64,000 nucleotides of DNA, taken from the NCBI GenBank assembly GCA_012031925.1, contig JAAUSE010000001.1:1-64000 (forward strand). The letters are read 5' to 3'. Positions 1 through 64,000 of the stretch are shown here, piece after piece (positions within the stretch are counted from its first letter, which is position 1; each line of letters begins with the position of its first letter). Both the position numbers and the translations under genes were made by a program. The notes under the pieces were generated by a model. It did not search any database, was not told the DNA's origin, and worked only from the letters and a program-made list of their open reading frames with translations. Source of the DNA: Candidatus Altimarinota bacterium. Its GTDB lineage: Bacteria > Patescibacteriota > JACMRA01.

Positions 1-2
1 CT

Positions 3-164
3 TTAGTCACTAACACAACTACTCAATATACATTGTTTAACACCAGTGCAGCAGTTGAACCAGGTAGATTTGATATTGATGGAAGTACCTTTGGACTTAG
101 AGTACCTGCTTTTGTGGAGGCTGGAACCTATACTGGAACTATAGTGCAGACGGTTATTAACTAA
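3..164 (+). CDS. C-terminal end of a protein cut by the window edge, probably secreted beta-sandwich
   Basis: An open frame enters from the left edge and stops with TAA at 162-164. The 53 visible residues are rich in Thr, Val, Gly and alternating hydrophobic positions (for example GLRVPAFVEAGTYTGTIVQT). This resembles the last strands of a secreted Ig-like or WxL-like beta-sandwich domain. No start, signal peptide or anchor can be seen, so the identity is inference only. A strong terminator-like hairpin lies 92 bases downstream. Confidence 0.5.
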   Translation, partial: LVTNTTTQYTLFNTSAAVEPGRFDIDGSTFGLRVPAFVEAGTYTGTIVQTVIN

Positions 165-255
165 CCCTCTCCAAAGATTGAAAATCTTCGGAGGCCTCGG
201 TTGATTATTAGTATTTTGACAAAACAAGTTTGACCGAAATATTTTTTGACTTCTT

Positions 256-310
256 GACTAAAACTTTGTGCGAGTTACTTCGAAACTCTTCAAAGTTTTA
301 GTCGTTTTTT
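256..310 (+). terminator. strong intrinsic terminator
   Basis: A perfect 13-bp stem (GACTAAAACTTTG at 256-268 pairing with 291-303) encloses a second small stem and is followed by a T-run. It should end transcription of the upstream partial gene before the VIT-family gene at 361. Confidence 0.8.
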
Positions 311-360
311 ATTTTAATTGCTGGGTGGACATTTTTTGATTGTTTTTTTAGAATTCTTTT

Positions 361-891
361 ATGAAAAGATCAGTTGATTGGAGGCATTATGTGGAGGAAA
401 TAATTTATGGGGGTAATGATGGAGTTGTAACTACATTTGCAATTATTAGTAGTTTTGTTGGAGCTGGACAAACTACGGTCTCTAGCATCACCCCTACTCT
501 TGTTCTTGTCTTAGGTATAGCAAGTCTTTTTGCTGATGGTTCTAGTATGGGGCTGGGGAACTTTCTTTCGCTACGAGCTTCAAGCGACTTGGACAAAAAA
601 AGTTCAGAACAATCTATCAAACACACTTTTGTTCATGGAATGTTTACATTTGTCTCTTTTGTGTTTTTTGGTTTTATACCTCTTTTGCCATATATTTTTT
701 TTATAGATAGCATATATGTTTTTGCGTATTCAGTATTTTTTTCTTTGTTGGCTTTTTCAATTCTTGGATTGATTAGAAATCAAATCACAGGTAGAAATTT
801 ATTAAAATCAATTATGGAGAATCTTATCATAGGTTGTGTCGCTTCGCTGATTGGATTTGTTTTTGGGTATTTACTGAAAAACCTAGTTTGA
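361..891 (+). CDS. VIT1/CCC1-family iron/manganese transporter
   Basis: This is a 176-residue integral membrane protein of the VIT1/CCC1 family, which moves Fe2+ or Mn2+ across membranes. The N-terminal signature YGGNDGVVTTFAI (about residues 17-29) matches the family's GxNDGxVTTxA motif in the first membrane segment. The second signature, LFADGSSMGLGNFLS (about 66-80), matches the AxxxSMGxGxYLS region. Three further hydrophobic segments follow. The length is typical of short bacterial members. It sits directly upstream of a CsoR-family metal/thiol regulator, which fits a metal-homeostasis role. The family call is secure, the metal is not. Confidence 0.85.
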   Translation: MKRSVDWRHYVEEIIYGGNDGVVTTFAIISSFVGAGQTTVSSITPTLVLVLGIASLFADGSSMGLGNFLSLRASSDLDKKSSEQSIKHTFVHGMFTFVSFVFFGFIPLLPYIFFIDSIYVFAYSVFFSLLAFSILGLIRNQITGRNLLKSIMENLIIGCVASLIGFVFGYLLKNLV

Positions 892-935
892 CAAACCCAT
901 TAAGAAATATTATCCATAGGGGGTATAGGTATAAG
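888..935 (+). promoter_or_regulatory. promoter and CsoR/FrmR-type operator of the regulator gene
   Basis: TTGACA at 888-893 and TATCCA at 911-916 are separated by 17 bp. Overlapping and following the -10 is ATAGGGGGTATAGGTATA (916-933), whose reverse strand reads TATACCTATACCCCCTAT. The A/T-flanked G5/C5 core matches operators described for CsoR/FrmR-family repressors. Its position over the -10 implies autorepression. An alternative -10, TATAAG at 930-935, lies 7 bases before the ATG. Confidence 0.65.
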
Positions 936-942
936 AATTCTT

Positions 943-1206
943 ATGAAAAACTTTCAAATCGCCGTTGAAGATAGAAAAAAAATTATCCAAAACATCAACA
1001 AGATCATTGGTCAACTTGAGTCAATCAAAAGAGAAGTTGAAGAAAATGAGGCTTGTGAAGAAACTTTTTATTTGCTTTTGGCTGCCAAGGGTGCTTGTAA
1101 TCGAGTTGGTAAGGATATGGTCAACAAAGGTCTTTTGAGTTGTATGAGTAGTTATAGCCAAGCTGAATTGGAAAAAGCTTTGGATCTTTTATTTAAAATA
1201 GATTGA
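943..1206 (+). CDS. CsoR/FrmR-family (DUF156) transcriptional regulator
   Basis: This 87-residue all-helical protein has the DUF156 pattern: an N-terminal helix ending in NINKIIGQLESIKREVEENEAC and a second helix ending near Cys67. Family members are tetrameric repressors that sense Cu(I), Ni, formaldehyde or persulfide through a Cys-His-Cys or Cys-Cys site. Here Cys38 and Cys67 hold the two conserved Cys positions. The usual His four residues before the second Cys is Gly63. That residue set is more like the persulfide sensor CstR than the copper sensor CsoR, and an extra Cys52 is present. The CsoR-type operator immediately upstream suggests autoregulation. The ligand is inferred, not known. 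Confidence 0.88.
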   Translation: MKNFQIAVEDRKKIIQNINKIIGQLESIKREVEENEACEETFYLLLAAKGACNRVGKDMVNKGLLSCMSSYSQAELEKALDLLFKID

Positions 1207-1259
1207 CTTTTCTTGACATATTTGTAGAAAATACCTTTGCTTGTGTAAAGAAATACTTT

Positions 1260-2342
1260 ATGTCTAAATATAATATATTTGTAAAATTCTCAACCATTGC
1301 TGCAATTGTTGGGCTTTTTTTGTTGTCTTTTGTAAATGTAAACGCAGCAGAGTTTCAAAATGGAGATGAGGTTGAGGTTAATCAGACGGCTTCTAATCTT
1401 TATGTGACTGGTGGTAAAGTTACTGTTGATGCACCTATTCAAAAAGATTTGGTAGCTGCTGGTGGACAAGTTAGTGTGAAGAGTGGGATCGAGCGTAATG
1501 GAAACATAGCTGGTGGACAAGTTGATGTAGATGTTAATAGAGTTGGCGGTACATTAAGGGTGGCTGGTGGACAAGTGACAATTAGTGGTGTTATTCAAGA
1601 AGATCTGGTCGTTGCTGGTGGACAAGTGACAATTAGTGATGCTACAATTAATGGCGATTTGGTAGTTGGTACTGGAGACCTTACAATTACTAATACAATT
1701 GTAAATGGTGATTTTTATGGTAGTTATGATGAATATTCTGGCGAAGAAATCAGTACTTTTGTAGCCGGAGAAATAATGCTTGATGAAGCTGTGGAAAGAA
1801 AAGCTGATGGTGAAGAAGCTAAGAAAATGGCTAGAGGTTTTGGCTTTGGATTAGTTGGTTTGAAAGAAATAACTTCAATAGCTGGTTTGATAATCTTACT
1901 ATTTTTACTTAATAAGCGAAATAGAATACACATTCCCACATTAAAGCTGGATGGTGGAGCAATGAAAGATTTGCTTATTGGTCTTGGAATTATAGTATTA
2001 TTCCCAATAGTGTTTGTGTTTCTTGTGTGGTTTTTCTTCCCTGCCCTAATTCCATTGGCTATGATTATTTATGGTTTGTTGTTTCTTAGCTCCCTTTTCC
2101 TACCAATTTATGCGGGTAATCTTGTCAAAAATACACTTAATCTCAAGATGAAGACACTTAATGTTGTATTACTAACTTATGTGGTATTTTTGTTGATTCA
2201 CTTTATTGCTATATATTTACCTTTTGTAGGTATTCTAGGAATTGTTGTGAATATTTTAGCATTGATGAATTTTGGTTTTGTCATCAAAAAATTACTACTA
2301 GCAGTTAACTTTTTCTTATATCCAAGAAAACTTGAGTCATAA
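1260..2342 (+). CDS. secreted bactofilin-like beta-solenoid protein with membrane C-terminus
   Basis: The ATG at 1260 is chosen over the upstream TTG at 1203 because it begins a clean signal peptide (MSKYNIFVKF... ending near NVNAA). A TTGACA box lies at 1213-1218. After the signal peptide come repeated strands with the refrain VAGGQV or VVAGGQVTIS, about five turns, as in bactofilin-type polymer-forming beta-helices. From about residue 190 onward there are four to five hydrophobic segments, ending in a short charged tail. Bactofilins are normally cytosolic, whereas this one is predicted to be exported and membrane-tethered. A rho-independent terminator follows. The function could be scaffolding of the cell surface. 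Confidence 0.7.
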   Translation: MSKYNIFVKFSTIAAIVGLFLLSFVNVNAAEFQNGDEVEVNQTASNLYVTGGKVTVDAPIQKDLVAAGGQVSVKSGIERNGNIAGGQVDVDVNRVGGTLRVAGGQVTISGVIQEDLVVAGGQVTISDATINGDLVVGTGDLTITNTIVNGDFYGSYDEYSGEEISTFVAGEIMLDEAVERKADGEEAKKMARGFGFGLVGLKEITSIAGLIILLFLLNKRNRIHIPTLKLDGGAMKDLLIGLGIIVLFPIVFVFLVWFFFPALIPLAMIIYGLLFLSSLFLPIYAGNLVKNTLNLKMKTLNVVLLTYVVFLLIHFIAIYLPFVGILGIVVNILALMNFGFVIKKLLLAVNFFLYPRKLES

Positions 2343-2359
2343 TATTATTTCCAAAGTTT

Positions 2360-2383
2360 CCCTGCTTTTGAGCAGGGTTTTTT
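2360..2383 (+). terminator. intrinsic terminator
   Basis: CCCTGC (2360-2365), a 6-base loop and GCAGGG (2372-2377) are followed by six T. It ends the bactofilin-like gene. Confidence 0.85.
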
Positions 2384-2455
2384 AGTGATTATAGTATTGC
2401 AAAAACTTGGAATATGTGTTATAGCTTTTTGTGAAGACAATGAGTATATTTAGTG

Positions 2456-2851
2456 ATGAGTAATCAAATCAGAAAAGAAGCATACCAATCAACTGGGCCA
2501 ATCTTGGAAGCTAAGTTAGTTCATCCAAATTGCGAGCAATCCAAAAAATGTTGCATTGCACCTCTTGATCAGCTATTTGCTGGATTTTGGTTTTATCAAC
2601 AAAATTCGAATCTACCTTGTCAATTTATAGGAAAGGTAAAAATTTATTCTGAGCATGTTTTTTGGTTTGGGGATACGGCTTTGGTAGATAGGGAGCAATT
2701 ATTGGGTTTTGCAATAGTTGAAAATGGTATTTTTGAACCAATTTCACTCCTACAATTCTATAAGTTGATTATTACAAAAACCAACCAAGCTACTCTAACA
2801 CTTCCAAGATTTTCGTCAAAACCTCCAATAGAACTTAACAATTTACGTTAA
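2456..2851 (+). CDS. hypothetical protein with a Cys cluster
   Basis: This open frame gives 131 residues from ATG 2456 (a GTG lies one codon earlier). No family is recognised. A Cys-rich stretch, NCEQSKKCC, lies near residue 25, followed by aromatic-rich segments (FAGFWFYQQN, HVFWFGDTA). There is no signal peptide or convincing membrane segment. It is flanked by two terminators, so it is probably transcribed alone. Confidence 0.55.
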   Translation: MSNQIRKEAYQSTGPILEAKLVHPNCEQSKKCCIAPLDQLFAGFWFYQQNSNLPCQFIGKVKIYSEHVFWFGDTALVDREQLLGFAIVENGIFEPISLLQFYKLIITKTNQATLTLPRFSSKPPIELNNLR

Positions 2852-2880
2852 ATTAAATCTATTTTGTGAGAATAATATCT

Positions 2881-2906
2881 AATTACCTGACTATCGTTGG
2901 GTAATT
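2881..2906. terminator. bidirectional hairpin terminator
   Basis: AATTACC (2881-2887) pairs with GGTAATT (2900-2906), with a T-rich 3' flank on the plus strand. It lies between convergent genes, the hypothetical gene ending at 2851 and apbE. Confidence 0.6.
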
Positions 2907-2972
2907 TGTTTTGGTTTTGTTATTCTATTTTTTTGAATAAATTTGATCTTAGCACTTCTTTATTAGTAATTT

Positions 2973-3800
2973 TTAAATACTCAATAGGGTATTTTTTTGA
3001 AACTCATGAATTTGCTTCTCATTAGCAATTGCAATTGTTGTAGCCCACATATCAGCTTCCACTGCTGTATTACTAGTTACAAAAACTGCAGATGGTTCAA
3101 TCGAATCTTGCGTAAATGGATTGATTAGATGGTTTTTATTTTTTCCCTTATTGGTATTCCAGTTTCTCAAAAAAGTTGATGAGGATGCAATTGCAGAGTT
3201 GGAAATTTCTATTTGTCCAATGGATTGAGATTTTTTGGTTGGATGTTGAAGGTGAAATGATTGTGCTTCTTTGGTGTGACAAAAAATGTCACCTCCTGCA
3301 TTGATTATAAAATTTTGCAACTGGAACTGTGATTGTAAGATTTTGGAAATTTTATCAATTAAAAAGCCTTTACCAAAACCTCCAAAATCAACACCTCCTT
3401 TTTTTAGGAAGATTGTTTTGTTTTGGATTATTAAATCCAAACTAGGACTGGGTAGTTTTAACTGATTGTTTTTTTCTTGGAAAGTGTAATCTTTATCATA
3501 ACCTAGATTGGTTAATTGTCCCTCCAAAAGAAAATTAAAGATCTTATTTGTTTTCGTATAATATATAATTCCTAACCTTAATAATTCTATAAACTCTTCA
3601 TTATCAACTTCTAATTCTTTGTTCTTGTTTAACTGAGAAACTAAAGAATTTTCGTCAAACCTAGAATAATTTTGATTAAACTCTCTGATAGTATTCTTCA
3701 AAATGGGCAAAATTTGTAATTCCCTCCCCCGCTCTAATTCAAAGTACCAAAAGGTTCCAAGACCTTCAATTGGTTCAAGATTTTGTAGCTTGATAGCCAT
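2973..3800 (-). CDS. apbE: ApbE family FAD:protein FMN transferase
   Basis: ApbE covalently attaches FMN from FAD to a Ser/Thr of FMN-binding-domain proteins, using Mg2+. The 275-residue protein has the family signatures. VDFGGFGKGFLIDK (137-150) matches DxGGxxKGxxxD. INAGGD lies at 166-171 and HLINPFT at 224-230 (family HxIxPxT). EADMWATTIA (248-257) matches the metal-binding ADxxAT block. The start overlaps the stop of the upstream FMN-binding gene by one base, so the genes are translationally coupled and the substrate is almost certainly that neighbour. There is no obvious lipobox, so a cytoplasmic or uncertain location is inferred. It is the last gene of a three-gene redox unit. Confidence 0.92.
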   Translation of the reverse strand: MAIKLQNLEPIEGLGTFWYFELERGRELQILPILKNTIREFNQNYSRFDENSLVSQLNKNKELEVDNEEFIELLRLGIIYYTKTNKIFNFLLEGQLTNLGYDKDYTFQEKNNQLKLPSPSLDLIIQNKTIFLKKGGVDFGGFGKGFLIDKISKILQSQFQLQNFIINAGGDIFCHTKEAQSFHLQHPTKKSQSIGQIEISNSAIASSSTFLRNWNTNKGKNKNHLINPFTQDSIEPSAVFVTSNTAVEADMWATTIAIANEKQIHEFQKNTLLSI

Positions 3801-4417
3801 TACATTGCTTGAGATTGAATTGAACTAATAGCTTTATTGAAGGCTGCAGTAGATAATGAAGCTCCTGTAACTCTGCTAAGCGAGATTTCTTCAAGATTTT
3901 TTCCAATCAATTCATCAGCATTAAAACCTTTGCGAAAATTGTTTTGATGAATCAAACTTTGACCTTCAGTTGCAAATAGCTCAACACTTAAATCAGTTAC
4001 GATATCATCTTCAAGGGTCAAATTAACAACAATTTCTTCATCTGCACCTCGTGGAATCCTATAAGTACCTTCTTCTTTGTAGGTTCCATCAGTGAACTGA
4101 GATCCCTCTTTATCATTATTAGAATCTTCAGCTACTTGTAAGACAACTGATTGGTCTTCATTGTTAGGGTCGTTTGGTAATGTACTAGAGTTTGGTTTGT
4201 TTGGTTCAGATATTCGATCCTCAACTAAACTACTTTCACTGCTGGCAAGCTCATTAGTTGACTTATTGTTACTTTGAGAATTGAAAAATAAAATCAATCC
4301 ACCAGAAACAAGAACAATTAGAGAAATTATTACTACTGCAACACTTTTGGAATTCATATCGAACACATTACCAAAATTGAATATCTTTGGCAAAATTAAA
4401 TTGGACAGGTTCATCAA
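3800..4417 (-). CDS. membrane-anchored FMN-binding domain protein (flavinylation target)
   Basis: This 205-residue protein has one N-terminal membrane segment (about 26-46), a low-complexity Ser/Asn/Glu linker (about 47-105) and a C-terminal FMN_bind domain (PF04205 type, related to RnfG/NqrC). Near the C-terminus, TGASLST (184-190) fits the ApbE flavinylation motif (S/T)GA(S/T)x(S/T). The domain should be outside the membrane, carrying covalent FMN and passing electrons. The start codon overlaps the stop of the ferric-reductase-like gene by 4 bases (ATGA), and apbE overlaps its own stop. An internal ATG (residue 21) is an alternative start. Confidence 0.88.
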   Translation of the reverse strand: MMNLSNLILPKIFNFGNVFDMNSKSVAVVIISLIVLVSGGLILFFNSQSNNKSTNELASSESSLVEDRISEPNKPNSSTLPNDPNNEDQSVVLQVAEDSNNDKEGSQFTDGTYKEEGTYRIPRGADEEIVVNLTLEDDIVTDLSVELFATEGQSLIHQNNFRKGFNADELIGKNLEEISLSRVTGASLSTAAFNKAISSIQSQAM

Positions 4418-5677
4418 AAGCTAAACTCTTCTGTGTATATATTATTCCTGTCTAGCCCTATAGATAAAAGATTGGTTATTATGCTTTTCATAAAACCAGA
4501 AGAGCCACACAAAAAAACTTTATATTTATTCAGATTTTTGCTAGCTAAGATGATTTGGAGATTTTGTTGATCAAGTCTACAAGCTTTGTGGTGAGGATTG
4601 GTTATAGAATCTTCTTGTGAATAAAATTCAAAAAGGTTTTTGGAAGGTACTGAGTTTTTGAGATCATCCAAGTCTACCACATCTTCTTTAAATCTATTAC
4701 ATACAATAAAGATTGAATTGGGTGTAAAATACTCTTTGGCAAAAGCAATTAGAGGAGTTATTCCAATTCCACCGCTAATAATTATTTTGTCTTTTTGGTT
4801 GTGACCCTCAGCGGTGAACTGCCCTAGAGGTCCAAAGATATTTACATTTTTTCCGGCTTTGAGTTGATGAACTTTTTTGGTAAATCTACCCTCTAATTTG
4901 ATTCCAAGTCTAAGCTTATCACCCTCAACACTAAGTATCGAGAACGGTCTGGACTCACCAAAACCATTAAGTTGCAAATACACATATTGACCAGCATTGG
5001 CTGAGAGCGCTTTTTTATCAGCAGTGATTAGATCTAAAATAGCAACCTTAGCACCCTTCCCTATTATTTGAATATTTTCAAGTGTATAAACTTTTTTGAA
5101 AAACCAGCTAGATATAAAAACATGTAGCCCAAAAATATTATATATAGCCCAAAAAGAATTGTGATGAATATATTTAAGCTGGGAAGATTATCCCAATAAT
5201 ATCCAATATCACGAAGATGGAGAAAAACCAGAAAAACCAAAGGGTAAGTTAGATAATGTATATAAAGCCATGGTCTATATCGAATTCTAGATTTCAAAAG
5301 CACAGAAGTTATCCAAATAATCAAATATATTAGCAAAGCAAGGCGACCAAACGAAATATGTAGTTCTAGCTCATTTCCTATCAAAGGAGTAATGATCCAG
5401 TAGAAATTCTCAAGATATGAATACATTTGAATTAGTGGGTGAGACAATACAAAAAAAATACCATACTTACGCAAAGCACGATGAATTTTGTTTAGTCTTA
5501 CATAATCTTTGGATATCAACCGTGACAAGGGTTTGGCTCCAAGAATAACGTTCCACAACATTAACACTAATCCAACATATCCCATAATATTTGCTGTTTT
5601 AGCTAAAAACTCAAATCTCCAACAAAATACAAACCAAATATGGGTAGAATAGTGAGTGTAATAACTAACTTGAACAT
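4414..5677 (-). CDS. ferric reductase-like transmembrane haem protein with FAD/NAD(P) domain
   Basis: When two single-base deficits are repaired (five-base A/T run at 5605-5609 and six-base run at 5092-5097) the gene reads as 421 residues from ATG 5677. It has about six membrane helices containing paired His residues (HRALRKYG, LSHPLIQM, then IHY and LHL about 13 apart) suited to bis-haem ligation. A cytoplasmic ferredoxin-reductase-type domain follows, with the flavin motif SRPFSI, the nucleotide motif IISGGIGITPLIAF and the C-terminal CGSSGFM. Such proteins move electrons from NAD(P)H through FAD and haem across the membrane. Its partner acceptor is the overlapping FMN-binding protein. The promoter is TTGACC-17-TATACT upstream. 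Without repair it appears as two open frames (5064-5585 and 4414-4983). Confidence 0.85.
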
Positions 5678-5835
5678 AGGTAATTTTATTGGAGGAGTAT
5701 ATACTTAGAAACTAATTTGGTCAACAAACTAGCTAATCAAGCATGAGTTTGTACTACAGGGTGAGTTCGTAGTTTTTGTTGACATTTTTTTGTCATTGAG
5801 TAAGATTTTTTTGGTTCTTTATATTAGAGGATGAA

Positions 5836-7011
5836 ATGGAACAGCCAACTGTATATGTACTTGGTGGTGGTCAGCTTGGTGGAATGATGCAAGTTGCTGC
5901 CTTAGAACTGGGAGTTAATATCAAGTTTTTATGTAAAAAAAATGATCCTTGTACTAGATACAACCACACTATTGGCGATGTTAGAGAGTTTAGACATGTT
6001 GTTTGGTTTGGCACTGAGTTAGTAAAAATACCCAATTCATTCCTAACTATTGAGGTAGAAAATGTTAATCATTTGGCGGTGGATTTTTTGCAAAATCAAA
6101 TGAAAGTAAACTGTAATAGTTTTGCTAACCCTTTGTCTCTTATTCAAGACAAATTAAAACAAAAAATAGTTTTAGAAAAAAACCATATTCCTACTTCCAC
6201 TTTTTTGACTCTTGATTCTTTTGTTAATAATTCTGACATTCAACAACAAATGATTTGGAAAACAAGATTTGGAGGTCGTGACGGTTTTGGTGTCAAAATA
6301 ATCTATTCTCTAAAAGAAATCCCTGATCATTCAGTTCCAGCTATTTTGGAAAAGAAAATTGATCTTTGCGAAGAAATTTCTGTAATAGTATGTAGAGACC
6401 AATTGGGCAATATGGTTTATTATCCACCAGTTAGAATGGAGTTTGGAAAAGACTCCAATCAAGTTGAAATTGTTGAATATCCAGCCAAGATTAGAAGCCT
6501 AAAACAAAGTAAACAGATCCAAAACATTGCTAAAAAAACAGCTGAAGTTTTTGGTTGTGTTGGTCTATTAGCTATAGAGATGTTTATTGACAATCTGGGA
6601 CAAGTCTGGGTTAATGAAGTTGCTCCACGACTTCACAATTCTGGACATTTGTTTACTGAGGCATCTAATGTATCACAAGCTAAGAACCATCTACTAGCAA
6701 TAACTGGTCAAGAAATAATTGAGCCAAAAATGAATACTCCAATAGCCTCTATGATCAACATTGTTGGGGCTGGAGAAGGAAATAATTATTATTTTGCTAA
6801 AGACCCAATTGTGGATTTGCTTGATAAAAATAATGGAAATTTTTTGGTTAGAATATATGATTATGCCAAAAAAGGTATCAAAGATAATAGAAAAATCGGA
6901 CACATTGTAATTCTTTATAACGGACCTAAAAAAACTTTAGATGGTCACGACTTTGCAATTTATGAAGAGCTAATTGAGTCTGCCAAAAGAATCAAAGCTT
7001 ATCCAATTTAG
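5836..7011 (+). CDS. purK: PurK, N5-carboxyaminoimidazole ribonucleotide synthase
   Basis: This is an ATP-grasp enzyme of purine synthesis that carboxylates AIR with ATP and bicarbonate. The 391-residue length is normal. The N-terminal YVLGGGQLGGMM (7-18) is the PurK glycine motif. EVENV (about 75-79) matches the usual EFENV, and KTRFGGRDGFGV (about 146-157) matches the ATP-binding KTRxGGYDGxG loop. VNEVAPRLHNSGHLFTEA is the hallmark C-terminal segment (family APRPHNSGH). The start is supported by AGAGG upstream of ATG 5836. PurE and other purine genes are absent from the window. A single purK in a reduced genome may serve a partial pathway or be dispersed from its partners. Confidence 0.93.
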   Translation: MEQPTVYVLGGGQLGGMMQVAALELGVNIKFLCKKNDPCTRYNHTIGDVREFRHVVWFGTELVKIPNSFLTIEVENVNHLAVDFLQNQMKVNCNSFANPLSLIQDKLKQKIVLEKNHIPTSTFLTLDSFVNNSDIQQQMIWKTRFGGRDGFGVKIIYSLKEIPDHSVPAILEKKIDLCEEISVIVCRDQLGNMVYYPPVRMEFGKDSNQVEIVEYPAKIRSLKQSKQIQNIAKKTAEVFGCVGLLAIEMFIDNLGQVWVNEVAPRLHNSGHLFTEASNVSQAKNHLLAITGQEIIEPKMNTPIASMINIVGAGEGNNYYFAKDPIVDLLDKNNGNFLVRIYDYAKKGIKDNRKIGHIVILYNGPKKTLDGHDFAIYEELIESAKRIKAYPI

Positions 7012-9550
7012 GTGTACTCCCAACAATTAGTTGGGAGTTTTTAGTTTGGATTTTAGTAAAATGTATAACCCAGAAATCAATAATAATAATCCAGTGATTA
7101 TTGAAAAAGTTAATATTGTTTCTGAAATAGCCACCTGTTCTGATTAAATTATTTAAATTGTTTTGTAGGTTGGAACTTGAATTATTTTGGTTGGATTGAG
7201 AAATGGATGTATCATTATTACTTTGTATACTTGGCCCGGCTGGATCAATAATTTGACCATTAGCTAGATTATCAATGTCGTATTCTCCCCCATCAGTTAT
7301 AGTTATAGTAGAAGTGGTTATAGTTGTGTTATTTATTGTTTCTTCATCTAACTCAACATCATTGTAAGTGAAGTAAGACTCATTATCATATTTTCGATAT
7401 AACCAATTAGAAACATCAAGCTCTTTTCCCCAGAAAAATCTGACGATAGCTTCTTCACCTGTTCCAGGACAATTAATAACAAATCTATGAAGACCGTATT
7501 GGTAATCAAAATTCTCATCTTGAATCAAGTTATCTTTCTCATCAATAAATTCAAATTCTTCAATATCAACACATTGAAAAGCTTGCATGGTTACATAACT
7601 ATCCATCAAGGGATTATATATTGTTGTTACATTCGATTGTATGAAGTCTTGAATTCCATCACCATTTCCATCACCACTATTGAAAGCCAATTGCTCTAGC
7701 GATGCCAGGATTCCATCATTATCTGGGTCACTATCATCTCCACTATCTGAATTATTTAGAGGAGAGCCACCATTATTTGGAATAAGCACATCTTCTACAT
7801 AATTTGGTAGCCCACCATTATCATCATCAAGGAAATCTGTTTGATCAAATGGATCAGTTCCTTCGTTGTTCTCAACTTCATCTGGAACATTATCTCCATC
7901 ATTATCCAGATAATCATTTGGATCATTTGCGTCTGTTCCATCTGAATTTTCTTGGCTATCGTTTACCCCATCATTATCTGTGTCAACGACTGTATTTTGA
8001 AGTGTAATATTATCAATGTTAGTGACTGTTGAGGTGTCGTTGGTCTGCACATTAATACTTCCTGTGATACCACCAGTGGTTGGAATATTGGTGCAGCTAA
8101 GTTGAGCTAATGATGTATTATTGTTGAGAATTGTACAAAAATCTCCAGTACCAAGACCATCAAGATTTGCAGTAATACCCGATCCAGGTAGTCCATAATT
8201 ATCAAAACTTGAGCCTATCAAATCGATTAAACAGGTTATAGTATCAATTTCTATTGTTGCAGGATCAGGGCTACAATTAGCAGACCCATAGTTGGTTGAA
8301 GAAATAATAGTAGGATCTACTCCATTTAATCTAGCTATTCGGCCTATAGGGACTGTATCATATGAACTGAAAAGCCCGCCTATGAGAATTTTAGAATTGG
8401 AATCAACCAGAACTTTGTTGATCGGATTACTAGAACCAGTGAGGTTATCAAAGGTGCTATCAAAAGACCCATCAGTGTTTAGTCGGACAACGTGATTAAA
8501 TGTTCCGTTAACCCCTGAGTTAAAATTAAAATTACCACCCACATATACTTTGTTATCAATGGAGGATTGGTGAATGTCATAAACAACATTATTAAACCCA
8601 GTTGCCCCATCATCAAAGGTAGTATCGATACTACCATCTGAGTTGAGCCTAGCAATATCAAATATTGAAAAGCCATTGAAGTTTGTGAAATCTCCCCCAA
8701 TCAAAATTTTATCATCTGTTAGAACATTCAAAGAATAAATTGGACCGCTTCCTGTTGCAGACCCAGTATTGAATGATGTGTCCAAACTACCATCAGTGTT
8801 TAGTCTAAAGATACTATTTTGACTTACTCCGTCGTAAGAAGTTATCTGACCTGAAACAATTATTTTTCCGTCTGATTGAAGTGCAATATCAAAAGGACTA
8901 CCTCCAATCCCTGCTCCATCATCAAAACTAGTATCCAAAGACCCATCAGTATTTAACCTTGCAATTTTTTGCCTTGAGATACTGTTGATGGTTGTAAAAA
9001 CTCCGGTGATAACTACTTTACCATCTGGCTGAACAACTAAATCATTAATTGAAAAATTACTACCTACACCAGGGTCAAAAGACGTATCAACGGTTCCATC
9101 TGGGAAAAGCTTGATGATGTTTTTGGTAGGGACTCCATTATAATTATCAAATATTCCAACTACAAATATTTCTCCACTTGGTAATATTTCTATATCATAG
9201 ACTACAGATTGAAAAATACCAGCATTTGAAAAACCTGTACCAACATTAAATGTGCTGTCATAAGATCCATCTGTATTAATCCGAGCAATTCTTGGAGAAA
9301 CTTGTAAATTATATTGATTGAAATTTCCTACAATAATAACTTTATTATCAGATTGAATACCAAAGCTATATACTTCAGCTGCTCCACCTACACCAACAGC
9401 AACTCCTGGGTTTGAGACAAAAGTTGTATCCAAATCTCCAGCATCAGCATTTGCTGTTAGGCTGAATGATAGTGAAAAAAATACTATCAATGAAATTAAG
9501 AAAAAGTGTTTTAGTAACTTAGAGATATTTTTTGGTTGTAGAATTAACAT
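6992..9550 (-). CDS. secreted delta-60 repeat / thrombospondin type 3 repeat protein with LIRTGG-TM anchor
   Basis: ATG 9550 starts a signal peptide (about residues 1-36, ending TANADAGD). Residues 40-400 hold about seven delta-60 type repeats with the refrain RLNTDGSLDTSFDDG and QSDGKIIVSG, a beta-propeller-like module. A TIG-like segment follows. Next come calcium-binding thrombospondin type 3 repeats (DTDNDGVNDSQ, DNDGDNVPDEVE) around 535-600. Near the end is LIRTGGY. In the sequence as given the frame then runs into low-quality residues. Removing one T of 7125-7127 gives a 20-residue membrane helix (ILTFSIITGLLLLISGLYIL), a Lys-rich tail and a stop at 7027, i.e. an LPXTG-like surface anchor. 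The repaired length is 840 aa. Confidence 0.8.
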   Translation of the reverse strand: MLILQPKNISKLLKHFFLISLIVFFSLSFSLTANADAGDLDTTFVSNPGVAVGVGGAAEVYSFGIQSDNKVIIVGNFNQYNLQVSPRIARINTDGSYDSTFNVGTGFSNAGIFQSVVYDIEILPSGEIFVVGIFDNYNGVPTKNIIKLFPDGTVDTSFDPGVGSNFSINDLVVQPDGKVVITGVFTTINSISRQKIARLNTDGSLDTSFDDGAGIGGSPFDIALQSDGKIIVSGQITSYDGVSQNSIFRLNTDGSLDTSFNTGSATGSGPIYSLNVLTDDKILIGGDFTNFNGFSIFDIARLNSDGSIDTTFDDGATGFNNVVYDIHQSSIDNKVYVGGNFNFNSGVNGTFNHVVRLNTDGSFDSTFDNLTGSSNPINKVLVDSNSKILIGGLFSSYDTVPIGRIARLNGVDPTIISSTNYGSANCSPDPATIEIDTITCLIDLIGSSFDNYGLPGSGITANLDGLGTGDFCTILNNNTSLAQLSCTNIPTTGGITGSINVQTNDTSTVTNIDNITLQNTVVDTDNDGVNDSQENSDGTDANDPNDYLDNDGDNVPDEVENNEGTDPFDQTDFLDDDNGGLPNYVEDVLIPNNGGSPLNNSDSGDDSDPDNDGILASLEQLAFNSGDGNGDGIQDFIQSNVTTIYNPLMDSYVTMQAFQCVDIEEFEFIDEKDNLIQDENFDYQYGLHRFVINCPGTGEEAIVRFFWGKELDVSNWLYRKYDNESYFTYNDVELDEETINNTTITTSTITITDGGEYDIDNLANGQIIDPAGPSIQSNNDTSISQSNQNNSSSNLQNNLNNLIRTGGYFRNNINFFNNHWIIIIDFWVIHFTKIQTKNSQLIVGSTPKLDKL
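7016..7042. terminator. bidirectional intrinsic terminator
   Basis: ACTCCCAAC (7016-7024), a 5-base loop and GTTGGGAGT (7030-7038) are followed by T-run on plus and by A/T on minus. It serves both purK and the convergent delta-60 repeat gene, whose repaired stop codon (7027-7029) lies inside it. Confidence 0.85.
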
Positions 9551-9629
9551 CTGTGTAAATAGTTAAAATATTGAAGCGTTTTGTCAATTTTGTTTTGACA
9601 ATTCTTAGACTAAATAGTAGAAAAACTTT
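9551..9629. promoter_or_regulatory. divergent back-to-back promoters
   Basis: On the minus strand TTGACA (9582-9587), 17 bp and AACTAT lead to ATG 9550 with an 8-base gap. On the plus strand TTGACA (9595-9600), 17 bp and TAGAAA (9618-9623) lead to GTG 9630 with a 6-base gap. The two -35 boxes are 7 bp apart, and both transcripts would be leaderless or nearly so. Confidence 0.65.
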
Positions 9630-10924
9630 GTGAAAATAAAAAAAATCGCGCAATTAATCGTATTGTAGTTGGGGATGTTGGTAGCGGCAAAACTATAGTG
9701 GCTTTTTTAATTGCCCTGACTTATTTGAAGAATCTCAAAGCTGGGCAAGTGTGCATGTTGGCTCCAACGGAAGTTTTGGCTTATCAACATTATGTTAATT
9801 TGTTGCAATTTTGTAATAATTCAAATAAAAAAACTCAACAAGGATTTCCAATAGTGGTTTATCTTTCTAGTAAAAAAAACTGTATCAATGATGAAGTAAA
9901 ATTGACCAAAAAAGCTCTGGAAAAAAAACTAGATAAGCTAATGTGCGAAGATAAGAATCAAAGAATTTTTTGGATTGGAACTCATTCACTCTTGTTTAAT
10001 GAATTAGTGAAGCCTGATTTGGTTATGGTTGATGAACAACACAGATTTGGTGTGGAGCAAAGAAAAAAATTATCCCAAAAGGATCAATCAAAAACTAGTC
10101 CACATTATATAAGTTTTAGTGCAACTCCAATTCCAAGAACATTAGCATTGAGTATTTACTCTTCTTTGAAACCACATTTTTTGGAGACTCTACCGGGTAG
10201 AAAGAAAATCAACACAAGGATTAATTATTTTGAAGATTTTGAAACAAATATAATTAACCAAATACAAGCTAAAGTTAATTTGGGTCAAAAAGTTTATGTT
10301 GTTTGTCCAAGGATTGAGACAGATCAAGAAGAACCTAATGAAGAGCTTTGGTCAACTACTTTGACTGCCAGAAAACTAGGGAAAGTCTTTGGAGATAAAG
10401 TACTTGAAGTACATGGTAAAAAAGCTGAAAAAAAAGAAATTCTGGATGAATTCAAAAATTCTATGGAAAAACAAATTTTAGTAACAACTACTGTTGTTGA
10501 AGTCGGTGTAGATGTTGGCGAAGCTACTTTGATGGTAATTCTAAACAGTGAAAGATTTGGCTTGGCTGCCCTACACCAACTGCGTGGAAGGGTTGGTAGA
10601 AATGATTATAAAGACAATCAATGCATCTTAGTGACTTGGAAAAAATTCTCTAGAAGTCGAAGATTGAGATACTTGTGTGAGATTCACAGTGGGTTTGAGT
10701 TGGCTCAAAAAGATCTGGAACTTCGTGGAAGTGGAGATATGTATGGCAAAAATCAAAGTGGATATGATTCTGAGATAGAAGGTTTTATTGGACTTGGACC
10801 GGAAAAGTACCAGCAAATCGCTGAGTTGGTTGGTGGAATTGATTTTGGTAATTTAAAACAAAATGGGTTGGAAAGATTAGAGAGATTTGTAAAAAAAGAA
10901 AGTTCTAAAGTTTGGGATGAATAG
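9630..10924 (+). CDS. recG: RecG-type helicase core lacking the N-terminal wedge domain
   Basis: The protein contains all helicase motifs of RecG, which remodels stalled replication forks: GDVGSGKT (Walker A), APTEVLA, DEQHRFGV (DExH box), FSATPIPRTLAL, TTVVEVGVDV and QLRGRVGRN, followed by the RecG C-terminal region. Normal RecG has about 270 residues before Walker A, including the OB-fold wedge that grips the fork. Here only about 20 are possible. A GTG at 9630, 6 bases after a house-style promoter, plus one added A in the A8 run at 9638-9645, gives a continuous 431-residue frame. Without the repair the frame opens at TTG/ATG-like codons near 9698, inside the helicase. Either a free-standing helicase core or a 5'-truncated gene is possible. 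Confidence 0.85.
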
Positions 10925-11011
10925 CGAGCTACTTAAAATATATATTTGTAGTTTGGTTTGACTTTTTTTAGTTTTTTAGAAAGAGTTATAAGGAATTGGA
11001 GGAAGCCTAAT

Positions 11012-11308
11012 ATGTTCATCTTGTCTAAAGAGCATGGGATTTGTTTTGCTTTTCGTTATTGCGGAGCTGCTCCTTTACTAGTGCTGTTTTTGGTTGAAGG
11101 TAAGAAAAGTTCTTTGATTTTTTCTTGTCCAATAACTAGTATAGATAATTTTTATCGCTCTAGTTGTGGAATAATTACTTTGGGTGTTAAGAAAATTCAG
11201 CTAACTCAAAATGAAAGGCTAAACTTTAGTTTTTGGTTGAGGAGTAAAAAAATTGAGATTTTGAACAACTCTTTTAATTCATTATTAAGTCCAAAAATTA
11301 CAAACTAA
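11012..11308 (+). CDS. small hypothetical protein
   Basis: ATG 11012 is preceded by GGAGG, one of the clearer Shine-Dalgarno sequences in the window, so it is preferred over TTG 10958, which is itself part of a TTGACT -35 box. The product is 98 residues, with four Cys and hydrophobic beta-like stretches (APLLVLFLVEG, SLIFSC). No family is recognised. It lies 88 bases after the RecG gene and before a terminator. Confidence 0.5.
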   Translation: MFILSKEHGICFAFRYCGAAPLLVLFLVEGKKSSLIFSCPITSIDNFYRSSCGIITLGVKKIQLTQNERLNFSFWLRSKKIEILNNSFNSLLSPKITN

Positions 11309-11315
11309 TCTCGAC

Positions 11316-11340
11316 AGTGGCACTTTATGCCACTTTTTTT
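11316..11340 (+). terminator. intrinsic terminator
   Basis: AGTGGCA (11316-11322) and TGCCACT (11328-11334) form a 7-bp stem with a 5-base loop, followed by a T-run to 11340. Confidence 0.85.
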
Positions 11341-11410
11341 TGACAACTTCTAACAACCTTGTTAACTAAAAGATACCTTGTTGTTTGAGAGATTTTAGAG
11401 AGAAAAAATC

Positions 11411-11647
11411 ATGCTAAAAGTATACTTGGTCGAATCAACTGTTGATAGAAAGAAGTATTTTTATATTAAACTGTTTGGAATTGTTTTGGAGAAGATTTGG
11501 GTATCACGAGCATATTTTGACGATAATAGTAATCAATTAAGATTAAGATTTTTGAAGGTTCATATGTCTGTAGAGGATTATTGTGCTTTCAAAGACTCAT
11601 ATGTTGAAAGTTGTAGAAGAGATTTTGAAAATTTATTGATTGATTGA
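11411..11647 (+). CDS. small hypothetical protein
   Basis: This is a 78-residue, basic/aromatic protein (VDRKKYFYIKLFGIVLEKIW) with a charged C-terminal helix. There is no recognised domain. A TTGACA box with a 17-bp spacer and TAACTA lies about 40 bases upstream, and a hairpin terminator follows. The composition is ordinary for the genome and there is no sign of transfer. Confidence 0.55.
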   Translation: MLKVYLVESTVDRKKYFYIKLFGIVLEKIWVSRAYFDDNSNQLRLRFLKVHMSVEDYCAFKDSYVESCRRDFENLLID

Positions 11648-11670
11648 TAAAATTTATTAATCTATAAAAC

Positions 11671-11696
11671 ATAACCCTGCTTGTTGGCGGGGTTAT
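11671..11696. terminator. bidirectional hairpin terminator
   Basis: ATAACCC (11671-11677) pairs with GGGTTAT (11690-11696), with an inner GC/GC pair. It lies between the small plus-strand gene and the stop codon of the giant minus-strand gene. Confidence 0.75.
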
Positions 11697-11711
11697 TTTA
11701 GAATTTTATGA

Positions 11712-14700
11712 CTACGGAACAGGATGACAATCTCCTGTATGTGGCACAATTACATCATTGTTATCAGCTACCACAGCACATAATCTATCAGCTCCAATTG
11801 GTTTGTTTGTGACTGATATAACATATGGATTGGCAGAAGTGTGAATCTTATCTCCAACATCAGCAGTCTCGGTATCCCAATAGAAGTGAACCCTGTAACC
11901 TGATGGGGTTGGTGTGAATCCATTTGCTTGGAAGAAGACTTCATAATCATTTCCAGAATTGATCAATTGGATCTGACTAATATCTAAGGTTCTAAGGACA
12001 CTACCAAGAATCAAATTAGAATTAATGGAGTAATTTCCTAGAGCCAAATCTGTGAATTGATACTTACCATCGTTAGCTGTATTGGTGTTTTTGTTGGCTG
12101 CTCCACTAAGTGTCATTTGTACCCCAACTAATGAACTATCATTATCTTCAATTGTGTTGATATTATTATCTGCACCATCTAAATCTTGGAATCCATCACC
12201 ATCTCTATCAAAGAATGTTTTACCAGTGATTGATGAGTTGTTGGTCAGTGGTGAATCAAACTGGAAGAAATTAAACAAAGCATTAACATATAGATTACCT
12301 GTTGGAAGGGAGAAGGTAACTTCATCAACTGAACCAAAGTTACTAATAGAAGGTTCGTATCTTTGAGTATTGGTGTTTTCTCTACCACTTACATTGTTGA
12401 GTTTTCTGATTGTATAAGTACCTGGTTGCAAGTATAGCTTTTCAATACTTTGGTTGGCTGTGAAGCTTAGGGTTTGGCCAGTTGGGGTGTCAATTTCAAA
12501 ACTACAACCACTAATTACAGATTCTGTGTAGTTAATATCTGGATAAAACGTTATTGTTCCATCACCATTACGATCATCAATACATCTTGCGTTAATATCA
12601 CCTGTATAAACATACTCAATATTGTTATTTATATTATTGGCATTATAGACTGCATAACCATCTTTAAGGTCATCAACATTATTACTTCCCCAAATCCAAG
12701 TTCTATTTGGTGCAGGAACAAGAGAAGTTAAGTAAGATTTACAAGCAATTGCTGAGATACACCTACTTTCAATACTTGAGAATTGAGTATTATTCCAACT
12801 GATGTTTGGAATTGGATTATTCTCAGTAATATCTTGAGCGTCAAATCTATGGAAGATATACTCTCCTGTTGGCAAATTGTTGAAAGTGTATGAACCGCTA
12901 GAATTAGTTGTGGTTGAAACAGTTCCGTTTGGCCCAGTAGCAAAGATTGTTGCGCCATCTAATGGTACTTCGTTATCAAAGGTTAAACCAGCATTTCCAT
13001 CTTCTCCATTTGGCTCAAAACTTTGGTTGAGTGTGGTTTTGTCTATGAAGATTGTACCTGTAAATGTATTATTATTAAAAGGACTTACAGGATAATCTCT
13101 ACTATAATTATCACTTTCAAGTAGGGTGATGCTAGTGTCTGGGTTAGAGAAATTAGTAACTGCTGATCCAGGTTGTAGATCCAAAACTTCTACTGTATAA
13201 TCCCCTGGCGGCAGATTACCAAAGTTTATGGTCTCTAAAGGAGTATAGCCACTTCCTGGATCAAGGTCATCACCTAACCTACTACCCAAATTAACCACAC
13301 TTCCATCACTATTAAATATAAGTCTAAAGCCAGCCCCAAAAACATCAATCTCATATTGGCTTCTTACTTGGTTATTATTACCGTCATAGAAGGCTTTTAG
13401 ATTCAATTGACTATTGTAGTTATATGTCATGTTGTAGGTTGCTGTTGAACTTCTGTTGACGTAGATTAGTGGAGATAATTGAGTATTTCCTGTATCAACT
13501 GATATATCATCATAACTTGCTGTGCATCTTTGACATGCTGTTCCAGAAGGAGTAGAGGTTCTTATTCTTGTATAGTAATAACCTTCTGCTAGATTAGTAA
13601 ATGAGAAGTCACCCAAAGAGTCAGTCGTGGTTGAGGCTACAAACCTTTCATTGGAAGGAGAAGTTGGAGTGGTTTCACCTAAGATCCTACCTCTTCCATA
13701 ATACAGATCTACAATTGCGTTTGGTATTACCACATCATTATTGAATAAGGTGATTGGATCATTAATATCTGAGAGGTCACCTTCATAAACAGCATCTCCA
13801 TCTCTGTCAATAAAGACTTTACCAGTAATTGTGGAATTAGTTGTTGGCTCGAACCCAAAAGGTATTTCGACTGCACCTTGAGATTGAAAAGCATCAGCAA
13901 TAACAACATCTTCACGCAAAAACTCATTTGGCGTTATTCCTGTATAACCTGTATCATTAACTGGACTGGTTAACTCATAATCATAGGTATCTGGAATAAT
14001 TGCTTGGAACAAATAACTAACTTGATTAGAGCTGGAGATCTCATCAATTAGATCATCTGAGGATGTTTTTTGAGCAAAAGTTCCTTGTAGTTGTCCATCA
14101 ATATTACCTAGTGGTCTGTTCTCTTCCCAATAGTCGTATACTCCATTTAGGTTTTGATCAATAAATAGATAAGCTTGAGCTTGTGGTTGGAATCTAGCTT
14201 CAATACCATAATCAGTGTAGTTTGTTCCTGGTGCATCCCCCGCTGTTCCATATATGCCTACTGGGTAGTTATTCCAGAATATGTAGTTGGAATTAAAGTC
14301 GGTTGACTGATATTCAAATCCTGCAAGTGGCACAAATGGACCAGTATCACAGATGTTAACTCTCACCCTAATTGAATTAGTGAAAGGCAGAGCAACTTGC
14401 CTGATTACGGCATATCCTCCTGGTGGAATGTTACTAAAGCTAAACTCACCACTACTATTTGTTAACGAGGTCGGAGGTGAAGCATTCCATATATTAACGT
14501 CACTACTATCTTCACCAAATGCAGGGGAACATTTTTGGAGCTCAACTGTTTGACCACTATAAACAAAATCATTATCGTAATCGTAATCATTAGTGGTATC
14601 CGTGCCTGTTAAATTATCATTACCATCAAGATCTATTTGGCTATATGAAATAAGATTGTTTTGCTCATATCCTGGTCTTCTGTTCCAAAGTCTTCCAGAC

Positions 14701-17700
14701 AAGTTTGATGTGGCTGTGTTTAGTACAAAGTTAGTGAAAGTCCTTGCTGTTAAGTTTTCTTGAGTACCAAGGAAGATAGTTAGAGTTTGATTAGTGGTTA
14801 CTTGGTCATATAATCTTGAATCAAAAATTGATGTATAACTTAAGCCACCATTACCTATATTATTATCAACTAAATCAGATCGGAACTTGACTGTGTAATC
14901 TCTTGGTGGAAGCTCTTCAATACATCCGTTAGCTCCAAGAATTAAGTAACCTTGAGCGTTTCCATTACTAGCAACTTGAGTACCATTGAAGGATTGATAT
15001 TCTAATTGATAGTACACACCAGGGCTAGGAGCTAAAGTCAAATCAATATCGTTATCAGAAGTGGTGAGAATATTATTATCATCACCATCTGCATCAAACA
15101 CACCGTCATTGTTTTTGTCTACAAAGTGATCAATACAAATTCTAGCAGTGTATTGAACTGAGAAGTCAGTTCCAGAGATTTTTTCATCATTGGTAATAAA
15201 TATATCAGTAGTTTCTTGAGCACCTGACAGTATTGGAGAACTTGGAACTGTTGGAAGTACTGCTTTGGTACCAAGAGCGTTTGGAAGAACTACTCTGTAA
15301 GTTCCTGGGGTTAGTCCAGTGAAGGCGTACCTACCTTCATTATCTGTGAGTATTGTTGAGAATAAAGTAAAGTTAGCTCCGCCAGAATCTTTATAAAGTC
15401 TGATTTCTTGATCAGTTACTGGAACATCATTATCAAATACTGTGATTTCGGCTGTATCTTGACCAAAAGCTTCGTAATTACCATCTTCATCACGATCAAC
15501 ATAGACAAACCCTCTAATGGCTCCAAGTACAAACTCTGGGTTGTTTGTATATCCAAAATTGTTGTTGATGAAACTGGATACTCCGTTAATTGTATTATCG
15601 ATGAAGTCACCACCTGTGCTTGATGAGAATCCAGGTGTAATATTGCTAACAACAACCCTGTAGTCTTCTGGGAATAGACCTGAGAAACAAGTTGCTCCAC
15701 TAGTTGATGATGTGAGTGTTCTAACTGGAGTTAGTAGATCGGATTGTAAGAAAAGCTCAACTGTGTATCCACTTAAACTGGTCTCGGAATTATCAAATAT
15801 AGTATCAAAATCTTCATCATTAAATATATTATTACAGACTGTACCATTACCGGTGTATCCAAATACCAAGTCGGTTGTACTTGAGGCACTTACATTGAAG
15901 GTTTGAGAACCACCAGTAGTACTTGATGACCCTGCTGGAGTATCTTGTAAAACTGTATATTGACCAGGCGCAATTGGAGAGAAACAGAATTGGTTTGCTC
16001 CACCAGACTCGTTTGGAGTAGGAATAACTTGGATATCTGTACTTGAACCAGCTTGTCTTATTCTAGTATTAATCCCTGCTAGAAGAGTTTCACCTGTATT
16101 GAAGGCACCGTTAGTATTTGCGTCAATGAAGGTGTGAGTTACACAAACAGTAGCATTACCATTATAACCAAATTCTGGTGTGTATTTTTGGGCAAATCCA
16201 AGGTTGGTAATAGTAACAGGATTAGTTGTGGAGGTAATTGTGTAGTTAGAAAGAACTTCAGCCTCTACTTGATACTCATCACCCACAACCAAACTAGCTG
16301 AAAAACAATCTTCACCACCACTAGAAATAATTGATTCTATGAAAGTACCTACTTCATCTCTAAGAGTTAGAGTTGCTCCAGATAGTTGAGGCTCGGAGTT
16401 GTTTACTCCATTACTATTATCATCTCGATAAGCAACTGGGCAGATTTGAGGAGCTCCATTGTATCCAAATTGAGTGTTGATATTTCCTTGGCCAGTTACA
16501 TTGACAACTTTATCAATTCCACCAGTTGTTGAAGTGGTATTAGCAGGAGGTGTTTGCACTACCCTATATGAACCATCTAATAGGCCAGTGAAACAAGTTG
16601 TACCGTTAGTTGAAAGTGAGCTAACTTCTGTACCGTTACCATTTCTAAGGGTTGTGGTTAAGCCGTTAATATTTATATCTTCAGGAAGATTTTGAGTTCC
16701 ATTGATATTTCTATCTTCATAGGTTGGGTACGGACAGATTTGAGCAGAACCTTGGTAACCAAACCTAACAGTTTCGTTAATTCCAAATTGAGTAGCTACT
16801 GGGAATAAGGCTGTGGTTCCTGCACCTCCTGGTTGACTTCCAGTTGAAACATTACCACTAATATTAGAACTTGATGTCAAAATTCCACCATTTGGAGTTG
16901 TTTGTTCAACTCTATAATTATTTGGAATAACGTTGGTGAAACAAGTTGTACCATTGGTACTAAGTGTTTGAACAGTTTGACTATCACTTACTCTTACCAA
17001 GTTCGTAGTAAGTCCAGTAAGATTAGAGTCCCCTGTATTTTGAACACCATTACCATTGAAGTCTTGGAAGGTAGGATATGGGCAAACTGTAGTGGCTGAA
17101 TAAAATCCAAAAGCTTCACTTACACTAGCTCCATTATTTAGAGTTATGACTCTTGGCTCTACTGTTGTTGAGACTACATTAAGAGAGTTTTTATTGATTT
17201 CAATTGTGTAGTTACCACCATTGACACTAGAACTAAGAAGATTAGGGAAATTATTAACTCCATTAATTACTAAGTTAGAAGTAATAGTATTACCTGAAGC
17301 GTCCTTGAGTGTGGCTAATATTCCTGTAACTGCTGGCTCGGAGTCATTTGTTGCATTTTGGTTATCATCTCTAAAGGCAGTTGGGGTAATTGTACTGTCT
17401 CCTTGATAAGAATAGATTCGTGTTGTGTTATTTATTGTAGCTCCATCATTTGGAAGAGCGTTTGCGTCTTGAGTTGCTGTGTTACCATTAGTTAGGACAC
17501 CTCCAGTTGGGGTTGTTTGTACAACTTGATAAGTGATACTTGGTGTGATATCAGCTGGGGTGAAACAAGTTTGTCCTGCTCCGGTTGAACTAATTGTTTG
17601 AACTGTAATACTACCTGGGTTTTGAACAAGATTAGTTGAAATACCGTTGATTTGTGGCTCATTACTATCTTGAACACCATCACCATCGTAATCAGCAAAG

Positions 17701-18556
17701 GTATCAAAACAAACTGTAGTTACTGCTTGATCCACATCGAACAAATGATCAGGAGTTGTAAGTGGCCCACTATCGCCGTCAATTGTGAAGATTACAATAT
17801 TATTTACACCAACTGAATCTGGAATAACTGTACTGTTGTTTCCAATAGTTTCGTTGATCGCACAAACTCCATTGATAACATCCTGGTTAGTTATAGTGAT
17901 AGGTGATGAGAATGAAGGTCCTGAGAAAGTTGCATCACAAATTCCTGAGCCATTAAGTAATTGATTGGTAGCTGAGTCAATTAATCCTGTAACTTGTGCA
18001 GAGGTTGGGTAACCTACAAAAGACTGCTCATTATATGTTGGATTGATTGTTGTTTTTAGAGTTACTGCTGTATGTGTTGGTTGACCAGGGTTACCTGAAT
18101 CTTCTTTAGCAAAACCTGATGGAATAATTTTGAATCCAAACTGGCGATTAGTTGCTTGACCAAAGTTTTGAGTAATTGAGTATTGGATATTGTTTCCAGA
18201 GACAGTACCTCCAGTAGTTGATTCGGAGAAGTTTGGAATAGTTTGCTCAACAACGTAACTACCAGGAACAACATTAGTGAAACAAGGGCTTCCACCTGTA
18301 CCATCTGTTGTAATAGTAGCAATTGGGGTTATTAAGTTAGAAGATAAATACAGTCTTACATTTTGTCCGCTTAACAGATAATCAGTTCCTCCATAAGTTC
18401 CATTCTCGTTAACATCAATAAATGTTGGGTTTGGGCAGATATTATTATTACCATTATATCCAAAGGTTCTGTTTTCTGTTGCCCCTACTCCAAGATTGAT
18501 GTTTGCATATTCTGGAGTTGCTCCATCATTTGGTATAGTATTCGTTCCACCAGTTG
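11712..18556 (-). CDS. giant surface protein, C-terminal third (SdrD B-like repeats)
   Basis: This is the C-terminal part of the giant gene. The frame is open and stop-free from about 18556 down to the TAA at 11712. No ATG, GTG or TTG occurs in frame between 18556 and 17746, so the automatic start at 17744 is not a real start but the first start-like codon inside a continuing frame. It contains many SdrD B-like/Cna-B repeats with refrains such as YRDDNSNGVNNSEPQLSG and GQYTVLQDTPAGSSSTTGG, alternating with calcium-binding DxDxDG loops (DRDGDGFQDLDGADNN). The C-terminus has no membrane helix or sorting motif. SdrD B repeats are rigid calcium-stabilised stalks of adhesins, so an extended extracellular stalk is inferred. 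Confidence 0.8.
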
Positions 18557-21500
18557 GGGTGTTTGTTCTAGTCTATAAATACCATCAAATAAATCAGTGA
18601 AACAATTTGGTCCTGTTGATGAAGTTGTAAGAGAACCTACTAATTGTGAAAGACTATCATATAACCTAGTTGATACCCCTGCTAGAAGTGGCTCACTACC
18701 ATTTTGGGCTGTATTTCCATCATCATCCCTAAAGGTTGGATTAGCACAGATTTGAGCAGTTGGCGGGAACCTAATTGGGAAAGTTGAATTGGCAGTTTCA
18801 AAAGTATATTCAGTGTTGTAATCAGAGTTAAAAAGTGATACTACGGTTTTGATATAGGCTGTACCTTGTGCAGTAAGATCATTACTAGGAATTGTGGCTA
18901 TACACCTACCGTTATTTATGGTTGAACCATATTCTGTTGCTGGGTTGCTATCAATTTGCATTACAATCTTACAGACTGTTCCATTAGGAATATTAGTTGT
19001 ATCATCAGCTTTGTCGATATCTGGAGATGTAATAGTTGCTGGAAGTCCAATTAACAAAGGATTTTGAGTTGAAGTGTTTGCTCCTGGAATTAGATTACCA
19101 GATAAGAATATATCATAGTTTCTACCAAAATTAGTCGCAGGTGTGGTCAAAGTTCCATTGTCTCCAGCTGTAGTAACTGTGAATGAATAAGTCCCATCAA
19201 CTATTGGTAGTTCTGTGTTTCCATTAAGAGTTACTGAACAGACCCCTGCTATAACCGTAATATTTGGTTTGCTCAAAGCAAAGCTGTTTGGTCCAGTTAT
19301 ACTAAAGTTACAAGTGGTTGAACCAAGTGGGTCAAGATTAGCCGAGTCTTGAAGACCATTAACTGCAAGAGTTATATTATTATCAATGTAACTTGGTGAT
19401 GGATTTGTTGTAATTGTTGTATACACTGGTCTTGTAAGGTTATTAACATCCTCAAGAGCTTTGTGAGAAGGGAACCCAACTACTGTAATAGTTGACTCTG
19501 CTGATAAGAAATCAAAATCTGTTCCATTGATGTTAAGGGTTACTTCTGTATTGGCAGTTAGGTTGCCATCAATGATACTCGTGTAAGGTATGGTGACTAC
19601 ACATTGACCATTAATATTTACTGTATTTGTGTATTCACTATGAAAAACACTATCATAGTAAAGAATGATTTTACATGGGGTACCTTGATCAACATTGGTA
19701 GTAGTATTGAATTTTTTGAGGACTGGTGAGTAAAAGACTGGATTGGTTTGGGTAGTATAATTGACTGGGTCAGGAATTGTGGTTGTAGCTCCAGGAAGAA
19801 TTCCTCCACTAAGATTGATATCAAATTCTCTAGAAAAAGGCGATGCTGGGGTGGTCAAATTACCACTATCACCTTCGACTGTTAAGGTAACGTTGTAGGA
19901 TCCAGACACACTTGGTAATTGGAATTGAGTGAAATTATAACTACATTGACCTCCAATAATATTAGCTGTTACAAATTGCTGGTTGTATGAGTTTGGCCCT
20001 GTGACAGTAAAGGTACAAGGAATTCCATTGAGAGCTTGACCGTTAGCTGAATCAATCAAACCATTTGCAGTAATACTGACTGTGGAAACTCCGATTATAT
20101 TGGTATTAGGATTGATTGTTAATGTTGCATATGTTGGCTGACCAGCGTTACCTGAATCTTCCTCGGCTTTGTTAGAAGCTGCAGCATATACAGTAAATGG
20201 TAAAGTTGAATTTGTCTCCGTAGTTGCCCCAACTACGGTTATTGAAGCGTTGTAACTGCCAGCAATAGTTGGAGCAGTGAATGAGCTTGGTAGAATACAA
20301 ACACCATTACTTACTGTACCACTAGTTATAGTTTGATTATACCCTCCTGGGCCAGTGATGGTTACTTGACAAGTTAAGTTGTTGTTAAGGTTACCACCAT
20401 TTTGGTTAAGTAGGTTTTTAATACGTGCATCAAATGTAGCACTGATGCTAACAGGGCTAGGAATAGAGTCAAAGATTGCACTTGTTAAGTTTGTTTGAGG
20501 AATTGAACTATCAAAATAAGTTCCACTTTGACCTGCACCCGAAATACCTGAGCCTCCAGCAAAACTATTTACAAACGTTGGACACCTAGCATCTGTTATA
20601 TAATCTACTGAAATCCTACCACCTGCTCCTCCTCCACCTGAGTTACCATTACCACCATTACTATTTAGACTACCACAACCTGCTAAGGTGTTGGTAACTA
20701 TCCAGATAGAACCACCTGAACCTCCACCACCATCATAACTACTATTTCCTCCATTGTCCCCATTAGCACTAACTGATCCGTTGATAGTTACTGTGCCTGT
20801 GGCTGTGATTTTGGTAGCACCAGCACCATTACCTCCTGATAAAGCACCACTACATTGTCCAGTAGCTCCTGAGCCTCCTGAACCAAGCTGGGTTGGTTGG
20901 CTAGCTGATCCATAAACAGCTCCACCTGTACTTGGCATATCTCCAGTACCTCCAAGACCACCATGACCAGCTCCAGCACCATCTCTTCCTCCAGAATAGA
21001 CTTGAGCCAAACCTCCACCTGGGCCAAAACCTGCTTGAGAAGTAAGACAACTATTATTAGCTGCACCACCATCAAAACCAACACTATTAAGGTTGATAGA
21101 GGCAGAAGTGTTAAGATTAAGATTCCCAACTGTGAAGTTTAGGACATTACTTTGACTAGTTGAGTTATCTGCGTGAGTTAGTGTAGATCCTGAGTTGAGG
21201 GTTAGTTCATTAAAAGAGTGAGTGTTTAGAGTACCGAGTCTAAGAGTTGCTGCATTATTAAGATTAGTATTTTGGGAAATAGTTATGATAGAATTAGAAT
21301 GGAAGACATCTGCATTAGTCACTGTAAGATTATCAAGGGTGATAGTTGCTTCTGTTGTTGTATCTAAGATAGTGTCATCAAAGACAGTTGCAACGTTACC
21401 TAAGATGAAGAGATTACCATTAGTGAGACTTGTTGGTTTTTCATAAATAGTACCAGGGCCACCGATTTGAACAGCAGCTTCAAAGGCTCCCCCTGCATAA

Positions 21501-24067
21501 GCTGTTGTGGTTCCAGAGAAAGATTTGGTTGTGTAGTATAGAGCTATTCTACCTCCACTACCACTACCAGCGCTGTCATAAGTTCCTCCACCATTAGCAG
21601 TGATAGAGCCTGTTCCAGCAATAGTTGGAGCATCGATCCAGATAGAACCACCTGAACCTCCACCACCTGAGTAAGAATTATTGGTAGTAAGATCATTTCC
21701 ATTTGCGTTGATACTACCATTAATTGATACTGTACCTGTTGCGACAATCTTGATAGCTCCTCCACCATCAGCTCCTGAGGTATTGTTAGTACAATTTCCT
21801 GCGGCTGCTGATCCTCCTGAACCAAGCTGAGATGGTTGACGATAGGAACCATAACCTGCTCCACCAGCTGCACCATTATCTCCATTACCTCCTTCACCAC
21901 CATAAGCACCACCTGCTCCATCACTAGCGGTAGCACTTGAGCCTGTGGCTCCTCCTGGGCCAAAGCCTGCTACTCCTGTACAACTACTATTGGCTGTTCC
22001 TCCGTTGAAACCTCGGCCTTGAGCAAAAATTCTTCCTCCAGTGTTAACAGTAACATTATTAGTGTTTAATATAAGACTATCCGTTGGGGTGTTTCCGGAA
22101 TTATTTCTGTCTTGATACAAATCTCCTCCAGAATTGATATTAAGTGTTGTGATATTGTGAGTACCAAGAGTTCCAATGGTTAGATCAGCTGCGTTGTTGA
22201 TAGACAAAGTACTGGCTATGTTAAGAGGGTTTTCTTTGTAATACACATCCGCATTCTCAACTGTAAGATTATCAAGGGTGATTACTCCTTCAGTTGTGTT
22301 GTCTAATACTGTATCATCGAATCCAGTAGTTACATTTCCAATTATGGAGAGATTACCTTCACTTAAGCTTGCTGGTTTTTCGTAGATTGTTCCTGCCCCT
22401 CCTTCTTGGACTGTTGTTTCACTCAATTGTAGACCTGCGTAAGCTGTAGTTGCTCCTGAATATGTTTTGGTAGTATAGTATAGTGCAATTCTTCCTCCTG
22501 ATCCTGAACCTGCAGAGTCATGTGTTCCTCCACCGTTGGATGTAATTGTACCGCTACCTGCCAGTGTTCCTGCATCTATCCAGATTGAACCACCAGAGCC
22601 TCCTCCTCCAGTATAGGAATTATTAACTGCATCATTACCATTGGCATTGATTGTGCCGTTTACTGTGACTGTGCCTGTTGAAACAATTTTGATTGCTCCA
22701 CCACCGTCACCACCAGAAGAGTTTCCGCTACAACCACCACGTGCAGCTGAACCTCCTGAACCTAGATCTGTTGGTTGTCTGTATGAGCCATAACTTGCTC
22801 CACCAAAGGATCCTGTATCTCCATCTCCACCTTCTCCTCCATAAGCTCCACCTGCTCCATCAGCGTAGTTGCCTATTGGTGCAATAGCACCACCTGGTCC
22901 AAAGCCTGGTGATGGAACACAACCATTGGCAATACCTCCGTTGAAGCCTCGTCCTTGGGCGTTAAATGTTCCTTGGATGTCTGAATTATTTGAATAAATC
23001 TCAACTTTTTCTCCATCTGTAGTGTTTACTGTAGTTCCTGGTGAGATTGTGAAAGTATCGATATTACAGTATATTCCTGCTAGATTAGTTCCATCTGCTG
23101 GATTGAAGTTTGCTCCTCCAAGGTCTGTATCGCAGTGAAAATTCAATAGTGAGGTAGTGTTGGAATCCAATGATGAGCCTATATTATTAACTGCGTTGAT
23201 TTTGAAATAATAGTCTTGTCCTACTGGTAGGCTTAAGGTAGCTGAGGTGTTGGTGCTTACTCCATCATTGTATATTTGTGGATTGGTAAAATTACTAGAA
23301 TTAGAATAAGTGATAATATAATCAGTAAGAGGAGATCCACCGTTGTAGGAAGGTGCTGTCCAGCTTAGATCAACAAAACCTTCATTATCAACAGCACTTA
23401 GATCAGATGGAGCATCAGGAACACTGCTAAATCCATAGTCATAAAGGGCTGGGCCAGTTGCAGTATCACTGTTACTAAGTATAACTTGCACATCTTTACC
23501 AGTACCAGATCCAGCCGGTGTTCTAGCTGTAATTGTGGTAGTGTTGATAACATTTACGCTGGTAGCTTCATTTCCATCTATTGTGACAGTTGTTGGGGTA
23601 GCTTCATTACCAAGACTGGTTGAGGGAATATTAGTGGTATTGTAAAGTTTGTATTTGTTGTTTAGATAACTCTCAATAATTTGTTTTTGGGGAGAATTAA
23701 GCTGCGTGTTGAATAATAATAGTTCAGCTACCTCACCATCAGATCTTTCCAAAGAACAAGTTGCATTACCGTAACCACTAAGACAAATACCGTTTGGCCC
23801 AGCAACTCCCGCACTGTTACTAGCTAACTGAACACCGTTACGAGCTACTGTACTTATTGATCCATTGCTTGATCCAGTATACTGATCCCAGATTGTATCG
23901 GGAGCTTGATTGGGCTGATGTACCCAACCTTCAAAATAGAACCTATCTTCAAAAGCTGCATGATACCCAAATAGCCAGTTATTATTAATAGATGAGATTA
24001 ACCTACCATGAGTACCTCCATTATATCTGGATACTGAGAACATGGTGAAGTTGTTACCAACATTCAA
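18485..24067 (-). CDS. giant surface protein, middle third (Gly-rich repeats and Ig-like domains)
   Basis: This is the middle section of the same giant gene. It starts within a concanavalin-like (LamG-type) domain that continues from the upstream piece, and ends in SdrD B-like sequence that continues in the downstream piece. In order it has the LamG remainder, a fibronectin type III domain (PDAPSDLSAVDNEGFVDLSW), three long glycine-rich modules, and then about four Ig-like repeats with Cys pairs (ANGLIDSANGQALNGIPCTF). The last 25 residues are out of frame. Adding one base near 18556-18560 restores QTTPTGG-type sequence identical in style to the next repeats and joins the two frames. There is no real start codon context at 24067. 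Confidence 0.8.
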   Translation of the reverse strand: MNVGNNFTMFSVSRYNGGTHGRLISSINNNWLFGYHAAFEDRFYFEGWVHQPNQAPDTIWDQYTGSSNGSISTVARNGVQLASNSAGVAGPNGICLSGYGNATCSLERSDGEVAELLLFNTQLNSPQKQIIESYLNNKYKLYNTTNIPSTSLGNEATPTTVTIDGNEATSVNVINTTTITARTPAGSGTGKDVQVILSNSDTATGPALYDYGFSSVPDAPSDLSAVDNEGFVDLSWTAPSYNGGSPLTDYIITYSNSSNFTNPQIYNDGVSTNTSATLSLPVGQDYYFKINAVNNIGSSLDSNTTSLLNFHCDTDLGGANFNPADGTNLAGIYCNIDTFTISPGTTVNTTDGEKVEIYSNNSDIQGTFNAQGRGFNGGIANGCVPSPGFGPGGAIAPIGNYADGAGGAYGGEGGDGDTGSFGGASYGSYRQPTDLGSGGSAARGGCSGNSSGGDGGGAIKIVSTGTVTVNGTINANGNDAVNNSYTGGGGSGGSIWIDAGTLAGSGTITSNGGGTHDSAGSGSGGRIALYYTTKTYSGATTAYAGLQLSETTVQEGGAGTIYEKPASLSEGNLSIIGNVTTGFDDTVLDNTTEGVITLDNLTVENADVYYKENPLNIASTLSINNAADLTIGTLGTHNITTLNINSGGDLYQDRNNSGNTPTDSLILNTNNVTVNTGGRIFAQGRGFNGGTANSSCTGVAGFGPGGATGSSATASDGAGGAYGGEGGNGDNGAAGGAGYGSYRQPSQLGSGGSAAAGNCTNNTSGADGGGAIKIVATGTVSINGSINANGNDLTTNNSYSGGGGSGGSIWIDAPTIAGTGSITANGGGTYDSAGSGSGGRIALYYTTKSFSGTTTAYAGGAFEAAVQIGGPGTIYEKPTSLTNGNLFILGNVATVFDDTILDTTTEATITLDNLTVTNADVFHSNSIITISQNTNLNNAATLRLGTLNTHSFNELTLNSGSTLTHADNSTSQSNVLNFTVGNLNLNTSASINLNSVGFDGGAANNSCLTSQAGFGPGGGLAQVYSGGRDGAGAGHGGLGGTGDMPSTGGAVYGSASQPTQLGSGGSGATGQCSGALSGGNGAGATKITATGTVTINGSVSANGDNGGNSSYDGGGGSGGSIWIVTNTLAGCGSLNSNGGNGNSGGGGAGGRISVDYITDARCPTFVNSFAGGSGISGAGQSGTYFDSSIPQTNLTSAIFDSIPSPVSISATFDARIKNLLNQNGGNLNNNLTCQVTITGPGGYNQTITSGTVSNGVCILPSSFTAPTIAGSYNASITVVGATTETNSTLPFTVYAAASNKAEEDSGNAGQPTYATLTINPNTNIIGVSTVSITANGLIDSANGQALNGIPCTFTVTGPNSYNQQFVTANIIGGQCSYNFTQFQLPSVSGSYNVTLTVEGDSGNLTTPASPFSREFDINLSGGILPGATTTIPDPVNYTTQTNPVFYSPVLKKFNTTTNVDQGTPCKIILYYDSVFHSEYTNTVNINGQCVVTIPYTSIIDGNLTANTEVTLNINGTDFDFLSAESTITVVGFPSHKALEDVNNLTRPVYTTITTNPSPSYIDNNITLAVNGLQDSANLDPLGSTTCNFSITGPNSFALSKPNITVIAGVCSVTLNGNTELPIVDGTYSFTVTTAGDNGTLTTPATNFGRNYDIFLSGNLIPGANTSTQNPLLIGLPATITSPDIDKADDTTNIPNGTVCKIVMQIDSNPATEYGSTINNGRCIATIPSNDLTAQGTAYIKTVVSLFNSDYNTEYTFETANSTFPIRFPPTAQICANPTFRDDDGNTAQNGSEPLLAGVSTRLYDSLSQLVGSLTTSSTGPNCFTDLFDGIYRLEQTPQLVERILYQMMEQLQNMQTSILE
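20600..22930 (-). repeat. three tandem glycine-rich modules in the giant gene
   Basis: Three copies, each about 900 bases apart, encode a module opening with GFGPGG and containing YGSYRQP or YGSASQP, LGSGGSA, GGGAIKI (GAGATKI in the third), NANGND and GGGGSGGSIWID. The first two copies are close at the DNA level, the third is more divergent. Recent duplication followed by drift is inferred. The Gly-rich sheets resemble extracellular PGRS-like or ice-binding-like modules, but no family is claimed. Confidence 0.75.
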
Positions 24068-24102
24068 GCTGTTATTGAGATATCTTGAAGTGTTAAGTGT
24101 AA

Positions 24103-27100
24103 CTACTGGTTTGCCATCAAGCTCGTTGGTTTGAAGGATAGCACCACTGCTGATACGGATGTCAGATTATTAGCTGTGCCATCTCTATCTAGCCAAGTGG
24201 TAACCTCGGTATTATCAACAGAAGTAGAGGCAACATTACTAGAGAACCACATTCTAATACTCGGATCTGTTAGGACTGAGGCAAAACTAAAGTTATTGAT
24301 ATTTGAGTTGCTTGTTAGTGATGGATGACCATAAGTTAGTAGAAAAGTTGAAGTACCAGTTGGCAAAGAAGATTTGGTGAACCATATAGTAGTACTAGGA
24401 GTGTTACAACCACCATCAACGTAATAATTGAGATCTGTTGTGTTATCAACATCTTTGATTCTAATGTCTGAACAATTGGAGTTCATTTTGCCTGCACTAA
24501 TTAAAGATTGTGTGTTAACTACAATATTGCCTTCATAGTTGGTTATAGCTGAACCAGTTGAGTTGTTAATTGTTATTTTTCTTAGATAACTTCCATCATC
24601 TGCAAAATTACTACCTGTGATGGTAACTGTTTGACCACCTCCATCAGGGCCTTGATCTGGATCAATTGATGTGATTTGAGGAAGAGCGTAAGTGAACCCA
24701 CCTGCGAGAGTATCACTACTTCCATCAACGGAATTAATTGTGACATCGACTACCCCATTAGCATGAGCTGGGACGGTGGCGGTGATTGTATTTGGGTTAA
24801 CAATATTAACATTGGTTGCTTCAACTCCATCAAACAGAATATCTGTACCATTGGTGTTTTCTGTAGAACTAAGAGTTGTAGTTGGGATTGTGCCTGTGTT
24901 GTAGAGTCTATATTTGGTGTTAAGATAACCTTCCATTATTTGTCTGTCTGTGGTATTGAGATTAGTATCAAATAATAAGACTTCTGCTATGTCACCGTTG
25001 AGTCGGCTTTGGGTTCCGGAATTTTCAGCACCTATATATGTTCCAACTGCAGATGGTGTAAATCCTGATATAGTTGAAGCTGAATTGTAAGAACCGTTAA
25101 CTCCAGTAAAGACATTCAATCCATTCCTGATAAAGCTAGAAAGATTATAGTTTGTTGAAGTAACTGTATTAGTAATCGTTGGTGTGAAACCAGTATGAAA
25201 ATATGTGTTTTGAGTTGTTGAATCGTAGCGATATGTGAACCCTTCAGAATTAGAAGTTGGTCTTGTTGAGATGATTGCATCTGTGTCTGTAGCAACAGCT
25301 TTACTTACGGCAAACACTGAACCATTTGCTCCTGATGTGTTGAGAAGTGTATTATTAATTCTCAAAGTATCATTCACCCCATCAAATCTTAATACTGGCT
25401 TAGTGTTGACTTGGTTAGTTGATAAAATAGGCTGATTAGCAGCTGTACTTTGAGTTGCATTGTTGTTGTTTCCAGATCTATCATTGAGTTGAGAAATTTT
25501 GGACGTGGAGTTTTCACAAAAACCATTACAAAATTGTATATTATCAACACCTTCATTGATATCATAGATAGAGACATCAAGTATTAGGTTATTTGTAGGT
25601 GGATTGATGGTGCTTGTGTAAAAAATTACATTGTTCTTTTTGTATAGAATTTGTCCGTTGGATAGTTCAACAACAAATTCATCACCAGCAGAATAAGTTC
25701 CAAAAGTCCCACGAAATACACCCAATTCATAAACCTGAAGCGAAGAACCAGAACTAAGATATATAGCATAATCTATATCTGTGTAATTATTATCTGTATT
25801 ACCATTAGCTAGTCCAAACATTGTCACTGGGTTGCTATTTCGAGCAACTGCAGAGACATAACCATTACTTAATGTTGTTGAGTTAGTTGAGGTCAAACCA
25901 GCATTAGTCCAAGAATCGTCAGCAGCTGTTTTGGTAATATTACCTCCGTCAATACTAATTCCACTAACATTGCTAAATGTTGGAGTTACTGCGTCATTAC
26001 TACTAGTTATATTGTTTGTATTGTTGTTAGCTGATAACCATAGTTTGTTATTAGCACTTGATAACACTGAAGCAAAACTGAAATTAGCAATGTTGGAATT
26101 ACTTGACAAATCACTATCACCATAAGTTAATTTTAGGGTCGAAGAGCCTGTTGGTAAGGAAGCTTTTTTGAACCATACAATAGTGCTAGGGGTATTACAA
26201 CCACCATCAATATAATAATTGAGATCAGTTGTACCATCAACGTCTTTGACTCTAATATCTGAACAATCGGAGTTCATTTTGTTAGCACTAATTAGAGCTT
26301 TGGTATCAAGAGTAATATTTCCCTCGTAATCTGTTATTGGGGATCCTGTGGTGTTATTAACTGTAATATCTTTGTTGTACGAGGCAACATTAGAAAAATT
26401 GTTACCAGTGATTGTCACATCGTAGCCTCCAAGTCTTGAGCCACTAGTAGGATTAACAGAAACAATATCAGCTCCAGCGTAGGTAAAACCGTTTGTTAGA
26501 GTGTTACTTTGATTATCTGGATTGGTTACTGTAACATCAACACTACCAAGAGAACCAGCTGGGACGGTGGCGGTGATTGTATTAGAATCGATAAAGTTAA
26601 CGTTGGTTGCTTCTACTCCATCAAATTCTACTACTCCATTAATTTGGTTAATAGAGTAAGTTGGGTTGTTGGTGGATATATCGTATTTTGTATCAAGGTA
26701 TTGCTCTAGTGTGGAAACGTCTGTAGATGATAGTGCAGCATTGAATATCATCAACTCTGACATACTACCAGTTAGTGGTGGATTGAAAGATCTGTCTCTG
26801 TTGAATAGATTAGAGCTTACATTGGCTGTTGTGACCATTGAGAACTGGACTGGTTGGCCTCTGATTTTGCCAAAAGTGTTTGGGGTAGGAACTTGAGTTC
26901 TGTTGACTTTGAAAGTACTATTTTGGACGGCACTAGCAGCAAAAGTTGGATTGACATATACACTCCCATCAGCGTGAAAATCATAATTACTAGTATGTCC
27001 AAGAAGGAAAGTTCCGTTTGATGGAGTGGTTGCCTCTTCCCAAACCATCAAAAAGGTTCTAATATCTGTTAATCCTGTAGTGTAAGCATATCCATCACTC

Positions 27101-30100
27101 CCATCAAAATCCAAAGTTGCCCTTCCGTTCATACCAGTTGCGTCAAATTTGGCACCAGTTTGTCCATTAAACGTATCCACAACAAAATGATTATTGTTTC
27201 CTGATCGATCATTCCACTGAGTTACTATACCATCTTGAGTTGTATTATTTGGTCCATCGTTGGCTTTGACCCAAAGTCTTTTGGAAGAAAAATTTAATGG
27301 AGCATCAAAACTAAAGTTACTTCTGTTACTTGTGGTTGTCTCATTTGACCCACTAGCTGTTAGATATATTGTGTTGTTGCCACTAGTTAGTTGAGGTAAT
27401 TGGTACCATATATAAGTTGTTGGGGTGTTACACCCTGATTCAATATAATAATTGAGATCTGTTGTGCCATCCGTGTTTTTGATTCTAATATCTCCACAAT
27501 TGTTTTGTACAAATCCGTCATTTATCATTGATTGAGTATCCAGAACTAGCAAACCCTCATAGTTATTAATTGTGCTTCCTGTATTATCTATATCGATTTT
27601 ATAACTGGACGCATTAGTTGAAAAATAATCACCACTAATAGTTACTTCATACCCTCCAAGAATGGATCCAGAGTTTGGAGTAATAGAATTAATAACTGGG
27701 CCAGAGTACGTATAACCATTATTCAATGTGTCACTTCCTCCACCAGGTATGCTGATTCCTACATTGACTGCTCCAGTAGCTCCACTAGCTGGGACGGTGG
27801 CTGTGATTGTGGTAGAGTTGACAACCACAACATTGGTTGCAGGGGTTGAATCAAAAGTGATTGTTGGAGAACCCACAAAATTGTTACCTGTGATAGTCAC
27901 TTGATTACCACCAAGGGTACTTCCAATATTTGGACTAACAGAAACAATATCAGCACCAGCATAGGTATAAGCACCTGTTAGAGTGTCACTACCTCCACCT
28001 ACTATGTCTATACTTACATCAACTACTCCGACTGAATGAGCTGGGACGGTGGCAGTGATTGTGGTAGAGTTGACAACCACAACATTGGTTGCTGGTGTTG
28101 AACCAAAAGTGATTGTTGGAGAACCCACAAAATTGTTACCTGTGATAGTCACTTGATTACCACCAAGTATTGAGCCTGAATTTGGGTTGATAGAATCCAA
28201 AGAAGCTGTATCATATGTGTACCCATTACTTAGGGTATTATTTTGAGAATCTGGATTGGTTATGATAACATCTTTGGCACCAGCAGTACCTGAAGGTGTA
28301 TCAAAGGTTATTGAAAGCGGTGAGTTTTGAGTAGTGTTAACTACACTAGCTCCTCCAATAGTAATAGACGGGTTTACTTCAGAACCTACTGTGGTGGTTG
28401 GAACTGAAGAAGTATTGTATAATCTATATTTGTTATTGATATAGTTATTTAGGATTTGTTTGTTGGTAGTACTAAGATTAGTATTGAATATTAAGACTTC
28501 AGAAATATCCCCGCCAAAATTGTTAGTAGTTTCTCCAATATTAGCACCAACTACAATTCTTTGTGGATTGATGTTTGGAGTGGAAGTGGGGTTTTTAGTA
28601 GCTCCCAAAAGACTATTTTTGTATAGATCTAGTGAGGTGTTAGTTGGTTGATAAATTGCATCGAACTGACCCCATATATTCGTGTTATCTCCTGCAATTC
28701 CAATATCATTTAGACAGTTCATCCCAGTTACTACATTACCATTTGTTTGAAAATAAAATAAAGGCGTGTCTCCAGAACATCCGTTTCCCCAAGCGAGTGG
28801 AACTCGATTATCAGTACTATCAGCAGCTTTTCTTGAGACAATGGTCATGGAATAAGCACTGTTGCCAGAAGGTAATCCTGTAGGAGTTGTTTTGACTAAT
28901 CTGTCATTGGTTAGATCAAATCTGATTGCCGGTAAACTACTAAGTTCATTGGTTTGAATAGTTGGCTGGTTAGCTCCAGTACCTTGGACAACTGTATTAT
29001 TATTACCAGATCTATCAGTCCAGGAAGATATAGCTGTATTGTCAAGAGAAGAAGAGGCTACGTTAGCTGATAACCATAGTTTGTTATTGGTGCTACTAAG
29101 TAAACTTCCAAAGCTAAAATTATTAATGTTAGAGTTGTTAGTAAGTGATGGTTTTCCGTATGTTAGATGGATTGTGGTATCACCTTTGACTAACTGATCC
29201 AAACCAAACCAAACTACAGTACTTGTTGTGTTACATCCTCCATCAATATAGTAATCAAGGTTTTGACCACTTGTCGTTTTTACACGAAGGTCAGAACAAT
29301 CACTATTCATTTTGGAAGCTCCAATTAACGCTGCTGTATCAATGACTATACTACCTTCATAGTCAAAAATATCATTATTTGTTGAGTTAGTAATTGTTAT
29401 AGGTCTTATGTTTTTGCTCGAATTATTCAAATTTTTTCCAGATATACTTACTTGGTTACCCCCTAGTATAGACCCTGTATTTGGTGAAATAGAATCAATA
29501 GTTGGAGATAGAGTCACAGAGTCAATATTGGATAACAGACTCCCGCCGCCGCTATTGACTGCTTGAACACGAAAACTAAAACTTGGGCCATCAATTAGAT
29601 TAGTAACTGTTGTACCTGTAGAACTTGACACTCCATCATTAAACATTCTGACATCATTAATAAAACCATCATTGGAATACAATACAATGTAATCTGTAAT
29701 CGCTGAAGGAGAGCTTGGAGCTGACCAAGTCAGAGTTGCTTGATTATTTCCTGTAGTAGCATCCAAGTTAGCAACTGGATCAGGAAGGATGACACCCAAA
29801 GTAGAGACTGATGAGTTACTGGTTCCAAGAGTATAGTACCCATCTTGAAGATTACTATTGGATAGATCAAAACTAACTTGAGTACCAATTAAGTTTGGTG
29901 TCAAAGCAGCATCAGCAAAACTACCAGTAGTTCCAGAGCGGTATAGTAATTTGTAATTAGTTCCATTTGATGGTGGAGTAATATTAGAATATTTGGATAG
30001 ATCAAAAGTTAGTTTGGCATCGACACCATCAGTTGAGGTTTTGTCAACACCCCATATTCTGTTCCATCTTTGCGAAACCCCTACTGGAAGATCAGTTGTT

Positions 30101-31599
30101 GCTGTGTTAGTTGTTTGGTTATTATGTCCAACAAGAACATATTCACCATTTGCTAATGAGGTGCTATTTTCTTGGATTTTTAGAGCACTAATATCTGAAG
30201 AAATAGTTTCTGTTCCATCTATCTCTTTTCCAATACCTTTGACATCACTACCTGCACCAACTTCTAGTGAATATAGGTCATTTGAGATTGGTTGGTTGAA
30301 TTTGGATGATAAATAGTTATGAATTAGTTTTTGTCTAGTAGAGTTGAGACCACTGTCAAAAATTATTACTTCACCAATATCTCCAATTAGATCTGCTGAG
30401 CCAAAAACACCCAAAGAAAAATTACCAGTTGGATTATTTAACCCAAGGCTGTTTGTAAGAACAGAAGAACCATCAATATAAAAATTGTTATTTCCGCCAG
30501 ATCTAATAGCACTCCAGATTTCTAAATTGGTAGTGTTAGCTCCTGCCGTATTAAAATCTACTCCACCATGAAGAAAAGAACGACTACCGGAACCAAATGT
30601 GCCCATTCCAAAACCGTTACTTGCACTAGTACCATTATAAAAAATTGTTCCAGCATTGGTTCTTTGGTTGACTGCAAAGGCTGAATATGATCCAGTCACT
30701 GGAATAACTGAGGGTTTGGTTAATTGATCACCAGTAGCAAACCTAACTACTGATTGCCCATTGATTTGATTGCTTTGGAATACTGGCTGATTGGCGGTAT
30801 TTGCTTCACTAATGGTGTGATTGTTCCCACTTTTATCAACCCAATTAGAGATATTAGAACCATCAACAGTCTGACCAGTTCCATCATTAGCGTCGAACCA
30901 TGCTGTTGGCGAGATCGAACTAAGAATATTTTGGTTGGGATTAGTTAAGGCAATATCATCATCAATGATTGTATATGTGAAACTAGTGTTTGTTCCAAGG
31001 TTAGTTCCACTTGATGGGTTACTCAAAGTAAGACTGATGGTTTCTGAAGATTCAAGAACTGAATCATTAGTTACTTTGAGAGGAATTTCTTGAGTAGTTA
31101 TCCCAGCTGGGAAAGTTATAGTACCATTAGCCAAAGTATAGTCAGTTCCAGAACCGGTGGCAGTTCCTGCGCCTACAGTATAATCAACTGTTACCATTTC
31201 AGTATCAGCTGTATCAAGAACTGTGCTGATTCCTGGTTGAGTAATTGACTCAGGACCGCTCAATGCTGTAAGGTTGAATTGGACTGTACTACCTGCAGCC
31301 TTGGACTCATTTACTGGACGATTAGTTGTGTAGAGAGCCGCGACCGCAGTAAAAAATAATATGGATAGTAATGAAAGGATGGAAAGTTGCTGAAAATTCT
31401 TCTTTAGCTTTCTTTTTAGGTTGGAATGATGAACTTTATTTCTCAAAAAAGAAGGGGTGACGATATCTAAACTCGCTTTTTTTGAAATTTTTCCAAAATA
31501 TTTTTGCAATTTTTGTTTGAGTCCTCTCATTTTGTTTTTGTCTTTTGTAAGCCTTTTATGGCTTGTTTGTAACCTTTTGAGATATTTTGTTTTTGTCAC
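24103..31599 (-). CDS. giant surface protein, N-terminal part with membrane signal (Calx-beta, LamG, FN3, TIG, DUF2341)
   Basis: GTG 31599 begins a Lys/Arg-rich 70-residue head followed by a hydrophobic segment (ILSLLSILFFTAVAALY), a late signal peptide or anchor. Then come a Calx-beta domain (about 110-205), LamG-like domains (WFDANDGTGQTVDGSNISNW type), an FN3 domain (VANLDATTGNNQATLTWSAP), and repeated blocks of TIG/IPT (SINPNSGSILGGNQVTITG), DUF2341 (MNSDCSDIRVKDVDG...YYIDGGCNTPST) and LamG. A TATACT box lies close upstream. The last 20 residues are out of frame. One added base near 24150 gives SGAILQTNELDGKPVV and continues into the next piece. All three pieces together give about 6,629 residues, presumably a cell-surface adhesin or sheath. 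Confidence 0.83.
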   Translation of the reverse strand: MTKTKYLKRLQTSHKRLTKDKNKMRGLKQKLQKYFGKISKKASLDIVTPSFLRNKVHHSNLKRKLKKNFQQLSILSLLSILFFTAVAALYTTNRPVNESKAAGSTVQFNLTALSGPESITQPGISTVLDTADTEMVTVDYTVGAGTATGSGTDYTLANGTITFPAGITTQEIPLKVTNDSVLESSETISLTLSNPSSGTNLGTNTSFTYTIIDDDIALTNPNQNILSSISPTAWFDANDGTGQTVDGSNISNWVDKSGNNHTISEANTANQPVFQSNQINGQSVVRFATGDQLTKPSVIPVTGSYSAFAVNQRTNAGTIFYNGTSASNGFGMGTFGSGSRSFLHGGVDFNTAGANTTNLEIWSAIRSGGNNNFYIDGSSVLTNSLGLNNPTGNFSLGVFGSADLIGDIGEVIIFDSGLNSTRQKLIHNYLSSKFNQPISNDLYSLEVGAGSDVKGIGKEIDGTETISSDISALKIQENSTSLANGEYVLVGHNNQTTNTATTDLPVGVSQRWNRIWGVDKTSTDGVDAKLTFDLSKYSNITPPSNGTNYKLLYRSGTTGSFADAALTPNLIGTQVSFDLSNSNLQDGYYTLGTSNSSVSTLGVILPDPVANLDATTGNNQATLTWSAPSSPSAITDYIVLYSNDGFINDVRMFNDGVSSSTGTTVTNLIDGPSFSFRVQAVNSGGGSLLSNIDSVTLSPTIDSISPNTGSILGGNQVSISGKNLNNSSKNIRPITITNSTNNDIFDYEGSIVIDTAALIGASKMNSDCSDLRVKTTSGQNLDYYIDGGCNTTSTVVWFGLDQLVKGDTTIHLTYGKPSLTNNSNINNFSFGSLLSSTNNKLWLSANVASSSLDNTAISSWTDRSGNNNTVVQGTGANQPTIQTNELSSLPAIRFDLTNDRLVKTTPTGLPSGNSAYSMTIVSRKAADSTDNRVPLAWGNGCSGDTPLFYFQTNGNVVTGMNCLNDIGIAGDNTNIWGQFDAIYQPTNTSLDLYKNSLLGATKNPTSTPNINPQRIVVGANIGETTNNFGGDISEVLIFNTNLSTTNKQILNNYINNKYRLYNTSSVPTTTVGSEVNPSITIGGASVVNTTQNSPLSITFDTPSGTAGAKDVIITNPDSQNNTLSNGYTYDTASLDSINPNSGSILGGNQVTITGNNFVGSPTITFGSTPATNVVVVNSTTITATVPAHSVGVVDVSIDIVGGGSDTLTGAYTYAGADIVSVSPNIGSTLGGNQVTITGNNFVGSPTITFDSTPATNVVVVNSTTITATVPASGATGAVNVGISIPGGGSDTLNNGYTYSGPVINSITPNSGSILGGYEVTISGDYFSTNASSYKIDIDNTGSTINNYEGLLVLDTQSMINDGFVQNNCGDIRIKNTDGTTDLNYYIESGCNTPTTYIWYQLPQLTSGNNTIYLTASGSNETTTSNRSNFSFDAPLNFSSKRLWVKANDGPNNTTQDGIVTQWNDRSGNNNHFVVDTFNGQTGAKFDATGMNGRATLDFDGSDGYAYTTGLTDIRTFLMVWEEATTPSNGTFLLGHTSNYDFHADGSVYVNPTFAASAVQNSTFKVNRTQVPTPNTFGKIRGQPVQFSMVTTANVSSNLFNRDRSFNPPLTGSMSELMIFNAALSSTDVSTLEQYLDTKYDISTNNPTYSINQINGVVEFDGVEATNVNFIDSNTITATVPAGSLGSVDVTVTNPDNQSNTLTNGFTYAGADIVSVNPTSGSRLGGYDVTITGNNFSNVASYNKDITVNNTTGSPITDYEGNITLDTKALISANKMNSDCSDIRVKDVDGTTDLNYYIDGGCNTPSTIVWFKKASLPTGSSTLKLTYGDSDLSSNSNIANFSFASVLSSANNKLWLSANNNTNNITSSNDAVTPTFSNVSGISIDGGNITKTAADDSWTNAGLTSTNSTTLSNGYVSAVARNSNPVTMFGLANGNTDNNYTDIDYAIYLSSGSSLQVYELGVFRGTFGTYSAGDEFVVELSNGQILYKKNNVIFYTSTINPPTNNLILDVSIYDINEGVDNIQFCNGFCENSTSKISQLNDRSGNNNNATQSTAANQPILSTNQVNTKPVLRFDGVNDTLRINNTLLNTSGANGSVFAVSKAVATDTDAIISTRPTSNSEGFTYRYDSTTQNTYFHTGFTPTITNTVTSTNYNLSSFIRNGLNVFTGVNGSYNSASTISGFTPSAVGTYIGAENSGTQSRLNGDIAEVLLFDTNLNTTDRQIMEGYLNTKYRLYNTGTIPTTTLSSTENTNGTDILFDGVEATNVNIVNPNTITATVPAHANGVVDVTINSVDGSSDTLAGGFTYALPQITSIDPDQGPDGGGQTVTITGSNFADDGSYLRKITINNSTGSAITNYEGNIVVNTQSLISAGKMNSNCSDIRIKDVDNTTDLNYYVDGGCNTPSTTIWFTKSSLPTGTSTFLLTYGHPSLTSNSNINNFSFASVLTDPSIRMWFSSNVASTSVDNTEVTTWLDRDGTANNLTSVSAVVLSFKPTSLMANQ
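24300..29500 (-). repeat. array of TIG + DUF2341 + LamG repeat blocks
   Basis: At least five DUF2341 copies and at least six TIG copies repeat with near-identical DNA. For example GCTGGGACGGTGGC recurs near 24767, 26558, 27789 and 28041, and the DUF2341 stretch encoding YYIDGGCNTPST recurs near 24410, 26200 and 27430. Such high internal identity is prone to recombination and to assembly collapse. Confidence 0.75.
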
Positions 31600-31712
31600 T
31601 AATTAACTGATTGATAGTATAACATAGGTTTTTCATTAATGCAAACTATTTTCAAAACCTTGGAATATTTTTTGACTACAATAATTAATCAAGCTAGAAT
31701 AAATATTAGTTA

Positions 31713-31904
31713 ATGAATACAATTAATATGCCATCAATGATACTTATTTATGCACTACTGATTTTTCTAGGTTTAACTTTGACTTTTTTTATTTTTGATG
31801 AAGGCTCTTTAGCTCAGAAAATTAGAAAAGGATTATCCAAAACTTTTTCCAATCAAGAATCTAGCAGTGTCAATGAGGCAGTTACCTACTCATCATTTTA
31901 TTAA
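31713..31904 (+). CDS. small single-pass membrane protein
   Basis: This is a 63-residue product with one N-terminal membrane segment (MILIYALLIFLGLTLTFFIF) and a short charged cytoplasmic tail. The promoter TTGACT (31672-31677), 17 bp, TAGAAT (31695-31700) lies 12 bases before ATG. The 3' end overlaps the next gene by about 30 bases in another frame, so translation may be coupled. No family is recognised. Confidence 0.6.
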   Translation: MNTINMPSMILIYALLIFLGLTLTFFIFDEGSLAQKIRKGLSKTFSNQESSSVNEAVTYSSFY

Positions 31905-33075
31905 TTTTTTGAGTATTGGAGGATTTGTGGCTTGGATAATCTCCTTGGTAGCACTAAACACTTTAGTAATTTTTTGTATATCTTTTACATCACTTTTGAT
32001 ATTGTCAGCTCTGTACTCTAGGCACGGTAAAAAAGGTCTTAATTATCTTTTGATAAAGACTGTTTTACATGCTTCAACTTCTTTTGTCTTTGGAGCATTA
32101 CTTTTTGCCGTCAATACTTTTTGGTTAGATAATTATAATAATTATTTGTTTGGCATAACAGAGATTTTGGCTATTTGGTTGCTTGCTAACTGGGTCATGA
32201 TGATGATTACAAACTCTGCTATACTCAAACCACTTCATTTTTTGTTAAATGTGGTTTTTTTAACTCCTTATTTCATAAAGGATTTGAATACTAGTCGATG
32301 GCTCGGATTAGATTACAGTATTAGTGAATCGACATTGGCGTTCTATTTTTTTCCATTGGTTATTTTTACAGTTAACGCTTTAGTGTATGGTTGGTTCCAA
32401 AAAAACTCTATTGAGAAATTAATGACTTCAAATCATCGTAATGAATATTTACTTACTGGAGCTTCTGCATTCTTAACACTGGGAGGAGTTTATGCTTATG
32501 GGTACTTTAATTTTTATGATCAATTAGCGTCTTCATTGGTCAATTATAATGTAGAGTATATGTTTGGTATAACAACTTTATGGTTATTTACAGTTGATTA
32601 TATTTGTAAGAAAACAATAAAGAATTACAATGCTAACTTTTTGGTACCAGTTCTGGTTTTTGTTGCTGGTCTGACTAGTTATGTATTCTTACCTGTTAAC
32701 CCTTTTATCCCAATGCTACTAACTAGTATTGGCTTTATTTTGTATATGATGGCTGATTATTTGCGAAAAGGTAGCCCGGTTTCAATGGCTTTTTTCTACT
32801 TTGCAATGACTGCTCATCTGACAATTTTAACATTTGCAAATGATTTTTGGTCTTTGTTTCTTTTGATAATTAACTTGATGATACTGGTTTACTCTTTGGC
32901 ACTTCACCCAGATAACAAATTATTTGCATATTTTGTGACCACCTCAATCCCGCTTACATTGATATTCACAGTATTTGGTATTTCATCAGTAGCTTTTGTT
33001 GTTCTTGGTTTTGTTGGTTTTGGAATGCTTTTGTGTCACAAGGCTATTGTTGATAAGTTTTTGAAAAAAGCTTAA
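31873..33075 (+). CDS. multi-pass membrane protein of unknown function
   Basis: About 400 residues form roughly ten to eleven hydrophobic helices with short loops and few charges. ATG 31873 is preferred over GTG 31867, though both overlap the preceding small gene. The first helix starts near FINFLSIGGFVAWIISLVAL. There are no transporter signatures, catalytic residues or glycosyltransferase motifs that I recognise. It could be a polymer flippase-like or structural membrane protein, but that is speculation. The gene is followed by a hairpin terminator. Confidence 0.7.
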   Translation: MRQLPTHHFINFLSIGGFVAWIISLVALNTLVIFCISFTSLLILSALYSRHGKKGLNYLLIKTVLHASTSFVFGALLFAVNTFWLDNYNNYLFGITEILAIWLLANWVMMMITNSAILKPLHFLLNVVFLTPYFIKDLNTSRWLGLDYSISESTLAFYFFPLVIFTVNALVYGWFQKNSIEKLMTSNHRNEYLLTGASAFLTLGGVYAYGYFNFYDQLASSLVNYNVEYMFGITTLWLFTVDYICKKTIKNYNANFLVPVLVFVAGLTSYVFLPVNPFIPMLLTSIGFILYMMADYLRKGSPVSMAFFYFAMTAHLTILTFANDFWSLFLLIINLMILVYSLALHPDNKLFAYFVTTSIPLTLIFTVFGISSVAFVVLGFVGFGMLLCHKAIVDKFLKKA

Positions 33076-33098
33076 TATCAAAAAAGAAAACCAAAAAA

Positions 33099-33121
33099 AG
33101 CCAACCTTATTGAGGCTGGCT
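33099..33121. terminator. bidirectional terminator
   Basis: AGCCA (33099-33103) pairs with TGGCT (33117-33121) and CCT with AGG inside it. A-run on the left and T-rich flank on the minus-strand exit. It separates the membrane protein gene from the two convergent small genes. Confidence 0.65.
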
Positions 33122-33132
33122 ATTAATCTTAG

Positions 33133-33312
33133 TTATTTGAATTGTTTTTGGGTTAATTTACTTGATTCAACTGGTTTGTTTGAAAGTATTTCACCAGCAG
33201 AATAAGTATTGAGAATAAAAAGCCCAAACAAACAAAATAAAATTTTAAGATAAGGAATTGTTAGGTTGAGATATACTAGAAAGTAATTCACTAAAACTCT
33301 TTTTGAGATCAT
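33133..33312 (-). CDS. very small exported or membrane protein
   Basis: A 59-residue frame from ATG 33312 to TAA 33133. It has a Lys/Arg head, a hydrophobic segment (YLKILFCLFGLFILNTYSAG) that looks like a signal peptide, and a short polar tail ending KLTQKQFK. The ATG is 8 bases after the stop of the next upstream small gene, and a terminator follows, so the two form a tiny operon. Family unknown. Confidence 0.5.
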   Translation of the reverse strand: MISKRVLVNYFLVYLNLTIPYLKILFCLFGLFILNTYSAGEILSNKPVESSKLTQKQFK

Positions 33313-33320
33313 TACAAAAA

Positions 33321-33437
33321 CTATGTAAAAGAACTGGTTATTGTAATAATTGAATGAAATGATAAAGTCAACACTAAAGAAACCAAACTAATTGCTGTGT
33401 AAGTTACTATAGAGTTTTGCTCAAAAAAGTTATTCAT
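33321..33437 (-). CDS. very small membrane protein
   Basis: A 38-residue frame from ATG 33437 with one membrane segment (YTAISLVSLVLTLSFHSI). A longer frame from 33554 exists but has no supporting signal. Upstream on the minus strand are TTTACA, a 17-bp spacer and TATATA, giving a leader of roughly 30 bases. It is the first gene of a two-gene small-protein operon. Without homologues the call rests on promoter, spacing and hydrophobicity. Confidence 0.4.
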   Translation of the reverse strand: MNNFFEQNSIVTYTAISLVSLVLTLSFHSIITITSSFT

Positions 33438-33742
33438 TATGATTAACTCTGTACTAGATGTATAGTTTGTATATAGCATGCTTTTTTGGTTTTGTAAAGA
33501 GTGTTTTAACTGAAATTTGGCAATCTTCACAGTTATTAACTTAGATAAGTGCATTATGTTATACTTACGCCAAAAATGGATATTTTGTATTGCACAAAAC
33601 TGGATCTTGTGTTACCGTTTTCGTTATTGCAAAAATATTAGTTGATTCAATCTTCAGTTATTGAGATTGGTCAATTTAGCTTGCTAGTTAGTTTTTAGGC
33701 TCTACACAGAATTAATAAAACTCAATTACTACCAATACTTTT
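33438..33742. other. intergenic stretch before uvrB
   Basis: About 300 bases hold the promoter of the small minus-strand operon at the left end. Otherwise I see only AT-rich sequence with weak -10-like boxes before uvrB. No RNA gene or long repeat is evident. Confidence 0.5.
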
Positions 33743-35883
33743 ATGAAATCTTCTACACAAACTTCCAAACCATTTAGGATTCACTCCGATTATGATCCAG
33801 CTGGAGATCAGGGTAAAGTTATTCAAGACATAATATCTAGTATTAATCAAGGTAACCGTGAACAAACTATTGAAGGAGTGACTGGCTCTGGTAAGACATA
33901 CATGATGGCTAAAATGGTCGAAAAACTTCAACGCCCTACTTTGGTTATTGCTCATAACAAAACTTTGGCTGCACAACTAGCTGAAGAGTTCAAGAGATTT
34001 TTTCCAAATAACGCTGTACATTATTTTGTAAGTTACTATGATTATTACCAACCAGAAAGCTACATTCCCCGTTCAGATACTTACATAGAAAAACAAACCC
34101 AAATTAATGAAGAGATTGATCGTCTTCGTAACGCTTCTACTCAAGCACTCCTAACAAGAAAAGATGTTTTAATTGTAGCTTCTGTTAGTTGTATTTATGG
34201 GCTGGGAAACCCTGAGGATTTTGAAGCACTGAAGTTAGACATGAGGATTGGAGAAAATTATAGGCTTGACAAAATAATAAGACGTTTAGTTGATATGCAG
34301 TTCATTCGTACTAACAGTGATCTTAGACGAGGGGTGTTTCGATTATTGGGTGATACACTTGAAGTTATGCCAAGCTCTGAAGAGAATTGTTATAGATTTA
34401 TGTTTTTTGGAGATGTTTTGGAAAAAATTCAGGCCTTTGATTATGTTACTGGTAATATAATTGAGGAGATGAATGAGTATATAATTTTTCCAGCAAAACA
34501 ATATGTAACTACCCAAGAAAAGATTAACTCTGCTTTGGATAGAATAAGAACTGACATGGAAATGCAGTTTGAGAAGTTTAACAAAGAGGGAAAATTATTA
34601 CAAGCTCAAAGAATTCGTGAACGAACTGAAAATGATCTTGAGATGCTCAAAAATCTTGGATTTGTAGGAGGTATTGAAAACTATTCAGTTTATTTTGATG
34701 GGCGAGAAGATGGCCAACCACCTACTACTTTGATAGATTATTTTCCTGAGAATAGTTTGACCTTTATTGACGAATCTCATATTACTTTATCCCAAATTGG
34801 AGCTATGTATAATGGAGATCGGAGCCGCAAAATTAACTTGGTTGATTATGGTTTTCGTCTCCCATCAGCAATGAATAATAGACCACTACAAAAAGAAGAA
34901 TTTTTTGATAAAGTTAACCAGTTGGTGTATGTGTCAGCAACACCTGGGGATTATGAGTTAGCCAATTCGGCTATAATTAGCAAGGCTATTATTCGGCCCA
35001 CTGGTTTATTGGATCCGTTAATTAGGTTAAAACCAGTTAAGGATCAAGTTGATGACGTGCTGGAACAGGTGCGCCATCGAGTTGAGAATGGTCAAAGAGT
35101 CTTAATAACTACTCTCACTAAAAAATTTGCAGAAGAGCTTGATTTGTACTTTAAGCAGATCAATGTCAAATCTGCATATATTCATAGCGATGTAGAGACT
35201 TTGGATAGGCTTGATATTCTTAGTGATCTAAGGCGAGGAAAATATGATGTATTAATTGGAATTAACTTATTGAGAGAAGGTTTGGATCTTCCTGAGGTTT
35301 CTTTGGTGGCTATTTTTGATGCTGACAAGGAAGGTTTTTTGAGATCAAAACGGAGTTTGATTCAGATCATAGGACGAGCTGCAAGACATGTTAATGGTGA
35401 AGTTATAATGTACGCTGATAAAGTCACAGATTCTATGAAAAATGCTATAGAAGAAACAGAAAAAAGGCGAGAAATACAACAAGCTTATAATCAAAAAATG
35501 GTATTATACCAAAATCTACCAAACGAGAACTTCAAAGTATTGCTGATGATGTTAGAAAAGAGGTTGGGGAAAATGAGAATTGGGGCAAAGCAGGAGTTAC
35601 ATATTCTTCAACAAGTGGAGGATTTCAAGAGGGTGGTAATAATTTTGAGATTGAAAGCAGGTTCTCGCGTAAAAAATCCAAGTCTATTCACTCTGAAGAA
35701 GCTCCTAGAAAATCATTCAAAGCCAAACAAACTTACGATGATTTTGATGTAATTAAAGAGGTGAATTTTAGAGAACTTCAAAAACAAAAACTAAGTAAAG
35801 ATGAGCTCAGAGAAAGATTACAAATTGCAATTGATGCTATGGATTTTGAAATGGCTGCTGCCATTAGGGATTTGTTAAAATAA
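33743..35883 (+). CDS. uvrB: UvrB, excinuclease ABC subunit B (one-base lesion near the 3' end)
   Basis: UvrB is the DNA-damage-verifying helicase-like subunit of nucleotide excision repair, loaded by UvrA and recruiting UvrC. Visible motifs are GVTGSGKT (Walker A), the beta-hairpin region YYDYYQPESYIP, the DESH box and the C-terminal helicase motifs including IGRAARH. As given the frame ends at 35752 in nonsense. Adding one A to the A6 run at 35493-35498 restores NGIIPKS and continues through a linker to a complete UVR domain (ELRERLQIAIDAMDFEMAAAIRD) that contacts UvrC, with TAA at 35881-35883 (713 aa). The lesion is more likely a sequence error than a real loss. Confidence 0.95.
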
Positions 35884-35942
35884 TGATGTTGACAACAACT
35901 CTAATTACACTTCTATTAACAATAGATATTGAGGAAAAATAA

Positions 35943-36718
35943 TTGAAAATTAATAAATTTCTAACAGATCTAAAAGTTAGGTCGACCTTACAGGATGTTT
36001 TTTTTAGCTCACTTTATGAGGAGAATAAACAATATCCTACAAAAGAATTTGATGAGGTTTGGGAAAACATAACAAAAAGCTATGACTCTAAAAATAAGTG
36101 GATTAAAAAGAAAGAGATGAAAAATTAATATTTGTATGTAACTTGTTTTGGGAATACTCTCAAAAGAAAGCTGAGAACTCTAATGGAATTGAAGCAACAA
36201 AAACTTATAACTTATATCAGACTTTATTATACTTAAATCATTTGTTTGTTGAGGAAAATATAGATAATCAAGAAATTCCAAATCAAATTAAGGAAGTAGA
36301 ATTGAGATTTTTGCGTCTATTATACGCTGGACTGATAGAGATCAAATATGTTTTTGGTTCGGAGTATCCATATTCTAAAGTACCAAATAATTTTTGGAAT
36401 TATAGACTCAAATACCTCAAAGACTTACCATTTAATTTTTTGGAAGAGCAGGAAAACTTGGACTTCAAAGAATTAAATTACTATGGTTATTCCAAGCTGA
36501 ATGACAATTACTCTTCAGTTGATTTGGTTGGCTTAGATAGACAAGATTTGTGGAATTTTGAATATATGATAAAAGTTGTTGAGGTTAAGAAAAAACTAAT
36601 CCAAAATCTGAGCTTACTGCAAGCTAGAAATTTGCATGTTTGTAGCGTGGAGATGAAAAAACTAGGGTTGCAAATAAATTTTGACGCAATTATCAACGAC
36701 TCACAGAAAGATTTATAA
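35943..36718 (+). CDS. hypothetical helical protein, probably one gene with a one-base lesion
   Basis: As given there are two frames, 35943-36128 and 36143-36718. The second has no credible start: its TTG directly follows an in-frame stop. Adding one A to the A5 run at 36120-36124 fuses them into 258 residues (KEMKKLIFVCNLFWEYSQKK across the join). The TTG start at 35943 is preceded by GAGG. The sequence is rich in Leu, Lys, Asn and Tyr and is predicted helical. No domain is recognised. Confidence 0.55.
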
Positions 36719-36734
36719 TTGATTAAATATTAAC

Positions 36735-36759
36735 TCGCCTTTTATTAGGCGAATTTTTT
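36735..36759 (+). terminator. intrinsic terminator
   Basis: TCGCCT (36735-36740) pairs with AGGCGA (36747-36752), followed by a T-run. Confidence 0.8.
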
Positions 36760-36796
36760 ACTTGGTTATAAATTCTTTTCTTGGATCTTCTGCAAA

Positions 36797-36826
36797 AATA
36801 AACCAGTACTATACGACTGGTTTATT
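36797..36826 (-). terminator. hairpin terminator of the minus-strand membrane gene
   Basis: An 11-bp perfect stem (36797-36807 with 36816-36826; ACCAGT/ACTGGT core) has an A-rich left flank that reads as T-rich on the minus strand. It lies just after the minus-strand stop at 36844. Confidence 0.7.
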
Positions 36827-36843
36827 GTGTAAAAGCTTAGTTA

Positions 36844-37113
36844 TTACCTACTGAATTGCAAAGCTTTATTTTGGATAATGTTATTGAGAAAGTGTACATA
36901 TGCACCAACACTCAAAATACTGATAACTTGTATCAAGAAATATTTGGCATCAGTTGATATATTCATTGAAGGAATTAATCCTAACAACATTAACATAATT
37001 AGACCTAAAATCAATGGAATCAAACACTTTATTGTGAAACTTCTAGTCACATCAAATACTAGCCCAACTAATACGGGAGTAAGGCTGATCATAGACAAAG
37101 CTATTAACAACAT
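36844..37113 (-). CDS. small three-helix membrane protein
   Basis: Three hydrophobic segments span 89 residues. The first has VLVGLVFD followed by basic residues, and the last is FLIQVISILSVGAYVHFL. The pattern faintly recalls AtpI/AtpZ-type small subunits, but no ATP synthase genes are nearby and I do not assert it. TTGACA-17-CATAAA lies upstream and AGAGGA is a plausible ribosome binding site 8 bases before ATG, so this gene has a leader, unlike many neighbours. Confidence 0.6.
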   Translation of the reverse strand: MLLIALSMISLTPVLVGLVFDVTRSFTIKCLIPLILGLIMLMLLGLIPSMNISTDAKYFLIQVISILSVGAYVHFLNNIIQNKALQFSR

Positions 37114-37221
37114 TTTGGTTCCTCTAGGTGCCTGTTATGATTTATGAACAAAAATTTATGTTTTGTCAAGGTTTTTTACACAAAAAAAATTATGGTCAGT
37201 TTTACTCAAAAACAAAGAACA

Positions 37222-38456
37222 TTATTCTAAAATTGTTAAGTAAATTATCTCGGAGTTGTTTTTGTCTAAGGTGATTGAACTAATATTGCCAATATCGTTA
37301 GCTAAGCCTGGTTGGGTTGAGGTTGACCAAGATTGTCCTTGATTCTTGGTCTCAAATAACTGATTATCAATACTTGCTAATATTCTTGATTTGCCTTTTT
37401 GAGGATCAGCTGCTAGCCCAGCAAAATCAAACCTTTCATCTGGTAATGGAAAAACTAGTTTGTTAAAAGGTTGATTTAAAGATTCACCAAGCCACAACTG
37501 TTTATCAGCAATTATTAGCCAGTTATCTTTATCAGCTTTGATTGGTACAATAGATTCAAACTTAGAAAACCTTTCAACATCTTGAGATTTATTTGAAAAA
37601 TTTAATCTAGATCCTTGAGTTTCCCCTATTGTACTTTTGGTGCGAGTTAGTTTTTGCTCACTCCAGGTCTCACCCTCATCAGGAGATAACCACAAACCTT
37701 TGGACCTCAAAAGAATGTAAAAAGATTGTCAAATTCTGGCACAAAACCTAATTGAATCGCTTGATCATTAAAATCTCGCATCTTTGACCAGCTTTGACCA
37801 GAGTCTTGGCTTCGTATAAGTGTGCCTTGATTGAGTAAACCAAACACGTTTGCATTGTTGTTAGGATCGATAGCTATGGAAATAATTGAGGTGTTTGTAT
37901 CTACTGCAGAATAAACTTCATCAAAATTTTTTCCACCATTAACAGATCTGTATATTTTGCCAATATCGTTTTGGATTCCTGCATAAAAAAGTACTTTGGG
38001 ATTGTTGGAGTCAATTTTTAGTTCTGTACCAATAAGGCTATCATTTTGAATTAACTGAGTTTGTGTTTGTTGGTTATTTGGAGTGACTGGGAAAATATAT
38101 TTACGACTCCATTGTTTACCACCTGAATCAGTATAAAACAATCCTTTGGTCCTAGTGAGAAGATAAAACTCATCACTACTTATCTGTTCAATTTTGAGAG
38201 TAGGAACTGTAGTAAGCCCTTGAGGATTGCTTGTGTTGTCTAATAGTTTGACTGAATTGATTTTACCAAAAGCTGAACTTATTGAAGGATCTCTTTTGAG
38301 TACACCAAGAATTTGACCATCGTTTCTTGAACCAAAATCGAGTCCTGGAAGTGTACAAGAAGCTGCAGTTGTCAAGATAGCAAATGAGGTTAGAGTAAGT
38401 GTTGCTATTCTTTGCATTATAACACTATTGGTTATCTTTTTGAACAAATCCATCAT
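37222..38456 (-). CDS. exported BNR/Ycf48-like beta-propeller protein, probable lipoprotein
   Basis: Two overlapping frames (37707-38456 and 37222-37710) become one 411-residue protein when one T is added to the minus-strand T5 run (plus 37719-37723), giving NLFYILLRSKGLW across the join. An N-terminal signal peptide ends near TTAASCTLPG, a weak lipobox with Cys. The body has repeated Asp-box motifs: DSGGKQWS, NGGKNFDE, DSGQSWSK, DEGETWSE, NQGQSWST. These fold as a beta-propeller in sialidases and in Ycf48-type assembly factors. The substrate or partner is unknown. A glycosidase activity is not supported because no catalytic residues are recognisable. Confidence 0.72.
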
Positions 38457-38538
38457 AAGCGTAAGTTATCTATATAAAAATATGATATTTATTTTTTGTC
38501 AAAAATTTGTTTGAGTATGTTCAGTACAAAAATTATAT

Positions 38539-39135
38539 TTAATCTATATTAATATACTCCATCAAATTCTTGAGGACTTCAATTGTCGCCATCACATCTC
38601 CTAGAGCTGTATGAGCTGGAAATTGACCAAGATTAAATTTATCTGCTAGACCACCATCTTTGGAAAGTGATGGGACTGGAAAAGGTATTGGTTGATTAAG
38701 CATATCAGCTTTCATATTGGCTGCAAGAACTATGACTTTGGTATCAACAAAAGCATTGGTAACAATTTCTTCAAATTGCTTTTCCATATTGACTGACATA
38801 AACATTGACTCAACAATAGCATAATCAAAAGGATAAAATTGAGCAACATACGTTGGTCTGTCTAAAGGAAAATACTTCTTGATAAATTTATAGAATTTTG
38901 TTGCAGATTCTTTGTAGGGCAAACCCTTTTGAATGCGATCCAAAGTAAAACCATTGATTTGTAAAGCATCTTGAGAGACTGGAGTATTTTTGGGGGGTTT
39001 TACATCATAATTGATTATGTCAAGGACTTCTAGGTTTTTATCAAGTACAGCAGCTCCTATTTCGATGAGACCATATTTTTGGGAATGAAGACCTGTGGAC
39101 TCTGTGTCAAGAACAACGTATTTTGGTTTTGGCAT
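38539..39135 (-). CDS. DEDDh 3'-5' exonuclease (DnaQ-like)
   Basis: This 198-residue protein has the DEDDh exonuclease motifs. Exo I is VLDTEST with Asp and Glu, Exo II is VAQFYPFDYAI with the Asp, and Exo III is AHTALGDV with His and Asp. The family includes the proofreading epsilon subunit of DNA polymerase III, RNase T and oligoribonucleases. Stand-alone proteins of this length in reduced genomes often serve as proofreading or repair nucleases, but the partner cannot be told here. The promoter TTGACC-17-GAATAA ends 6 bases before ATG, so the message is leaderless. Confidence 0.9.
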   Translation of the reverse strand: MPKPKYVVLDTESTGLHSQKYGLIEIGAAVLDKNLEVLDIINYDVKPPKNTPVSQDALQINGFTLDRIQKGLPYKESATKFYKFIKKYFPLDRPTYVAQFYPFDYAIVESMFMSVNMEKQFEEIVTNAFVDTKVIVLAANMKADMLNQPIPFPVPSLSKDGGLADKFNLGQFPAHTALGDVMATIEVLKNLMEYINID

Positions 39136-39206
39136 ATAAACTTATTCTTTAATTAGCTAAAATTGGTCAAGTTGACTAAAAAAGATTATTATTGTATTTT
39201 GGATAT
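39136..39206. promoter_or_regulatory. divergent promoters with adjacent -35 boxes
   Basis: Minus strand: TTGACC (plus 39165-39170), 17 bp, GAATAA (39142-39147), 6 bases, ATG 39135. Plus strand: TTGACT (39172-39177), 17 bp, TATTTT (39195-39200), 6 bases, ATG 39207. A single base pair separates the two -35 boxes, so two polymerases could hardly bind at once. Confidence 0.75.
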
Positions 39207-39818
39207 ATGAAAAAATATCAAAAGTTCATTTTAGGTGGGTTAATCGTATTAGTTTTGGTTACTTTAAGTGCTATTGTTTACACATTTTTACAGCAGAATA
39301 ACCAGAAAAGGGTTGAAGATAGCATGGCTGAAGTGGCAGCACTTCCTGACAGATCTATTGATGTTAATACATTTGATAAAGATTCTAATACCTCTAAAGA
39401 AATGATCATTGAAGAGCCAAATGATAGGATTTCTAATGGTAGTCAAAACCTTCCAACTTTACCAAATAAAATGGAACCAGAATCACAACCTGTTGTGCAA
39501 ATATTAAAATCTGGAAATTTTGAGTCAGTCAAAAACTACCAAACTAGTGGTGGTGTGGGACTTGAGCAAAATGGAGATAATTTCTCTATCAATCTTGCTG
39601 AGGATTTTAGTTTTAGTGGAGCTCCAGATCCTGTGATGTATTTGTGCAATGAAGCTAACCCGAGAAGTGTGGATGATTGCTTGATTCTTGGAGCCTTACA
39701 AAACAATTCTGGGGAGCAAGCTTGGGAAATTTCTGAAACTGAAGCTAATCAGTATAATAATGTAATTCTTTGGTGTCGAGCTTTTAATGTGCTTATGGGT
39801 ACTTCGAGTTTGAAATAA
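39207..39818 (+). CDS. membrane-anchored DM13-domain protein
   Basis: ATG 39207 is favoured over TTG 39192 because the -10 box ends 6 bases upstream and it begins a typical anchor (KFILGGLIVLVLVTLSAIVY). A Ser/Asn/Glu-rich linker follows (about 35-105), then a C-terminal DM13 domain (about 108-203) with GAPDPVMYLC, LGALQNNSGEQAWEI and the terminal VILWCRAFNVLMGTSSL. DM13 is an extracellular domain proposed to be redox-active through a conserved Cys, in the signature WC. Here it would sit outside the cell. It may belong to the same surface redox theme as the FMN-binding system. The electron partner is unknown. Confidence 0.82.
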   Translation: MKKYQKFILGGLIVLVLVTLSAIVYTFLQQNNQKRVEDSMAEVAALPDRSIDVNTFDKDSNTSKEMIIEEPNDRISNGSQNLPTLPNKMEPESQPVVQILKSGNFESVKNYQTSGGVGLEQNGDNFSINLAEDFSFSGAPDPVMYLCNEANPRSVDDCLILGALQNNSGEQAWEISETEANQYNNVILWCRAFNVLMGTSSLK

Positions 39819-39831
39819 ATTTTCAATTTGT

Positions 39832-40715
39832 TTAGTTTTTTTTGAGTTTGAAGTGGAGTAATTTTTTTATAGGAGTGAGGCAGACAGCTACAACAATTAA
39901 AATACCTCCAAGTAAGCTAGCTGTAGTTACCTGCTCGCCTCCAAGTGTCCAAGCAAAAACAGCTCCAAAGACAGTTGCAAGTGTAAGGATTAAGGATAAA
40001 GTAAAGGGCAATAAGTATTTTTGTGTAATATTCATTACTGTGAAGACTCCTAATGTTGGGATCAAAACGAGATATGACAAAGATAGGATGGATGAAAAAT
40101 CCCCTACCCCAAAAGATCTTCTTTGAAACAAAATCAAAATCGTTGAGAAAATTGCTACAGTTACAAATTGCTGAAAGGCATTTACTAAAGAGTTGATTTT
40201 TTGTACTCTGACTTGAGAATCAACTATTGTATTATAAAATGCATAGGCTAAGGCTGCTAAGAGTGAAAGGATATCTCCAAAATTTATTTTTGTAAACCTC
40301 CAGTTATCACCCAAAGCCCAAGGATACTCAAAAAAAGCTCAAGAATTTTGAGTCTGGACAGTTTCTCTGATTGCAAAAAAGCAGATATAATTGGAACAAA
40401 TATAATAAAAAGTCCAGTTAAAAAACTAGAATTAGAAGCTGTAGTGAATTCCAGTCCAATATTTTGAAGAACCATAAATAACCAAAGAAACAAACCACTG
40501 ATCATCCCATCAAGCCAATTATCAAAGAGATTATTTTTTTTGATTATCAAAAATAGGCCCAAAAAAACCGAGGCCCAAAAAAATCTGTATAAAGCTATTG
40601 CTACTGGGTCAACACTACTAATTAGATCTCGAATCACAAAATAAGTGGTCCCAGAAAAAACCATAGAGAATGTCAGCAAAGCTACTGAAATATTTTGTTT
40701 TTGTGTTTGTGTCAT
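39832..40715 (-). CDS. EamA/DMT-family transporter
   Basis: Ten predicted membrane helices in two EamA halves. As given it is split into 40284-40715 and 39832-40314. Adding one A on the minus strand to the A5 run (plus T5 at 40287-40291) restores GLQKINFGDILSLLAALAYAF, a normal junction between the two EamA repeats, and gives 294 residues, the usual length. The family exports small metabolites or amino acids, and substrate cannot be inferred. A TTTACA-17-TATAAT promoter lies 11 bases before ATG. Its 3' end nearly touches the convergent DM13 gene. Confidence 0.85.
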
Positions 40716-40813
40716 TCTTATTAAGAATTATATGCTATTTAGTTGCTTATGTAAAGTCTTGACAATTTAAAAATATTCTAATATTTCAGGATTTGAGTTT
40801 GTTGAGGAAAGAG

Positions 40814-41449
40814 ATGGAGAATCAAAATAATATACGTACCAAACTTGGTAGAAGCGCGTTTAGAGAAAAGATAGTAATACATAGTTGTTTGGGTATTGCT
40901 GGATATTTATTATTTGATGATATTAATAATATATTTGATACTAGAAAATTTCTGTTTCAACATTTGTTATATAAACATATATTAAAGTCTTACGAATATC
41001 CACGAGAAAGGTTATTATATTTGATTGAGTTGTTGCATATTTATTACAAATTAGATAGTTATGTAGGAATATTTGATAGTAGCTTAGAAGAAATAGTCTA
41101 TGTTTATGGGAATTTAAGATTATCAAAAGTCCCGACAGAATTGGAAATTTTACAAAAGATATTTAAAAAGCTCAAACGAAATAAAATCTCAAAACCGATA
41201 TTGCATATTTATATCCAAGTCAAAAAGTATAATCTTTATAATCTTTTAATTAAAAATGGTATTGATGTTGAGATAATTGGTGATGAATTTATAGATAATT
41301 ATAATCAAGTTATGGATGATTTTTGCAATACAAAAATTGATACTAATAAATATTTGATGGTTAATTACTCTGATTTGTTTGATACTTATAGTAAACAATT
41401 AATTTTGTTGGAAATAAAAAACAAACTGAAAAAATATAAGATTCAATAA
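40814..41449 (+). CDS. hypothetical Lys/Tyr-rich protein
   Basis: About 211 residues, predicted mostly helical, very rich in Lys, Ile, Leu, Tyr and Asn. No family is recognised. TTGACA (40759-40764), 17 bp, TATTTC lies upstream. Two starts compete. TTG 40793 is 5 bases after the -10 box. ATG 40814 is preceded by GAGG with good spacing, and I prefer the latter. A terminator follows. Base composition is slightly more AT-rich than neighbours. Confidence 0.6.
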   Translation: MENQNNIRTKLGRSAFREKIVIHSCLGIAGYLLFDDINNIFDTRKFLFQHLLYKHILKSYEYPRERLLYLIELLHIYYKLDSYVGIFDSSLEEIVYVYGNLRLSKVPTELEILQKIFKKLKRNKISKPILHIYIQVKKYNLYNLLIKNGIDVEIIGDEFIDNYNQVMDDFCNTKIDTNKYLMVNYSDLFDTYSKQLILLEIKNKLKKYKIQ

Positions 41450-41460
41450 TGATTTGAATA

Positions 41461-41484
41461 ATCCAGCTGTGACTGGATATTTTT
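41461..41484 (+). terminator. intrinsic terminator
   Basis: ATCCAG (41461-41466) pairs with CTGGAT (41473-41478), with a T-run after it. Confidence 0.8.
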
Positions 41485-41570
41485 TCCTTTTATTAGGGTT
41501 ATTGGCTTTTTTGGTAGTTTTGGCTTGACAAAATATATTGATTTTGTTAGCAGAAGTTCAAATTTTCCTA

Positions 41571-43800
41571 ATGGCTAAATTAATCCAAATTCTTTTGGCA
41601 AACATATTTTTGTTTGTTGCAGTTATTTTCTTTCCTATTAATACATATGCAGAGGGTGATTTGTATATCTCAGAAGTTGGGTTTATGGGAAGTTCATTTG
41701 GAGGTGGACACGATAAGTGGGTAGAGATTTTTAACCCTACTCAAAACACAATTGACTTGTCTGAATATTCTTTGATCGTTGGTAAGGATTCTCAGGAGAT
41801 TGAAATTAAGGGCTCTATTCAATCTAACGAGGCTTCGATAATAAGCACAAACAGAAAGAGTACTGACTCAATATTCAATTATACTTCTAGAACCAATCAA
41901 ATTGTAAGTTGGAACCCAATGAGTTTTTTGAGCAATACCACAACTGATAAACACATCACTCTTAGGCTGCAAAAAACGATTACAGTATTTCTAATATTAT
42001 TTTTGATGGTATTTTTGTGGAGAACTCTTTAAATCATTTTGCAAATAACAAAGGTTCTATTGAATGTGATGCTGGAGGTTATTGTTGGAATAGTAATCAT
42101 CTTTTTTGGGAAGGAAATTACGGAACCCCAGGACTAGTGCCATATCATATTGTACAGAAGCTAGAGGAAATTGTCCCTGTTGCTGAAGTTATTGAAATTG
42201 TGGAACCTGCTCCTAATGTGGAATTGCTTCTAGAAACCAGCGGGCAACCAGTTTTGGAAAACAAAATTCAAAGTGAGTTTCAACTACAACCAATTGCTCA
42301 AAATGGTGAGGTTTTGGAAAAAACAATAAACACACAACCGATTAGCCAAACCAAAATAGAAGAGATGGTAACTGAACCAGTGTTGGAGACAGATTTAATT
42401 TCACCAACCGAGACTAGCTTAGCATCTTTGCCAACTTTATCAACAGAAATGGTTGTTAATGAGGTTTTAGTTACTACAGATCCAATAGAAAATAATTGGG
42501 AAATAGAACAATTTTTGGATTTGGCTACCCCTATTGAAAGGATCAACTCAGTTAATAAGCCAGTCATCGAAGGGATAAATTCTGGCCAAAACTCACTTTT
42601 GAGTGAAGTTGAATTTGATAAGCCTGCTTTGGAATTATCACAAACCCAGCTATTTAAGGAGGTTCTTGAGCAGCCATTAATAACTTTTGAAGATGCTGTT
42701 GATACTATAGAGATTCAAATGCAGTATGAATTAACTGATAATCACACCTATAATGATTTTATAGAAAATAAGATTGAGTTAGATAATGAAGTTAATCTTG
42801 CTCAAAAAGAAACTACCCTAAAAAACCTAGAAAAACTTATTGGAATTAAAGAGGTTAAAGTTGATTATGTATCTCAGTTTGGTCATCTTGAAGTCTTTGG
42901 GACAGACATTGTTAATACAAACCCTGAGGAAACTAACTATTACGAACTTGTTGAAGGATTTCAATTACAGAATGAAAGTCACAATTTTGTTGATGAGCTT
43001 GCTCCAATTTTGCTTGATGTTGATTATTTGGAATATTTAATTGATAACACTTTTTATGCAGAACAAAGTGAACCCTATATCGAAGTAAGTCAAAATGAAT
43101 TACACAACTTAGAAGAGTCTTCTAGTGAAGTAAATTTCAACTCAGCCCAAGAAACAGAATTTATTGAGTCAATTGAGGAGGGTATTATGGATAAGGAGGT
43201 ATTGTTTGAATCTATGTTGGAGACAAATTTAGTGAATTCTTTTGAAGAAGAGGGTGGGTTTTTAGATTTGGTTTTTGAACCTGTTTTGGATTTGATGACT
43301 TATCAAAAGTTTGCTGAGGATGTCTTAATTACAGAATTTCAAACTGACCTAGATTTGGATAATACTACAGAATTTAGTGCTTCAAAACCACATCAAGTTG
43401 TTACCAAAAGTATTCAATTAGATGGGGTCAAAAATTCAATTCTATCAACAAATAATACTCACGCAATTGAGTTCAATGAACCAATTACAAATATCAATAT
43501 TGTTGAAGTTGCCCATAATCTCATTAATAAAAACCATTCTGCGAGTTACAGTGTTGTTTCTGAATATTCTAACTTACTGGATCTTGAAGATATTTCTGAA
43601 AATAGTATTAACAATTATCAAACACACAACTTGTTTGTCCAACCTTCTCAATTAGGTAGCGATTATAATGATTTTCTTTTGGAACATATTAATCCAATTG
43701 ATTATGCTGACTTGGTATTACTTTTGATGACAGCTTTACATTATGAGTTCATTAGGTTTTCAAAAGATTCTGTTATTTTCTTAAACTTTACCAAAAGTAA
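41571..43800 (+). CDS. secreted lamin-tail-domain protein with long acidic region and C-terminal membrane segment
   Basis: ATG 41571 starts a signal peptide (IFLFVAVIFFPINTYA), and TTGACA lies at 41525-41530. Residues about 28-160 form a lamin-tail domain (LYISEVGFMGSSF, WVEIFNPTQNTIDLSEYSL). One A added to A6 at 41971-41976 restores this domain across the frame break (LRLQKNDYSISNIIFDG). A very long Glu/Leu/Asn-rich, acidic, repeat-poor region follows. As given the frame runs to 43978 over an opposing small gene. One T added at 43757-43760 instead gives a membrane helix, a Lys/Arg tail (FFKRFCYFLKLYQK) and TAA at 43798-43800, right before a terminator (743 aa). The lamin-tail fold often binds surfaces or nucleic acid outside bacteria. 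Confidence 0.75.
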
Positions 43801-43824
43801 GACCCATTATATTATAACGGGTCT
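43800..43824. terminator. bidirectional hairpin terminator
   Basis: AGACCC (43800-43805) pairs with GGGTCT (43819-43824). It sits between the repaired stop of the lamin-tail gene and the stop of the small convergent gene, which supports both gene ends. Confidence 0.7.
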
Positions 43825-43832
43825 ATATTTAA

Positions 43833-43952
43833 TTAATCAACTTTTTCTTTATCTTGATCATGAAGATCATGAATTGGAGCATTTCTTGAATCAAAAGAGA
43901 TCCAAGAATTTAATAATACTGCCCAAAACAAAAGCCATCCAAAAGCTGTCAT
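43833..43952 (-). CDS. very small membrane protein
   Basis: A 39-residue frame from ATG 43952 with one hydrophobic segment (FGWLLFWAVLLNSWI) and a His/Asp-rich tail (HDLHDQDKEKVD). GAGGAAG lies 6 bases before ATG. TTGACA-17-TAAATT on the minus strand forms a house-style promoter, and the terminator at 43800-43824 follows. These four signals together make it credible despite its size. Function unknown. Confidence 0.55.
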   Translation of the reverse strand: MTAFGWLLFWAVLLNSWISFDSRNAPIHDLHDQDKEKVD

Positions 43953-43974
43953 ATATCTTCCTCTTTTTTAGATA

Positions 43975-44041
43975 TTAGTATTAATTTACCATATTAATCA
44001 CTTCTTGTCAAGTTGACAAAAATAATTTATTGTGTTAAAAA
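43975..44041. promoter_or_regulatory. divergent promoters with overlapping-range -35 boxes
   Basis: TGTCAA (44006-44011, minus -35) and TTGACA (44013-44018, plus -35) are one base apart. The plus -10 is TAAAAA (44036-44041) and the minus -10 is TAAATT 17 bp away. They serve the small membrane protein gene and the prolyl oligopeptidase gene. Confidence 0.6.
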
Positions 44042-44064
44042 ACTTTAGTTTTGAGGAAAAATCG

Positions 44065-46094
44065 ATGGAAAAAGTCATATTGAATTTTTTGATGTATGGA
44101 GTGGTTTTTTTGTTCCAATTCAAACTTTGGCACAGACAATTTACCCAACCACACCAGAAGTTAAACATAATGATCAAGTTGGTAATACCAAAATTAATGA
44201 TGATTATAATTGGATGGAAAATTTTGAGAATCAAAAAAAATTGAATCAATTACTGGAAAAACAAAATGAGTTTTATGAAGCTTATTTTGCCAATTACGAG
44301 CCAGAATTACGAACTAAAATTATCGAAGATTTAGCTAAATATGATACTAGAGTTAAACAACCAGAGTCATATCTAGACAAGCTTGAAGATGATCATTTAT
44401 TTGATGGTAAAGTATACAAATTCAGCTACAACTTTGATTCCAAAGGAATAACTGCGACCAAAAAATACGGTTCCCCTACTTCTCCTTATGTAGTTTACAC
44501 TCTAAAATTTTATAACACTGATTATTCTGAGGTTTTGATATACAATACCAAAGAAAGATTGTTTTTGAAAATAGCAGGTGTAAGACTAAGTGATGTTCAA
44601 GTTATTGATCAAGGTGTATTTTACTCCAAAATTGATAATATTAACTCATTTGAGGAACATTTGAAAAAGTTTTCAACCAACAAAATAATGTTTCATAAGT
44701 TTGAGTCGAGTTTGTCAGAAGACCAGATTGTTATTGAGAATGAAGGAAATTCTTATGCTAGTCTTTACAAAGTAGAAGTAGATGGAAAAAATGTTTTTGC
44801 TGAGATAAAAAAAACCTCAGGAAATAAAATTGTGAGTACTTTGATAAGATTATATTATGAAACTGGTAAGGTTAAAAGTCAGGTTATCTTTGATAATAAA
44901 GAAGAACTTTATTGGTTGAGTTCTAGGAGTGGCAAGGTTATTTATAAATCACCCGAACTTTCTGATAACTTCAGCATATTCATGGTAAACTCTTCTGATT
45001 ATAGTTTTAAGCAAATAATTAAAGGGTCATCAAAAACTATTGATGACGCAATACTAATTGATGACTATATTGTCGTTAGTTATTTGGACGAGCTGGATTC
45101 ATTTGTTATGGTATATGATATTAAGGGCCAGCTGCTAGATAAAATTGATTTGCCAGGAGTTGGAAGATTCACATTAACTCCTCTAGATGGTAAACAATTT
45201 GAATTTGAGTGGTATAGTCCAAAATTACCCCCAACTAAGTACATTTATGATTTTAATTCAAAGAAAGAAGTAAAGTATACACACATAAGTACTAAAAAGT
45301 TTGGAAACTACAAACCTTATGATTATAGGCATAAGATCCTAAAGTATCAGTCCAAGGGTAAAGAATATTCTATGTTATTGGTTTACAACTCCAAAACTGA
45401 TATGAGCAAACCAAATAATATTTATATTACTGCTTATGGTGGTTTTGGGAAACCCACTGAGTTGGCTTTTTCAATCTTCAGATCATATTTGACTGATCAA
45501 GGTGTGGTTCTTGCATACCCTATTATTAGTGGAGCAATGGACTCTACTTACTCTCAGTATCTCAGTAGTGTTGGAATTAATCGTAAACTTGCTTCTGATA
45601 ATTTTAATGATTCAATAAAATACCTAATTGATAATGGGTATACTGAAAAAGGCAAAGTCATAAGCATTGGATATTCTAATGGTGGCTTATTGGTTGCTAA
45701 TGCAGCTATAGATGAGCCGGAGTACTATAAAGCTGTAATTTCCAAAGTAGGGCCTCAGGATTTGATTAGTTATCAAAATGGTACTTTTGGTAGACTTTGG
45801 ACTAGAGAATACGCTGACCCAACAGTTGAAGAAAACATCCCTAAGATTTTAGGATATTCTCCATATCACAAAATAAAAAAAGATGTGGAGTATCCAAAAT
45901 TCTATATTGAAACTTCCAAAAAAGATGATAGAGTAGCTCCTTGGCACAGTGCTAAGTTGGCTGGAAAGCTTCAAAAATACAAAAATGATAGTATTTTATT
46001 GTTTACTAGAGATGAGTCTGGACACGGTAATATCTCAACCTTTGATAAAGGTATTATCGACAAATTACTCTTTATTCTAAAGAATTTTGAATGA
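44065..46094 (+). CDS. exported prolyl oligopeptidase (S9A family)
   Basis: ATG 44065, preceded by GAGG, begins a signal peptide whose frame is broken in the T7 run at 44105-44111. One added T gives GVVFFVPIQTLAQTIYPTTP and links to the long frame (676 residues in all). The protein has the S9A architecture: an N-terminal segment (DDYNWMENFEN), a seven-bladed propeller (about 80-420) and an alpha/beta hydrolase. Catalytic residues are Ser in GYSNGGLL (family GGSNGG), Asp in KKDDRVAP and His in SGHGN. These enzymes cut short peptides after Pro, and an exported form would process peptides scavenged from a host or neighbours. A clear terminator follows. Confidence 0.9.
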
Positions 46095-46101
46095 GAATAA
46101 T

Positions 46102-46129
46102 AGCAGGATTTAATTTTCCTGCTTTTTTT
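46102..46129 (+). terminator. intrinsic terminator
   Basis: AGCAGGA (46102-46108) and TCCTGCT (46116-46122) form a 7-bp stem followed by a T-run. Confidence 0.88.
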
Positions 46130-46216
46130 GATTATATATTAATATTGGTGAGATTTGATAACTTGTGTTGACATTTTTTTAGCTATCAATTAGTTTGCTT
46201 ATATAACAATTAATTT

Positions 46217-46588
46217 ATGCTTCAAGGAATTAAGAACACAGCTAATATGATGAATCAGGCTCGCAAAGCCAAAGCTCAGCAAGATAAGCTATCCAAACTG
46301 CTTTCTTCAATACAAGTCTCTGGGATTAGCAAAAATGGTAAAGTTACAGTTACAATTACTGGAGAACAGAAAATTGTGGATATTAAGATTGATCCTACCT
46401 TGATTGAGTTTGTGTATGAAAATTTTACCTCACAAAACAAAGAAGACACGATGTTAGCAAAGTCAATTATTGAATCTACAGAGGATGCAATTAGTAAAGT
46501 ACAAGGTGAGGTTGTCAAAAAGATGCAAGAAACAGGATCAATTGATGATCTCATGGGAATGTTAAGTGCTGCTTCAGGAGGAAAATAG
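46217..46588 (+). CDS. YbaB/EbfC nucleoid-associated protein
   Basis: This is a 123-residue dimeric DNA-binding protein of the YbaB/EbfC family, normally encoded near dnaX/recR. An N-terminal helix (about 5-32, Gln/Lys/Ala-rich) leads to the beta-strands VTVTITGEQKIVDIKIDPT, followed by two helices and a Gly/Ser tail ending ASGGK. The family compacts the nucleoid or tunes local expression. Here dnaX and recR are not adjacent. A TTGACA box lies about 50 bases upstream. Confidence 0.9.
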   Translation: MLQGIKNTANMMNQARKAKAQQDKLSKLLSSIQVSGISKNGKVTVTITGEQKIVDIKIDPTLIEFVYENFTSQNKEDTMLAKSIIESTEDAISKVQGEVVKKMQETGSIDDLMGMLSAASGGK

Positions 46589-46631
46589 ATATAACTAGAA
46601 CTTAACTTTAAAACCCTGTGCCAATTTTAGT

Positions 46632-46667
46632 TTGACCTTGTCTCTATTATGGGATATACTTTTGTGT
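46632..46667 (+). promoter_or_regulatory. leaderless promoter of the next gene
   Basis: TTGACC (46632-46637), 17 bp, TATACT (46655-46660), 7 bases, ATG 46668. A clear example of the window's leaderless pattern. It also shows why the TTG at 46632 is a -35 box, not a start codon. Confidence 0.75.
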
Positions 46668-47063
46668 ATGTCACCATTTGGAATGGAAAAAATATTTAGC
46701 AAAAATAAAATAGAGCAAGAAAATCTTTTTGATAAAGATGAAGTTGTGGTGTTGGTAAAGTTTTTGGGAAACTCTGGTCTTCGAGAATTAAAAAATTTTA
46801 TTCAAAGCAATGAAGACACAATATTAATGAATAGTTACAACCCTAAAAAAATTCACTTACTTAATGAAATTGAATATACTTTATTGGAAGAAGATGCTGA
46901 CTTGAATGAGATTGATTCACCAAAAACTAAAGAGGATATAGTAATTACTGCTAATTTTATTAAAATTATGAGAAAACATAATCTTGATGTATTATATTAC
47001 GACTCTGGAATGGGGAGTCATGAGATCTTAACAATCACAAAAAATACTAAAGCTCTTTCTTAA
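46668..47063 (+). CDS. hypothetical protein
   Basis: ATG 46668 is fixed by the promoter spacing. The 131-residue product is acidic and mixed alpha/beta (VVVLVKFLGNSGLRELKNFI, LDVLYYDSGMGSHEIL). No signal peptide, no membrane segment, no recognised family. Confidence 0.6.
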   Translation: MSPFGMEKIFSKNKIEQENLFDKDEVVVLVKFLGNSGLRELKNFIQSNEDTILMNSYNPKKIHLLNEIEYTLLEEDADLNEIDSPKTKEDIVITANFIKIMRKHNLDVLYYDSGMGSHEILTITKNTKALS

Positions 47064-47136
47064 TAAGTTAACTCATATAATATTTCATTAGCTTTCTAAG
47101 ATTTTGGAAGGTTTGTTTTTTATAAACAACTAAAAC

Positions 47137-49230
47137 TTAATATTTCAAGCCACCGGTTCTAATTAGTGGAGCTCCTCCTGCGCCAGTTACTGGATCAGCT
47201 TGAGGTGAAACTAGACTAACATCTTGAGGATTCACTAGATTAAGATCAATGATATTTCCATCTCCTCCTCCTTGTTGACCAACTGGATTGACGTCATCAG
47301 GAACTTCATTTTCCTCTTCCTCTTCAGTATTATCTTCTGTTTCTTCTATTGGTAGTTCTTCTTGAGGGTTGATTGGATTAATCTCTTGGATTGTATATGT
47401 TTGTGAGTTTTCAATACTCTTTAGGAGAGAATTACCTTCGTTATCCCATTTTTCAGAACCCTCTGGGAAAGCTGTCCAGTTTCTAAAATTATCCATTGCT
47501 TTAGCATAATAATACACTGTTGTTCCAACTTCAGCTTCGGGAATTGTTGCTACATAATTAACCCCATCAAATTCAGCTGGAATTGTAGTCCAAGTGTTGC
47601 CATTGTCAAAAGTATATTCCACTTCAACTTTGTTGACTCCTGAGGCTGAGAATTCCCAAGACATGAATGGAGTGTTTTCATCAATAACACCACTAACAGT
47701 TACTAAGGCAGAACTATCTTGGTTGATCGAGTGTACTTTGTCTCCAATTTTGGGAGCTAGCCAATCACCGATTGGGGCATCGTTACCTCCTGAGAAACAT
47801 GGTTTGTACCCATGACCGACTGCCTCTAGCCAAGCTTGTTGGCCATCTGTATCATCCCATAAATTGTTATTAATATAGTCCCAGTATTCAACAGTTTTTT
47901 GACCAAAACGATCTGTAGTAAGGTTTTGTGGTTCTAAATTATCTCTCATATAGTAAACATCAGGATTGATACCACCAGTATAAAAGAACCATTGAGCTCT
48001 TTGAATCCCAGCTAGCAACTCTCGACCTCTGTAGTGTGCAAATGGAGTATCTAACTTGTCATTATAAAAATCACTGTCAGCTTCTCTAATGTCAAATACA
48101 TTTCCATTTTGTTCAATTGTTGGATCAACTCCAAAATCCCACCATTGGTTTCTATCTTCAACTGCTTCTCCCAAGTCTCTGTGTTTGAGAAAAGGAACAC
48201 CTCGACCATATGCTCCTATGTGAGCACCTTCTTGCAAAACATTGGTTGGTGGTGTTGGTAATTGTGGTTCATTTCCAGTGCCAAGATGCTCATTCAAAAA
48301 TGGAATTGCTCCTATTGGAGTACCATCACTGTTTAGACTGCCATCACCTTCTCTATACAAAGGGTTTCCAGTTAGTTCAGAAAGTGTAAAACCAAGATTT
48401 CCATAATAAAAATCTCTACCAGCTTTGGGGTCAAAATTATTTCCACTATATTCTGGAGATTCTTTGGCTGTAGTTTTGCGCCACTCAAAATAATCTATTG
48501 CCGCATCTTGGTATGGAAGATATTCATTACTGTCAAAACCAGCTTCTTTTATTGCTAAGGCAAGTTCTGCTAAAGTCCAAGGGATAATTGATTCACTTCT
48601 AGAAGCTCCGGTAGATGCATTACCTGCTGTGTCATCAAAATAATTTCCATCCCCCTCATCATCACTTATACCCCAATAGTACAAAGAGTTGACAGAAGAA
48701 GTTTCACCTTGATCTGCTTGAGAAATTTCAGCTTGAGGATTTTCATCAATATTATCAGCTTGATCGATAATCATTTTATTAGTAATGAAATCTGCGCAAA
48801 CAGCAGCAATTCCTAGTAAATCTTCAGGCTCTTGTAGATCTTGGGTTTTCAAAAAATCATTAACACCTTCTACTCCTACTACACTGGTTCTTTGATATTC
48901 AGTGATCAAATATCTGATACAAGTTGCTTGCCCAATATGAGACTTGAAATTTCCAGGAATAGTATTTGGTTCATATCCCCAAACTGCTTCAGGAATTGGA
49001 TTTTCAATTAGGGAGCCGTCATTATTAACGGCCACGTACATTCCACCATTATCAAAATCAATAGCATGATTAATTATAAAAGCTGTTTCACGATCATAAA
49101 AATAATTTGGATTGGCTTTGGTTGTGTCAACTGCCCTAACTTCCACTGAAGGTAAACTAATCAGAGAAGTTGCTACTAACGTTGTCAAAGCAATTACTGG
49201 CATCACTTTGCTTAAGGTTCCTCTAAACAT
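47137..49230 (-). CDS. secreted protein with helical domain, Ig-like domain, acidic linker and C-terminal IRTGG
   Basis: Signal peptide at 1-33 (VIALTTLVATSLISLPSVEVRA). Residues about 40-470 are aromatic-rich and helical (DRETAFIINHAIDFDNGG, AIDYFEWRKT, AQWFFYTGG), reminiscent of six-hairpin glycosidases. No catalytic pair can be assigned. An Ig/FN3-like domain (about 500-595; VEVEYTFDNGNTWTTIP, AKAMDNFRNWTAF) precedes a Glu-rich linker (EETEDNTEEEEENE) and ends GAPLIRTGGLKY. The LIRTGG motif matches that of the delta-60 protein, but here the protein stops three residues later and lacks the membrane helix. A one-base lesion or true shortening are both possible. Confidence 0.7.
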   Translation of the reverse strand: MFRGTLSKVMPVIALTTLVATSLISLPSVEVRAVDTTKANPNYFYDRETAFIINHAIDFDNGGMYVAVNNDGSLIENPIPEAVWGYEPNTIPGNFKSHIGQATCIRYLITEYQRTSVVGVEGVNDFLKTQDLQEPEDLLGIAAVCADFITNKMIIDQADNIDENPQAEISQADQGETSSVNSLYYWGISDDEGDGNYFDDTAGNASTGASRSESIIPWTLAELALAIKEAGFDSNEYLPYQDAAIDYFEWRKTTAKESPEYSGNNFDPKAGRDFYYGNLGFTLSELTGNPLYREGDGSLNSDGTPIGAIPFLNEHLGTGNEPQLPTPPTNVLQEGAHIGAYGRGVPFLKHRDLGEAVEDRNQWWDFGVDPTIEQNGNVFDIREADSDFYNDKLDTPFAHYRGRELLAGIQRAQWFFYTGGINPDVYYMRDNLEPQNLTTDRFGQKTVEYWDYINNNLWDDTDGQQAWLEAVGHGYKPCFSGGNDAPIGDWLAPKIGDKVHSINQDSSALVTVSGVIDENTPFMSWEFSASGVNKVEVEYTFDNGNTWTTIPAEFDGVNYVATIPEAEVGTTVYYYAKAMDNFRNWTAFPEGSEKWDNEGNSLLKSIENSQTYTIQEINPINPQEELPIEETEDNTEEEEENEVPDDVNPVGQQGGGDGNIIDLNLVNPQDVSLVSPQADPVTGAGGAPLIRTGGLKY

Positions 49231-49295
49231 AAATATATTGAGTTAATTTGATTGTTTTGATGCTGAAAAAATTCACTAAGCTTGTCAAGTAGTTT

Positions 49296-50048
49296 TTATT
49301 TGAACTTATTAACTAGTTGTTTATTAGTTTTTCTGGAAATTTCTAGATTGAGTTCCCCAAGTCTTTTTGTGCTTAAGTTTTTTCTAAGTAATTGGTTTCG
49401 TATAAACCATAAAGTCAATTCAGGATTTTTTGGTAAACATGATCCGTGGAGGTAAGTTCCAACTGCATTCTTGTAAACACATCCTTCGTATTTGGATTCA
49501 AGATTATTTCCATATCCAGCAATAACTTTTGCTAATGGGAGACATTTTGATCTGTTGGTAAAATTTGTTTGTCCAGAGTGATTTTCAAAACCCACTAGAT
49601 TTATTTGATTGAGTTCTGGTATTAGACACTTCTCTACAAGATTACCAATGCAACGAGTTTTGACATTACTACTAGGAGCTTGGGTTGTAATATCAAACAA
49701 ACCTATACCCAAAACTTGTTCACCTCTACCAGTAACAAATTTTTTGCCGAGAAGTTGATACCCTCCACAAATAGCCAACAGCCCTACTCCACCTTTAATA
49801 TCATTAAGTAATTGTTCTTTTTTTTGCTGAAGATCTTCGTATATTATTAATTGCTCTTTATCTTGACCTCCTCCAATGAAGTACCAATCAGTTCTGTATG
49901 GTAATTTTTGAGCTATATTTACTTTTTGATAAATTACTTCAATATCAAGAAGATTGAGAATATATTTCATAGCAATAATATTGCCCATATCTCCGTATAT
50001 TGACATTTCAAGAGGGTAAAGATGAGTAATATAAAATTTTGATTGCAT
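49296..50048 (-). CDS. gatD: GatD-like glutamine amidotransferase (lipid II isoglutaminyl synthase subunit)
   Basis: A class I, CobQ/CobB-type glutaminase of 250 residues. YGDMGNIIAMKYIL (18-31) matches the GatD N-terminus and FIGGGQDKEQ follows. The nucleophile Cys lies in LLAICGGYQLLG and the catalytic His in GTYLHGSCLPKNPEL. GFENHSGQT is also typical. GatD works with MurT to amidate D-Glu of lipid II. No murT lies in this window, so the partner must be elsewhere. A peptidoglycan role rather than cobalamin synthesis is inferred from these signatures. TTGACC-17-TAACTT precedes ATG by 8 bases. Confidence 0.87.
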   Translation of the reverse strand: MQSKFYITHLYPLEMSIYGDMGNIIAMKYILNLLDIEVIYQKVNIAQKLPYRTDWYFIGGGQDKEQLIIYEDLQQKKEQLLNDIKGGVGLLAICGGYQLLGKKFVTGRGEQVLGIGLFDITTQAPSSNVKTRCIGNLVEKCLIPELNQINLVGFENHSGQTNFTNRSKCLPLAKVIAGYGNNLESKYEGCVYKNAVGTYLHGSCLPKNPELTLWFIRNQLLRKNLSTKRLGELNLEISRKTNKQLVNKFK

Positions 50049-50130
50049 ATATTGTTAAGTTATTTATAATATTTTATGTGGTCAATTGTTCTTGACATTA
50101 TAGTTGAGAATATAGATTATTATGATTATA
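50049..50130. promoter_or_regulatory. divergent promoters
   Basis: Minus -35 GGTCAA (50080-50085) and plus -35 TTGACA (50092-50097) are 6 bp apart. The plus -10 GATTAT (50115-50120) is 17 bp downstream. ATG 50131 is 10 bases after it, whereas ATG 50122 is only 1 base after it and so is a less likely start. Confidence 0.6.
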
Positions 50131-51216
50131 ATGATAGAAAAATTGGTTAACAAATTAGAGATTGATAATCAAGCAATAAATATATTGTTAGCAGGTTTTC
50201 CAACTTATCCAAGAAACTTTTCTAGAGATTCATTTTGTTCTTTGTTTTTGTTAGAAGATACTGAACTATTAAAAAATCAGATAATTTATAGCTCATATTT
50301 GCAAGGTCAAAAATTTGATAATTACACTGGAGAGGAAATTGGTAAAGTTCACCATGAATATCCAGGTGTCGAGCTAAACGGCAAAAATACGCAATATAAT
50401 GCTTGTGATACAACTGCTCTTTATTTGATTGCTCATCTAAAATATCAAGAATTGACAGAAGATTGTAGTTTGGCACAAAAATACCAAAAAAACATACATT
50501 TGGCTGTTGAATATATTATAGATCATATTAATGATGAAGGTCTATTCATAGAAAAACAAGCAGATTGTGTTCAAAATTGTTTTGCAGTTTCTGTAACTTA
50601 TTGGAAAGATTCTGTATTATCAAAAAGAGCGAAAGATGATCATTTCTTCCCAGTATTTTATTATTTAGCACATTGTATGAACTTAGCGGCTATAAGAGCT
50701 GCATCAAAAATTTTAAACACCAGCCAATACCAAGATATTGAAAATAAGATGTTAGAGGGCTTACATTATTTGTTTCAGACTCACTCTCACTTTCCAGTTG
50801 CATTCGATCAACAAGGACTAATCTCTATGGAGAGTAGTGATTTTATACACTCTTTGTATTATTTGCAAAATGGTGATCTTACTTCAGTAGAGTTGGATTG
50901 GATAAGTGATCAAGCACAAAAAATTGCTACTGGTTTTGGATATTTAGTTAATCCAAAGTATCTTTGCAATCCCAAACACAGTTACCATAGTTGTACTTTA
51001 TGGCCCTTTGAACAAGCTTTTATTTATATTGGTGCTAAGAAATTTCAGCTAAATGATATTGTAAATGTGGCTAAGAGAATATACAACAAAACTCACACTT
51101 ATCCAGAGATTATTTATGTTGATAATCAGACTTTCGATGAAGGAGGTAATAACCCTCAGCTTTGGACTTTTGCTTGTTTTGAATATTTTAAAAAAGAATT
51201 GGAATTGGACAAATAA
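50131..51216 (+). CDS. six-hairpin glycosidase related to amylo-alpha-1,6-glucosidase
   Basis: A 361-residue (alpha/alpha)6-barrel enzyme. PRNFSRDSF near the start matches the substrate-binding RDS motif of debranching glucosidases. GKVHHEYPG, NACDTTALYLI and the acidic DEGLF and DEGGNNPQLW segments are typical of the family, which hydrolyses alpha-glucosidic bonds in glycogen-like polymers or oligosaccharides. There is no signal peptide, so it is cytoplasmic. It would feed sugar to the phosphoketolase pathway nearby. The exact specificity is not certain, and the protein is shorter than full debranching enzymes. Confidence 0.75.
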   Translation: MIEKLVNKLEIDNQAINILLAGFPTYPRNFSRDSFCSLFLLEDTELLKNQIIYSSYLQGQKFDNYTGEEIGKVHHEYPGVELNGKNTQYNACDTTALYLIAHLKYQELTEDCSLAQKYQKNIHLAVEYIIDHINDEGLFIEKQADCVQNCFAVSVTYWKDSVLSKRAKDDHFFPVFYYLAHCMNLAAIRAASKILNTSQYQDIENKMLEGLHYLFQTHSHFPVAFDQQGLISMESSDFIHSLYYLQNGDLTSVELDWISDQAQKIATGFGYLVNPKYLCNPKHSYHSCTLWPFEQAFIYIGAKKFQLNDIVNVAKRIYNKTHTYPEIIYVDNQTFDEGGNNPQLWTFACFEYFKKELELDK

Positions 51217-51253
51217 GGAAGAATATGTTCTTTATTAAAGATAATAGTTTATT

Positions 51254-52164
51254 ATGTCTTTATTTTTTTTATTTGTTACAATAATTATTGTTTTGATTCT
51301 TCTTGGGCTTTACACTGTCAAACAACAGAATGTGGCTATTGTTGAGCTTTTTGGAAAATTCTCCAGAACTGGCAATCCTGGATTAATTTTAAAATTCCTT
51401 TTTTTGAAAGAGTTGCTGGTCGTGTTAACCTTCGTGTGCAACAATTAGATGTGAGTGTGGAGACCAAGACCAAGGATAATGTCTTTGTTAGGGTGGTTGT
51501 TAGTGTGCAGTATTTTGTGCTTCCAGAAAAGGTTTATCAGGCTTTTTATTACTTGAGTAATCCAGAAGAGCAAGTGACCAGCTTCGTGTTTGATACTGTG
51601 AGATCTACTGTACCAACCATTATCCTTGATGATGTTTTTGAGAAAAAAGATGATATTGCTGATGCTGTCAAAAAAGAATTGTCAACGGTTATGGGGGATT
51701 TTGGGTACGACATTCTCAAAGCCTTGGTGACCGATATTGAGCCAGATGAAAAAGTCAAAGACGCTATGAACGAGATCAACGCCGCTCAAAGACTCAGGGT
51801 CGCTGCTACAGAAAAAGGTGAAGCTGAGAAAATCCTCAAAGTCAAACAAGCAGAGGCAGACGCTGAGAGTAAAGCTCTAAGTGGAAAAGGTATCGCCGAT
51901 CAAAGAATGGCAATTATTAACGGGCTCAAAGAATCTGTAGATGATTTTCAAAAAAGTATTCCAGGCACGGATGCGAGTGATGTGATGAATTTGGTTCTAA
52001 TTACGCAGTATTTTGACACTCTCAAAGACATTGGGTCTGGAAACAACTCCAACACAATTCTCCTCCCCCACTCCCCTGGAACAATTGGAGAATTAAGTGA
52101 CCAGATTAGACAAGCAATAATAACTGGCGTGGAAACTTCTAAAAAAACTAACCAACGAGGGTAG
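51254..52164 (+). CDS. SPFH/band 7 (stomatin/HIR-like) membrane protein
   Basis: An N-terminal membrane helix (LFFLFVTIIIVLILLGLYTV) is followed by an SPFH domain (VKQQNVAIVELFGKFSRTG...). As given it is split at 51448. One added A/T near 51382-51386 gives PGLNFKIPFFERVAGRVNLR and one 303-residue protein. VETKTKDNVFVRVVVSVQY is the band-7 core, and a long Ala/Glu coiled region (DAMNEINAAQRLRVAATEKG) follows, typical of stomatin/HIR oligomerisation. Such proteins build membrane microdomain cages. Codon use between about 51650 and 51900 is noticeably less AT-biased than neighbours, which may mean high expression. Confidence 0.85.
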
Positions 52165-52218
52165 CAAACTTCTACTGAAAAAATGCACCCATTAAAAAGG
52201 TGCAATGCTGGTCAATTA

Positions 52219-52742
52219 TTATTTTAATAGAAAATAGATCACCCCAATTGAAATAATATTGAACCCAATAGACAATATCAAACTTCTATTGAAATTAGAT
52301 TCAAGTTTTGATTCAAGTTTTGATTCAAGTTTTGATTCAAGCTTAATATCAAGGTTATTCTCAATATTCTTCTCAAGATTGTCAAATCTTTTTTGGAGAT
52401 TATCGTACTGTTCTTTGGTAAACATCTTTTGATCCTTGTACTTTTCTTTGATTGAATTGGCATTTTGGTTCAGTGAATAGACCAAAAACGAAAACAAAGC
52501 CGCGAAAAAATAGAAATAAGTGGGAGGTCTATTAATAAACCTAATATTTCTTCAAAATCATTTATTGCGTAGTAAGTAATGATGATAATTGAAGTGTATA
52601 AACTTATTGGATTCTTTTTTAGCTCGTTTTCTAGCCAGTTTACTATTTTGCTAGATGATAGCAAAAATAATATAGATAAAAACACCCAAATAATTGCAAT
52701 CAATGCTGGTTTGAAAAGCTGAATGTCTTCTGGAGAAAACAT
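52219..52742 (-). CDS. membrane protein with extracytoplasmic coiled coil and KLES repeats
   Basis: Two frames (52470-52796 and 52219-52497) join when one base is added near 52531-52538, giving FINRPPTYFYFFAALFSFLVYSL and a 174-residue protein from ATG 52742. TTG 52796 is a -35 box (TTGACA). It has three N-terminal membrane segments, a coiled coil (about 105-150; YDNLQKRFDNLEKNIENN) containing four KLES tetrads, and a C-terminal membrane helix. The KLES run is encoded by 12-bp tandem repeats, so copy number may vary. Function unknown. Confidence 0.6.
52299..52341. repeat. 12-bp tandem repeat (about 3.6 copies)
   Basis: The unit ATTCAAGTTTTG repeats without mismatch from 52299, ending in a partial ATTCAAG. 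Length is a multiple of three, so copy changes alter the coiled coil by four residues without frameshift. Confidence 0.85.
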
Positions 52743-52891
52743 ATTTTTGCCCCACGATAATGTTTGTATTATTACACAAAAATAGTCAATTGTCAACTGG
52801 CTCAGTGGTTGGTTGAATGAACTACAAATCTATTTTAGAATCAAGTCTTTGATAGCTTGGTAACTTAAGTTTCAAAGCAATACGTAATTAA

Positions 52892-52915
52892 AAACCCACT
52901 TTTATAAGTGGGTTT
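52892..52915. terminator. perfect 10-bp hairpin, bidirectional terminator
   Basis: AAACCCACTT (52892-52901), loop TTAT and AAGTGGGTTT (52906-52915). Stem plus A/T flanks fit a terminator for the minus-strand frame ending at 52929. Confidence 0.75.
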
Positions 52916-52920
52916 ACTTG

Positions 52921-53381
52921 AGTTAGGTTTACTTAATATTTTCTAACTCTTTGAGAAGCGAAACTTTTTTACTTTCGCAAAAAGGCTTTGCTCTTTTTAA
53001 GGAGAGGATTTGGTAAGCATTACCAGTATAACCTGGGAAGCCCAACTCTTCTTTAGTGTCTTTTTTAGTCATCCAAAAAGACACTGGGTGCGTTGGCAAC
53101 CCAGCAATATCACCACCCATCCAAGTATTGTCAAGGGTGGGTCTTTCACCCTTACCCACTCGACAACACCCAAAAGAGCTTCTACCTGCACTCCTCAAGA
53201 TACAGAGCAGATCTTGGTATTTGGAAATACCAAGACGTTCTTTATACTCATCCAAATAATTGGTGATGAGTATAAAGAACTTTACCAGATCCTCCATTGA
53301 GGAATATTGGAATTGCTCCAGCTTATTCTTTAGATCTAAAAGACCTAAAGATTTTGCTGAGTTTTTAGGTTGTAAAAAACC
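52921..53381. repeat. array of about 13 consecutive inverted repeats
   Basis: Stems (arm coordinates): 52921-26/52943-48; 52958-63/52973-78; 52979-84/52993-98; 53011-16/53020-25; 53034-37/53041-44; 53055-65/53075-85 (11 bp); 53084-89/53099-104; 53113-18/53135-40; 53212-22/53225-35 (11 bp); 53237-52/53265-80 (16 bp); 53291-94/53299-302; 12-base palindrome 53329-40; 53343-49/53364-70; 53368-71/53378-81. Arms are perfect and nearly abut. Local GC is higher than in the flanks. It could be a structured RNA, a DNA element or a decayed mobile element. Confidence 0.75.
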
Positions 53382-53393
53382 AAAAACCTTCAT
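52929..53393 (-). CDS. hypothetical 154-residue frame running through a palindrome array
   Basis: ATG 53393 follows AGAGGA (probable ribosome binding site) and a TTGACA box at plus 53444-53449 on the minus strand. The predicted protein starts with a helical part (SLGLLDLKNKLEQFQYSS). It then has an odd Gly/Cys/Trp-rich centre (GRSSFGCCRVGKGER, NTWMGGDIAGLPTHPVSFW) unlike any neighbour. The whole gene is made of adjacent short inverted repeats, and two plus-strand frames across 53010-53300 are also open. I cannot tell whether it is a true protein gene or an incidental frame within a structured element. No family is recognised. Confidence 0.4.
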   Translation of the reverse strand: MKVFGFLQPKNSAKSLGLLDLKNKLEQFQYSSMEDLVKFFILITNYLDEYKERLGISKYQDLLCILRSAGRSSFGCCRVGKGERPTLDNTWMGGDIAGLPTHPVSFWMTKKDTKEELGFPGYTGNAYQILSLKRAKPFCESKKVSLLKELENIK

Positions 53394-53443
53394 AATGAAT
53401 ATGTCCTCTATATTTTATTTCCAACTTCTCCAAAACCACTTTT

Positions 53444-53490
53444 TGTCAAGCTAATTGACAATTTAATGTTGCCTAATTAGTACTATAAGT
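53444..53490. promoter_or_regulatory. divergent promoters, leaderless phosphoketolase promoter
   Basis: Minus -35 TGTCAA (53444-53449) and plus -35 TTGACA (53455-53460) are 5 bp apart. On plus, 17 bp, TAGTAC (53478-53483) and 7 bases lead to ATG 53491. Confidence 0.7.
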
Positions 53491-55854
53491 ATGGATGAAA
53501 AATCGAATCTTCAAGATTTTGTTATTTGGTTGCAAAAATACCATAGATTGACTAATTATATAGGTACAGCTCAATTATATCTTAAGCAAAATTTTTTTTT
53601 GGAAAATACTCTTACTAAGGTGAATATTAAGGATAGAATCCTTGGGCATTGGGGAACAGTTCCTGGTCTTAATTTGATGTTTGGGGGGATTAACGTGATG
53701 ATTAAAAAACACAATTTGAATAGTATATTTGTGGTGGGTTCTGGACATGGAGCGCCAGCTACGTTGGCAAATCTTGTGGTGGAAGGATCTCTTGGAAAAT
53801 TTTATGATGAGTACTCACCAAACAAAGAAGGGATTGGTCGGCTGATTCATGATTTTAGCTGGCCTAACAAATTCCCTAGTCATAATGGGCCAATGTATCC
53901 AGGAAATATTCACGAAGGAGGAGAGCTAGGTTACTCTCTTGGAACTGCAGTTGGTGCAGTTTTGGACAATCCAGATTTGATTGCTTTTTGTCAGATAGGC
54001 GACGGTGAAGCTGAGACTGGGCCACTTGCAGCTTCTTGGCAGAGTAACAAATTCATCAACCCAATTCAAGATGGTGCAGTTTTACCAATTTTGCATATCA
54101 ATGGATATAAAATCTCAAACCCTACCCTGTATTCACTAATGAGTGATGAGGAATTGCAAAAGTATTTTGAAGGTCTTGGATGGAAGCCAATTTTTGTCAA
54201 TCAGTATATATCAAAAGATAAAATATACGAAGATTTTTTAAAATCGCTTGATGAAGGTATTAATGATATTTGGAAAGTTCAAAAATCTTGGCGTGAAGAT
54301 AATTCCAAGAATAAACCTGTTTGGCCTTTGATAATTCTAAGATCTAAAAAAGGGTGGACTGGCCCACGGTTTTGTAATAACAGCCAGTTGGAAGATAATT
54401 GCTTATCACATGGGATTCCTTTGCAAAAAGTGAAATCTGATGAACAAGAATTTGAGGCTCTCAAACACTGGCTTGAGCAGTATAAGGTTGGGGATTTTTT
54501 TGAAGAAAATGGACAGTTGATTAATGATATAGTGGAATTTCTTCCAATTGATTCTAAAAAACTTGGACAAAACAGCTATGGGTTTGGCTCACTAAACAGA
54601 ATTAGTTTGTTGTTGCCAAACCTGGTTGAGTTGGAAGACAAATTAAACAAAGGTCAGGCTTGCAACTCGATGGTCAAAACTGGAGAATATTTGCGAGATC
54701 TATATAATCTTAATAAAAATAATTTTAGATTGTTTTCTCCTGATGAGTCATCTTCTAATAAACTGGATAAGGTTTTTGAGGCTACATGCAAAACCATGAT
54801 TTGGCCAATTCGTGAAGTTGATACGAATATTGAGTGTGATGGAAGGGTGATGGAAATACTGAGTGAACATGTATTGATGGAATGGATGACTGGCTATAAT
54901 ATGACTGGGAGACACGGAGTGCTAGTATCCTATGAGGCTTTCTTGAGTATTATTGTGAGTCAAATTGATCAGTATATAAAGTTCCTGAAAAAATCAGAAT
55001 CAATTCCTTGGCGTCAAGGACTTCCAAGCCTCAACCTGATCTCAACATCCACAGCTTGGATTCAAGAACACAATGGTTTTAGTCATCAAAACCCAAGCTT
55101 GATCTCAACCTTACTGTCGACTCAATCTGATTTTGTTAGTGTGTATTTTCCTGCTGATAGTAATATTATGCTAGCCACATTGGAGGATAGCTTTAGTCGC
55201 AAAGACAGTCTCAATCTGATTACAGCTTCCAAAAGAGACACTCCTTGTTGGCTGGATATCAAAGAAGCTCGTGAACACGTCCAAAAAGGTATTTCTGTTT
55301 GGAAATTTGCTTGTACTTATGATGGAGTTGATCCAGATATTGTGATTGCTTCTGTTGGTGATACTCAGACTGAGGAAACTTTGGCTGGAATTGTAATTCT
55401 CAAAGAGATCGCCCCTACCCTAAGGATTCGTTATGTTAATATTAATGAGTTGACTTGTCTTGGACTTGGTGATGAAAAAATTGTGATTGATTCTGATGTT
55501 GAATTTGATGAATTGTTTACCAACGACAAACCGGTTCTGGTTAATTATCATGGATACCCTCAAAATATCCACCAACTTTTTTATGGGAAAGATATTTCGA
55601 TGAGAAGCAAGGTTCTTGGTTACATTGAGCAAGGTACAACTACCACTTCTTTTGATATGCAAGTAGCAAACAGAACATCAAGATTCCATGTGGTTATGGA
55701 AGCACTTTTGATGGCTAGCAAATCAAATTCTGATGTTTCAAAGAGCATATCACAAAACATTCAATTCATTGAGGAAAAATTGAGACTACATAGTCAATAT
55801 ATTCAGGAGAATGGTGACGATATGGATGAAATAAAAATTTGGAAATGGAAATAA
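53491..55854 (+). CDS. xfp: phosphoketolase (xylulose-5-P/fructose-6-P)
   Basis: A thiamine-diphosphate enzyme that splits xylulose-5-P (or fructose-6-P) with phosphate into acetyl-phosphate plus glyceraldehyde-3-P (or erythrose-4-P). The 787-residue length is normal. Signatures include GHWGTVPGLN, GSGHGAPA, EGGELGYSLGTA, and the ThDP/Mg motif GDGEAETGPLAASW. The downstream HNGFSHQNPSL and the C-terminal RTSRFHVVMEAL are also typical. It is intact. acetate kinase starts 4 bases after its stop, forming the classic acetyl-phosphate-to-acetate operon. It is the likely central route of sugar catabolism. Confidence 0.96.
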   Translation: MDEKSNLQDFVIWLQKYHRLTNYIGTAQLYLKQNFFLENTLTKVNIKDRILGHWGTVPGLNLMFGGINVMIKKHNLNSIFVVGSGHGAPATLANLVVEGSLGKFYDEYSPNKEGIGRLIHDFSWPNKFPSHNGPMYPGNIHEGGELGYSLGTAVGAVLDNPDLIAFCQIGDGEAETGPLAASWQSNKFINPIQDGAVLPILHINGYKISNPTLYSLMSDEELQKYFEGLGWKPIFVNQYISKDKIYEDFLKSLDEGINDIWKVQKSWREDNSKNKPVWPLIILRSKKGWTGPRFCNNSQLEDNCLSHGIPLQKVKSDEQEFEALKHWLEQYKVGDFFEENGQLINDIVEFLPIDSKKLGQNSYGFGSLNRISLLLPNLVELEDKLNKGQACNSMVKTGEYLRDLYNLNKNNFRLFSPDESSSNKLDKVFEATCKTMIWPIREVDTNIECDGRVMEILSEHVLMEWMTGYNMTGRHGVLVSYEAFLSIIVSQIDQYIKFLKKSESIPWRQGLPSLNLISTSTAWIQEHNGFSHQNPSLISTLLSTQSDFVSVYFPADSNIMLATLEDSFSRKDSLNLITASKRDTPCWLDIKEAREHVQKGISVWKFACTYDGVDPDIVIASVGDTQTEETLAGIVILKEIAPTLRIRYVNINELTCLGLGDEKIVIDSDVEFDELFTNDKPVLVNYHGYPQNIHQLFYGKDISMRSKVLGYIEQGTTTTSFDMQVANRTSRFHVVMEALLMASKSNSDVSKSISQNIQFIEEKLRLHSQYIQENGDDMDEIKIWKWK

Positions 55855-55858
55855 TTCT

Positions 55859-56937
55859 ATGAATATCTTATGTATCAACACAGGTAGTACTAGTCTCAAA
55901 TATGAAGTTTTTGACCAGAATCATGTCTCAACCTTGAAAGGTGAATTTGGGAGTAACGACATCTTGGACAGATTGATTGAAGAGTTAGTGGATAACTCAA
56001 TGCAAATAAATGACTTTGATGTTGTGGTTCACCGAATTGTTCATGGTGGTGGCCAATATATAAAACCAACTCATATTACTGATGATGTCTTGAACAACCT
56101 CAAAGAATTAAATCACCTAGCTCCCTTACACAATCCACCAGCTCTCAAAGTCGTGGAGGAGATTTTTAGAAGATACCCAGATACTATTCAATATGCGGTT
56201 TTTGATACAGCTTTTCATGACACCAAAAAAGAAGTTGCCAAATACTATGGGCTTCCACTGGAGTTACAAAAAGATTTGAAAATTCAGCGGTATGGATTTC
56301 ATGGTATTTCTCACAATTACATTTCGGACTTTATTAGGAAGCAATACGGAGAAGATCAAAAAATAATTTCCTGTCATTTGGGAGGAGGATGTAGTATTTG
56401 TGCAATTGCTGATGGGAAAAGTGTTGATACAACAATGGGTTTTGGCCCAGAAGAGGGCTTGATAATGGGAACTCGTTGTGGTGATCTTGGAGCTGCGGTT
56501 GTTTTGTACCTTATTAGAAAAGGTTACAACCCAGATCAAATTGAAAATATTCTTAATCAAGAAAGTGGGCTATTGGGTCTCAGTGGTGTAAGTTTTGATT
56601 TGCAAGATCTTGAAAAAATCAAGAAAATCCTCAAGTAAAATTAGCCCTGGATGTTTTTGTATATAAGATTTTTAAAGAAATTGGGTCGATGTTGGCTGCT
56701 TTGGATGGAGTTGATGTACTGGTATTTACTGGAGGAATCGGGTTTGGTAGTAATTATATTAGAGAGAAAGTTGTAGCTGGACTTGGATTTTTGGGAATAG
56801 AGATTGAAAATATTGAAATAAATACTGATAAAAAAATCTCAATCGATGATTCAGCTGTGGAAGTTTGGGCTATAGAAACCAAAGAAGAAAAACAGATGTT
56901 AGATAATTATTTTGCACGTAGTCAAGAGCTTATTTAA
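55859..56937 (+). CDS. ackA: acetate kinase (one-base lesion)
   Basis: Acetate kinase makes ATP and acetate from acetyl-phosphate. N-terminal NTGSTSLKYEVF, VVHRIVHGGG, FDTAFHDT, YGFHGISHNYI, HLGGGCSICAIADGKSVDTTMGF and TRCGDLGAAV are all present. As given the frame stops at 56638. One A added to the A6 run at 56613-56618 gives NQENPQVKLALDVFVYKI and continues into FTGGIGFGSNYIREKV and the C-terminus (359 aa, slightly short). It sits 4 bases behind phosphoketolase, so it is co-transcribed. Because the active-site residues are conserved on both sides of the break, the lesion is probably an error in the sequence. Confidence 0.93.
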
Positions 56938-57902
56938 ACTAGATTAATTGGGTTGCCGTTGATAAAACTCTTGATGTTCCTGATGGATGTTTGCTGAATC
57001 CTATCAATGGCTTCTTTGGTATGATAAGCATTGTGACCTGTAAAAATAACCTTGGGATGATGGAGTAGTTTTTCTTGCTCTGGATTTTTTTCTCCTTCAA
57101 TAAGCTCCACTTCTCCTTCGATTGTATCTAGACCTACTCCACTGATAATGTTTTGCTCCAGACCTTTTAGCAGGATTGAATTACTAATCAGCTCACCTCT
57201 AGCTGTGTTGATAATGGTTACACCTTTGTGGAGCCTTCCCAAACTTTCTTCATCAATAAGTTGATTGGTTGAGGAATTCAGAGGAGTGTGAAGTGTTATA
57301 ATATCAGAATTTTCCAAAAGATAGTTGAGACTGACAAATTTGCAATTGAGAATTTGTTCCAAAAACCCATCTTGGTAAATATCATAGACCAAAACCTTCA
57401 TATCAAATCCTTGAGCAATTTGGATAACATTTTTACCAATTTTCCCTCCCCCAATTACCCCAATTGTTTTGCCGTTGAGATCTTTACCTAGAAAATTTTT
57501 ATTGGCTTCATAGTTGCCTTTTTCAGAGTGTTCTTCCAAGCTGGATGTATTCTTGTATAGCCCCATTATCAAAGCGAAAGTGTGTTCAGCTACTGTGTCT
57601 GATCCGTATTCGGGAACATTTGAAACAAGAGTTTTGGATTTTTTTAGAGCATCAAGATCAAGATGATTATATCCTGTGGATCTTGTGTTGATGAGTTTTA
57701 GATTCTTAAAAACTTTTAATATTTCTTTGCTTATCGAATTATGAATAAAAAGGTTCAAAATACCCACATTTTTGTACAAACTTAGATTTGCCTCAAATTC
57801 TTCTTTGCTACAAAAAATATGCTTAGCTTCAGGCAAGGCTTCCAAATAAAGGCTTTTGTATTCAGATTCAAGGTCAATGTGCAATATTTTGATTTGTTGC
57901 AT
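56934..57902 (-). CDS. D-lactate dehydrogenase-like 2-hydroxyacid dehydrogenase
   Basis: A 322-residue D-isomer-specific 2-hydroxyacid dehydrogenase. The NAD-binding GxGxxG is seen as GVIGGGKIGKNV. The catalytic set is Arg in NTARGEL, Glu in GLDTIEGEVE and His in GHNAYHTKEA. STGYNHLDLDAL is typical of the D-LDH subgroup. It would reduce pyruvate to D-lactate and recycle NADH from the glyceraldehyde-3-P branch, completing a heterolactic-type fermentation with phosphoketolase and acetate kinase. The stop overlaps the ackA stop tail-to-tail. A near-perfect promoter lies 6 bases before ATG. Confidence 0.9.
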   Translation of the reverse strand: MQQIKILHIDLESEYKSLYLEALPEAKHIFCSKEEFEANLSLYKNVGILNLFIHNSISKEILKVFKNLKLINTRSTGYNHLDLDALKKSKTLVSNVPEYGSDTVAEHTFALIMGLYKNTSSLEEHSEKGNYEANKNFLGKDLNGKTIGVIGGGKIGKNVIQIAQGFDMKVLVYDIYQDGFLEQILNCKFVSLNYLLENSDIITLHTPLNSSTNQLIDEESLGRLHKGVTIINTARGELISNSILLKGLEQNIISGVGLDTIEGEVELIEGEKNPEQEKLLHHPKVIFTGHNAYHTKEAIDRIQQTSIRNIKSFINGNPINLV

Positions 57903-57937
57903 ATTCTAATTATAGCTAATCTATACTTGTTTGGCAA
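57903..57937 (-). promoter_or_regulatory. leaderless promoter of D-lactate dehydrogenase
   Basis: On the minus strand TTGCCA (plus 57932-57937), 17 bp, TATAAT (57909-57914) and 6 bases precede ATG 57902. Consensus -10 with exact spacing. It lies directly against the end of the upstream beta-CASP gene. Confidence 0.8.
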
Positions 57938-59416
57938 CTACTTGGGCCACATAGTTACCTTTTCTCCAAAGCGAGGCCAATGGGTTGTGACTTTTTTGCC
58001 TAGTGAATGCTCCAACTCTTTGCCAAATTCTGTGCTGGCGTTTTTTTCTCCATGAGTCAAGAAAACTGTTACTGGATATTGATCTACGTCAGGTTTTTCA
58101 CTGACCATTTGGCCAATCCATTTCTTGAGCATTTTGCTATCTGCGTGTGCTGAGAACTCGTTGATTATTTCTAACTTGGCTTTGACAGCTATCATTTTGC
58201 CCTCAACTTCTACTTCTGGCACGCCATCCACAATTTGTCTTCCCAATGTACCTTCTGCTTGGTAACCAACTACAATGACAGTGTTTTCAGGATGATCTAA
58301 ATAAAACTGCAAATGTTTGAGGATCCTACCACCTGTCATCATACCAGAACCTGCAATTATGATACAAGAACCTTTGAATTGGTTGATGGTTTTGCTTTCG
58401 GCGACACTATCCATAACTTGCAAATGTTTGTAACGAAGGGGGTTGGTCTGAGATTTTATTTTGGCTTGGAGTTCTTTATCATATAATTCAGGATAATTTA
58501 GAGCAATTGTCAGAACTTTACTTGCCATTGGTGAGTCCAAATAAATTGGAATATTTTTTATTTGACCTTCTCTCATCAATTCAACAATAAGATAAATCAC
58601 CTCTTGAGCCCTTTCTACTGAAAATGAAGGAATTAGGACTTTTCCTTTGGATTTTATAGTATTATTGATAGTTTCTTTAAGTCTTTCTTTGGGTGAATGC
58701 TCTGGATGAACTCGATTACCATATGTTGTCTCAGTAAAAATATGTGTTAGCCTATCGGTCTTGCTAATCATCTCAGGATCTTGAATAATTGGTTTGCCAG
58801 GGTTGCCGAGATCTCCAGAAAATACTACCTGCCTTCCGCTACTAACTTCAGTTATCAAAACAGTACAAGAACCAAGAATATGACCAGCATCAAAGAATTC
58901 CACTTGAATATTGGGATGGATTCTGAATTTTTGGTGATATTCATGGGTTTGAAATCTGGTCATTGTGGTCTCCACATCTAAGGAAGTATATAGCCTTTGA
59001 GCTTCAAAAAGATTTTTGGAATTATCTTTGGACTCTACAGAAATTTCACCAGTGTTGGTGGTAAGATCAGCCATCTCACCTTCTCCAATATGTTTGGAGG
59101 CATCAAGCATAACAACTTCAGCGATGTCTTTGGTAGCCTCAGTAGAGTAAATCCTTCCTCCAAATCCTTCTTTAACCAGGTATGGAATCCTACCACAGTG
59201 ATCAAGGTGTGCGTGAGTCAGGACAATCGCATCAAGTTTTTTGGGATCAAAAATAAGTCTTGAGTTGATCTTGAAAAGGTTGACTTTTTGTCCCACTTGG
59301 AACAACCCAGCATCCACCGAAAAAGTGAACTTGGAACCATCTTTGTCAGTATATTCTAGTAAATATAAAGAGCCTGTAACTGTCCTAGCCGCCCCAGAAA
59401 ATGTAACCGTTAGCAT
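57938..59416 (-). CDS. metallo-beta-lactamase/beta-CASP RNA nuclease
   Basis: A 492-residue protein with the MBL fold. VTFSGAARTVTGSLYLLE opens the family. HAHLDHCGRIPYL is the zinc motif 2. DAGHILGSC and SGDLGNPGKP carry motifs 3 and 4. ETTYGNRVHP, PSFSVERAQE and GSGMMTGGRI belong to the beta-CASP insert, and EFSAHAD and THGEKNA are the C-terminal His motifs. Such CPSF73-like enzymes act as endo/5'-3' exoribonucleases. This lineage often lacks other mRNA nucleases, so a general RNA decay role is inferred. It is intact. Confidence 0.93.
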   Translation of the reverse strand: MLTVTFSGAARTVTGSLYLLEYTDKDGSKFTFSVDAGLFQVGQKVNLFKINSRLIFDPKKLDAIVLTHAHLDHCGRIPYLVKEGFGGRIYSTEATKDIAEVVMLDASKHIGEGEMADLTTNTGEISVESKDNSKNLFEAQRLYTSLDVETTMTRFQTHEYHQKFRIHPNIQVEFFDAGHILGSCTVLITEVSSGRQVVFSGDLGNPGKPIIQDPEMISKTDRLTHIFTETTYGNRVHPEHSPKERLKETINNTIKSKGKVLIPSFSVERAQEVIYLIVELMREGQIKNIPIYLDSPMASKVLTIALNYPELYDKELQAKIKSQTNPLRYKHLQVMDSVAESKTINQFKGSCIIIAGSGMMTGGRILKHLQFYLDHPENTVIVVGYQAEGTLGRQIVDGVPEVEVEGKMIAVKAKLEIINEFSAHADSKMLKKWIGQMVSEKPDVDQYPVTVFLTHGEKNASTEFGKELEHSLGKKVTTHWPRFGEKVTMWPK

Positions 59417-59451
59417 TGGTTAATATTATTGTTTTATTAATTTTATGTCAA
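59417..59451 (-). promoter_or_regulatory. leaderless promoter of the beta-CASP nuclease gene
   Basis: TTGACA (plus 59446-59451), 17 bp, TAATAT (59423-59428), 6 bases, ATG 59416. Confidence 0.78.
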
Positions 59452-59487
59452 AGACAATTTAAATGTTTAAATGCCATACTAGTCTAT

Positions 59488-60312
59488 CTAGATAAGTTCA
59501 GAGAGGCTTTTATTTAATTTTTGTAAAATTCTTTTTCTACGATATTTATTATCTCTAGTTCCAATTCCTAGCTCTTCTAATCTTTTTTGTAAATTTAGTA
59601 AATCTAATTTGATTGTTGAAGCTTTATCATATTTTTGTTTTAATTCTTTTAATTTGATAGAATTATCAAATGGAGTGTTATTGTTCATTCTAGCTAAGGT
59701 TGTTTCCAATCCAAAACCTGCTTCATAACCAATCAATTCATTATTTCTATATATCGCTACTATGTTTCCGTACTCATTTCCAGAGTCATCGCACAGACCT
59801 ACCCCTATTCCTTTCAAACCATCTATGCCATATTTCCATTGATAATTATAGTTTTGATAAAGTGGTGTAAAATCATTCTCAATCAGAATGTGATTGATTA
59901 CATTATTTTTTCCTTGCTTAAAATAAAGAAGCTTGGAGTTAAAATTTGAGATTAAATAATATTTAAACAGCTTAATGGAATCTATAAGCTCGCTGGTATC
60001 TGGTTTGATTGTAATAGCCAACATGTTAAAATTACTCAGGTATTCAGGATTATTATCAAGATTATATAGATTATGAAGCCTAATACACTCTTGACTGCAT
60101 AAGGTGTTAGATAGTGTGGAATTTTTTAGAATGTCTTTATATGCATTGATAGTAGCACCAGTAAATGCCACAGTTTTGTCTTTATTATTATTTAAAGTAA
60201 CAGGCTTTTGAATTTTGTACCCTTTCTTGATGAAGATACTAAAAAACTCTTGTTTGAGCTTTGTTTGCTTGGTTTTTTCAAATTTTTTATTAAAATCTAA
60301 TTTCTCTTTCAT
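59488..60312 (-). CDS. degenerate alanyl-tRNA-synthetase-like protein
   Basis: A 274-residue protein resembling the class II catalytic domain of AlaRS. FFSIFIKKGYKIQKPVTL, VAFTGATINAYKDIL and LCSQECIRLHNL mirror the AlaRS stretch around motif 1 and its SQxCIRxxDL. GFGLETTLARMNN mirrors motif 3. The motif 2 segment that in AlaRS reads RHHTFFEML is here YLSNFNML, without the Arg and His. The motif 3 Arg (GLGLER) is Thr (GFGLET). It also lacks the tRNA-recognition and editing domains. Classical adenylation is therefore doubtful. It starts 7 bases after the MccF-like gene, as last gene of a tight operon, so a joint role with a peptidase that cuts aminoacyl-nucleotide-like bonds is conceivable. 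Confidence 0.65.
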   Translation of the reverse strand: MKEKLDFNKKFEKTKQTKLKQEFFSIFIKKGYKIQKPVTLNNNKDKTVAFTGATINAYKDILKNSTLSNTLCSQECIRLHNLYNLDNNPEYLSNFNMLAITIKPDTSELIDSIKLFKYYLISNFNSKLLYFKQGKNNVINHILIENDFTPLYQNYNYQWKYGIDGLKGIGVGLCDDSGNEYGNIVAIYRNNELIGYEAGFGLETTLARMNNNTPFDNSIKLKELKQKYDKASTIKLDLLNLQKRLEELGIGTRDNKYRRKRILQKLNKSLSELI

Positions 60313-60319
60313 AAAGCTA

Positions 60320-61225
60320 TTAATTTTTATTGCATATCAAGTATTCTCTACCTAGCTCAATTGGTACTATGGGATGGGTATGTCCAAAATCTCCATTATA
60401 TGCAATCGGGATGTTCAATTTATCAAAATCTAGTCTATCTAGAATATTCACAAGGTCTTGATTAGTTATTTTGGAATAGTCAGTAAACTTGCTAAATATT
60501 AGCCCTTTTGGTTTTTGGTTTTTGCAAATATGCATGAATTGAACAAGATACCTTTCTAGCCATTTTTTATCGGACTCTTCAGCTGATTCAAGAAAAATTA
60601 TTTTATTTTTAATATTAAGCTGGTATTCAGTACCTACTAAAATAGAATAAGTTTCTAAATTAGTTGCTAAAACTTCACCAATTAGATTATCAACCTTCTT
60701 ATAGTATTTTAATTTTTGGTTAATTACTAACTTTTTATTATTTGGTTCTAATGAGTTGGTAGTTATGTTATTAGGTAACTTTATTTTAATATCTTTTTCT
60801 TTATTTTCTAAGATTTTAAATAAAGTGTTATTCTCACTATCATAATTTTGATGTGTAAAAGATACAAATGCAGGCCCATAGATTAGCCTCAGTTTTGTTT
60901 TATTGAACAGAGCATTTAACAGAGCTGATGAATCTGAATACCCTATAAAAATCTTTTTTGAGTCATTTAGTTGTTCAAAATTAATTTTATCTAATAAGGA
61001 GTTTGTATTTAAACCACCCCAAAACTGCATGATTATATCAATATATTGATTACTCATAGCTTCATCAATTTGGTTTAGCTTGTCTTCAAATGAGAGATTT
61101 GGCTTATCATATCCCATTGCAAACTCTACATTAAACCCAAGGTTATTCAATCTTTGAATACCTAAATCAATTCTTTTTTTTGATAAATTTGCTGGATCAG
61201 ATAAGCTTGTTACGAATATGTTCAT
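60320..61225 (-). CDS. MccF-like S66 peptidase (LD-carboxypeptidase family)
   Basis: ATG 61225 is preferred over the TTG/ATG at 61318, which lies inside the upstream gene. The S66 family Ser-Glu-His triad is seen: Ser in IGYSDSSAL, Glu in FLESAEES and His in GDFGHTHPIVP. The 301-residue length and the N-terminal FVTSLSDPANL fit the family. S66 members either cut the L,D-bond of muropeptides or, like MccF, detoxify microcin C by cutting an aminoacyl-nucleotide link. The MccF subgroup is favoured by the SDPANLSKKRID start and the operon context, but cannot be proved from sequence alone. The gene lies 10 bases downstream of a dCTP-deaminase-fold gene. Confidence 0.8.
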   Translation of the reverse strand: MNIFVTSLSDPANLSKKRIDLGIQRLNNLGFNVEFAMGYDKPNLSFEDKLNQIDEAMSNQYIDIIMQFWGGLNTNSLLDKINFEQLNDSKKIFIGYSDSSALLNALFNKTKLRLIYGPAFVSFTHQNYDSENNTLFKILENKEKDIKIKLPNNITTNSLEPNNKKLVINQKLKYYKKVDNLIGEVLATNLETYSILVGTEYQLNIKNKIIFLESAEESDKKWLERYLVQFMHICKNQKPKGLIFSKFTDYSKITNQDLVNILDRLDFDKLNIPIAYNGDFGHTHPIVPIELGREYLICNKN

Positions 61226-61235
61226 ATTTAAAAAA

Positions 61236-61757
61236 TTATTGAAAATCTTTATAAATTTGTGAAGCTTTTGGTCCAGAACTGCCTTGGTATTTGCCATTAT
61301 ATAGCTTAATGTCTCCATATGGTTTCCAAAAAGTTACTTGTGCAATTTTTTGGCCAACATATATTTTACAGGGTAGAGTTGCATAAAGCTGAAAGGTTAT
61401 GTTTCCTCTAGATCCTATGTCAATCAAATCAGCAGTAACATGTACAAACAAACCAAGTCTAGCAATCCCTGACTTAGCATGAATTAGAGGTACAAAATAA
61501 TTACTACCAACAACTTCTCTTGAAGATGCTAGATAAAAATCACCAGCATCTAGTTTCAAAAACTTACCATCATTTACAACCAACGCTTCATAGGAATTTT
61601 CTCTTTTAGGATCTATTGTTTTTTCTTTATATTTGATAAAATGGTTTCCTAGTGTTAAATCATATGAGTTGGTGCTTAAATTATTTTCATTAAATGGCAC
61701 TATTGAAATTTTATTTGATTCAACTTCTTTTTTTATTTGGTTTCCTGTTAAGATCAT
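61236..61757 (-). CDS. dCTP deaminase-fold protein with Gln at the catalytic Glu position
   Basis: The dUTPase/Dcd trimer fold is recognisable in 173 residues: MILTGNQIKKEV, NSYDLTLGN (Dcd start) and AKSGIARLGLFVHVTADLIDIGSRGNITFQL. In Dcd the motif is RSSLARLGL...DPGFxGxITLEL, where Glu activates water for deamination. Here that position is Gln (ITFQL), and the leading Arg is Lys-Ser. Deaminase activity is therefore doubtful, and nucleotide binding may persist. Overlaps the preceding paralogue by four bases (ATGA). Confidence 0.75.
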   Translation of the reverse strand: MILTGNQIKKEVESNKISIVPFNENNLSTNSYDLTLGNHFIKYKEKTIDPKRENSYEALVVNDGKFLKLDAGDFYLASSREVVGSNYFVPLIHAKSGIARLGLFVHVTADLIDIGSRGNITFQLYATLPCKIYVGQKIAQVTFWKPYGDIKLYNGKYQGSSGPKASQIYKDFQ

Positions 61758-62245
61758 AAAGGGTGGATTTTATTATTAAATTGTGGTTTATTATATTTAT
61801 TAAAATGAGATTTGTATTCTTCTACTTCTCCTATATTTCTCCAAAAGCTAATTTGTCCAATTTTCATGTACTTATAAACTTTTATATCATTACAGGCTAC
61901 TAATTCGAGTGTCCAGGAGTGGGAAGATTTTGTATGCCCCAAATCAGCTGATACTTGTAAGAATAATCCGAGTCTACCAACTGACGACCTTCCAATTAAC
62001 CTCATTGCATATTTTTGACTCCCTAGCTTTTCATAAGTGGAAGCTAAATACATTTTATTCTTCTTCAAAATAAAACCATCATCAGGGATTATTTGTTTTA
62101 TCCAGGAGTCTTTATAATATTCAAGAATAGTTTCACCAAGTCTGTAATTGTAACTATTTGGATTAATATTATCTTCACTAAACGGATAGATTTTAATATT
62201 ACCATTTTGTACTTCTTGGAGAATTTTATTACCAGTTAAGATCAT
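61754..62245 (-). CDS. second divergent dCTP deaminase-fold protein
   Basis: This 163-residue paralogue of the next gene opens with almost the same MILTGNKILQEV and keeps IGRSSVGRLGLFLQVSADL and WTLELV with the Glu. It has lost the DPGxxG loop (GHTKSSHS instead). So between the two proteins the Dcd active-site parts are split. A mixed oligomer sharing sites is possible but speculative. Tandem duplication followed by divergence is the simplest origin. Confidence 0.72.
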   Translation of the reverse strand: MILTGNKILQEVQNGNIKIYPFSEDNINPNSYNYRLGETILEYYKDSWIKQIIPDDGFILKKNKMYLASTYEKLGSQKYAMRLIGRSSVGRLGLFLQVSADLGHTKSSHSWTLELVACNDIKVYKYMKIGQISFWRNIGEVEEYKSHFNKYNKPQFNNKIHPL

Positions 62246-62248
62246 ATT

Positions 62249-62344
62249 TTAAAAAATTTCTGTGTACCTATTTGGATAAACTTTTTGGTTGTATTTTAAA
62301 ACAAGAACATTATATTCCTGATATTCCCTAAGAACATTGGACAT
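62249..62344 (-). CDS. possible 31-residue leader or small protein
   Basis: A short frame from ATG 62344 to TAA 62249 fills the only gap in this operon (113 bases), ending 4 bases before the Dcd-fold start. It encodes a charged, Tyr-rich peptide (LREYQEYNVLVLKYNQ). No clear ribosome binding site. It may be chance. Confidence 0.2.
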   Translation of the reverse strand: MSNVLREYQEYNVLVLKYNQKVYPNRYTEIF

Positions 62345-62358
62345 TTGTTTTATACACA

Positions 62359-63074
62359 TTAATCTATTACTACAGGCTGCAAAGAGTCTTTATATTTTAA
62401 TGAGATTCCTTTTTCATTAAAATACTTGCTTATCGTTGAGTTACAGTAATGAAATAATTCTTCATTAGTTTCAGGGACTGGTTTATTTTTGTCTTCATAA
62501 TACATTTCTAAACCATTATATATTTTCATAACTTCTTTATAACTAGAATTTGTTGGGTAAATGTCAAAAATTTTATAGAAATCTTCACAAATAGATTTTG
62601 GAATTGACTTTGTCACATAAAATTCCGAAGCCAGTAAAAACCATTAGTAGATAGTAAGTCCTTTAAAGAATGCTCTAACATTTTCTTTGGATTATCAAAG
62701 AATCTAAGTGATGCTCCAAATGAAATATGAGAAAACTTTTCTTTTGGATGGAATTTTGTTGCATCAATATTATGATATTCAACATCAGCTTCTGGAGTAT
62801 ACATTTCTTTGTTAAAAATTGCGGATTGTATTGATTTTTTTGAAATATCAACTCCTAAAGCTTTACACCCTGTTAATTCACTAATCGTTCTTGATTTAAT
62901 TCCAGTAGTACATGCTACATCTAGGTACCTAGAATTTGAGTTTAGGTTTGAGAAGTTTATCCACTTGTTTAGTGTAATGTAACTTCCTGGTAATGTATTC
63001 CATTGATTGATTTCACCTACAAAATCTGTGTAGGATAAATTGTTGATAATCTTTATTAATTTGTCTTCGTTCAT
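62359..63074 (-). CDS. SAM-dependent methyltransferase (one-base lesion)
   Basis: The Rossmann motif I is YLDVACTTGIKSRTI, followed by ALGVDISKKSI and ADVEYHNIDAT, and a typical motif near HISFGASLRFF. As given two frames (62613-63074 and 62359-62616) exist. One base added near 62635-62642 joins them (YWLASEFYVTKSIPK) into 238 residues, a normal class I methyltransferase. The substrate is unknown. It begins 7 bases after the glycosyltransferase stop, so it is part of the same operon. Confidence 0.8.
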
Positions 63075-63080
63075 AAATAA

Positions 63081-63998
63081 TTATTTTAATCTACTTTCTT
63101 CATAATCTATTGTATACAATGGTCGATTGAGTGATTCTATAAATATTCTACCAATATACTCTCCTAGAATTCCAAGCATGAGAAGCTGAATACCTCCTAA
63201 AAAATAAATTGCAGTTATTGTTGAGGCCCAACCAGAAATATTTGCCCCTGTAAGTATACTAATGATTACATAACTGAAGCCAATAACAAAACTTAAGAAT
63301 GCAAAAACTGCTCCAAGCAAGCTAATTAATCTAATAGGAGCAACTGAGAATCCTGTAATTCCATCGATTGCTAATTTGAGTGATTTGAGAAAAGTATATC
63401 CAGTATTTCCATTGAGTCTATCTTTGCGATCAAACAGTACAGCAGTTTGTTTGAAACCTACCAAGGACGAAATTCCTCTCAAAAATCTTGAATTCTCTTT
63501 GTATTTTTTCATTTCATCATTGACCCTTTTACTAAGTAGTCTAAAGTCTCCAGTATCTACTGGAATGTTGACACTACTTATCTTGCATAGAATTCTATAA
63601 AACAACCATGCACTTTTTTCTTTGATGAAGTTGGTTTTGTATTTGCGTCTTTTGGCATAGACTACATCATATCCTTCCTCCCATTTTTGAATGAGATCAA
63701 GGGAAACCTCTGGTGGATCCTGAAGATCTGAGTCCATAATTACTACAGCATCACCAGTTGCTAAATCTTGTCCAGCAGTTACAGCTAGTTGATGTCCATA
63801 ATTACGAGAAAATGACAACACTTTGATTGTAGGCTCTTTTTTGGCAAGACTTTGAAGCAGCTTCAAGGTATTATCTTTGCTAAAATCATTTACAAATATA
63901 AACTCCGCTTTGTAGTTACTGATTTTTTTTTGAATGGATTGTAATTCTTTCCAAAGTGGAGCAATATTTTGAGCTTCATTGTACATTGGAAAGATAAA
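63081..63998 (-). CDS. GT2 family glycosyltransferase (DPM1/GtrB-like), 5' end cut by window edge
   Basis: The GT-A domain starts before the window edge (FIFPMYNEAQN is in frame upstream of the listed ATG 63986). It has FVNDFSKDNT, the DXD-like MDSDLQDPPE and RNYGHQLAVTAGQD, all typical of polyprenyl-phosphate glucose/mannose synthases. Two C-terminal membrane segments (LISLLGAVFAFLSFVIGFSYVIISIL and IYFLGGIQLLMLGILGEYIG) match GtrB. It would load a sugar on undecaprenyl-phosphate for surface glycans. It is the first visible gene of the minus-strand operon that runs down to 59488. Confidence 0.88.
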   Translation of the reverse strand, partial: FIFPMYNEAQNIAPLWKELQSIQKKISNYKAEFIFVNDFSKDNTLKLLQSLAKKEPTIKVLSFSRNYGHQLAVTAGQDLATGDAVVIMDSDLQDPPEVSLDLIQKWEEGYDVVYAKRRKYKTNFIKEKSAWLFYRILCKISSVNIPVDTGDFRLLSKRVNDEMKKYKENSRFLRGISSLVGFKQTAVLFDRKDRLNGNTGYTFLKSLKLAIDGITGFSVAPIRLISLLGAVFAFLSFVIGFSYVIISILTGANISGWASTITAIYFLGGIQLLMLGILGEYIGRIFIESLNRPLYTIDYEESRLK

Positions 63999-64000
63999 AG

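Follow-up and report, generated by a model that had tools for sequence, protein, structure and literature searches.

The closest described counterparts of the locus analysed here are the MsrQ-like flavinylated systems (Méheust et al. 2021, PMC8238504), in which apbE and a gene for an FMN-binding protein typically occur together with a PF01794 membrane protein. Altogether 1797 such clusters have been described, mostly from Actinobacteria, and 1437 of them carry PF00175; this C-terminal NAD-binding domain is frequent, not obligatory (PMC8238504). The original prediction rightly treated ApbE-dependent flavinylated electron transfer as known and saw its novelty in a minimal, stand-alone unit. As the three-gene set described below belongs to the MsrQ-like class already published (PMC8238504), such a unit is not new. 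Our literature search found no dedicated description of the cassette in Patescibacteria, where extracytosolic flavinylation was reported to be strikingly under-represented (PMC8238504).

The window (the whole 64,000-nt stretch of DNA analysed) carries the set on the minus strand, from 5677 to 2973, in the order reductase, FMN protein and ApbE:

4414..5677 (-), NOX/ferric-reductase-like flavocytochrome, about 421 aa once two apparent base gaps are bridged
about 3800..4417 (-), membrane-anchored protein with a predicted FMN_bind fold, in which a linker joins an N-terminal TM anchor to a C-terminal domain
2973..3800 (-), ApbE, FAD:protein FMN transferase, 275 aa, PF02424

The genes are joined by one-base overlaps. 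TAATG at 3800 shares one base between the stop of the FMN gene and the start of ApbE, and TGATG at 4414 does the same for the reductase stop and the FMN start, provided that the first Met is used. An internal Met of the FMN gene at about 4357 aligns better with the relatives than the first one. The proposed translational overlap thus holds for FMN/ApbE, and for reductase/FMN only with the first Met. Our analysis confirmed the three-gene observation itself and lent partial support to its interpretation as a whole.

The joined reading of the reductase adjoining ApbE matched PF01794 in Pfam (E=1.8e-10), as well as FAD_binding_8/6 (PF08022, PF00970) and NAD_binding_1 (PF00175, E=4.7e-05). The uninterrupted middle frame (5067-5585) by itself gave E=3.2e-11 with PF01794. 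Four haem-type histidines, His66/His80 and His141/His154, are spaced by 14 and 13 residues, matching the bis-haem spacing known from the NOX/ferric-reductase fold. All four lie in the middle frame and are therefore independent of any frame correction. RPFS is found in the FAD domain, GGIGITP and CGS in the NAD(P)H domain, and EEFSF at the C-terminus; HPFS/RPFS, GGIG.TP, CG and a C-terminal E-x-F are conserved among the relatives. The presence of haem ligands in the sequence and in relatives had been named as decisive for a haem/FAD ferric-reductase-like protein, and the four histidine columns proved invariant in an alignment of 11 reductase relatives. A structure model of the relatives' reductase (pLDDT 86.7) has six TM helices followed by FAD and NAD domains, and the six-TM count of the window protein is taken from this model. 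The top PDB match of this model was SpNOX (8qt6, E=1.5e-17); NOX2 and DUOX were among those that followed.

The FMN protein gave no match to Pfam, FMN_bind (PF04205) included, even at E 0.1, and a PDB sequence search with its alignment yielded no useful match. Its assignment comes from the fold. In an AlphaFold model based on an alignment of 13 homologues, residues 90-186 mostly have pLDDT >90, and a linker of about 60 aa, rich in S/T/N, connects the N-terminal TM anchor to the C-terminal domain. Foldseek alone found nothing below E 0.001 for this model and placed IscU/SufU chains among the top rows. VIA realignment set one candidate, 8p2a, apart from the others (Z 9.3, rmsd 2.5, 87/89 residues); this is FMN-binding domain 2 of SaFMN3, a crystallised covalent-FMN domain of a multi-flavinylated protein. 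The runners-up, tied at Z 7-8, comprise the FMN domain 8p2b, NqrC and RnfG, as well as unrelated folds.

The TGASLST site predicted for this membrane-tethered protein is present, as S-R-V-T-G-A-S-L-S-T, and the [GST]GAS-L-[TS] columns are conserved among the homologues. The Ser of TGAS is therein the predicted FMN-carrying residue. The ApbE substrate motif is defined as D-x-x-[ST]-G-A-[ST] (PMC11334425, PMC12052999); the window protein has the [ST]GA[ST] core and a Ser in place of the leading Asp, and its relatives frequently have GGAS (GGASLT) at this position. Loss of the motif Asp is reported to have a minor effect only (PMC12052999). Still, the missing Asp and the frequent GGAS weigh against the cassette reading.

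ApbE is readily identified, as was predicted (PF02424, E=5.8e-34), and no other ApbE was found in the window's genome. The HLINPFT and ADMWATT motifs are retained in its alignment. A hydropathy scan revealed no hydrophobic N-terminus, signal or lipobox in the window ApbE or in 12 relatives. Characterised ApbEs are mostly exported lipoproteins, and cytosolic ones exist too (PMC12052999). The lack of a signal, against an FMN domain predicted to lie outside, counts against the cassette reading as regards the site of flavinylation.

A single-sequence contig scan with the reductase returned nothing, whereas a scan with the alignment recovered the relatives. With the reductase as the sole query, 11 named loci were recovered, and ten of them encode an FMN protein and ApbE no more than about 3 kb away. 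The order reductase-FMN-ApbE is seen in the window, L051 and L061, FMN-ApbE-reductase in L053, and reductase-ApbE-FMN in L054, while the saccharibacterial loci L055 and L057-L060 are arranged convergently. The FMN gene of L052 lies at a distance of 3 kb, and L056 has neither an FMN gene nor ApbE within the stretch covered. The proposed comparison of gene order thus shows the three genes grouped, in varying order, in Saccharibacteria, WWE3, Kerfeldbacteria and genomes of the same family.

The association of FMN protein and reductase is clear. Among 379 phylum genomes, 41 encode the FMN protein and eight a reductase that scores as in the cassettes (from about 340 bits upwards), and all eight are among those 41; because the eight represent about five families, a probability that ignores phylogeny would overstate the significance. 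The window's own reductase pieces score separately, at 186 and 181 bits. PF04205 gives matches in 16 of 145 genomes, as against 27 with a family-specific profile, a few of the 27 being weak matches that look like linker matches. Throughout the family and in the majority of similar genomes the protein stays below the Pfam FMN_bind model. Cassette-type systems are uncommon in Patescibacteria and largely overlooked by standard searches, and part of the reported under-representation of flavinylation may be a detection gap, because the divergent FMN protein escapes the Pfam model. Other Patescibacteria carry an alternative set of FMN_bind, ApbE and a multi-TM protein of about 500 aa with a C-terminal FNR domain (L038 6771-9748 and L046 6466-9291), resembling the NQR/RNF-like CPR systems.

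Patescibacteria are usually regarded as fermenters in which electron transport is nearly absent. The window's genome is patescibacterial (1.07 Mb, 51 contigs, about 81% complete), and its bearer is tiny and probably host-dependent. The respiratory families COX1, UbiA and Rnf-Nqr membrane subunit were searched singly; none of the three was found in this genome or in five family members, in line with the respiration-poor genome that had been proposed. The suggested search for quinone or cytochrome partners found neither UbiA nor COX1. Elsewhere the genome encodes a further PF01794 flavocytochrome, 462 aa long (G000:C24, L062 4880-6268), which is solitary, with no adjoining FMN or ApbE gene. It has a close counterpart in G003 (L063 5029-6429), and reductases that score like it occur in dozens of Patescibacteria genomes.

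Ferrochelatase was likewise not found in the window's genome or the five family members; FAD synthetase was not found in the window's genome and, within the family, only in G001, which itself has no ApbE. Single absences are weak evidence, because the genomes are 68-85% complete; absence across the family is stronger. As neither enzyme was found, haem and FAD are probably imported, and such reliance on outside cofactors weighs against the cassette reading. Genes for the phosphoketolase/lactate route invoked in the original prediction are present within the window, namely those for phosphoketolase and a D-2-hydroxyacid dehydrogenase, together with a broken gene for acetate kinase. Much of the window (6992-31599) is taken up by four giant surface-type repeat-domain proteins (852, 2010, 1860 and 2498 aa), and at 61236-62245 two related genes adjoin each other that appear, from sequence, to encode dCTP-deaminase-like proteins of 173 and 163 aa.

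We consider an MsrQ-like, ApbE-dependent transmembrane electron-transfer cassette to be the best explanation of the locus, and a highly probable one. In such a cassette, NAD(P)H would pass electrons to FAD in the reductase's cytosolic C-terminal domain, and these would traverse the membrane via two b-haems, each held by one histidine pair. ApbE would covalently attach FMN to the anchored, outward-facing FMN_bind protein, and this FMN would pass the haem electrons to an outside acceptor such as ferric iron, a quinone, a flavin or another soluble oxidant. Given that no oxidase, quinone synthesis or Rnf was detected, the cassette could serve as an electron outlet, an iron reductase or both. Electron dumping is plausible, and iron reduction is a serious alternative to it.

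In the latter case the cassette would act as an assimilatory ferric reductase, converting surface Fe3+ or bound iron to Fe2+ for uptake rather than disposing of electrons. We regard this as possible, if somewhat less probable than its opposite. Published MsrQ-like clusters often lie beside iron transporters, 153 of them with VIT1 (PMC8238504), and here, at about 2-5 kb from the cassette, PF01988 marks a VIT-family gene (361-891) and PF02583 a metal-sensing repressor (943-1206). Yet the VIT gene and the cassette are on opposite strands and separated by two unrelated genes, no VIT homologue is found around the cassette in the stretches from relatives, and exporters also occur among VIT-family proteins. 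VIT1 as a member of the unit was rejected for its absence near the relatives' cassettes. The plus-strand VIT-family protein, shorter than the PF01988 model, and the PF02583 repressor that follows it may form a self-regulated metal transport pair of their own.

The SpNOX match of the model raises the alternative of a bacterial NADPH oxidase, in which the reductase would convert O2 to superoxide and the FMN protein would be an accessory. This fold match cannot separate oxidase from reductase, since the fold is common to ferric reductases generally, and the steady company of the FMN protein and ApbE follows the MsrQ-like relay pattern instead; we find an oxidase improbable.

The cassette reading has also to account for the deposited reductase gene, which is spread over three frames rather than one ORF and requires two -1 shifts to be joined; this broken state counts against the reading. 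Within the reductase the apparent one-base gaps are:

5602..5632 (-), first gap, interval holding T5, frame change -1
5063..5102 (-), second gap, interval holding A AAA AAG (A6)

In total, the window has eight breaks in seven genes, two in the reductase and one each in the genes for acetate kinase, an EamA transporter, sortilin-like, LTD and band-7 proteins, and uvrB. Each needs exactly one extra base, and every interval contains or touches a homopolymer run of >=5:

5063-5102, homopolymer, one base missing
5602-5632, the same
56611-56639, the same
40283-40304, the same
37706-37724, the same
41963-42023, the same
51365-51427, the same
35495-35539, the same

That the breaks are real, either because the gene is a pseudogene or because -1 frameshifting is programmed at A AAA AAG, is very hard to credit: this classic -1 slippery heptamer does sit exactly at the reductase frame junction, but the other reductase break (5602-5632) has none, the one-base signature recurs in all seven genes, uvrB and acetate kinase included, and the relatives' reductase is a single ORF of 423-441 aa. 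In view of the shared homopolymer gaps and intact relatives we reject programmed frameshifting, and we judge the reductase breaks to be assembly errors. SR1-type recoding of TGA was not supported either, as the reductase terminates at TGA and its relatives are single ORFs under table 11. We take the eight breaks together as a systematic deletion error in this assembly, and other "split" genes of this genome need to be read with caution. A RecG-like helicase part (9698-10924) begins at motif I without the usual N-terminal domain and perhaps marks another assembly break.

If active, the MsrQ-like cassette would enable the cells to discard reducing power or to reduce iron, but would make them dependent on outside haem and FAD. 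A broader and rather unlikely extension is that flavinylated export is under-counted in Patescibacteria, with a cytosolic ApbE, an FMN_bind protein that crosses the membrane with its flavin covalently bound, scavenged haem and FAD, and a respiration-free outlet that possibly leads to the host.

Compared with described systems, the predicted window reductase shares with SpNOX (8qt6) the 6 TM helices, the FAD and NADPH domains, the two haem histidine pairs and a C-terminal aromatic residue; the two are only about 20% identical, and the window protein is encoded in a cassette alongside an FMN protein and ApbE. Flavin-based EET of Listeria (FmnB; PMC9973259) likewise uses an ApbE-type enzyme that flavinylates an electron-exporting surface protein, as we would predict here, whereas at our locus no UbiA was found, a flavocytochrome would provide the membrane step and ApbE has no export signal. 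The NQR/RNF-like partial CPR systems (PMC8238504) also combine an FMN_bind protein, ApbE and an FNR-type NAD(P)H domain, but their multi-TM protein, fused to FNR, is without the four haem histidines, and here a PF01794 flavocytochrome takes its place. With the MsrQ-like class the locus has in common apbE, the FMN-binding gene and a PF01794 protein with C-terminal PF00175. The published set was found via PF04205/PF02424 with an export-signal filter and is mostly from Actinobacteria, whereas here the FMN protein escapes PF04205, ApbE is signal-less in all 13 clusters examined and the hosts are Patescibacteria. The window cassette is a member of the published MsrQ-like flavinylated systems.

Follow-up and report, generated by a model that had tools for sequence, protein, structure and literature searches.

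The window, meaning the whole stretch of DNA analysed (64,000 nucleotides), lies at the start of an 81.7-kb contig, C35 of the source genome (G000), whose assembly comprises 1.07 Mb in 51 contigs and is about 81% complete. A frame scan of the window reveals three long stop-to-stop frames that follow one another on the minus strand (31602-24103, 24166-18485 and 18572-11712), the neighbouring frames overlapping by 64 and 88 bases. The frame offset is equal at both joins, namely one base too few, and the two deficits are confined to these overlaps, in agreement with the single missing base per join claimed in the preliminary description. Read through both joins from the GTG at 31599, the gene measures about 19.9 kb and encodes about 6,629 residues, the length calculated earlier being arithmetically correct for this start; an alternative start is the ATG at 31530. 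No further stop is encountered across about 6,600 codons. After the opening of the second frame the earliest ATG, GTG or TTG is the TTG at 24067, and after that of the third frame it is the TTG at 17744; both fall inside coding sequence. As had been noted, no usual start codon occurs in the roughly 830 bases over which the third frame is open upstream of 17744. The coordinates of all features are collected in Table 1.

Table 1. Features of the giant gene and of other loci discussed in the text (window positions unless a contig or locus is given).
Feature	Position	Strand	Evidence or content
First frame	24103..31599	-	Signal segment, Calx-beta, FN3, TIG/DUF2341 array; homologous single frames in G003:C10 and G004:C9
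Hydrophobic signal/membrane segment, after a long basic N-region	31330..31389	-	Kyte-Doolittle peak 2.24, residue 72
Calx-beta	30955..31290	-	Pfam, E 1e-15; solved Calx-beta domains, E 2e-8
FN3 domain 1	29530..29778	-	Pfam
TIG (8) and DUF2341 (4) array	24106..29502	-	Pfam; DUF2341, E 2e-36
Junction 1	24103..24166	-	Must contain the first one-base deficit; without a long homopolymer
Second frame	18485..24166	-	End of LamG-like/DUF2341 unit, FN3, Gly-rich triplet, repeat domains, first SdrD_B-like unit
FN3 domain 2	23156..23416	-	Pfam
Gly-rich module, three copies	20567..23134	-	Model: stacked beta strands, low confidence
Junction 2	18485..18572	-	Must contain the second one-base deficit; adjoins a C run
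Third frame	11712..18572	-	SdrD_B-like array and C-terminal domain
SdrD_B-like array, 10 stretches in the third frame	11760..18830 (approximate limits)	-	Pfam, E 2e-68
C-terminal domain	11715..11987	-	Common to the smaller surface proteins G000:C44 and G004:C1
Other split genes in the window			uvrB, ackA, EamA transporter, ferric-reductase-like, SPFH, VPS10/BNR-like, LTD-domain, methyltransferase
Sortase-like or LIRTGG ends in G000	L064 9489; L067 5511; L068 1677; C44 54675 (L011); window 49230-47137		
RecG-like genes	window 9614-10924; G004 L070 104-1420		
UvrB halves, G002	C10:13294-14490 and 169512-170126 (L073, L080)		
UvrB halves, G001	C26:5674-6870 and C21:10289-11206 (L074, L081)		

At a Pfam threshold of E <= 0.01, the giant protein matches Calx-beta (one), TIG (eight stretches), DUF2341 (four), FN3 (two) and SdrD_B (ten). 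The domain order given in the preliminary description is thereby recovered for Calx-beta, FN3, TIG/DUF2341 and SdrD_B, and the Gly-rich triplet is present as well, whereas the LamG and Ig-like domains listed there have no Pfam match at this threshold. Further repeat domains lie between the Gly-rich copies and the SdrD_B-like array. Thr, Asn, Gly and Ser together account for 44% of the residues and Lys and Arg for 4%, as is usual in extracellular repeat proteins. At the N-terminus, a predicted hydrophobic segment spans about residues 71-92 of the first frame and is followed by a plausible signal-peptidase site; a similar arrangement of basic region and hydrophobic segment is found at the N-terminus of the homologue in G003, a genome of another genus in the same family, consistent with the membrane signal proposed earlier. 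Kyte-Doolittle analysis gives no second strongly hydrophobic segment anywhere else in the protein.

The last 90-180 residues are common to two smaller surface proteins, G000:C44 and G004:C1 (G004 representing a further genus of the family), which carry a sortase-like tail besides, while the giant is without one. Inspection of its C-terminal sequence shows no LPXTG-like motif with membrane segment and basic tail; its final residues are HTGDCHPVP, no hydrophobic segment is present there, and the homologue in G004 ends alike. Among the other surface proteins of the source genome, some terminate in sortase-like signals, namely LLRTGG, PRTGG or SRTG with a membrane segment behind, and others in LIRTGG alone. 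Structure prediction yielded a mean pLDDT of 43 for the DUF2341/LamG-like unit and a pLDDT of 56 for the Gly-rich module. Both models are too weak to inform on function. Fold matches of the latter were insignificant (best E 1.5) and carry no weight, many being beta-helix proteins, including pectate lyase, antigen 43 and ice-binding proteins. A search of solved structures by sequence with the Gly-rich and C-terminal profiles returned nothing.

The organization of the gene becomes apparent from its relatives. With the third frame as query, the search of 58 related genomes led to contig C9 of G004 (CALITC010000009.1, 'uncultured Patescibacteria group bacterium'), which is the closest informative relative. 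There, the homologue is a single frame of 6,205 codons with no stop, which spans both junctions and extends to the contig end; its N-terminus lies beyond that end, so the protein has at least 6,205 residues. All three frames match it in order and collinearly over almost the whole length, with 30-45% identity and the same C-terminus. In G003, contig C10 carries a homologous single frame of 4,001 codons that runs across junction 1 to the contig end and is matched by the first frame and part of the second. Furthermore, when the pieces on either side of a junction are joined with X and aligned to the relatives, junction 1 aligns through residues 1354-1789 of the G003 homologue (38%) and 2145-2649 of that in G004 (31%), and junction 2 through residues 3724-4111 in G004 (39%). 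To the closest relative in each case, these alignments reach 38-39% identity, with E values of 1e-65 (junction 1) and 9e-69 (junction 2).

The unbroken relatives, together with the alignments through both junctions, establish that members of the family normally have a single gene here. The comparison therefore supports the reading of the three frames as one very long putative surface-protein gene of an uncultured Patescibacterium, as the preliminary description had it. The giant protein occurs in three genera, all belonging to a small class of Patescibacteria that six genomes, from one family, represent in the comparison set. Of the 379 Patescibacteria genomes searched, only two, the source genome and G004, have its C-terminal 1,287 residues, a region special to the family.

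The giant gene is not the only one in this assembly to be interrupted. At least eight other genes in the window are broken in the same manner, each with one base too few, and the splits of these eight lie at A/T runs of four to six bases. The ackA pieces abut at profile positions 297|296, and ackA is whole in G004; uvrB is whole in both G004 and G003, and the VPS10-like gene is open in G004. On another contig rsmA is split likewise, both pieces matching one family, and four more genes on other contigs look split the same way. In total, about fifteen shifts were found in the window and in sampled contigs of the genome, several of them positioned by eye from the reading frames; all have one direction and most lie at A/T runs. 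Such a single direction is not expected from random mutation. The cause implied by the preliminary description, single-base errors, is supported by this recurrence of the deficit across the assembly. Nanopore assemblies that have not been polished typically suffer from homopolymer deletions, by which genes are fragmented (PMC9262707).

The two frame changes are thus most likely one-base deletions from sequencing or assembly, as judged from this pattern. The A/T-run density helps to explain why only two breaks occur in 20 kb: the giant gene has 2.7 runs of five or more per kb, about a quarter of the 10.5 per kb counted in the window outside it. A/T runs of nine or more are also scarce (2 observed against about 22 expected under a third-order model), in keeping with deletion errors; G004 shows this depletion more mildly, and selection can cause it too. 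As a caveat, junction 1 lies outside any homopolymer. The sequence CCGYATCA occurs at both homopolymer-free breaks (window 24158, minus strand, and L064 4791, plus strand), and was considered as a break motif; it was set aside, as two of its 4 occurrences in 189 kb are without any break and the coincidence may be due to chance. RecG was likewise dropped from the broken genes, G004 having the same short form.

Other explanations of the frame changes have to be weighed against these observations. The changes could be real mutations in a gene that is decaying or switched off, as a pseudogene or by phase variation; reduced genomes do gather indels, mostly deletions, and a C run adjoins junction 2. 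However, this run has four bases only, which is short for phase variation, while decay sits poorly with about 6,600 codons free of any other stop and with a defect shared, always in the same direction, by uvrB, ackA, rsmA and many more. This explanation is therefore considered unlikely.

Programmed -1 ribosomal frameshifting or polymerase slippage, joining the frames in the living cell, would account for the equal sign of both shifts and for the location of most other shifts in the genome at A/T runs. Nevertheless, G003 (at junction 1) and G004 (at both junctions) read straight through in one frame, and by eye no canonical slippery heptamer was seen in either junction interval. The runs involved are short (4-7) and junction 1 has none, in contrast to the long poly(A) tracts for which rescue by slippage is known. 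Such a mechanism is very improbable here, and we attach just as little credence to its genome-wide version, in which the deficits are truly in the genome, are tolerated throughout by ribosomal or polymerase slippage, and a protein of 6,600 residues results despite two shifts. Three separate neighbouring genes, finally, can be given almost no weight: each frame is long on its own and the TTG codons at 24067 and 17744 resemble starts, but coding sequence of the second and third frames extends upstream of these, the hydrophobicity scan detected no signal peptide at the start of either frame, and the relatives have a single gene. The separate promoters at 24067 or 17744 that the preliminary description had set against a single gene also found no support, since promoter-like matches inside the giant region (59) show no excess over shuffled sequence (66.5 +/- 9.4). 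A weak promoter-like site at 31645-31616 lies just upstream of the first start, with a local count within the shuffled range.

Collectively, these findings make it very probable that the locus holds one gene of about 19.9 kb for a secreted giant multidomain surface protein, with breaks that arose as deletions in sequencing or assembly and are foreign to the cell. It is almost certain that the frame changes have no biological origin. Gene callers would report one of the largest genes of the lineage as three, and, given the many false gene breaks in this assembly, an apparent loss of uvrB, ackA or other genes from it is not trustworthy.

Several further loci came to notice. In two sister genomes, G002 and G001, UvrB consists of two unlinked halves, split near residue 400, possibly through gene fission; UvrB of G005:C65 (L075) has a short insert at the point of this split. 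A phage search with uvrB gave no useful match. In two genera the RecG-like genes start immediately ahead of the Walker A motif and have no N-terminal wedge domain. Beyond the window, its contig carries an unbroken 2,754-codon frame (G000:C35 68247-76511; L012 5247-13511) that has a membrane segment at its N-terminus and matches nothing in Pfam. Two tandem overlapping genes at window positions 61236-62248, dCTP-deaminase-like as named by eye, have similar N-termini.

With regard to function, the domains point most likely to an adhesive surface fibre, and the earlier reading as an attachment fibre or sheath is plausible. The N-terminal signal would send the protein out through the Sec route, and the beta-sandwich modules would form a long fibre. 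Binding would be the task of the TIG/DUF2341/lectin-like and Gly-rich part, while the SdrD_B-like array and the conserved C-terminal domain would act as a stalk or attachment end. The likeliest use would be contact with a host cell or a surface. Taking into account that a sortase tail is missing, retention at the cell could be achieved by other means, possibly by an uncleaved N-terminal segment or by non-covalent binding of the C-terminal domain.

Among known systems, SdrD and other Sdr/MSCRAMM proteins of staphylococci likewise have SdrD_B-like repeats forming a stalk, and ten such stretches are found here. In contrast to these sortase-anchored proteins, the giant has no C-terminal LPXTG-type anchor, is much longer and bears other binding modules. 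Very large, repetitive surface proteins are also described from other bacterial lineages, among them giant extracellular proteins in Apilactobacillus kunkeei (PMC12863079) and, in Mobiluncus mulieris, an adhesin of 7,651 residues (PMC10619420); the likeness is one of size and repetitiveness.

The closest counterparts are the giant FhaB/DUF2341 proteins of Patescibacteria. A survey of this phylum counted 149 proteins longer than 4,000 residues among 2.1 million; FhaB and/or DUF2341 occurred in 82 of these 149, and a role in adhesion or host contact was suggested for the giants (PMC11809585). DUF2341 occurs in 90 of the 379 Patescibacteria genomes searched here, in open frames of up to 10,041, 8,175 and 7,010 codons. 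The preliminary description was right that the gene is large for a reduced genome; for the phylum, as these frames and the survey show, it is not unusual. What distinguishes the protein from the described giants is its C-terminal region of restricted occurrence. It shares with them phylum, size class, DUF2341 and the role presumed for it in adhesion or host contact: once the two breaks are taken into account, one gene encodes more than 4,000 residues, with four DUF2341 stretches and, as secretion signal, the predicted hydrophobic segment. Striking in size as it is, the protein is by DUF2341 and length an ordinary member of the giant surface proteins already described in Patescibacteria, and it brings a well-supported example to organisms in which the molecules of host contact are little known.

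Follow-up and report, generated by a model that had tools for sequence, protein, structure and literature searches.

A small bacterial gene with a message predicted to form one hairpin after another between its second codon and its stop

In RNA viruses and ssRNA phages, coding RNA is folded as one hairpin after another, to a degree far exceeding that of shuffled controls, and the RNAIII of Staphylococcus aureus is a multi-hairpin RNA of about 500 nt which encodes a 26-amino acid peptide in a small part of its length. Palindromes are also found inside bacterial ORFs as dispersed repeats, as in the case of the Rickettsia palindromic elements and REPs (PMC3733652). Inverted repeats inside coding sequence have nonetheless been reported as rare, owing to the conflict with the encoded protein (PMC6649704). 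In the mitochondria of Nematomorpha, perfect inverted repeats of up to 284 bp are numerous in translated genes, and their arms encode conserved residues with protein and stem kept together to no obvious function; among the longest repeats codon phase 1, where the protein constraint is weakest, is favoured and phase 3 is avoided, and template switching has been proposed as one possible source (PMC6649704). Template switching can produce a perfect short-loop stem in a single step (PMC8794818), and in yeast can alter several codons at once (PMC8604942).

The window we analysed is a 64,000-nucleotide stretch (G000:C35:1-64000) of a 1.07-Mb draft genome, for which five relatives of the same class, all within one family, were among the genomes examined. 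An original prediction made from the letters of the window had described an array of palindromes in a block that is GC-richer than its flanks, and both observations hold: the GC content is 0.43–0.47 compared with about 0.30, and the whole-block RNA fold has a z-score of -9.75 on the plus strand and -9.47 on the minus strand (0/100 shuffles were as good). Comparison of the window with shuffles in 240-nt pieces gave the block a score of -9.4, with -4.6 for the next unrelated place. Every 240-nt piece of 1.05 Mb of the genome was also scored by how far it departs from a regression on composition, and all of the four lowest-scoring pieces fell inside the block, putting it first in those 1.05 Mb (among the next-ranking places that we examined, several are at or next to a tRNA or the tmRNA, with others having long perfect stems or being unclassified). 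The same is seen among coding-sense windows (4,850 from 759 ORFs), with a z-score of -8.05 for the block and -3.85 for the runner-up. Eight perfect stems of at least 9 bp (loop 3–15) occur in the window, four of them within 52892–53280. The longest had been predicted to be of 16, 11 and 11 bp, and the first two are as described (hairpins 4 and 9 in Table 1), while the third is a perfect stem of 10 bp that only reaches 11 through a G.U pair (hairpin 5). The stems have no mutual sequence resemblance.

The block is flanked by a broken SPFH/HflK-like gene plus two small minus-strand ORFs on one side, and by a phosphoketolase gene on the other (start 53491, plus strand); no such block adjoins the full-length phosphoketolase found in two genomes of the family. 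We note that several neighbours are seemingly split by single-base frameshifts (the SPFH/HflK-like gene, a membrane/coiled-coil protein gene and the acetate kinase gene, at 51254–52164, 52219–52796 and 55859–56937 of the window), with the apparent frameshift in ackA lying near an A-run at about 56613; these reflect either homopolymer sequencing or assembly errors, or real decay.

The predicted stems run along the minus strand from codon 2 to the stop of a single ORF, leaving the Shine-Dalgarno-like sequence unpaired (Table 1). The 3' arm of the longer-range helix can also form a competing local 6-bp stem (53011–53025). The hairpin lying beyond the stop codon is likely to be an intrinsic terminator, as judged by eye, and is unlisted by a consensus terminator scan.

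Table 1. Features of the hairpin block (window positions) and loci of a separate palindromic element from the same genome.
Feature	Position	Strand	Description
Protein-coding gene	52929..53393	-	154 aa; ATG start, TAA stop; sole fully open frame of six
Shine-Dalgarno-like GAGGA	53404..53408	-	10 nt before ATG; unpaired in predicted fold
Hairpin 1	53360..53388	-	Starts within second codon; 11 pairs in fold
Hairpin 2	53319..53359	-	4-bp outer helix and 11-bp inner helix (53327-53351)
Hairpin 3	53290..53303	-	5 bp
Hairpin 4	53237..53280	-	16-bp perfect stem; 19 pairs in fold
Hairpin 5	53211..53236	-	10-bp perfect stem (53212-53235) plus G.U
Hairpin 6	53182..53210	-	9 pairs
Hairpin 7	53123..53171	-	Long stem, 20 pairs including 4 G.U, over Gly/Cys-rich centre
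Hairpin 8	53086..53102	-	5 pairs in fold
Hairpin 9	53055..53085	-	11-bp perfect stem over most conserved protein motif, VSFWMTKKDT
Hairpin 10	53030..53048	-	7 pairs
Longer-range helix	53011..53115	-	13 pairs (53103-53115 with 53011-53024); encloses hairpins 8-10
Hairpin 11	52956..52993	-	15 pairs
Hairpin 12	52920..52949	-	7 bp, across stop codon
3' hairpin	52892..52915	-	10 bp, ends in T-run TTTTT, 13 nt past stop; likely terminator
74-nt element	L025:6802-7216, L030:7450-7522, L070:5547-5620		
74-nt element	L016:3726-3799, L059:194-578, L049:19643-19784, L010:5560-5712, L067:284-469	-	

Three frames had been thought to be open through the block, but we found this of the minus-strand ORF only, with the other five frames containing 3–14 stops. 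The coincidence of the palindromes with a single odd frame had been recognised in the original prediction, which suspected a gene without choosing that reading; the frame itself is real, and we conclude that it is a genuine protein-coding gene belonging to a small, strongly diverged and lineage-restricted family, because it is the sole open frame, has a positive codon score, a Shine-Dalgarno-like sequence and start, and a hairpin past the stop, and has a homologue in a genome of the same family (G003). The codon log-odds come to +15.6 bits, or 0.10 per codon, which is below the 0.31 ± 0.14 typical of genes in the window, and GC3 is raised (0.37 compared with 0.26), as if pairing were overriding codon preference. 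No sigma-70-type promoter was scored upstream. The 154-aa protein gave nothing significant in Pfam, PHROGs, NCBIfam, PADLOC or the PDB, and AlphaFold2 models, with a helical N-terminal half of modest confidence, a low-confidence centre and a C-terminal helix, had a mean pLDDT of only 49–52 and were too poor for a fold search.

The homologue in G003 (C9:17337-17765) is a 143-aa ORF which is collinear with the block protein over its full length and shares 27% identity with it, and the local alignment score of 85 exceeds the shuffled maximum of 61 (z-score of 11.7, 0/2000 shuffles). Positions conserved between the two include GL.T, VSxWxTxKD and N.Y.I. The neighbourhood differs, with the G003 gene lying divergently beside a leucyl-tRNA synthetase gene (this synthetase, of 1217 aa at L093:5873-9523, is an unusual fusion in which NUDIX and Ham1-like domains separate the first catalytic part from the editing domain). 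The predicted fold of the homologous mRNA is unremarkable, with z-scores of -0.86 against dinucleotide shuffles and -0.93 against synonymous shuffles, compared with -8.2 for the block gene; the protein is conserved between the two genomes, and the hairpin structure is not. These two genes are the only members of the family known. A two-sequence profile found no further convincing homologue in 380 genomes of the phylum, no genome of the same genus as the source organism was found, and no relatives were identified in phages, plasmids, viral contigs or genome contigs, the pattern-seeded contig scans among these searches reaching close relatives only. Two other matches were rejected as chance, one in G058 that is surrounded by ordinary genes and shows no unusual fold, and one in G004 with no long ORF. 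As the sole homologue is without the fold, covariation gives no support for a function. With two members to compare, a gain of the structured state in the source lineage would be the simpler reading because that state is the improbable one.

The discrete chain of hairpins, about 480 nt in length and ended by a hairpin with a T-run, resembles what might be expected of a structured non-coding or dual-function RNA like RNAIII that overlaps the ORF and is itself the main product, and in one of the two windows of the local 240-nt scan the minus strand is the stronger (-9.41 compared with -7.05). We regard this explanation as improbable. Rfam returned no match in the window at the gathering threshold, and with a relaxed threshold gave only weak hairpin look-alikes, the best scoring 24.6 bits against 60. 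A single-sequence covariance model of the block core, run against 380 phylum genomes as had been proposed in the original prediction, recovered the locus itself and one ordinary-folding match at E 0.07, and so nothing convincing from the 379 other genomes. Furthermore, the G003 homologue conserves the protein without the structure, which is the outcome that the original prediction had itself named as speaking against a structured RNA.

Even less probable, in our view, is a role at the level of DNA, in which a hairpin-binding or hairpin-nicking protein would act on the palindromes, or in which these would be the relics of inserted palindromic mobile elements. Over the whole block the plus strand gives as strong a signal as the minus strand, and the genome contains both a degraded fragment of a Y1 transposase, lying at the end of a contig, and a palindrome family of its own. 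Yet the block occurs once in its genome with no hairpin sequence shared elsewhere, its stems are unlike one another and unmatched by the dispersed palindrome family found at tRNA ends, and they fill a conserved protein gene instead of interrupting it. The earlier suggestion of a palindrome-based mobile element is not borne out by this single-copy block. A retron or DRT was also considered, but no reverse transcriptase was found in the genome using RVT_1.

The palindrome family is of interest in its own right. It consists of a 74-nt element with helices of 12, 9 and 8 bp, which has 22 matches at E <1e-5 in the source genome; 57 relatives, among them all five from its own family, have none. In at least seven copies the element begins directly at the CCA end of a tRNA or the tmRNA, and several copies are in tandem. 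Covariation within the element is strong, with 43 double-changed cells compared with 14.5 in shuffles (0/500), and in the loci searched no Rfam family scored at its gathering threshold. The element may serve in 3' processing or as a terminator, or may be a REP-like mobile palindrome. The Y1 (HUH) transposase fragment (L112, G000:C46:6-113) has one internal stop, and is a possible mobiliser of this family.

The excess of stems in the block gene is made by codon choice and not by the protein sequence. The ORF folds with z-scores of -7.9 and -8.2 against synonymous shuffles, and of -8.8 against random encodings drawn with the codon usage of the genome. It contains nine non-overlapping perfect stems of at least 6 bp (75 bp in all), whereas the protein encoded at random 300 times has 3.3 ± 1.4 such stems (22 bp), with a maximum of 8 stems and 53 bp. 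When the 16 residues under hairpin 4 were encoded at random 20,000 times, 16 bp was never reached; for hairpin 5, 21/20,000 such encodings reach 10 bp, and for hairpin 9, 286/20,000 reach 11 bp.

The main rival to a functional explanation is that the array has a mutational origin without function, in which template switches recurring between short inverted repeats (quasipalindrome correction) perfected the stems of a weakly constrained gene one by one and left the mRNA fold as a by-product. Such events are documented in the creation and upkeep of stems (PMC8794818) and, in coding genes of yeast, as changes of several nucleotides at once (PMC8604942); the stems here are for the most part perfectly Watson-Crick paired and show no RNA-strand bias, the G003 homologue is without them, and the same genome has a palindrome family whose arms change together. 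Against this, at least nine events would have had to occur in one 465-bp gene with the frame never broken, which needs both a local hotspot and constraint on the protein, and nothing comparable is seen in the other genes of the genome. In these, stems of 8, 9 and 10 bp are at or below expectation (225 observed compared with 278 expected, 58 with 75, and 10 with 23, respectively), 11-bp stems equal it (6 compared with 5.7), and only the tail of at least 12 bp slightly exceeds it (5 compared with 2.3). The absence of an excess below 12 bp from other genes favours something particular to the block gene, and we consider a purely mutational origin less likely than retention, if still the most serious competitor.

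Pairing long kept in the mRNA would be expected to leave more G.U than A.C. In helices chosen strand-neutrally, the non-Watson-Crick oppositions on the mRNA strand are six G.U and four A.C, a comparison of low power which is either uninformative or slightly against long-kept pairing at the mRNA level. The longest stems lie in codon phases 2, 3 and 1, and phase 1 accounts for 76/156 of all predicted pairs, though the helices are few; with the stem phases mixed, we dropped codon-register bias as proof of protein constraint.

This is a protein gene with about 12 coding palindromes, and our preferred reading is that the array has probably been retained for an effect on the mRNA and that the stems may have been born by template switching; we give this roughly an even chance (about 0.5). 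Individual stems may have arisen through template-switch (quasipalindrome-correction) mutations that the protein tolerated. The mRNA is predicted to form hairpin after hairpin between codon 2 and the stop while leaving the Shine-Dalgarno sequence free, and the array would have been kept in the source lineage for something that the folded message would do after transcription; the most likely effect would be to limit the access of nucleases and slow elongation while the initiation site stays open. A mixed history of this kind, template-switch birth followed by presumed retention for the mRNA effect, fits the stem-excess and the G.U/A.C tests. More tentative is the stronger claim that the gene is under joint selection for its protein and for a wall-to-wall hairpin mRNA in one lineage, the structure being absent from the same-family homologue; if true, it would be a natural example in which an entire coding sequence has been recoded for structure, with a function at the mRNA level. 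With one gene far outside the distribution of 759 ORFs of its own genome, and a relative with a similar protein and no such structure, the locus provides a test case for whether intragenic mRNA structure is selected or made by template-switch mutation.

Of the known systems, the block differs from RNAIII in having an ORF that fills its RNA and a fold that the homologue does not share, and from the RNA viruses and ssRNA phages in being a single chromosomal gene for which no viral relative was found. The Rickettsia palindromic elements and REPs are dispersed, whereas the block is single-copy and its stems are mutually unrelated. Template-switch hairpins have been described as separate events in many genes, and here a single gene holds an array. 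The coding palindromes of Nematomorpha are the nearest precedent we found, and the best reading of the block gene is that it is of the same kind, in one bacterial gene: in both there are inverted repeats inside an ORF, and an 11-bp stem here covers the conserved VSxWxTxKD motif. It is unlike them in that the stems reach only 16 bp, with about 12 in a single 465-bp bacterial gene and no general excess in the genome, in that the phase bias seen in Nematomorpha is not clear, and in having a homologue without stems.
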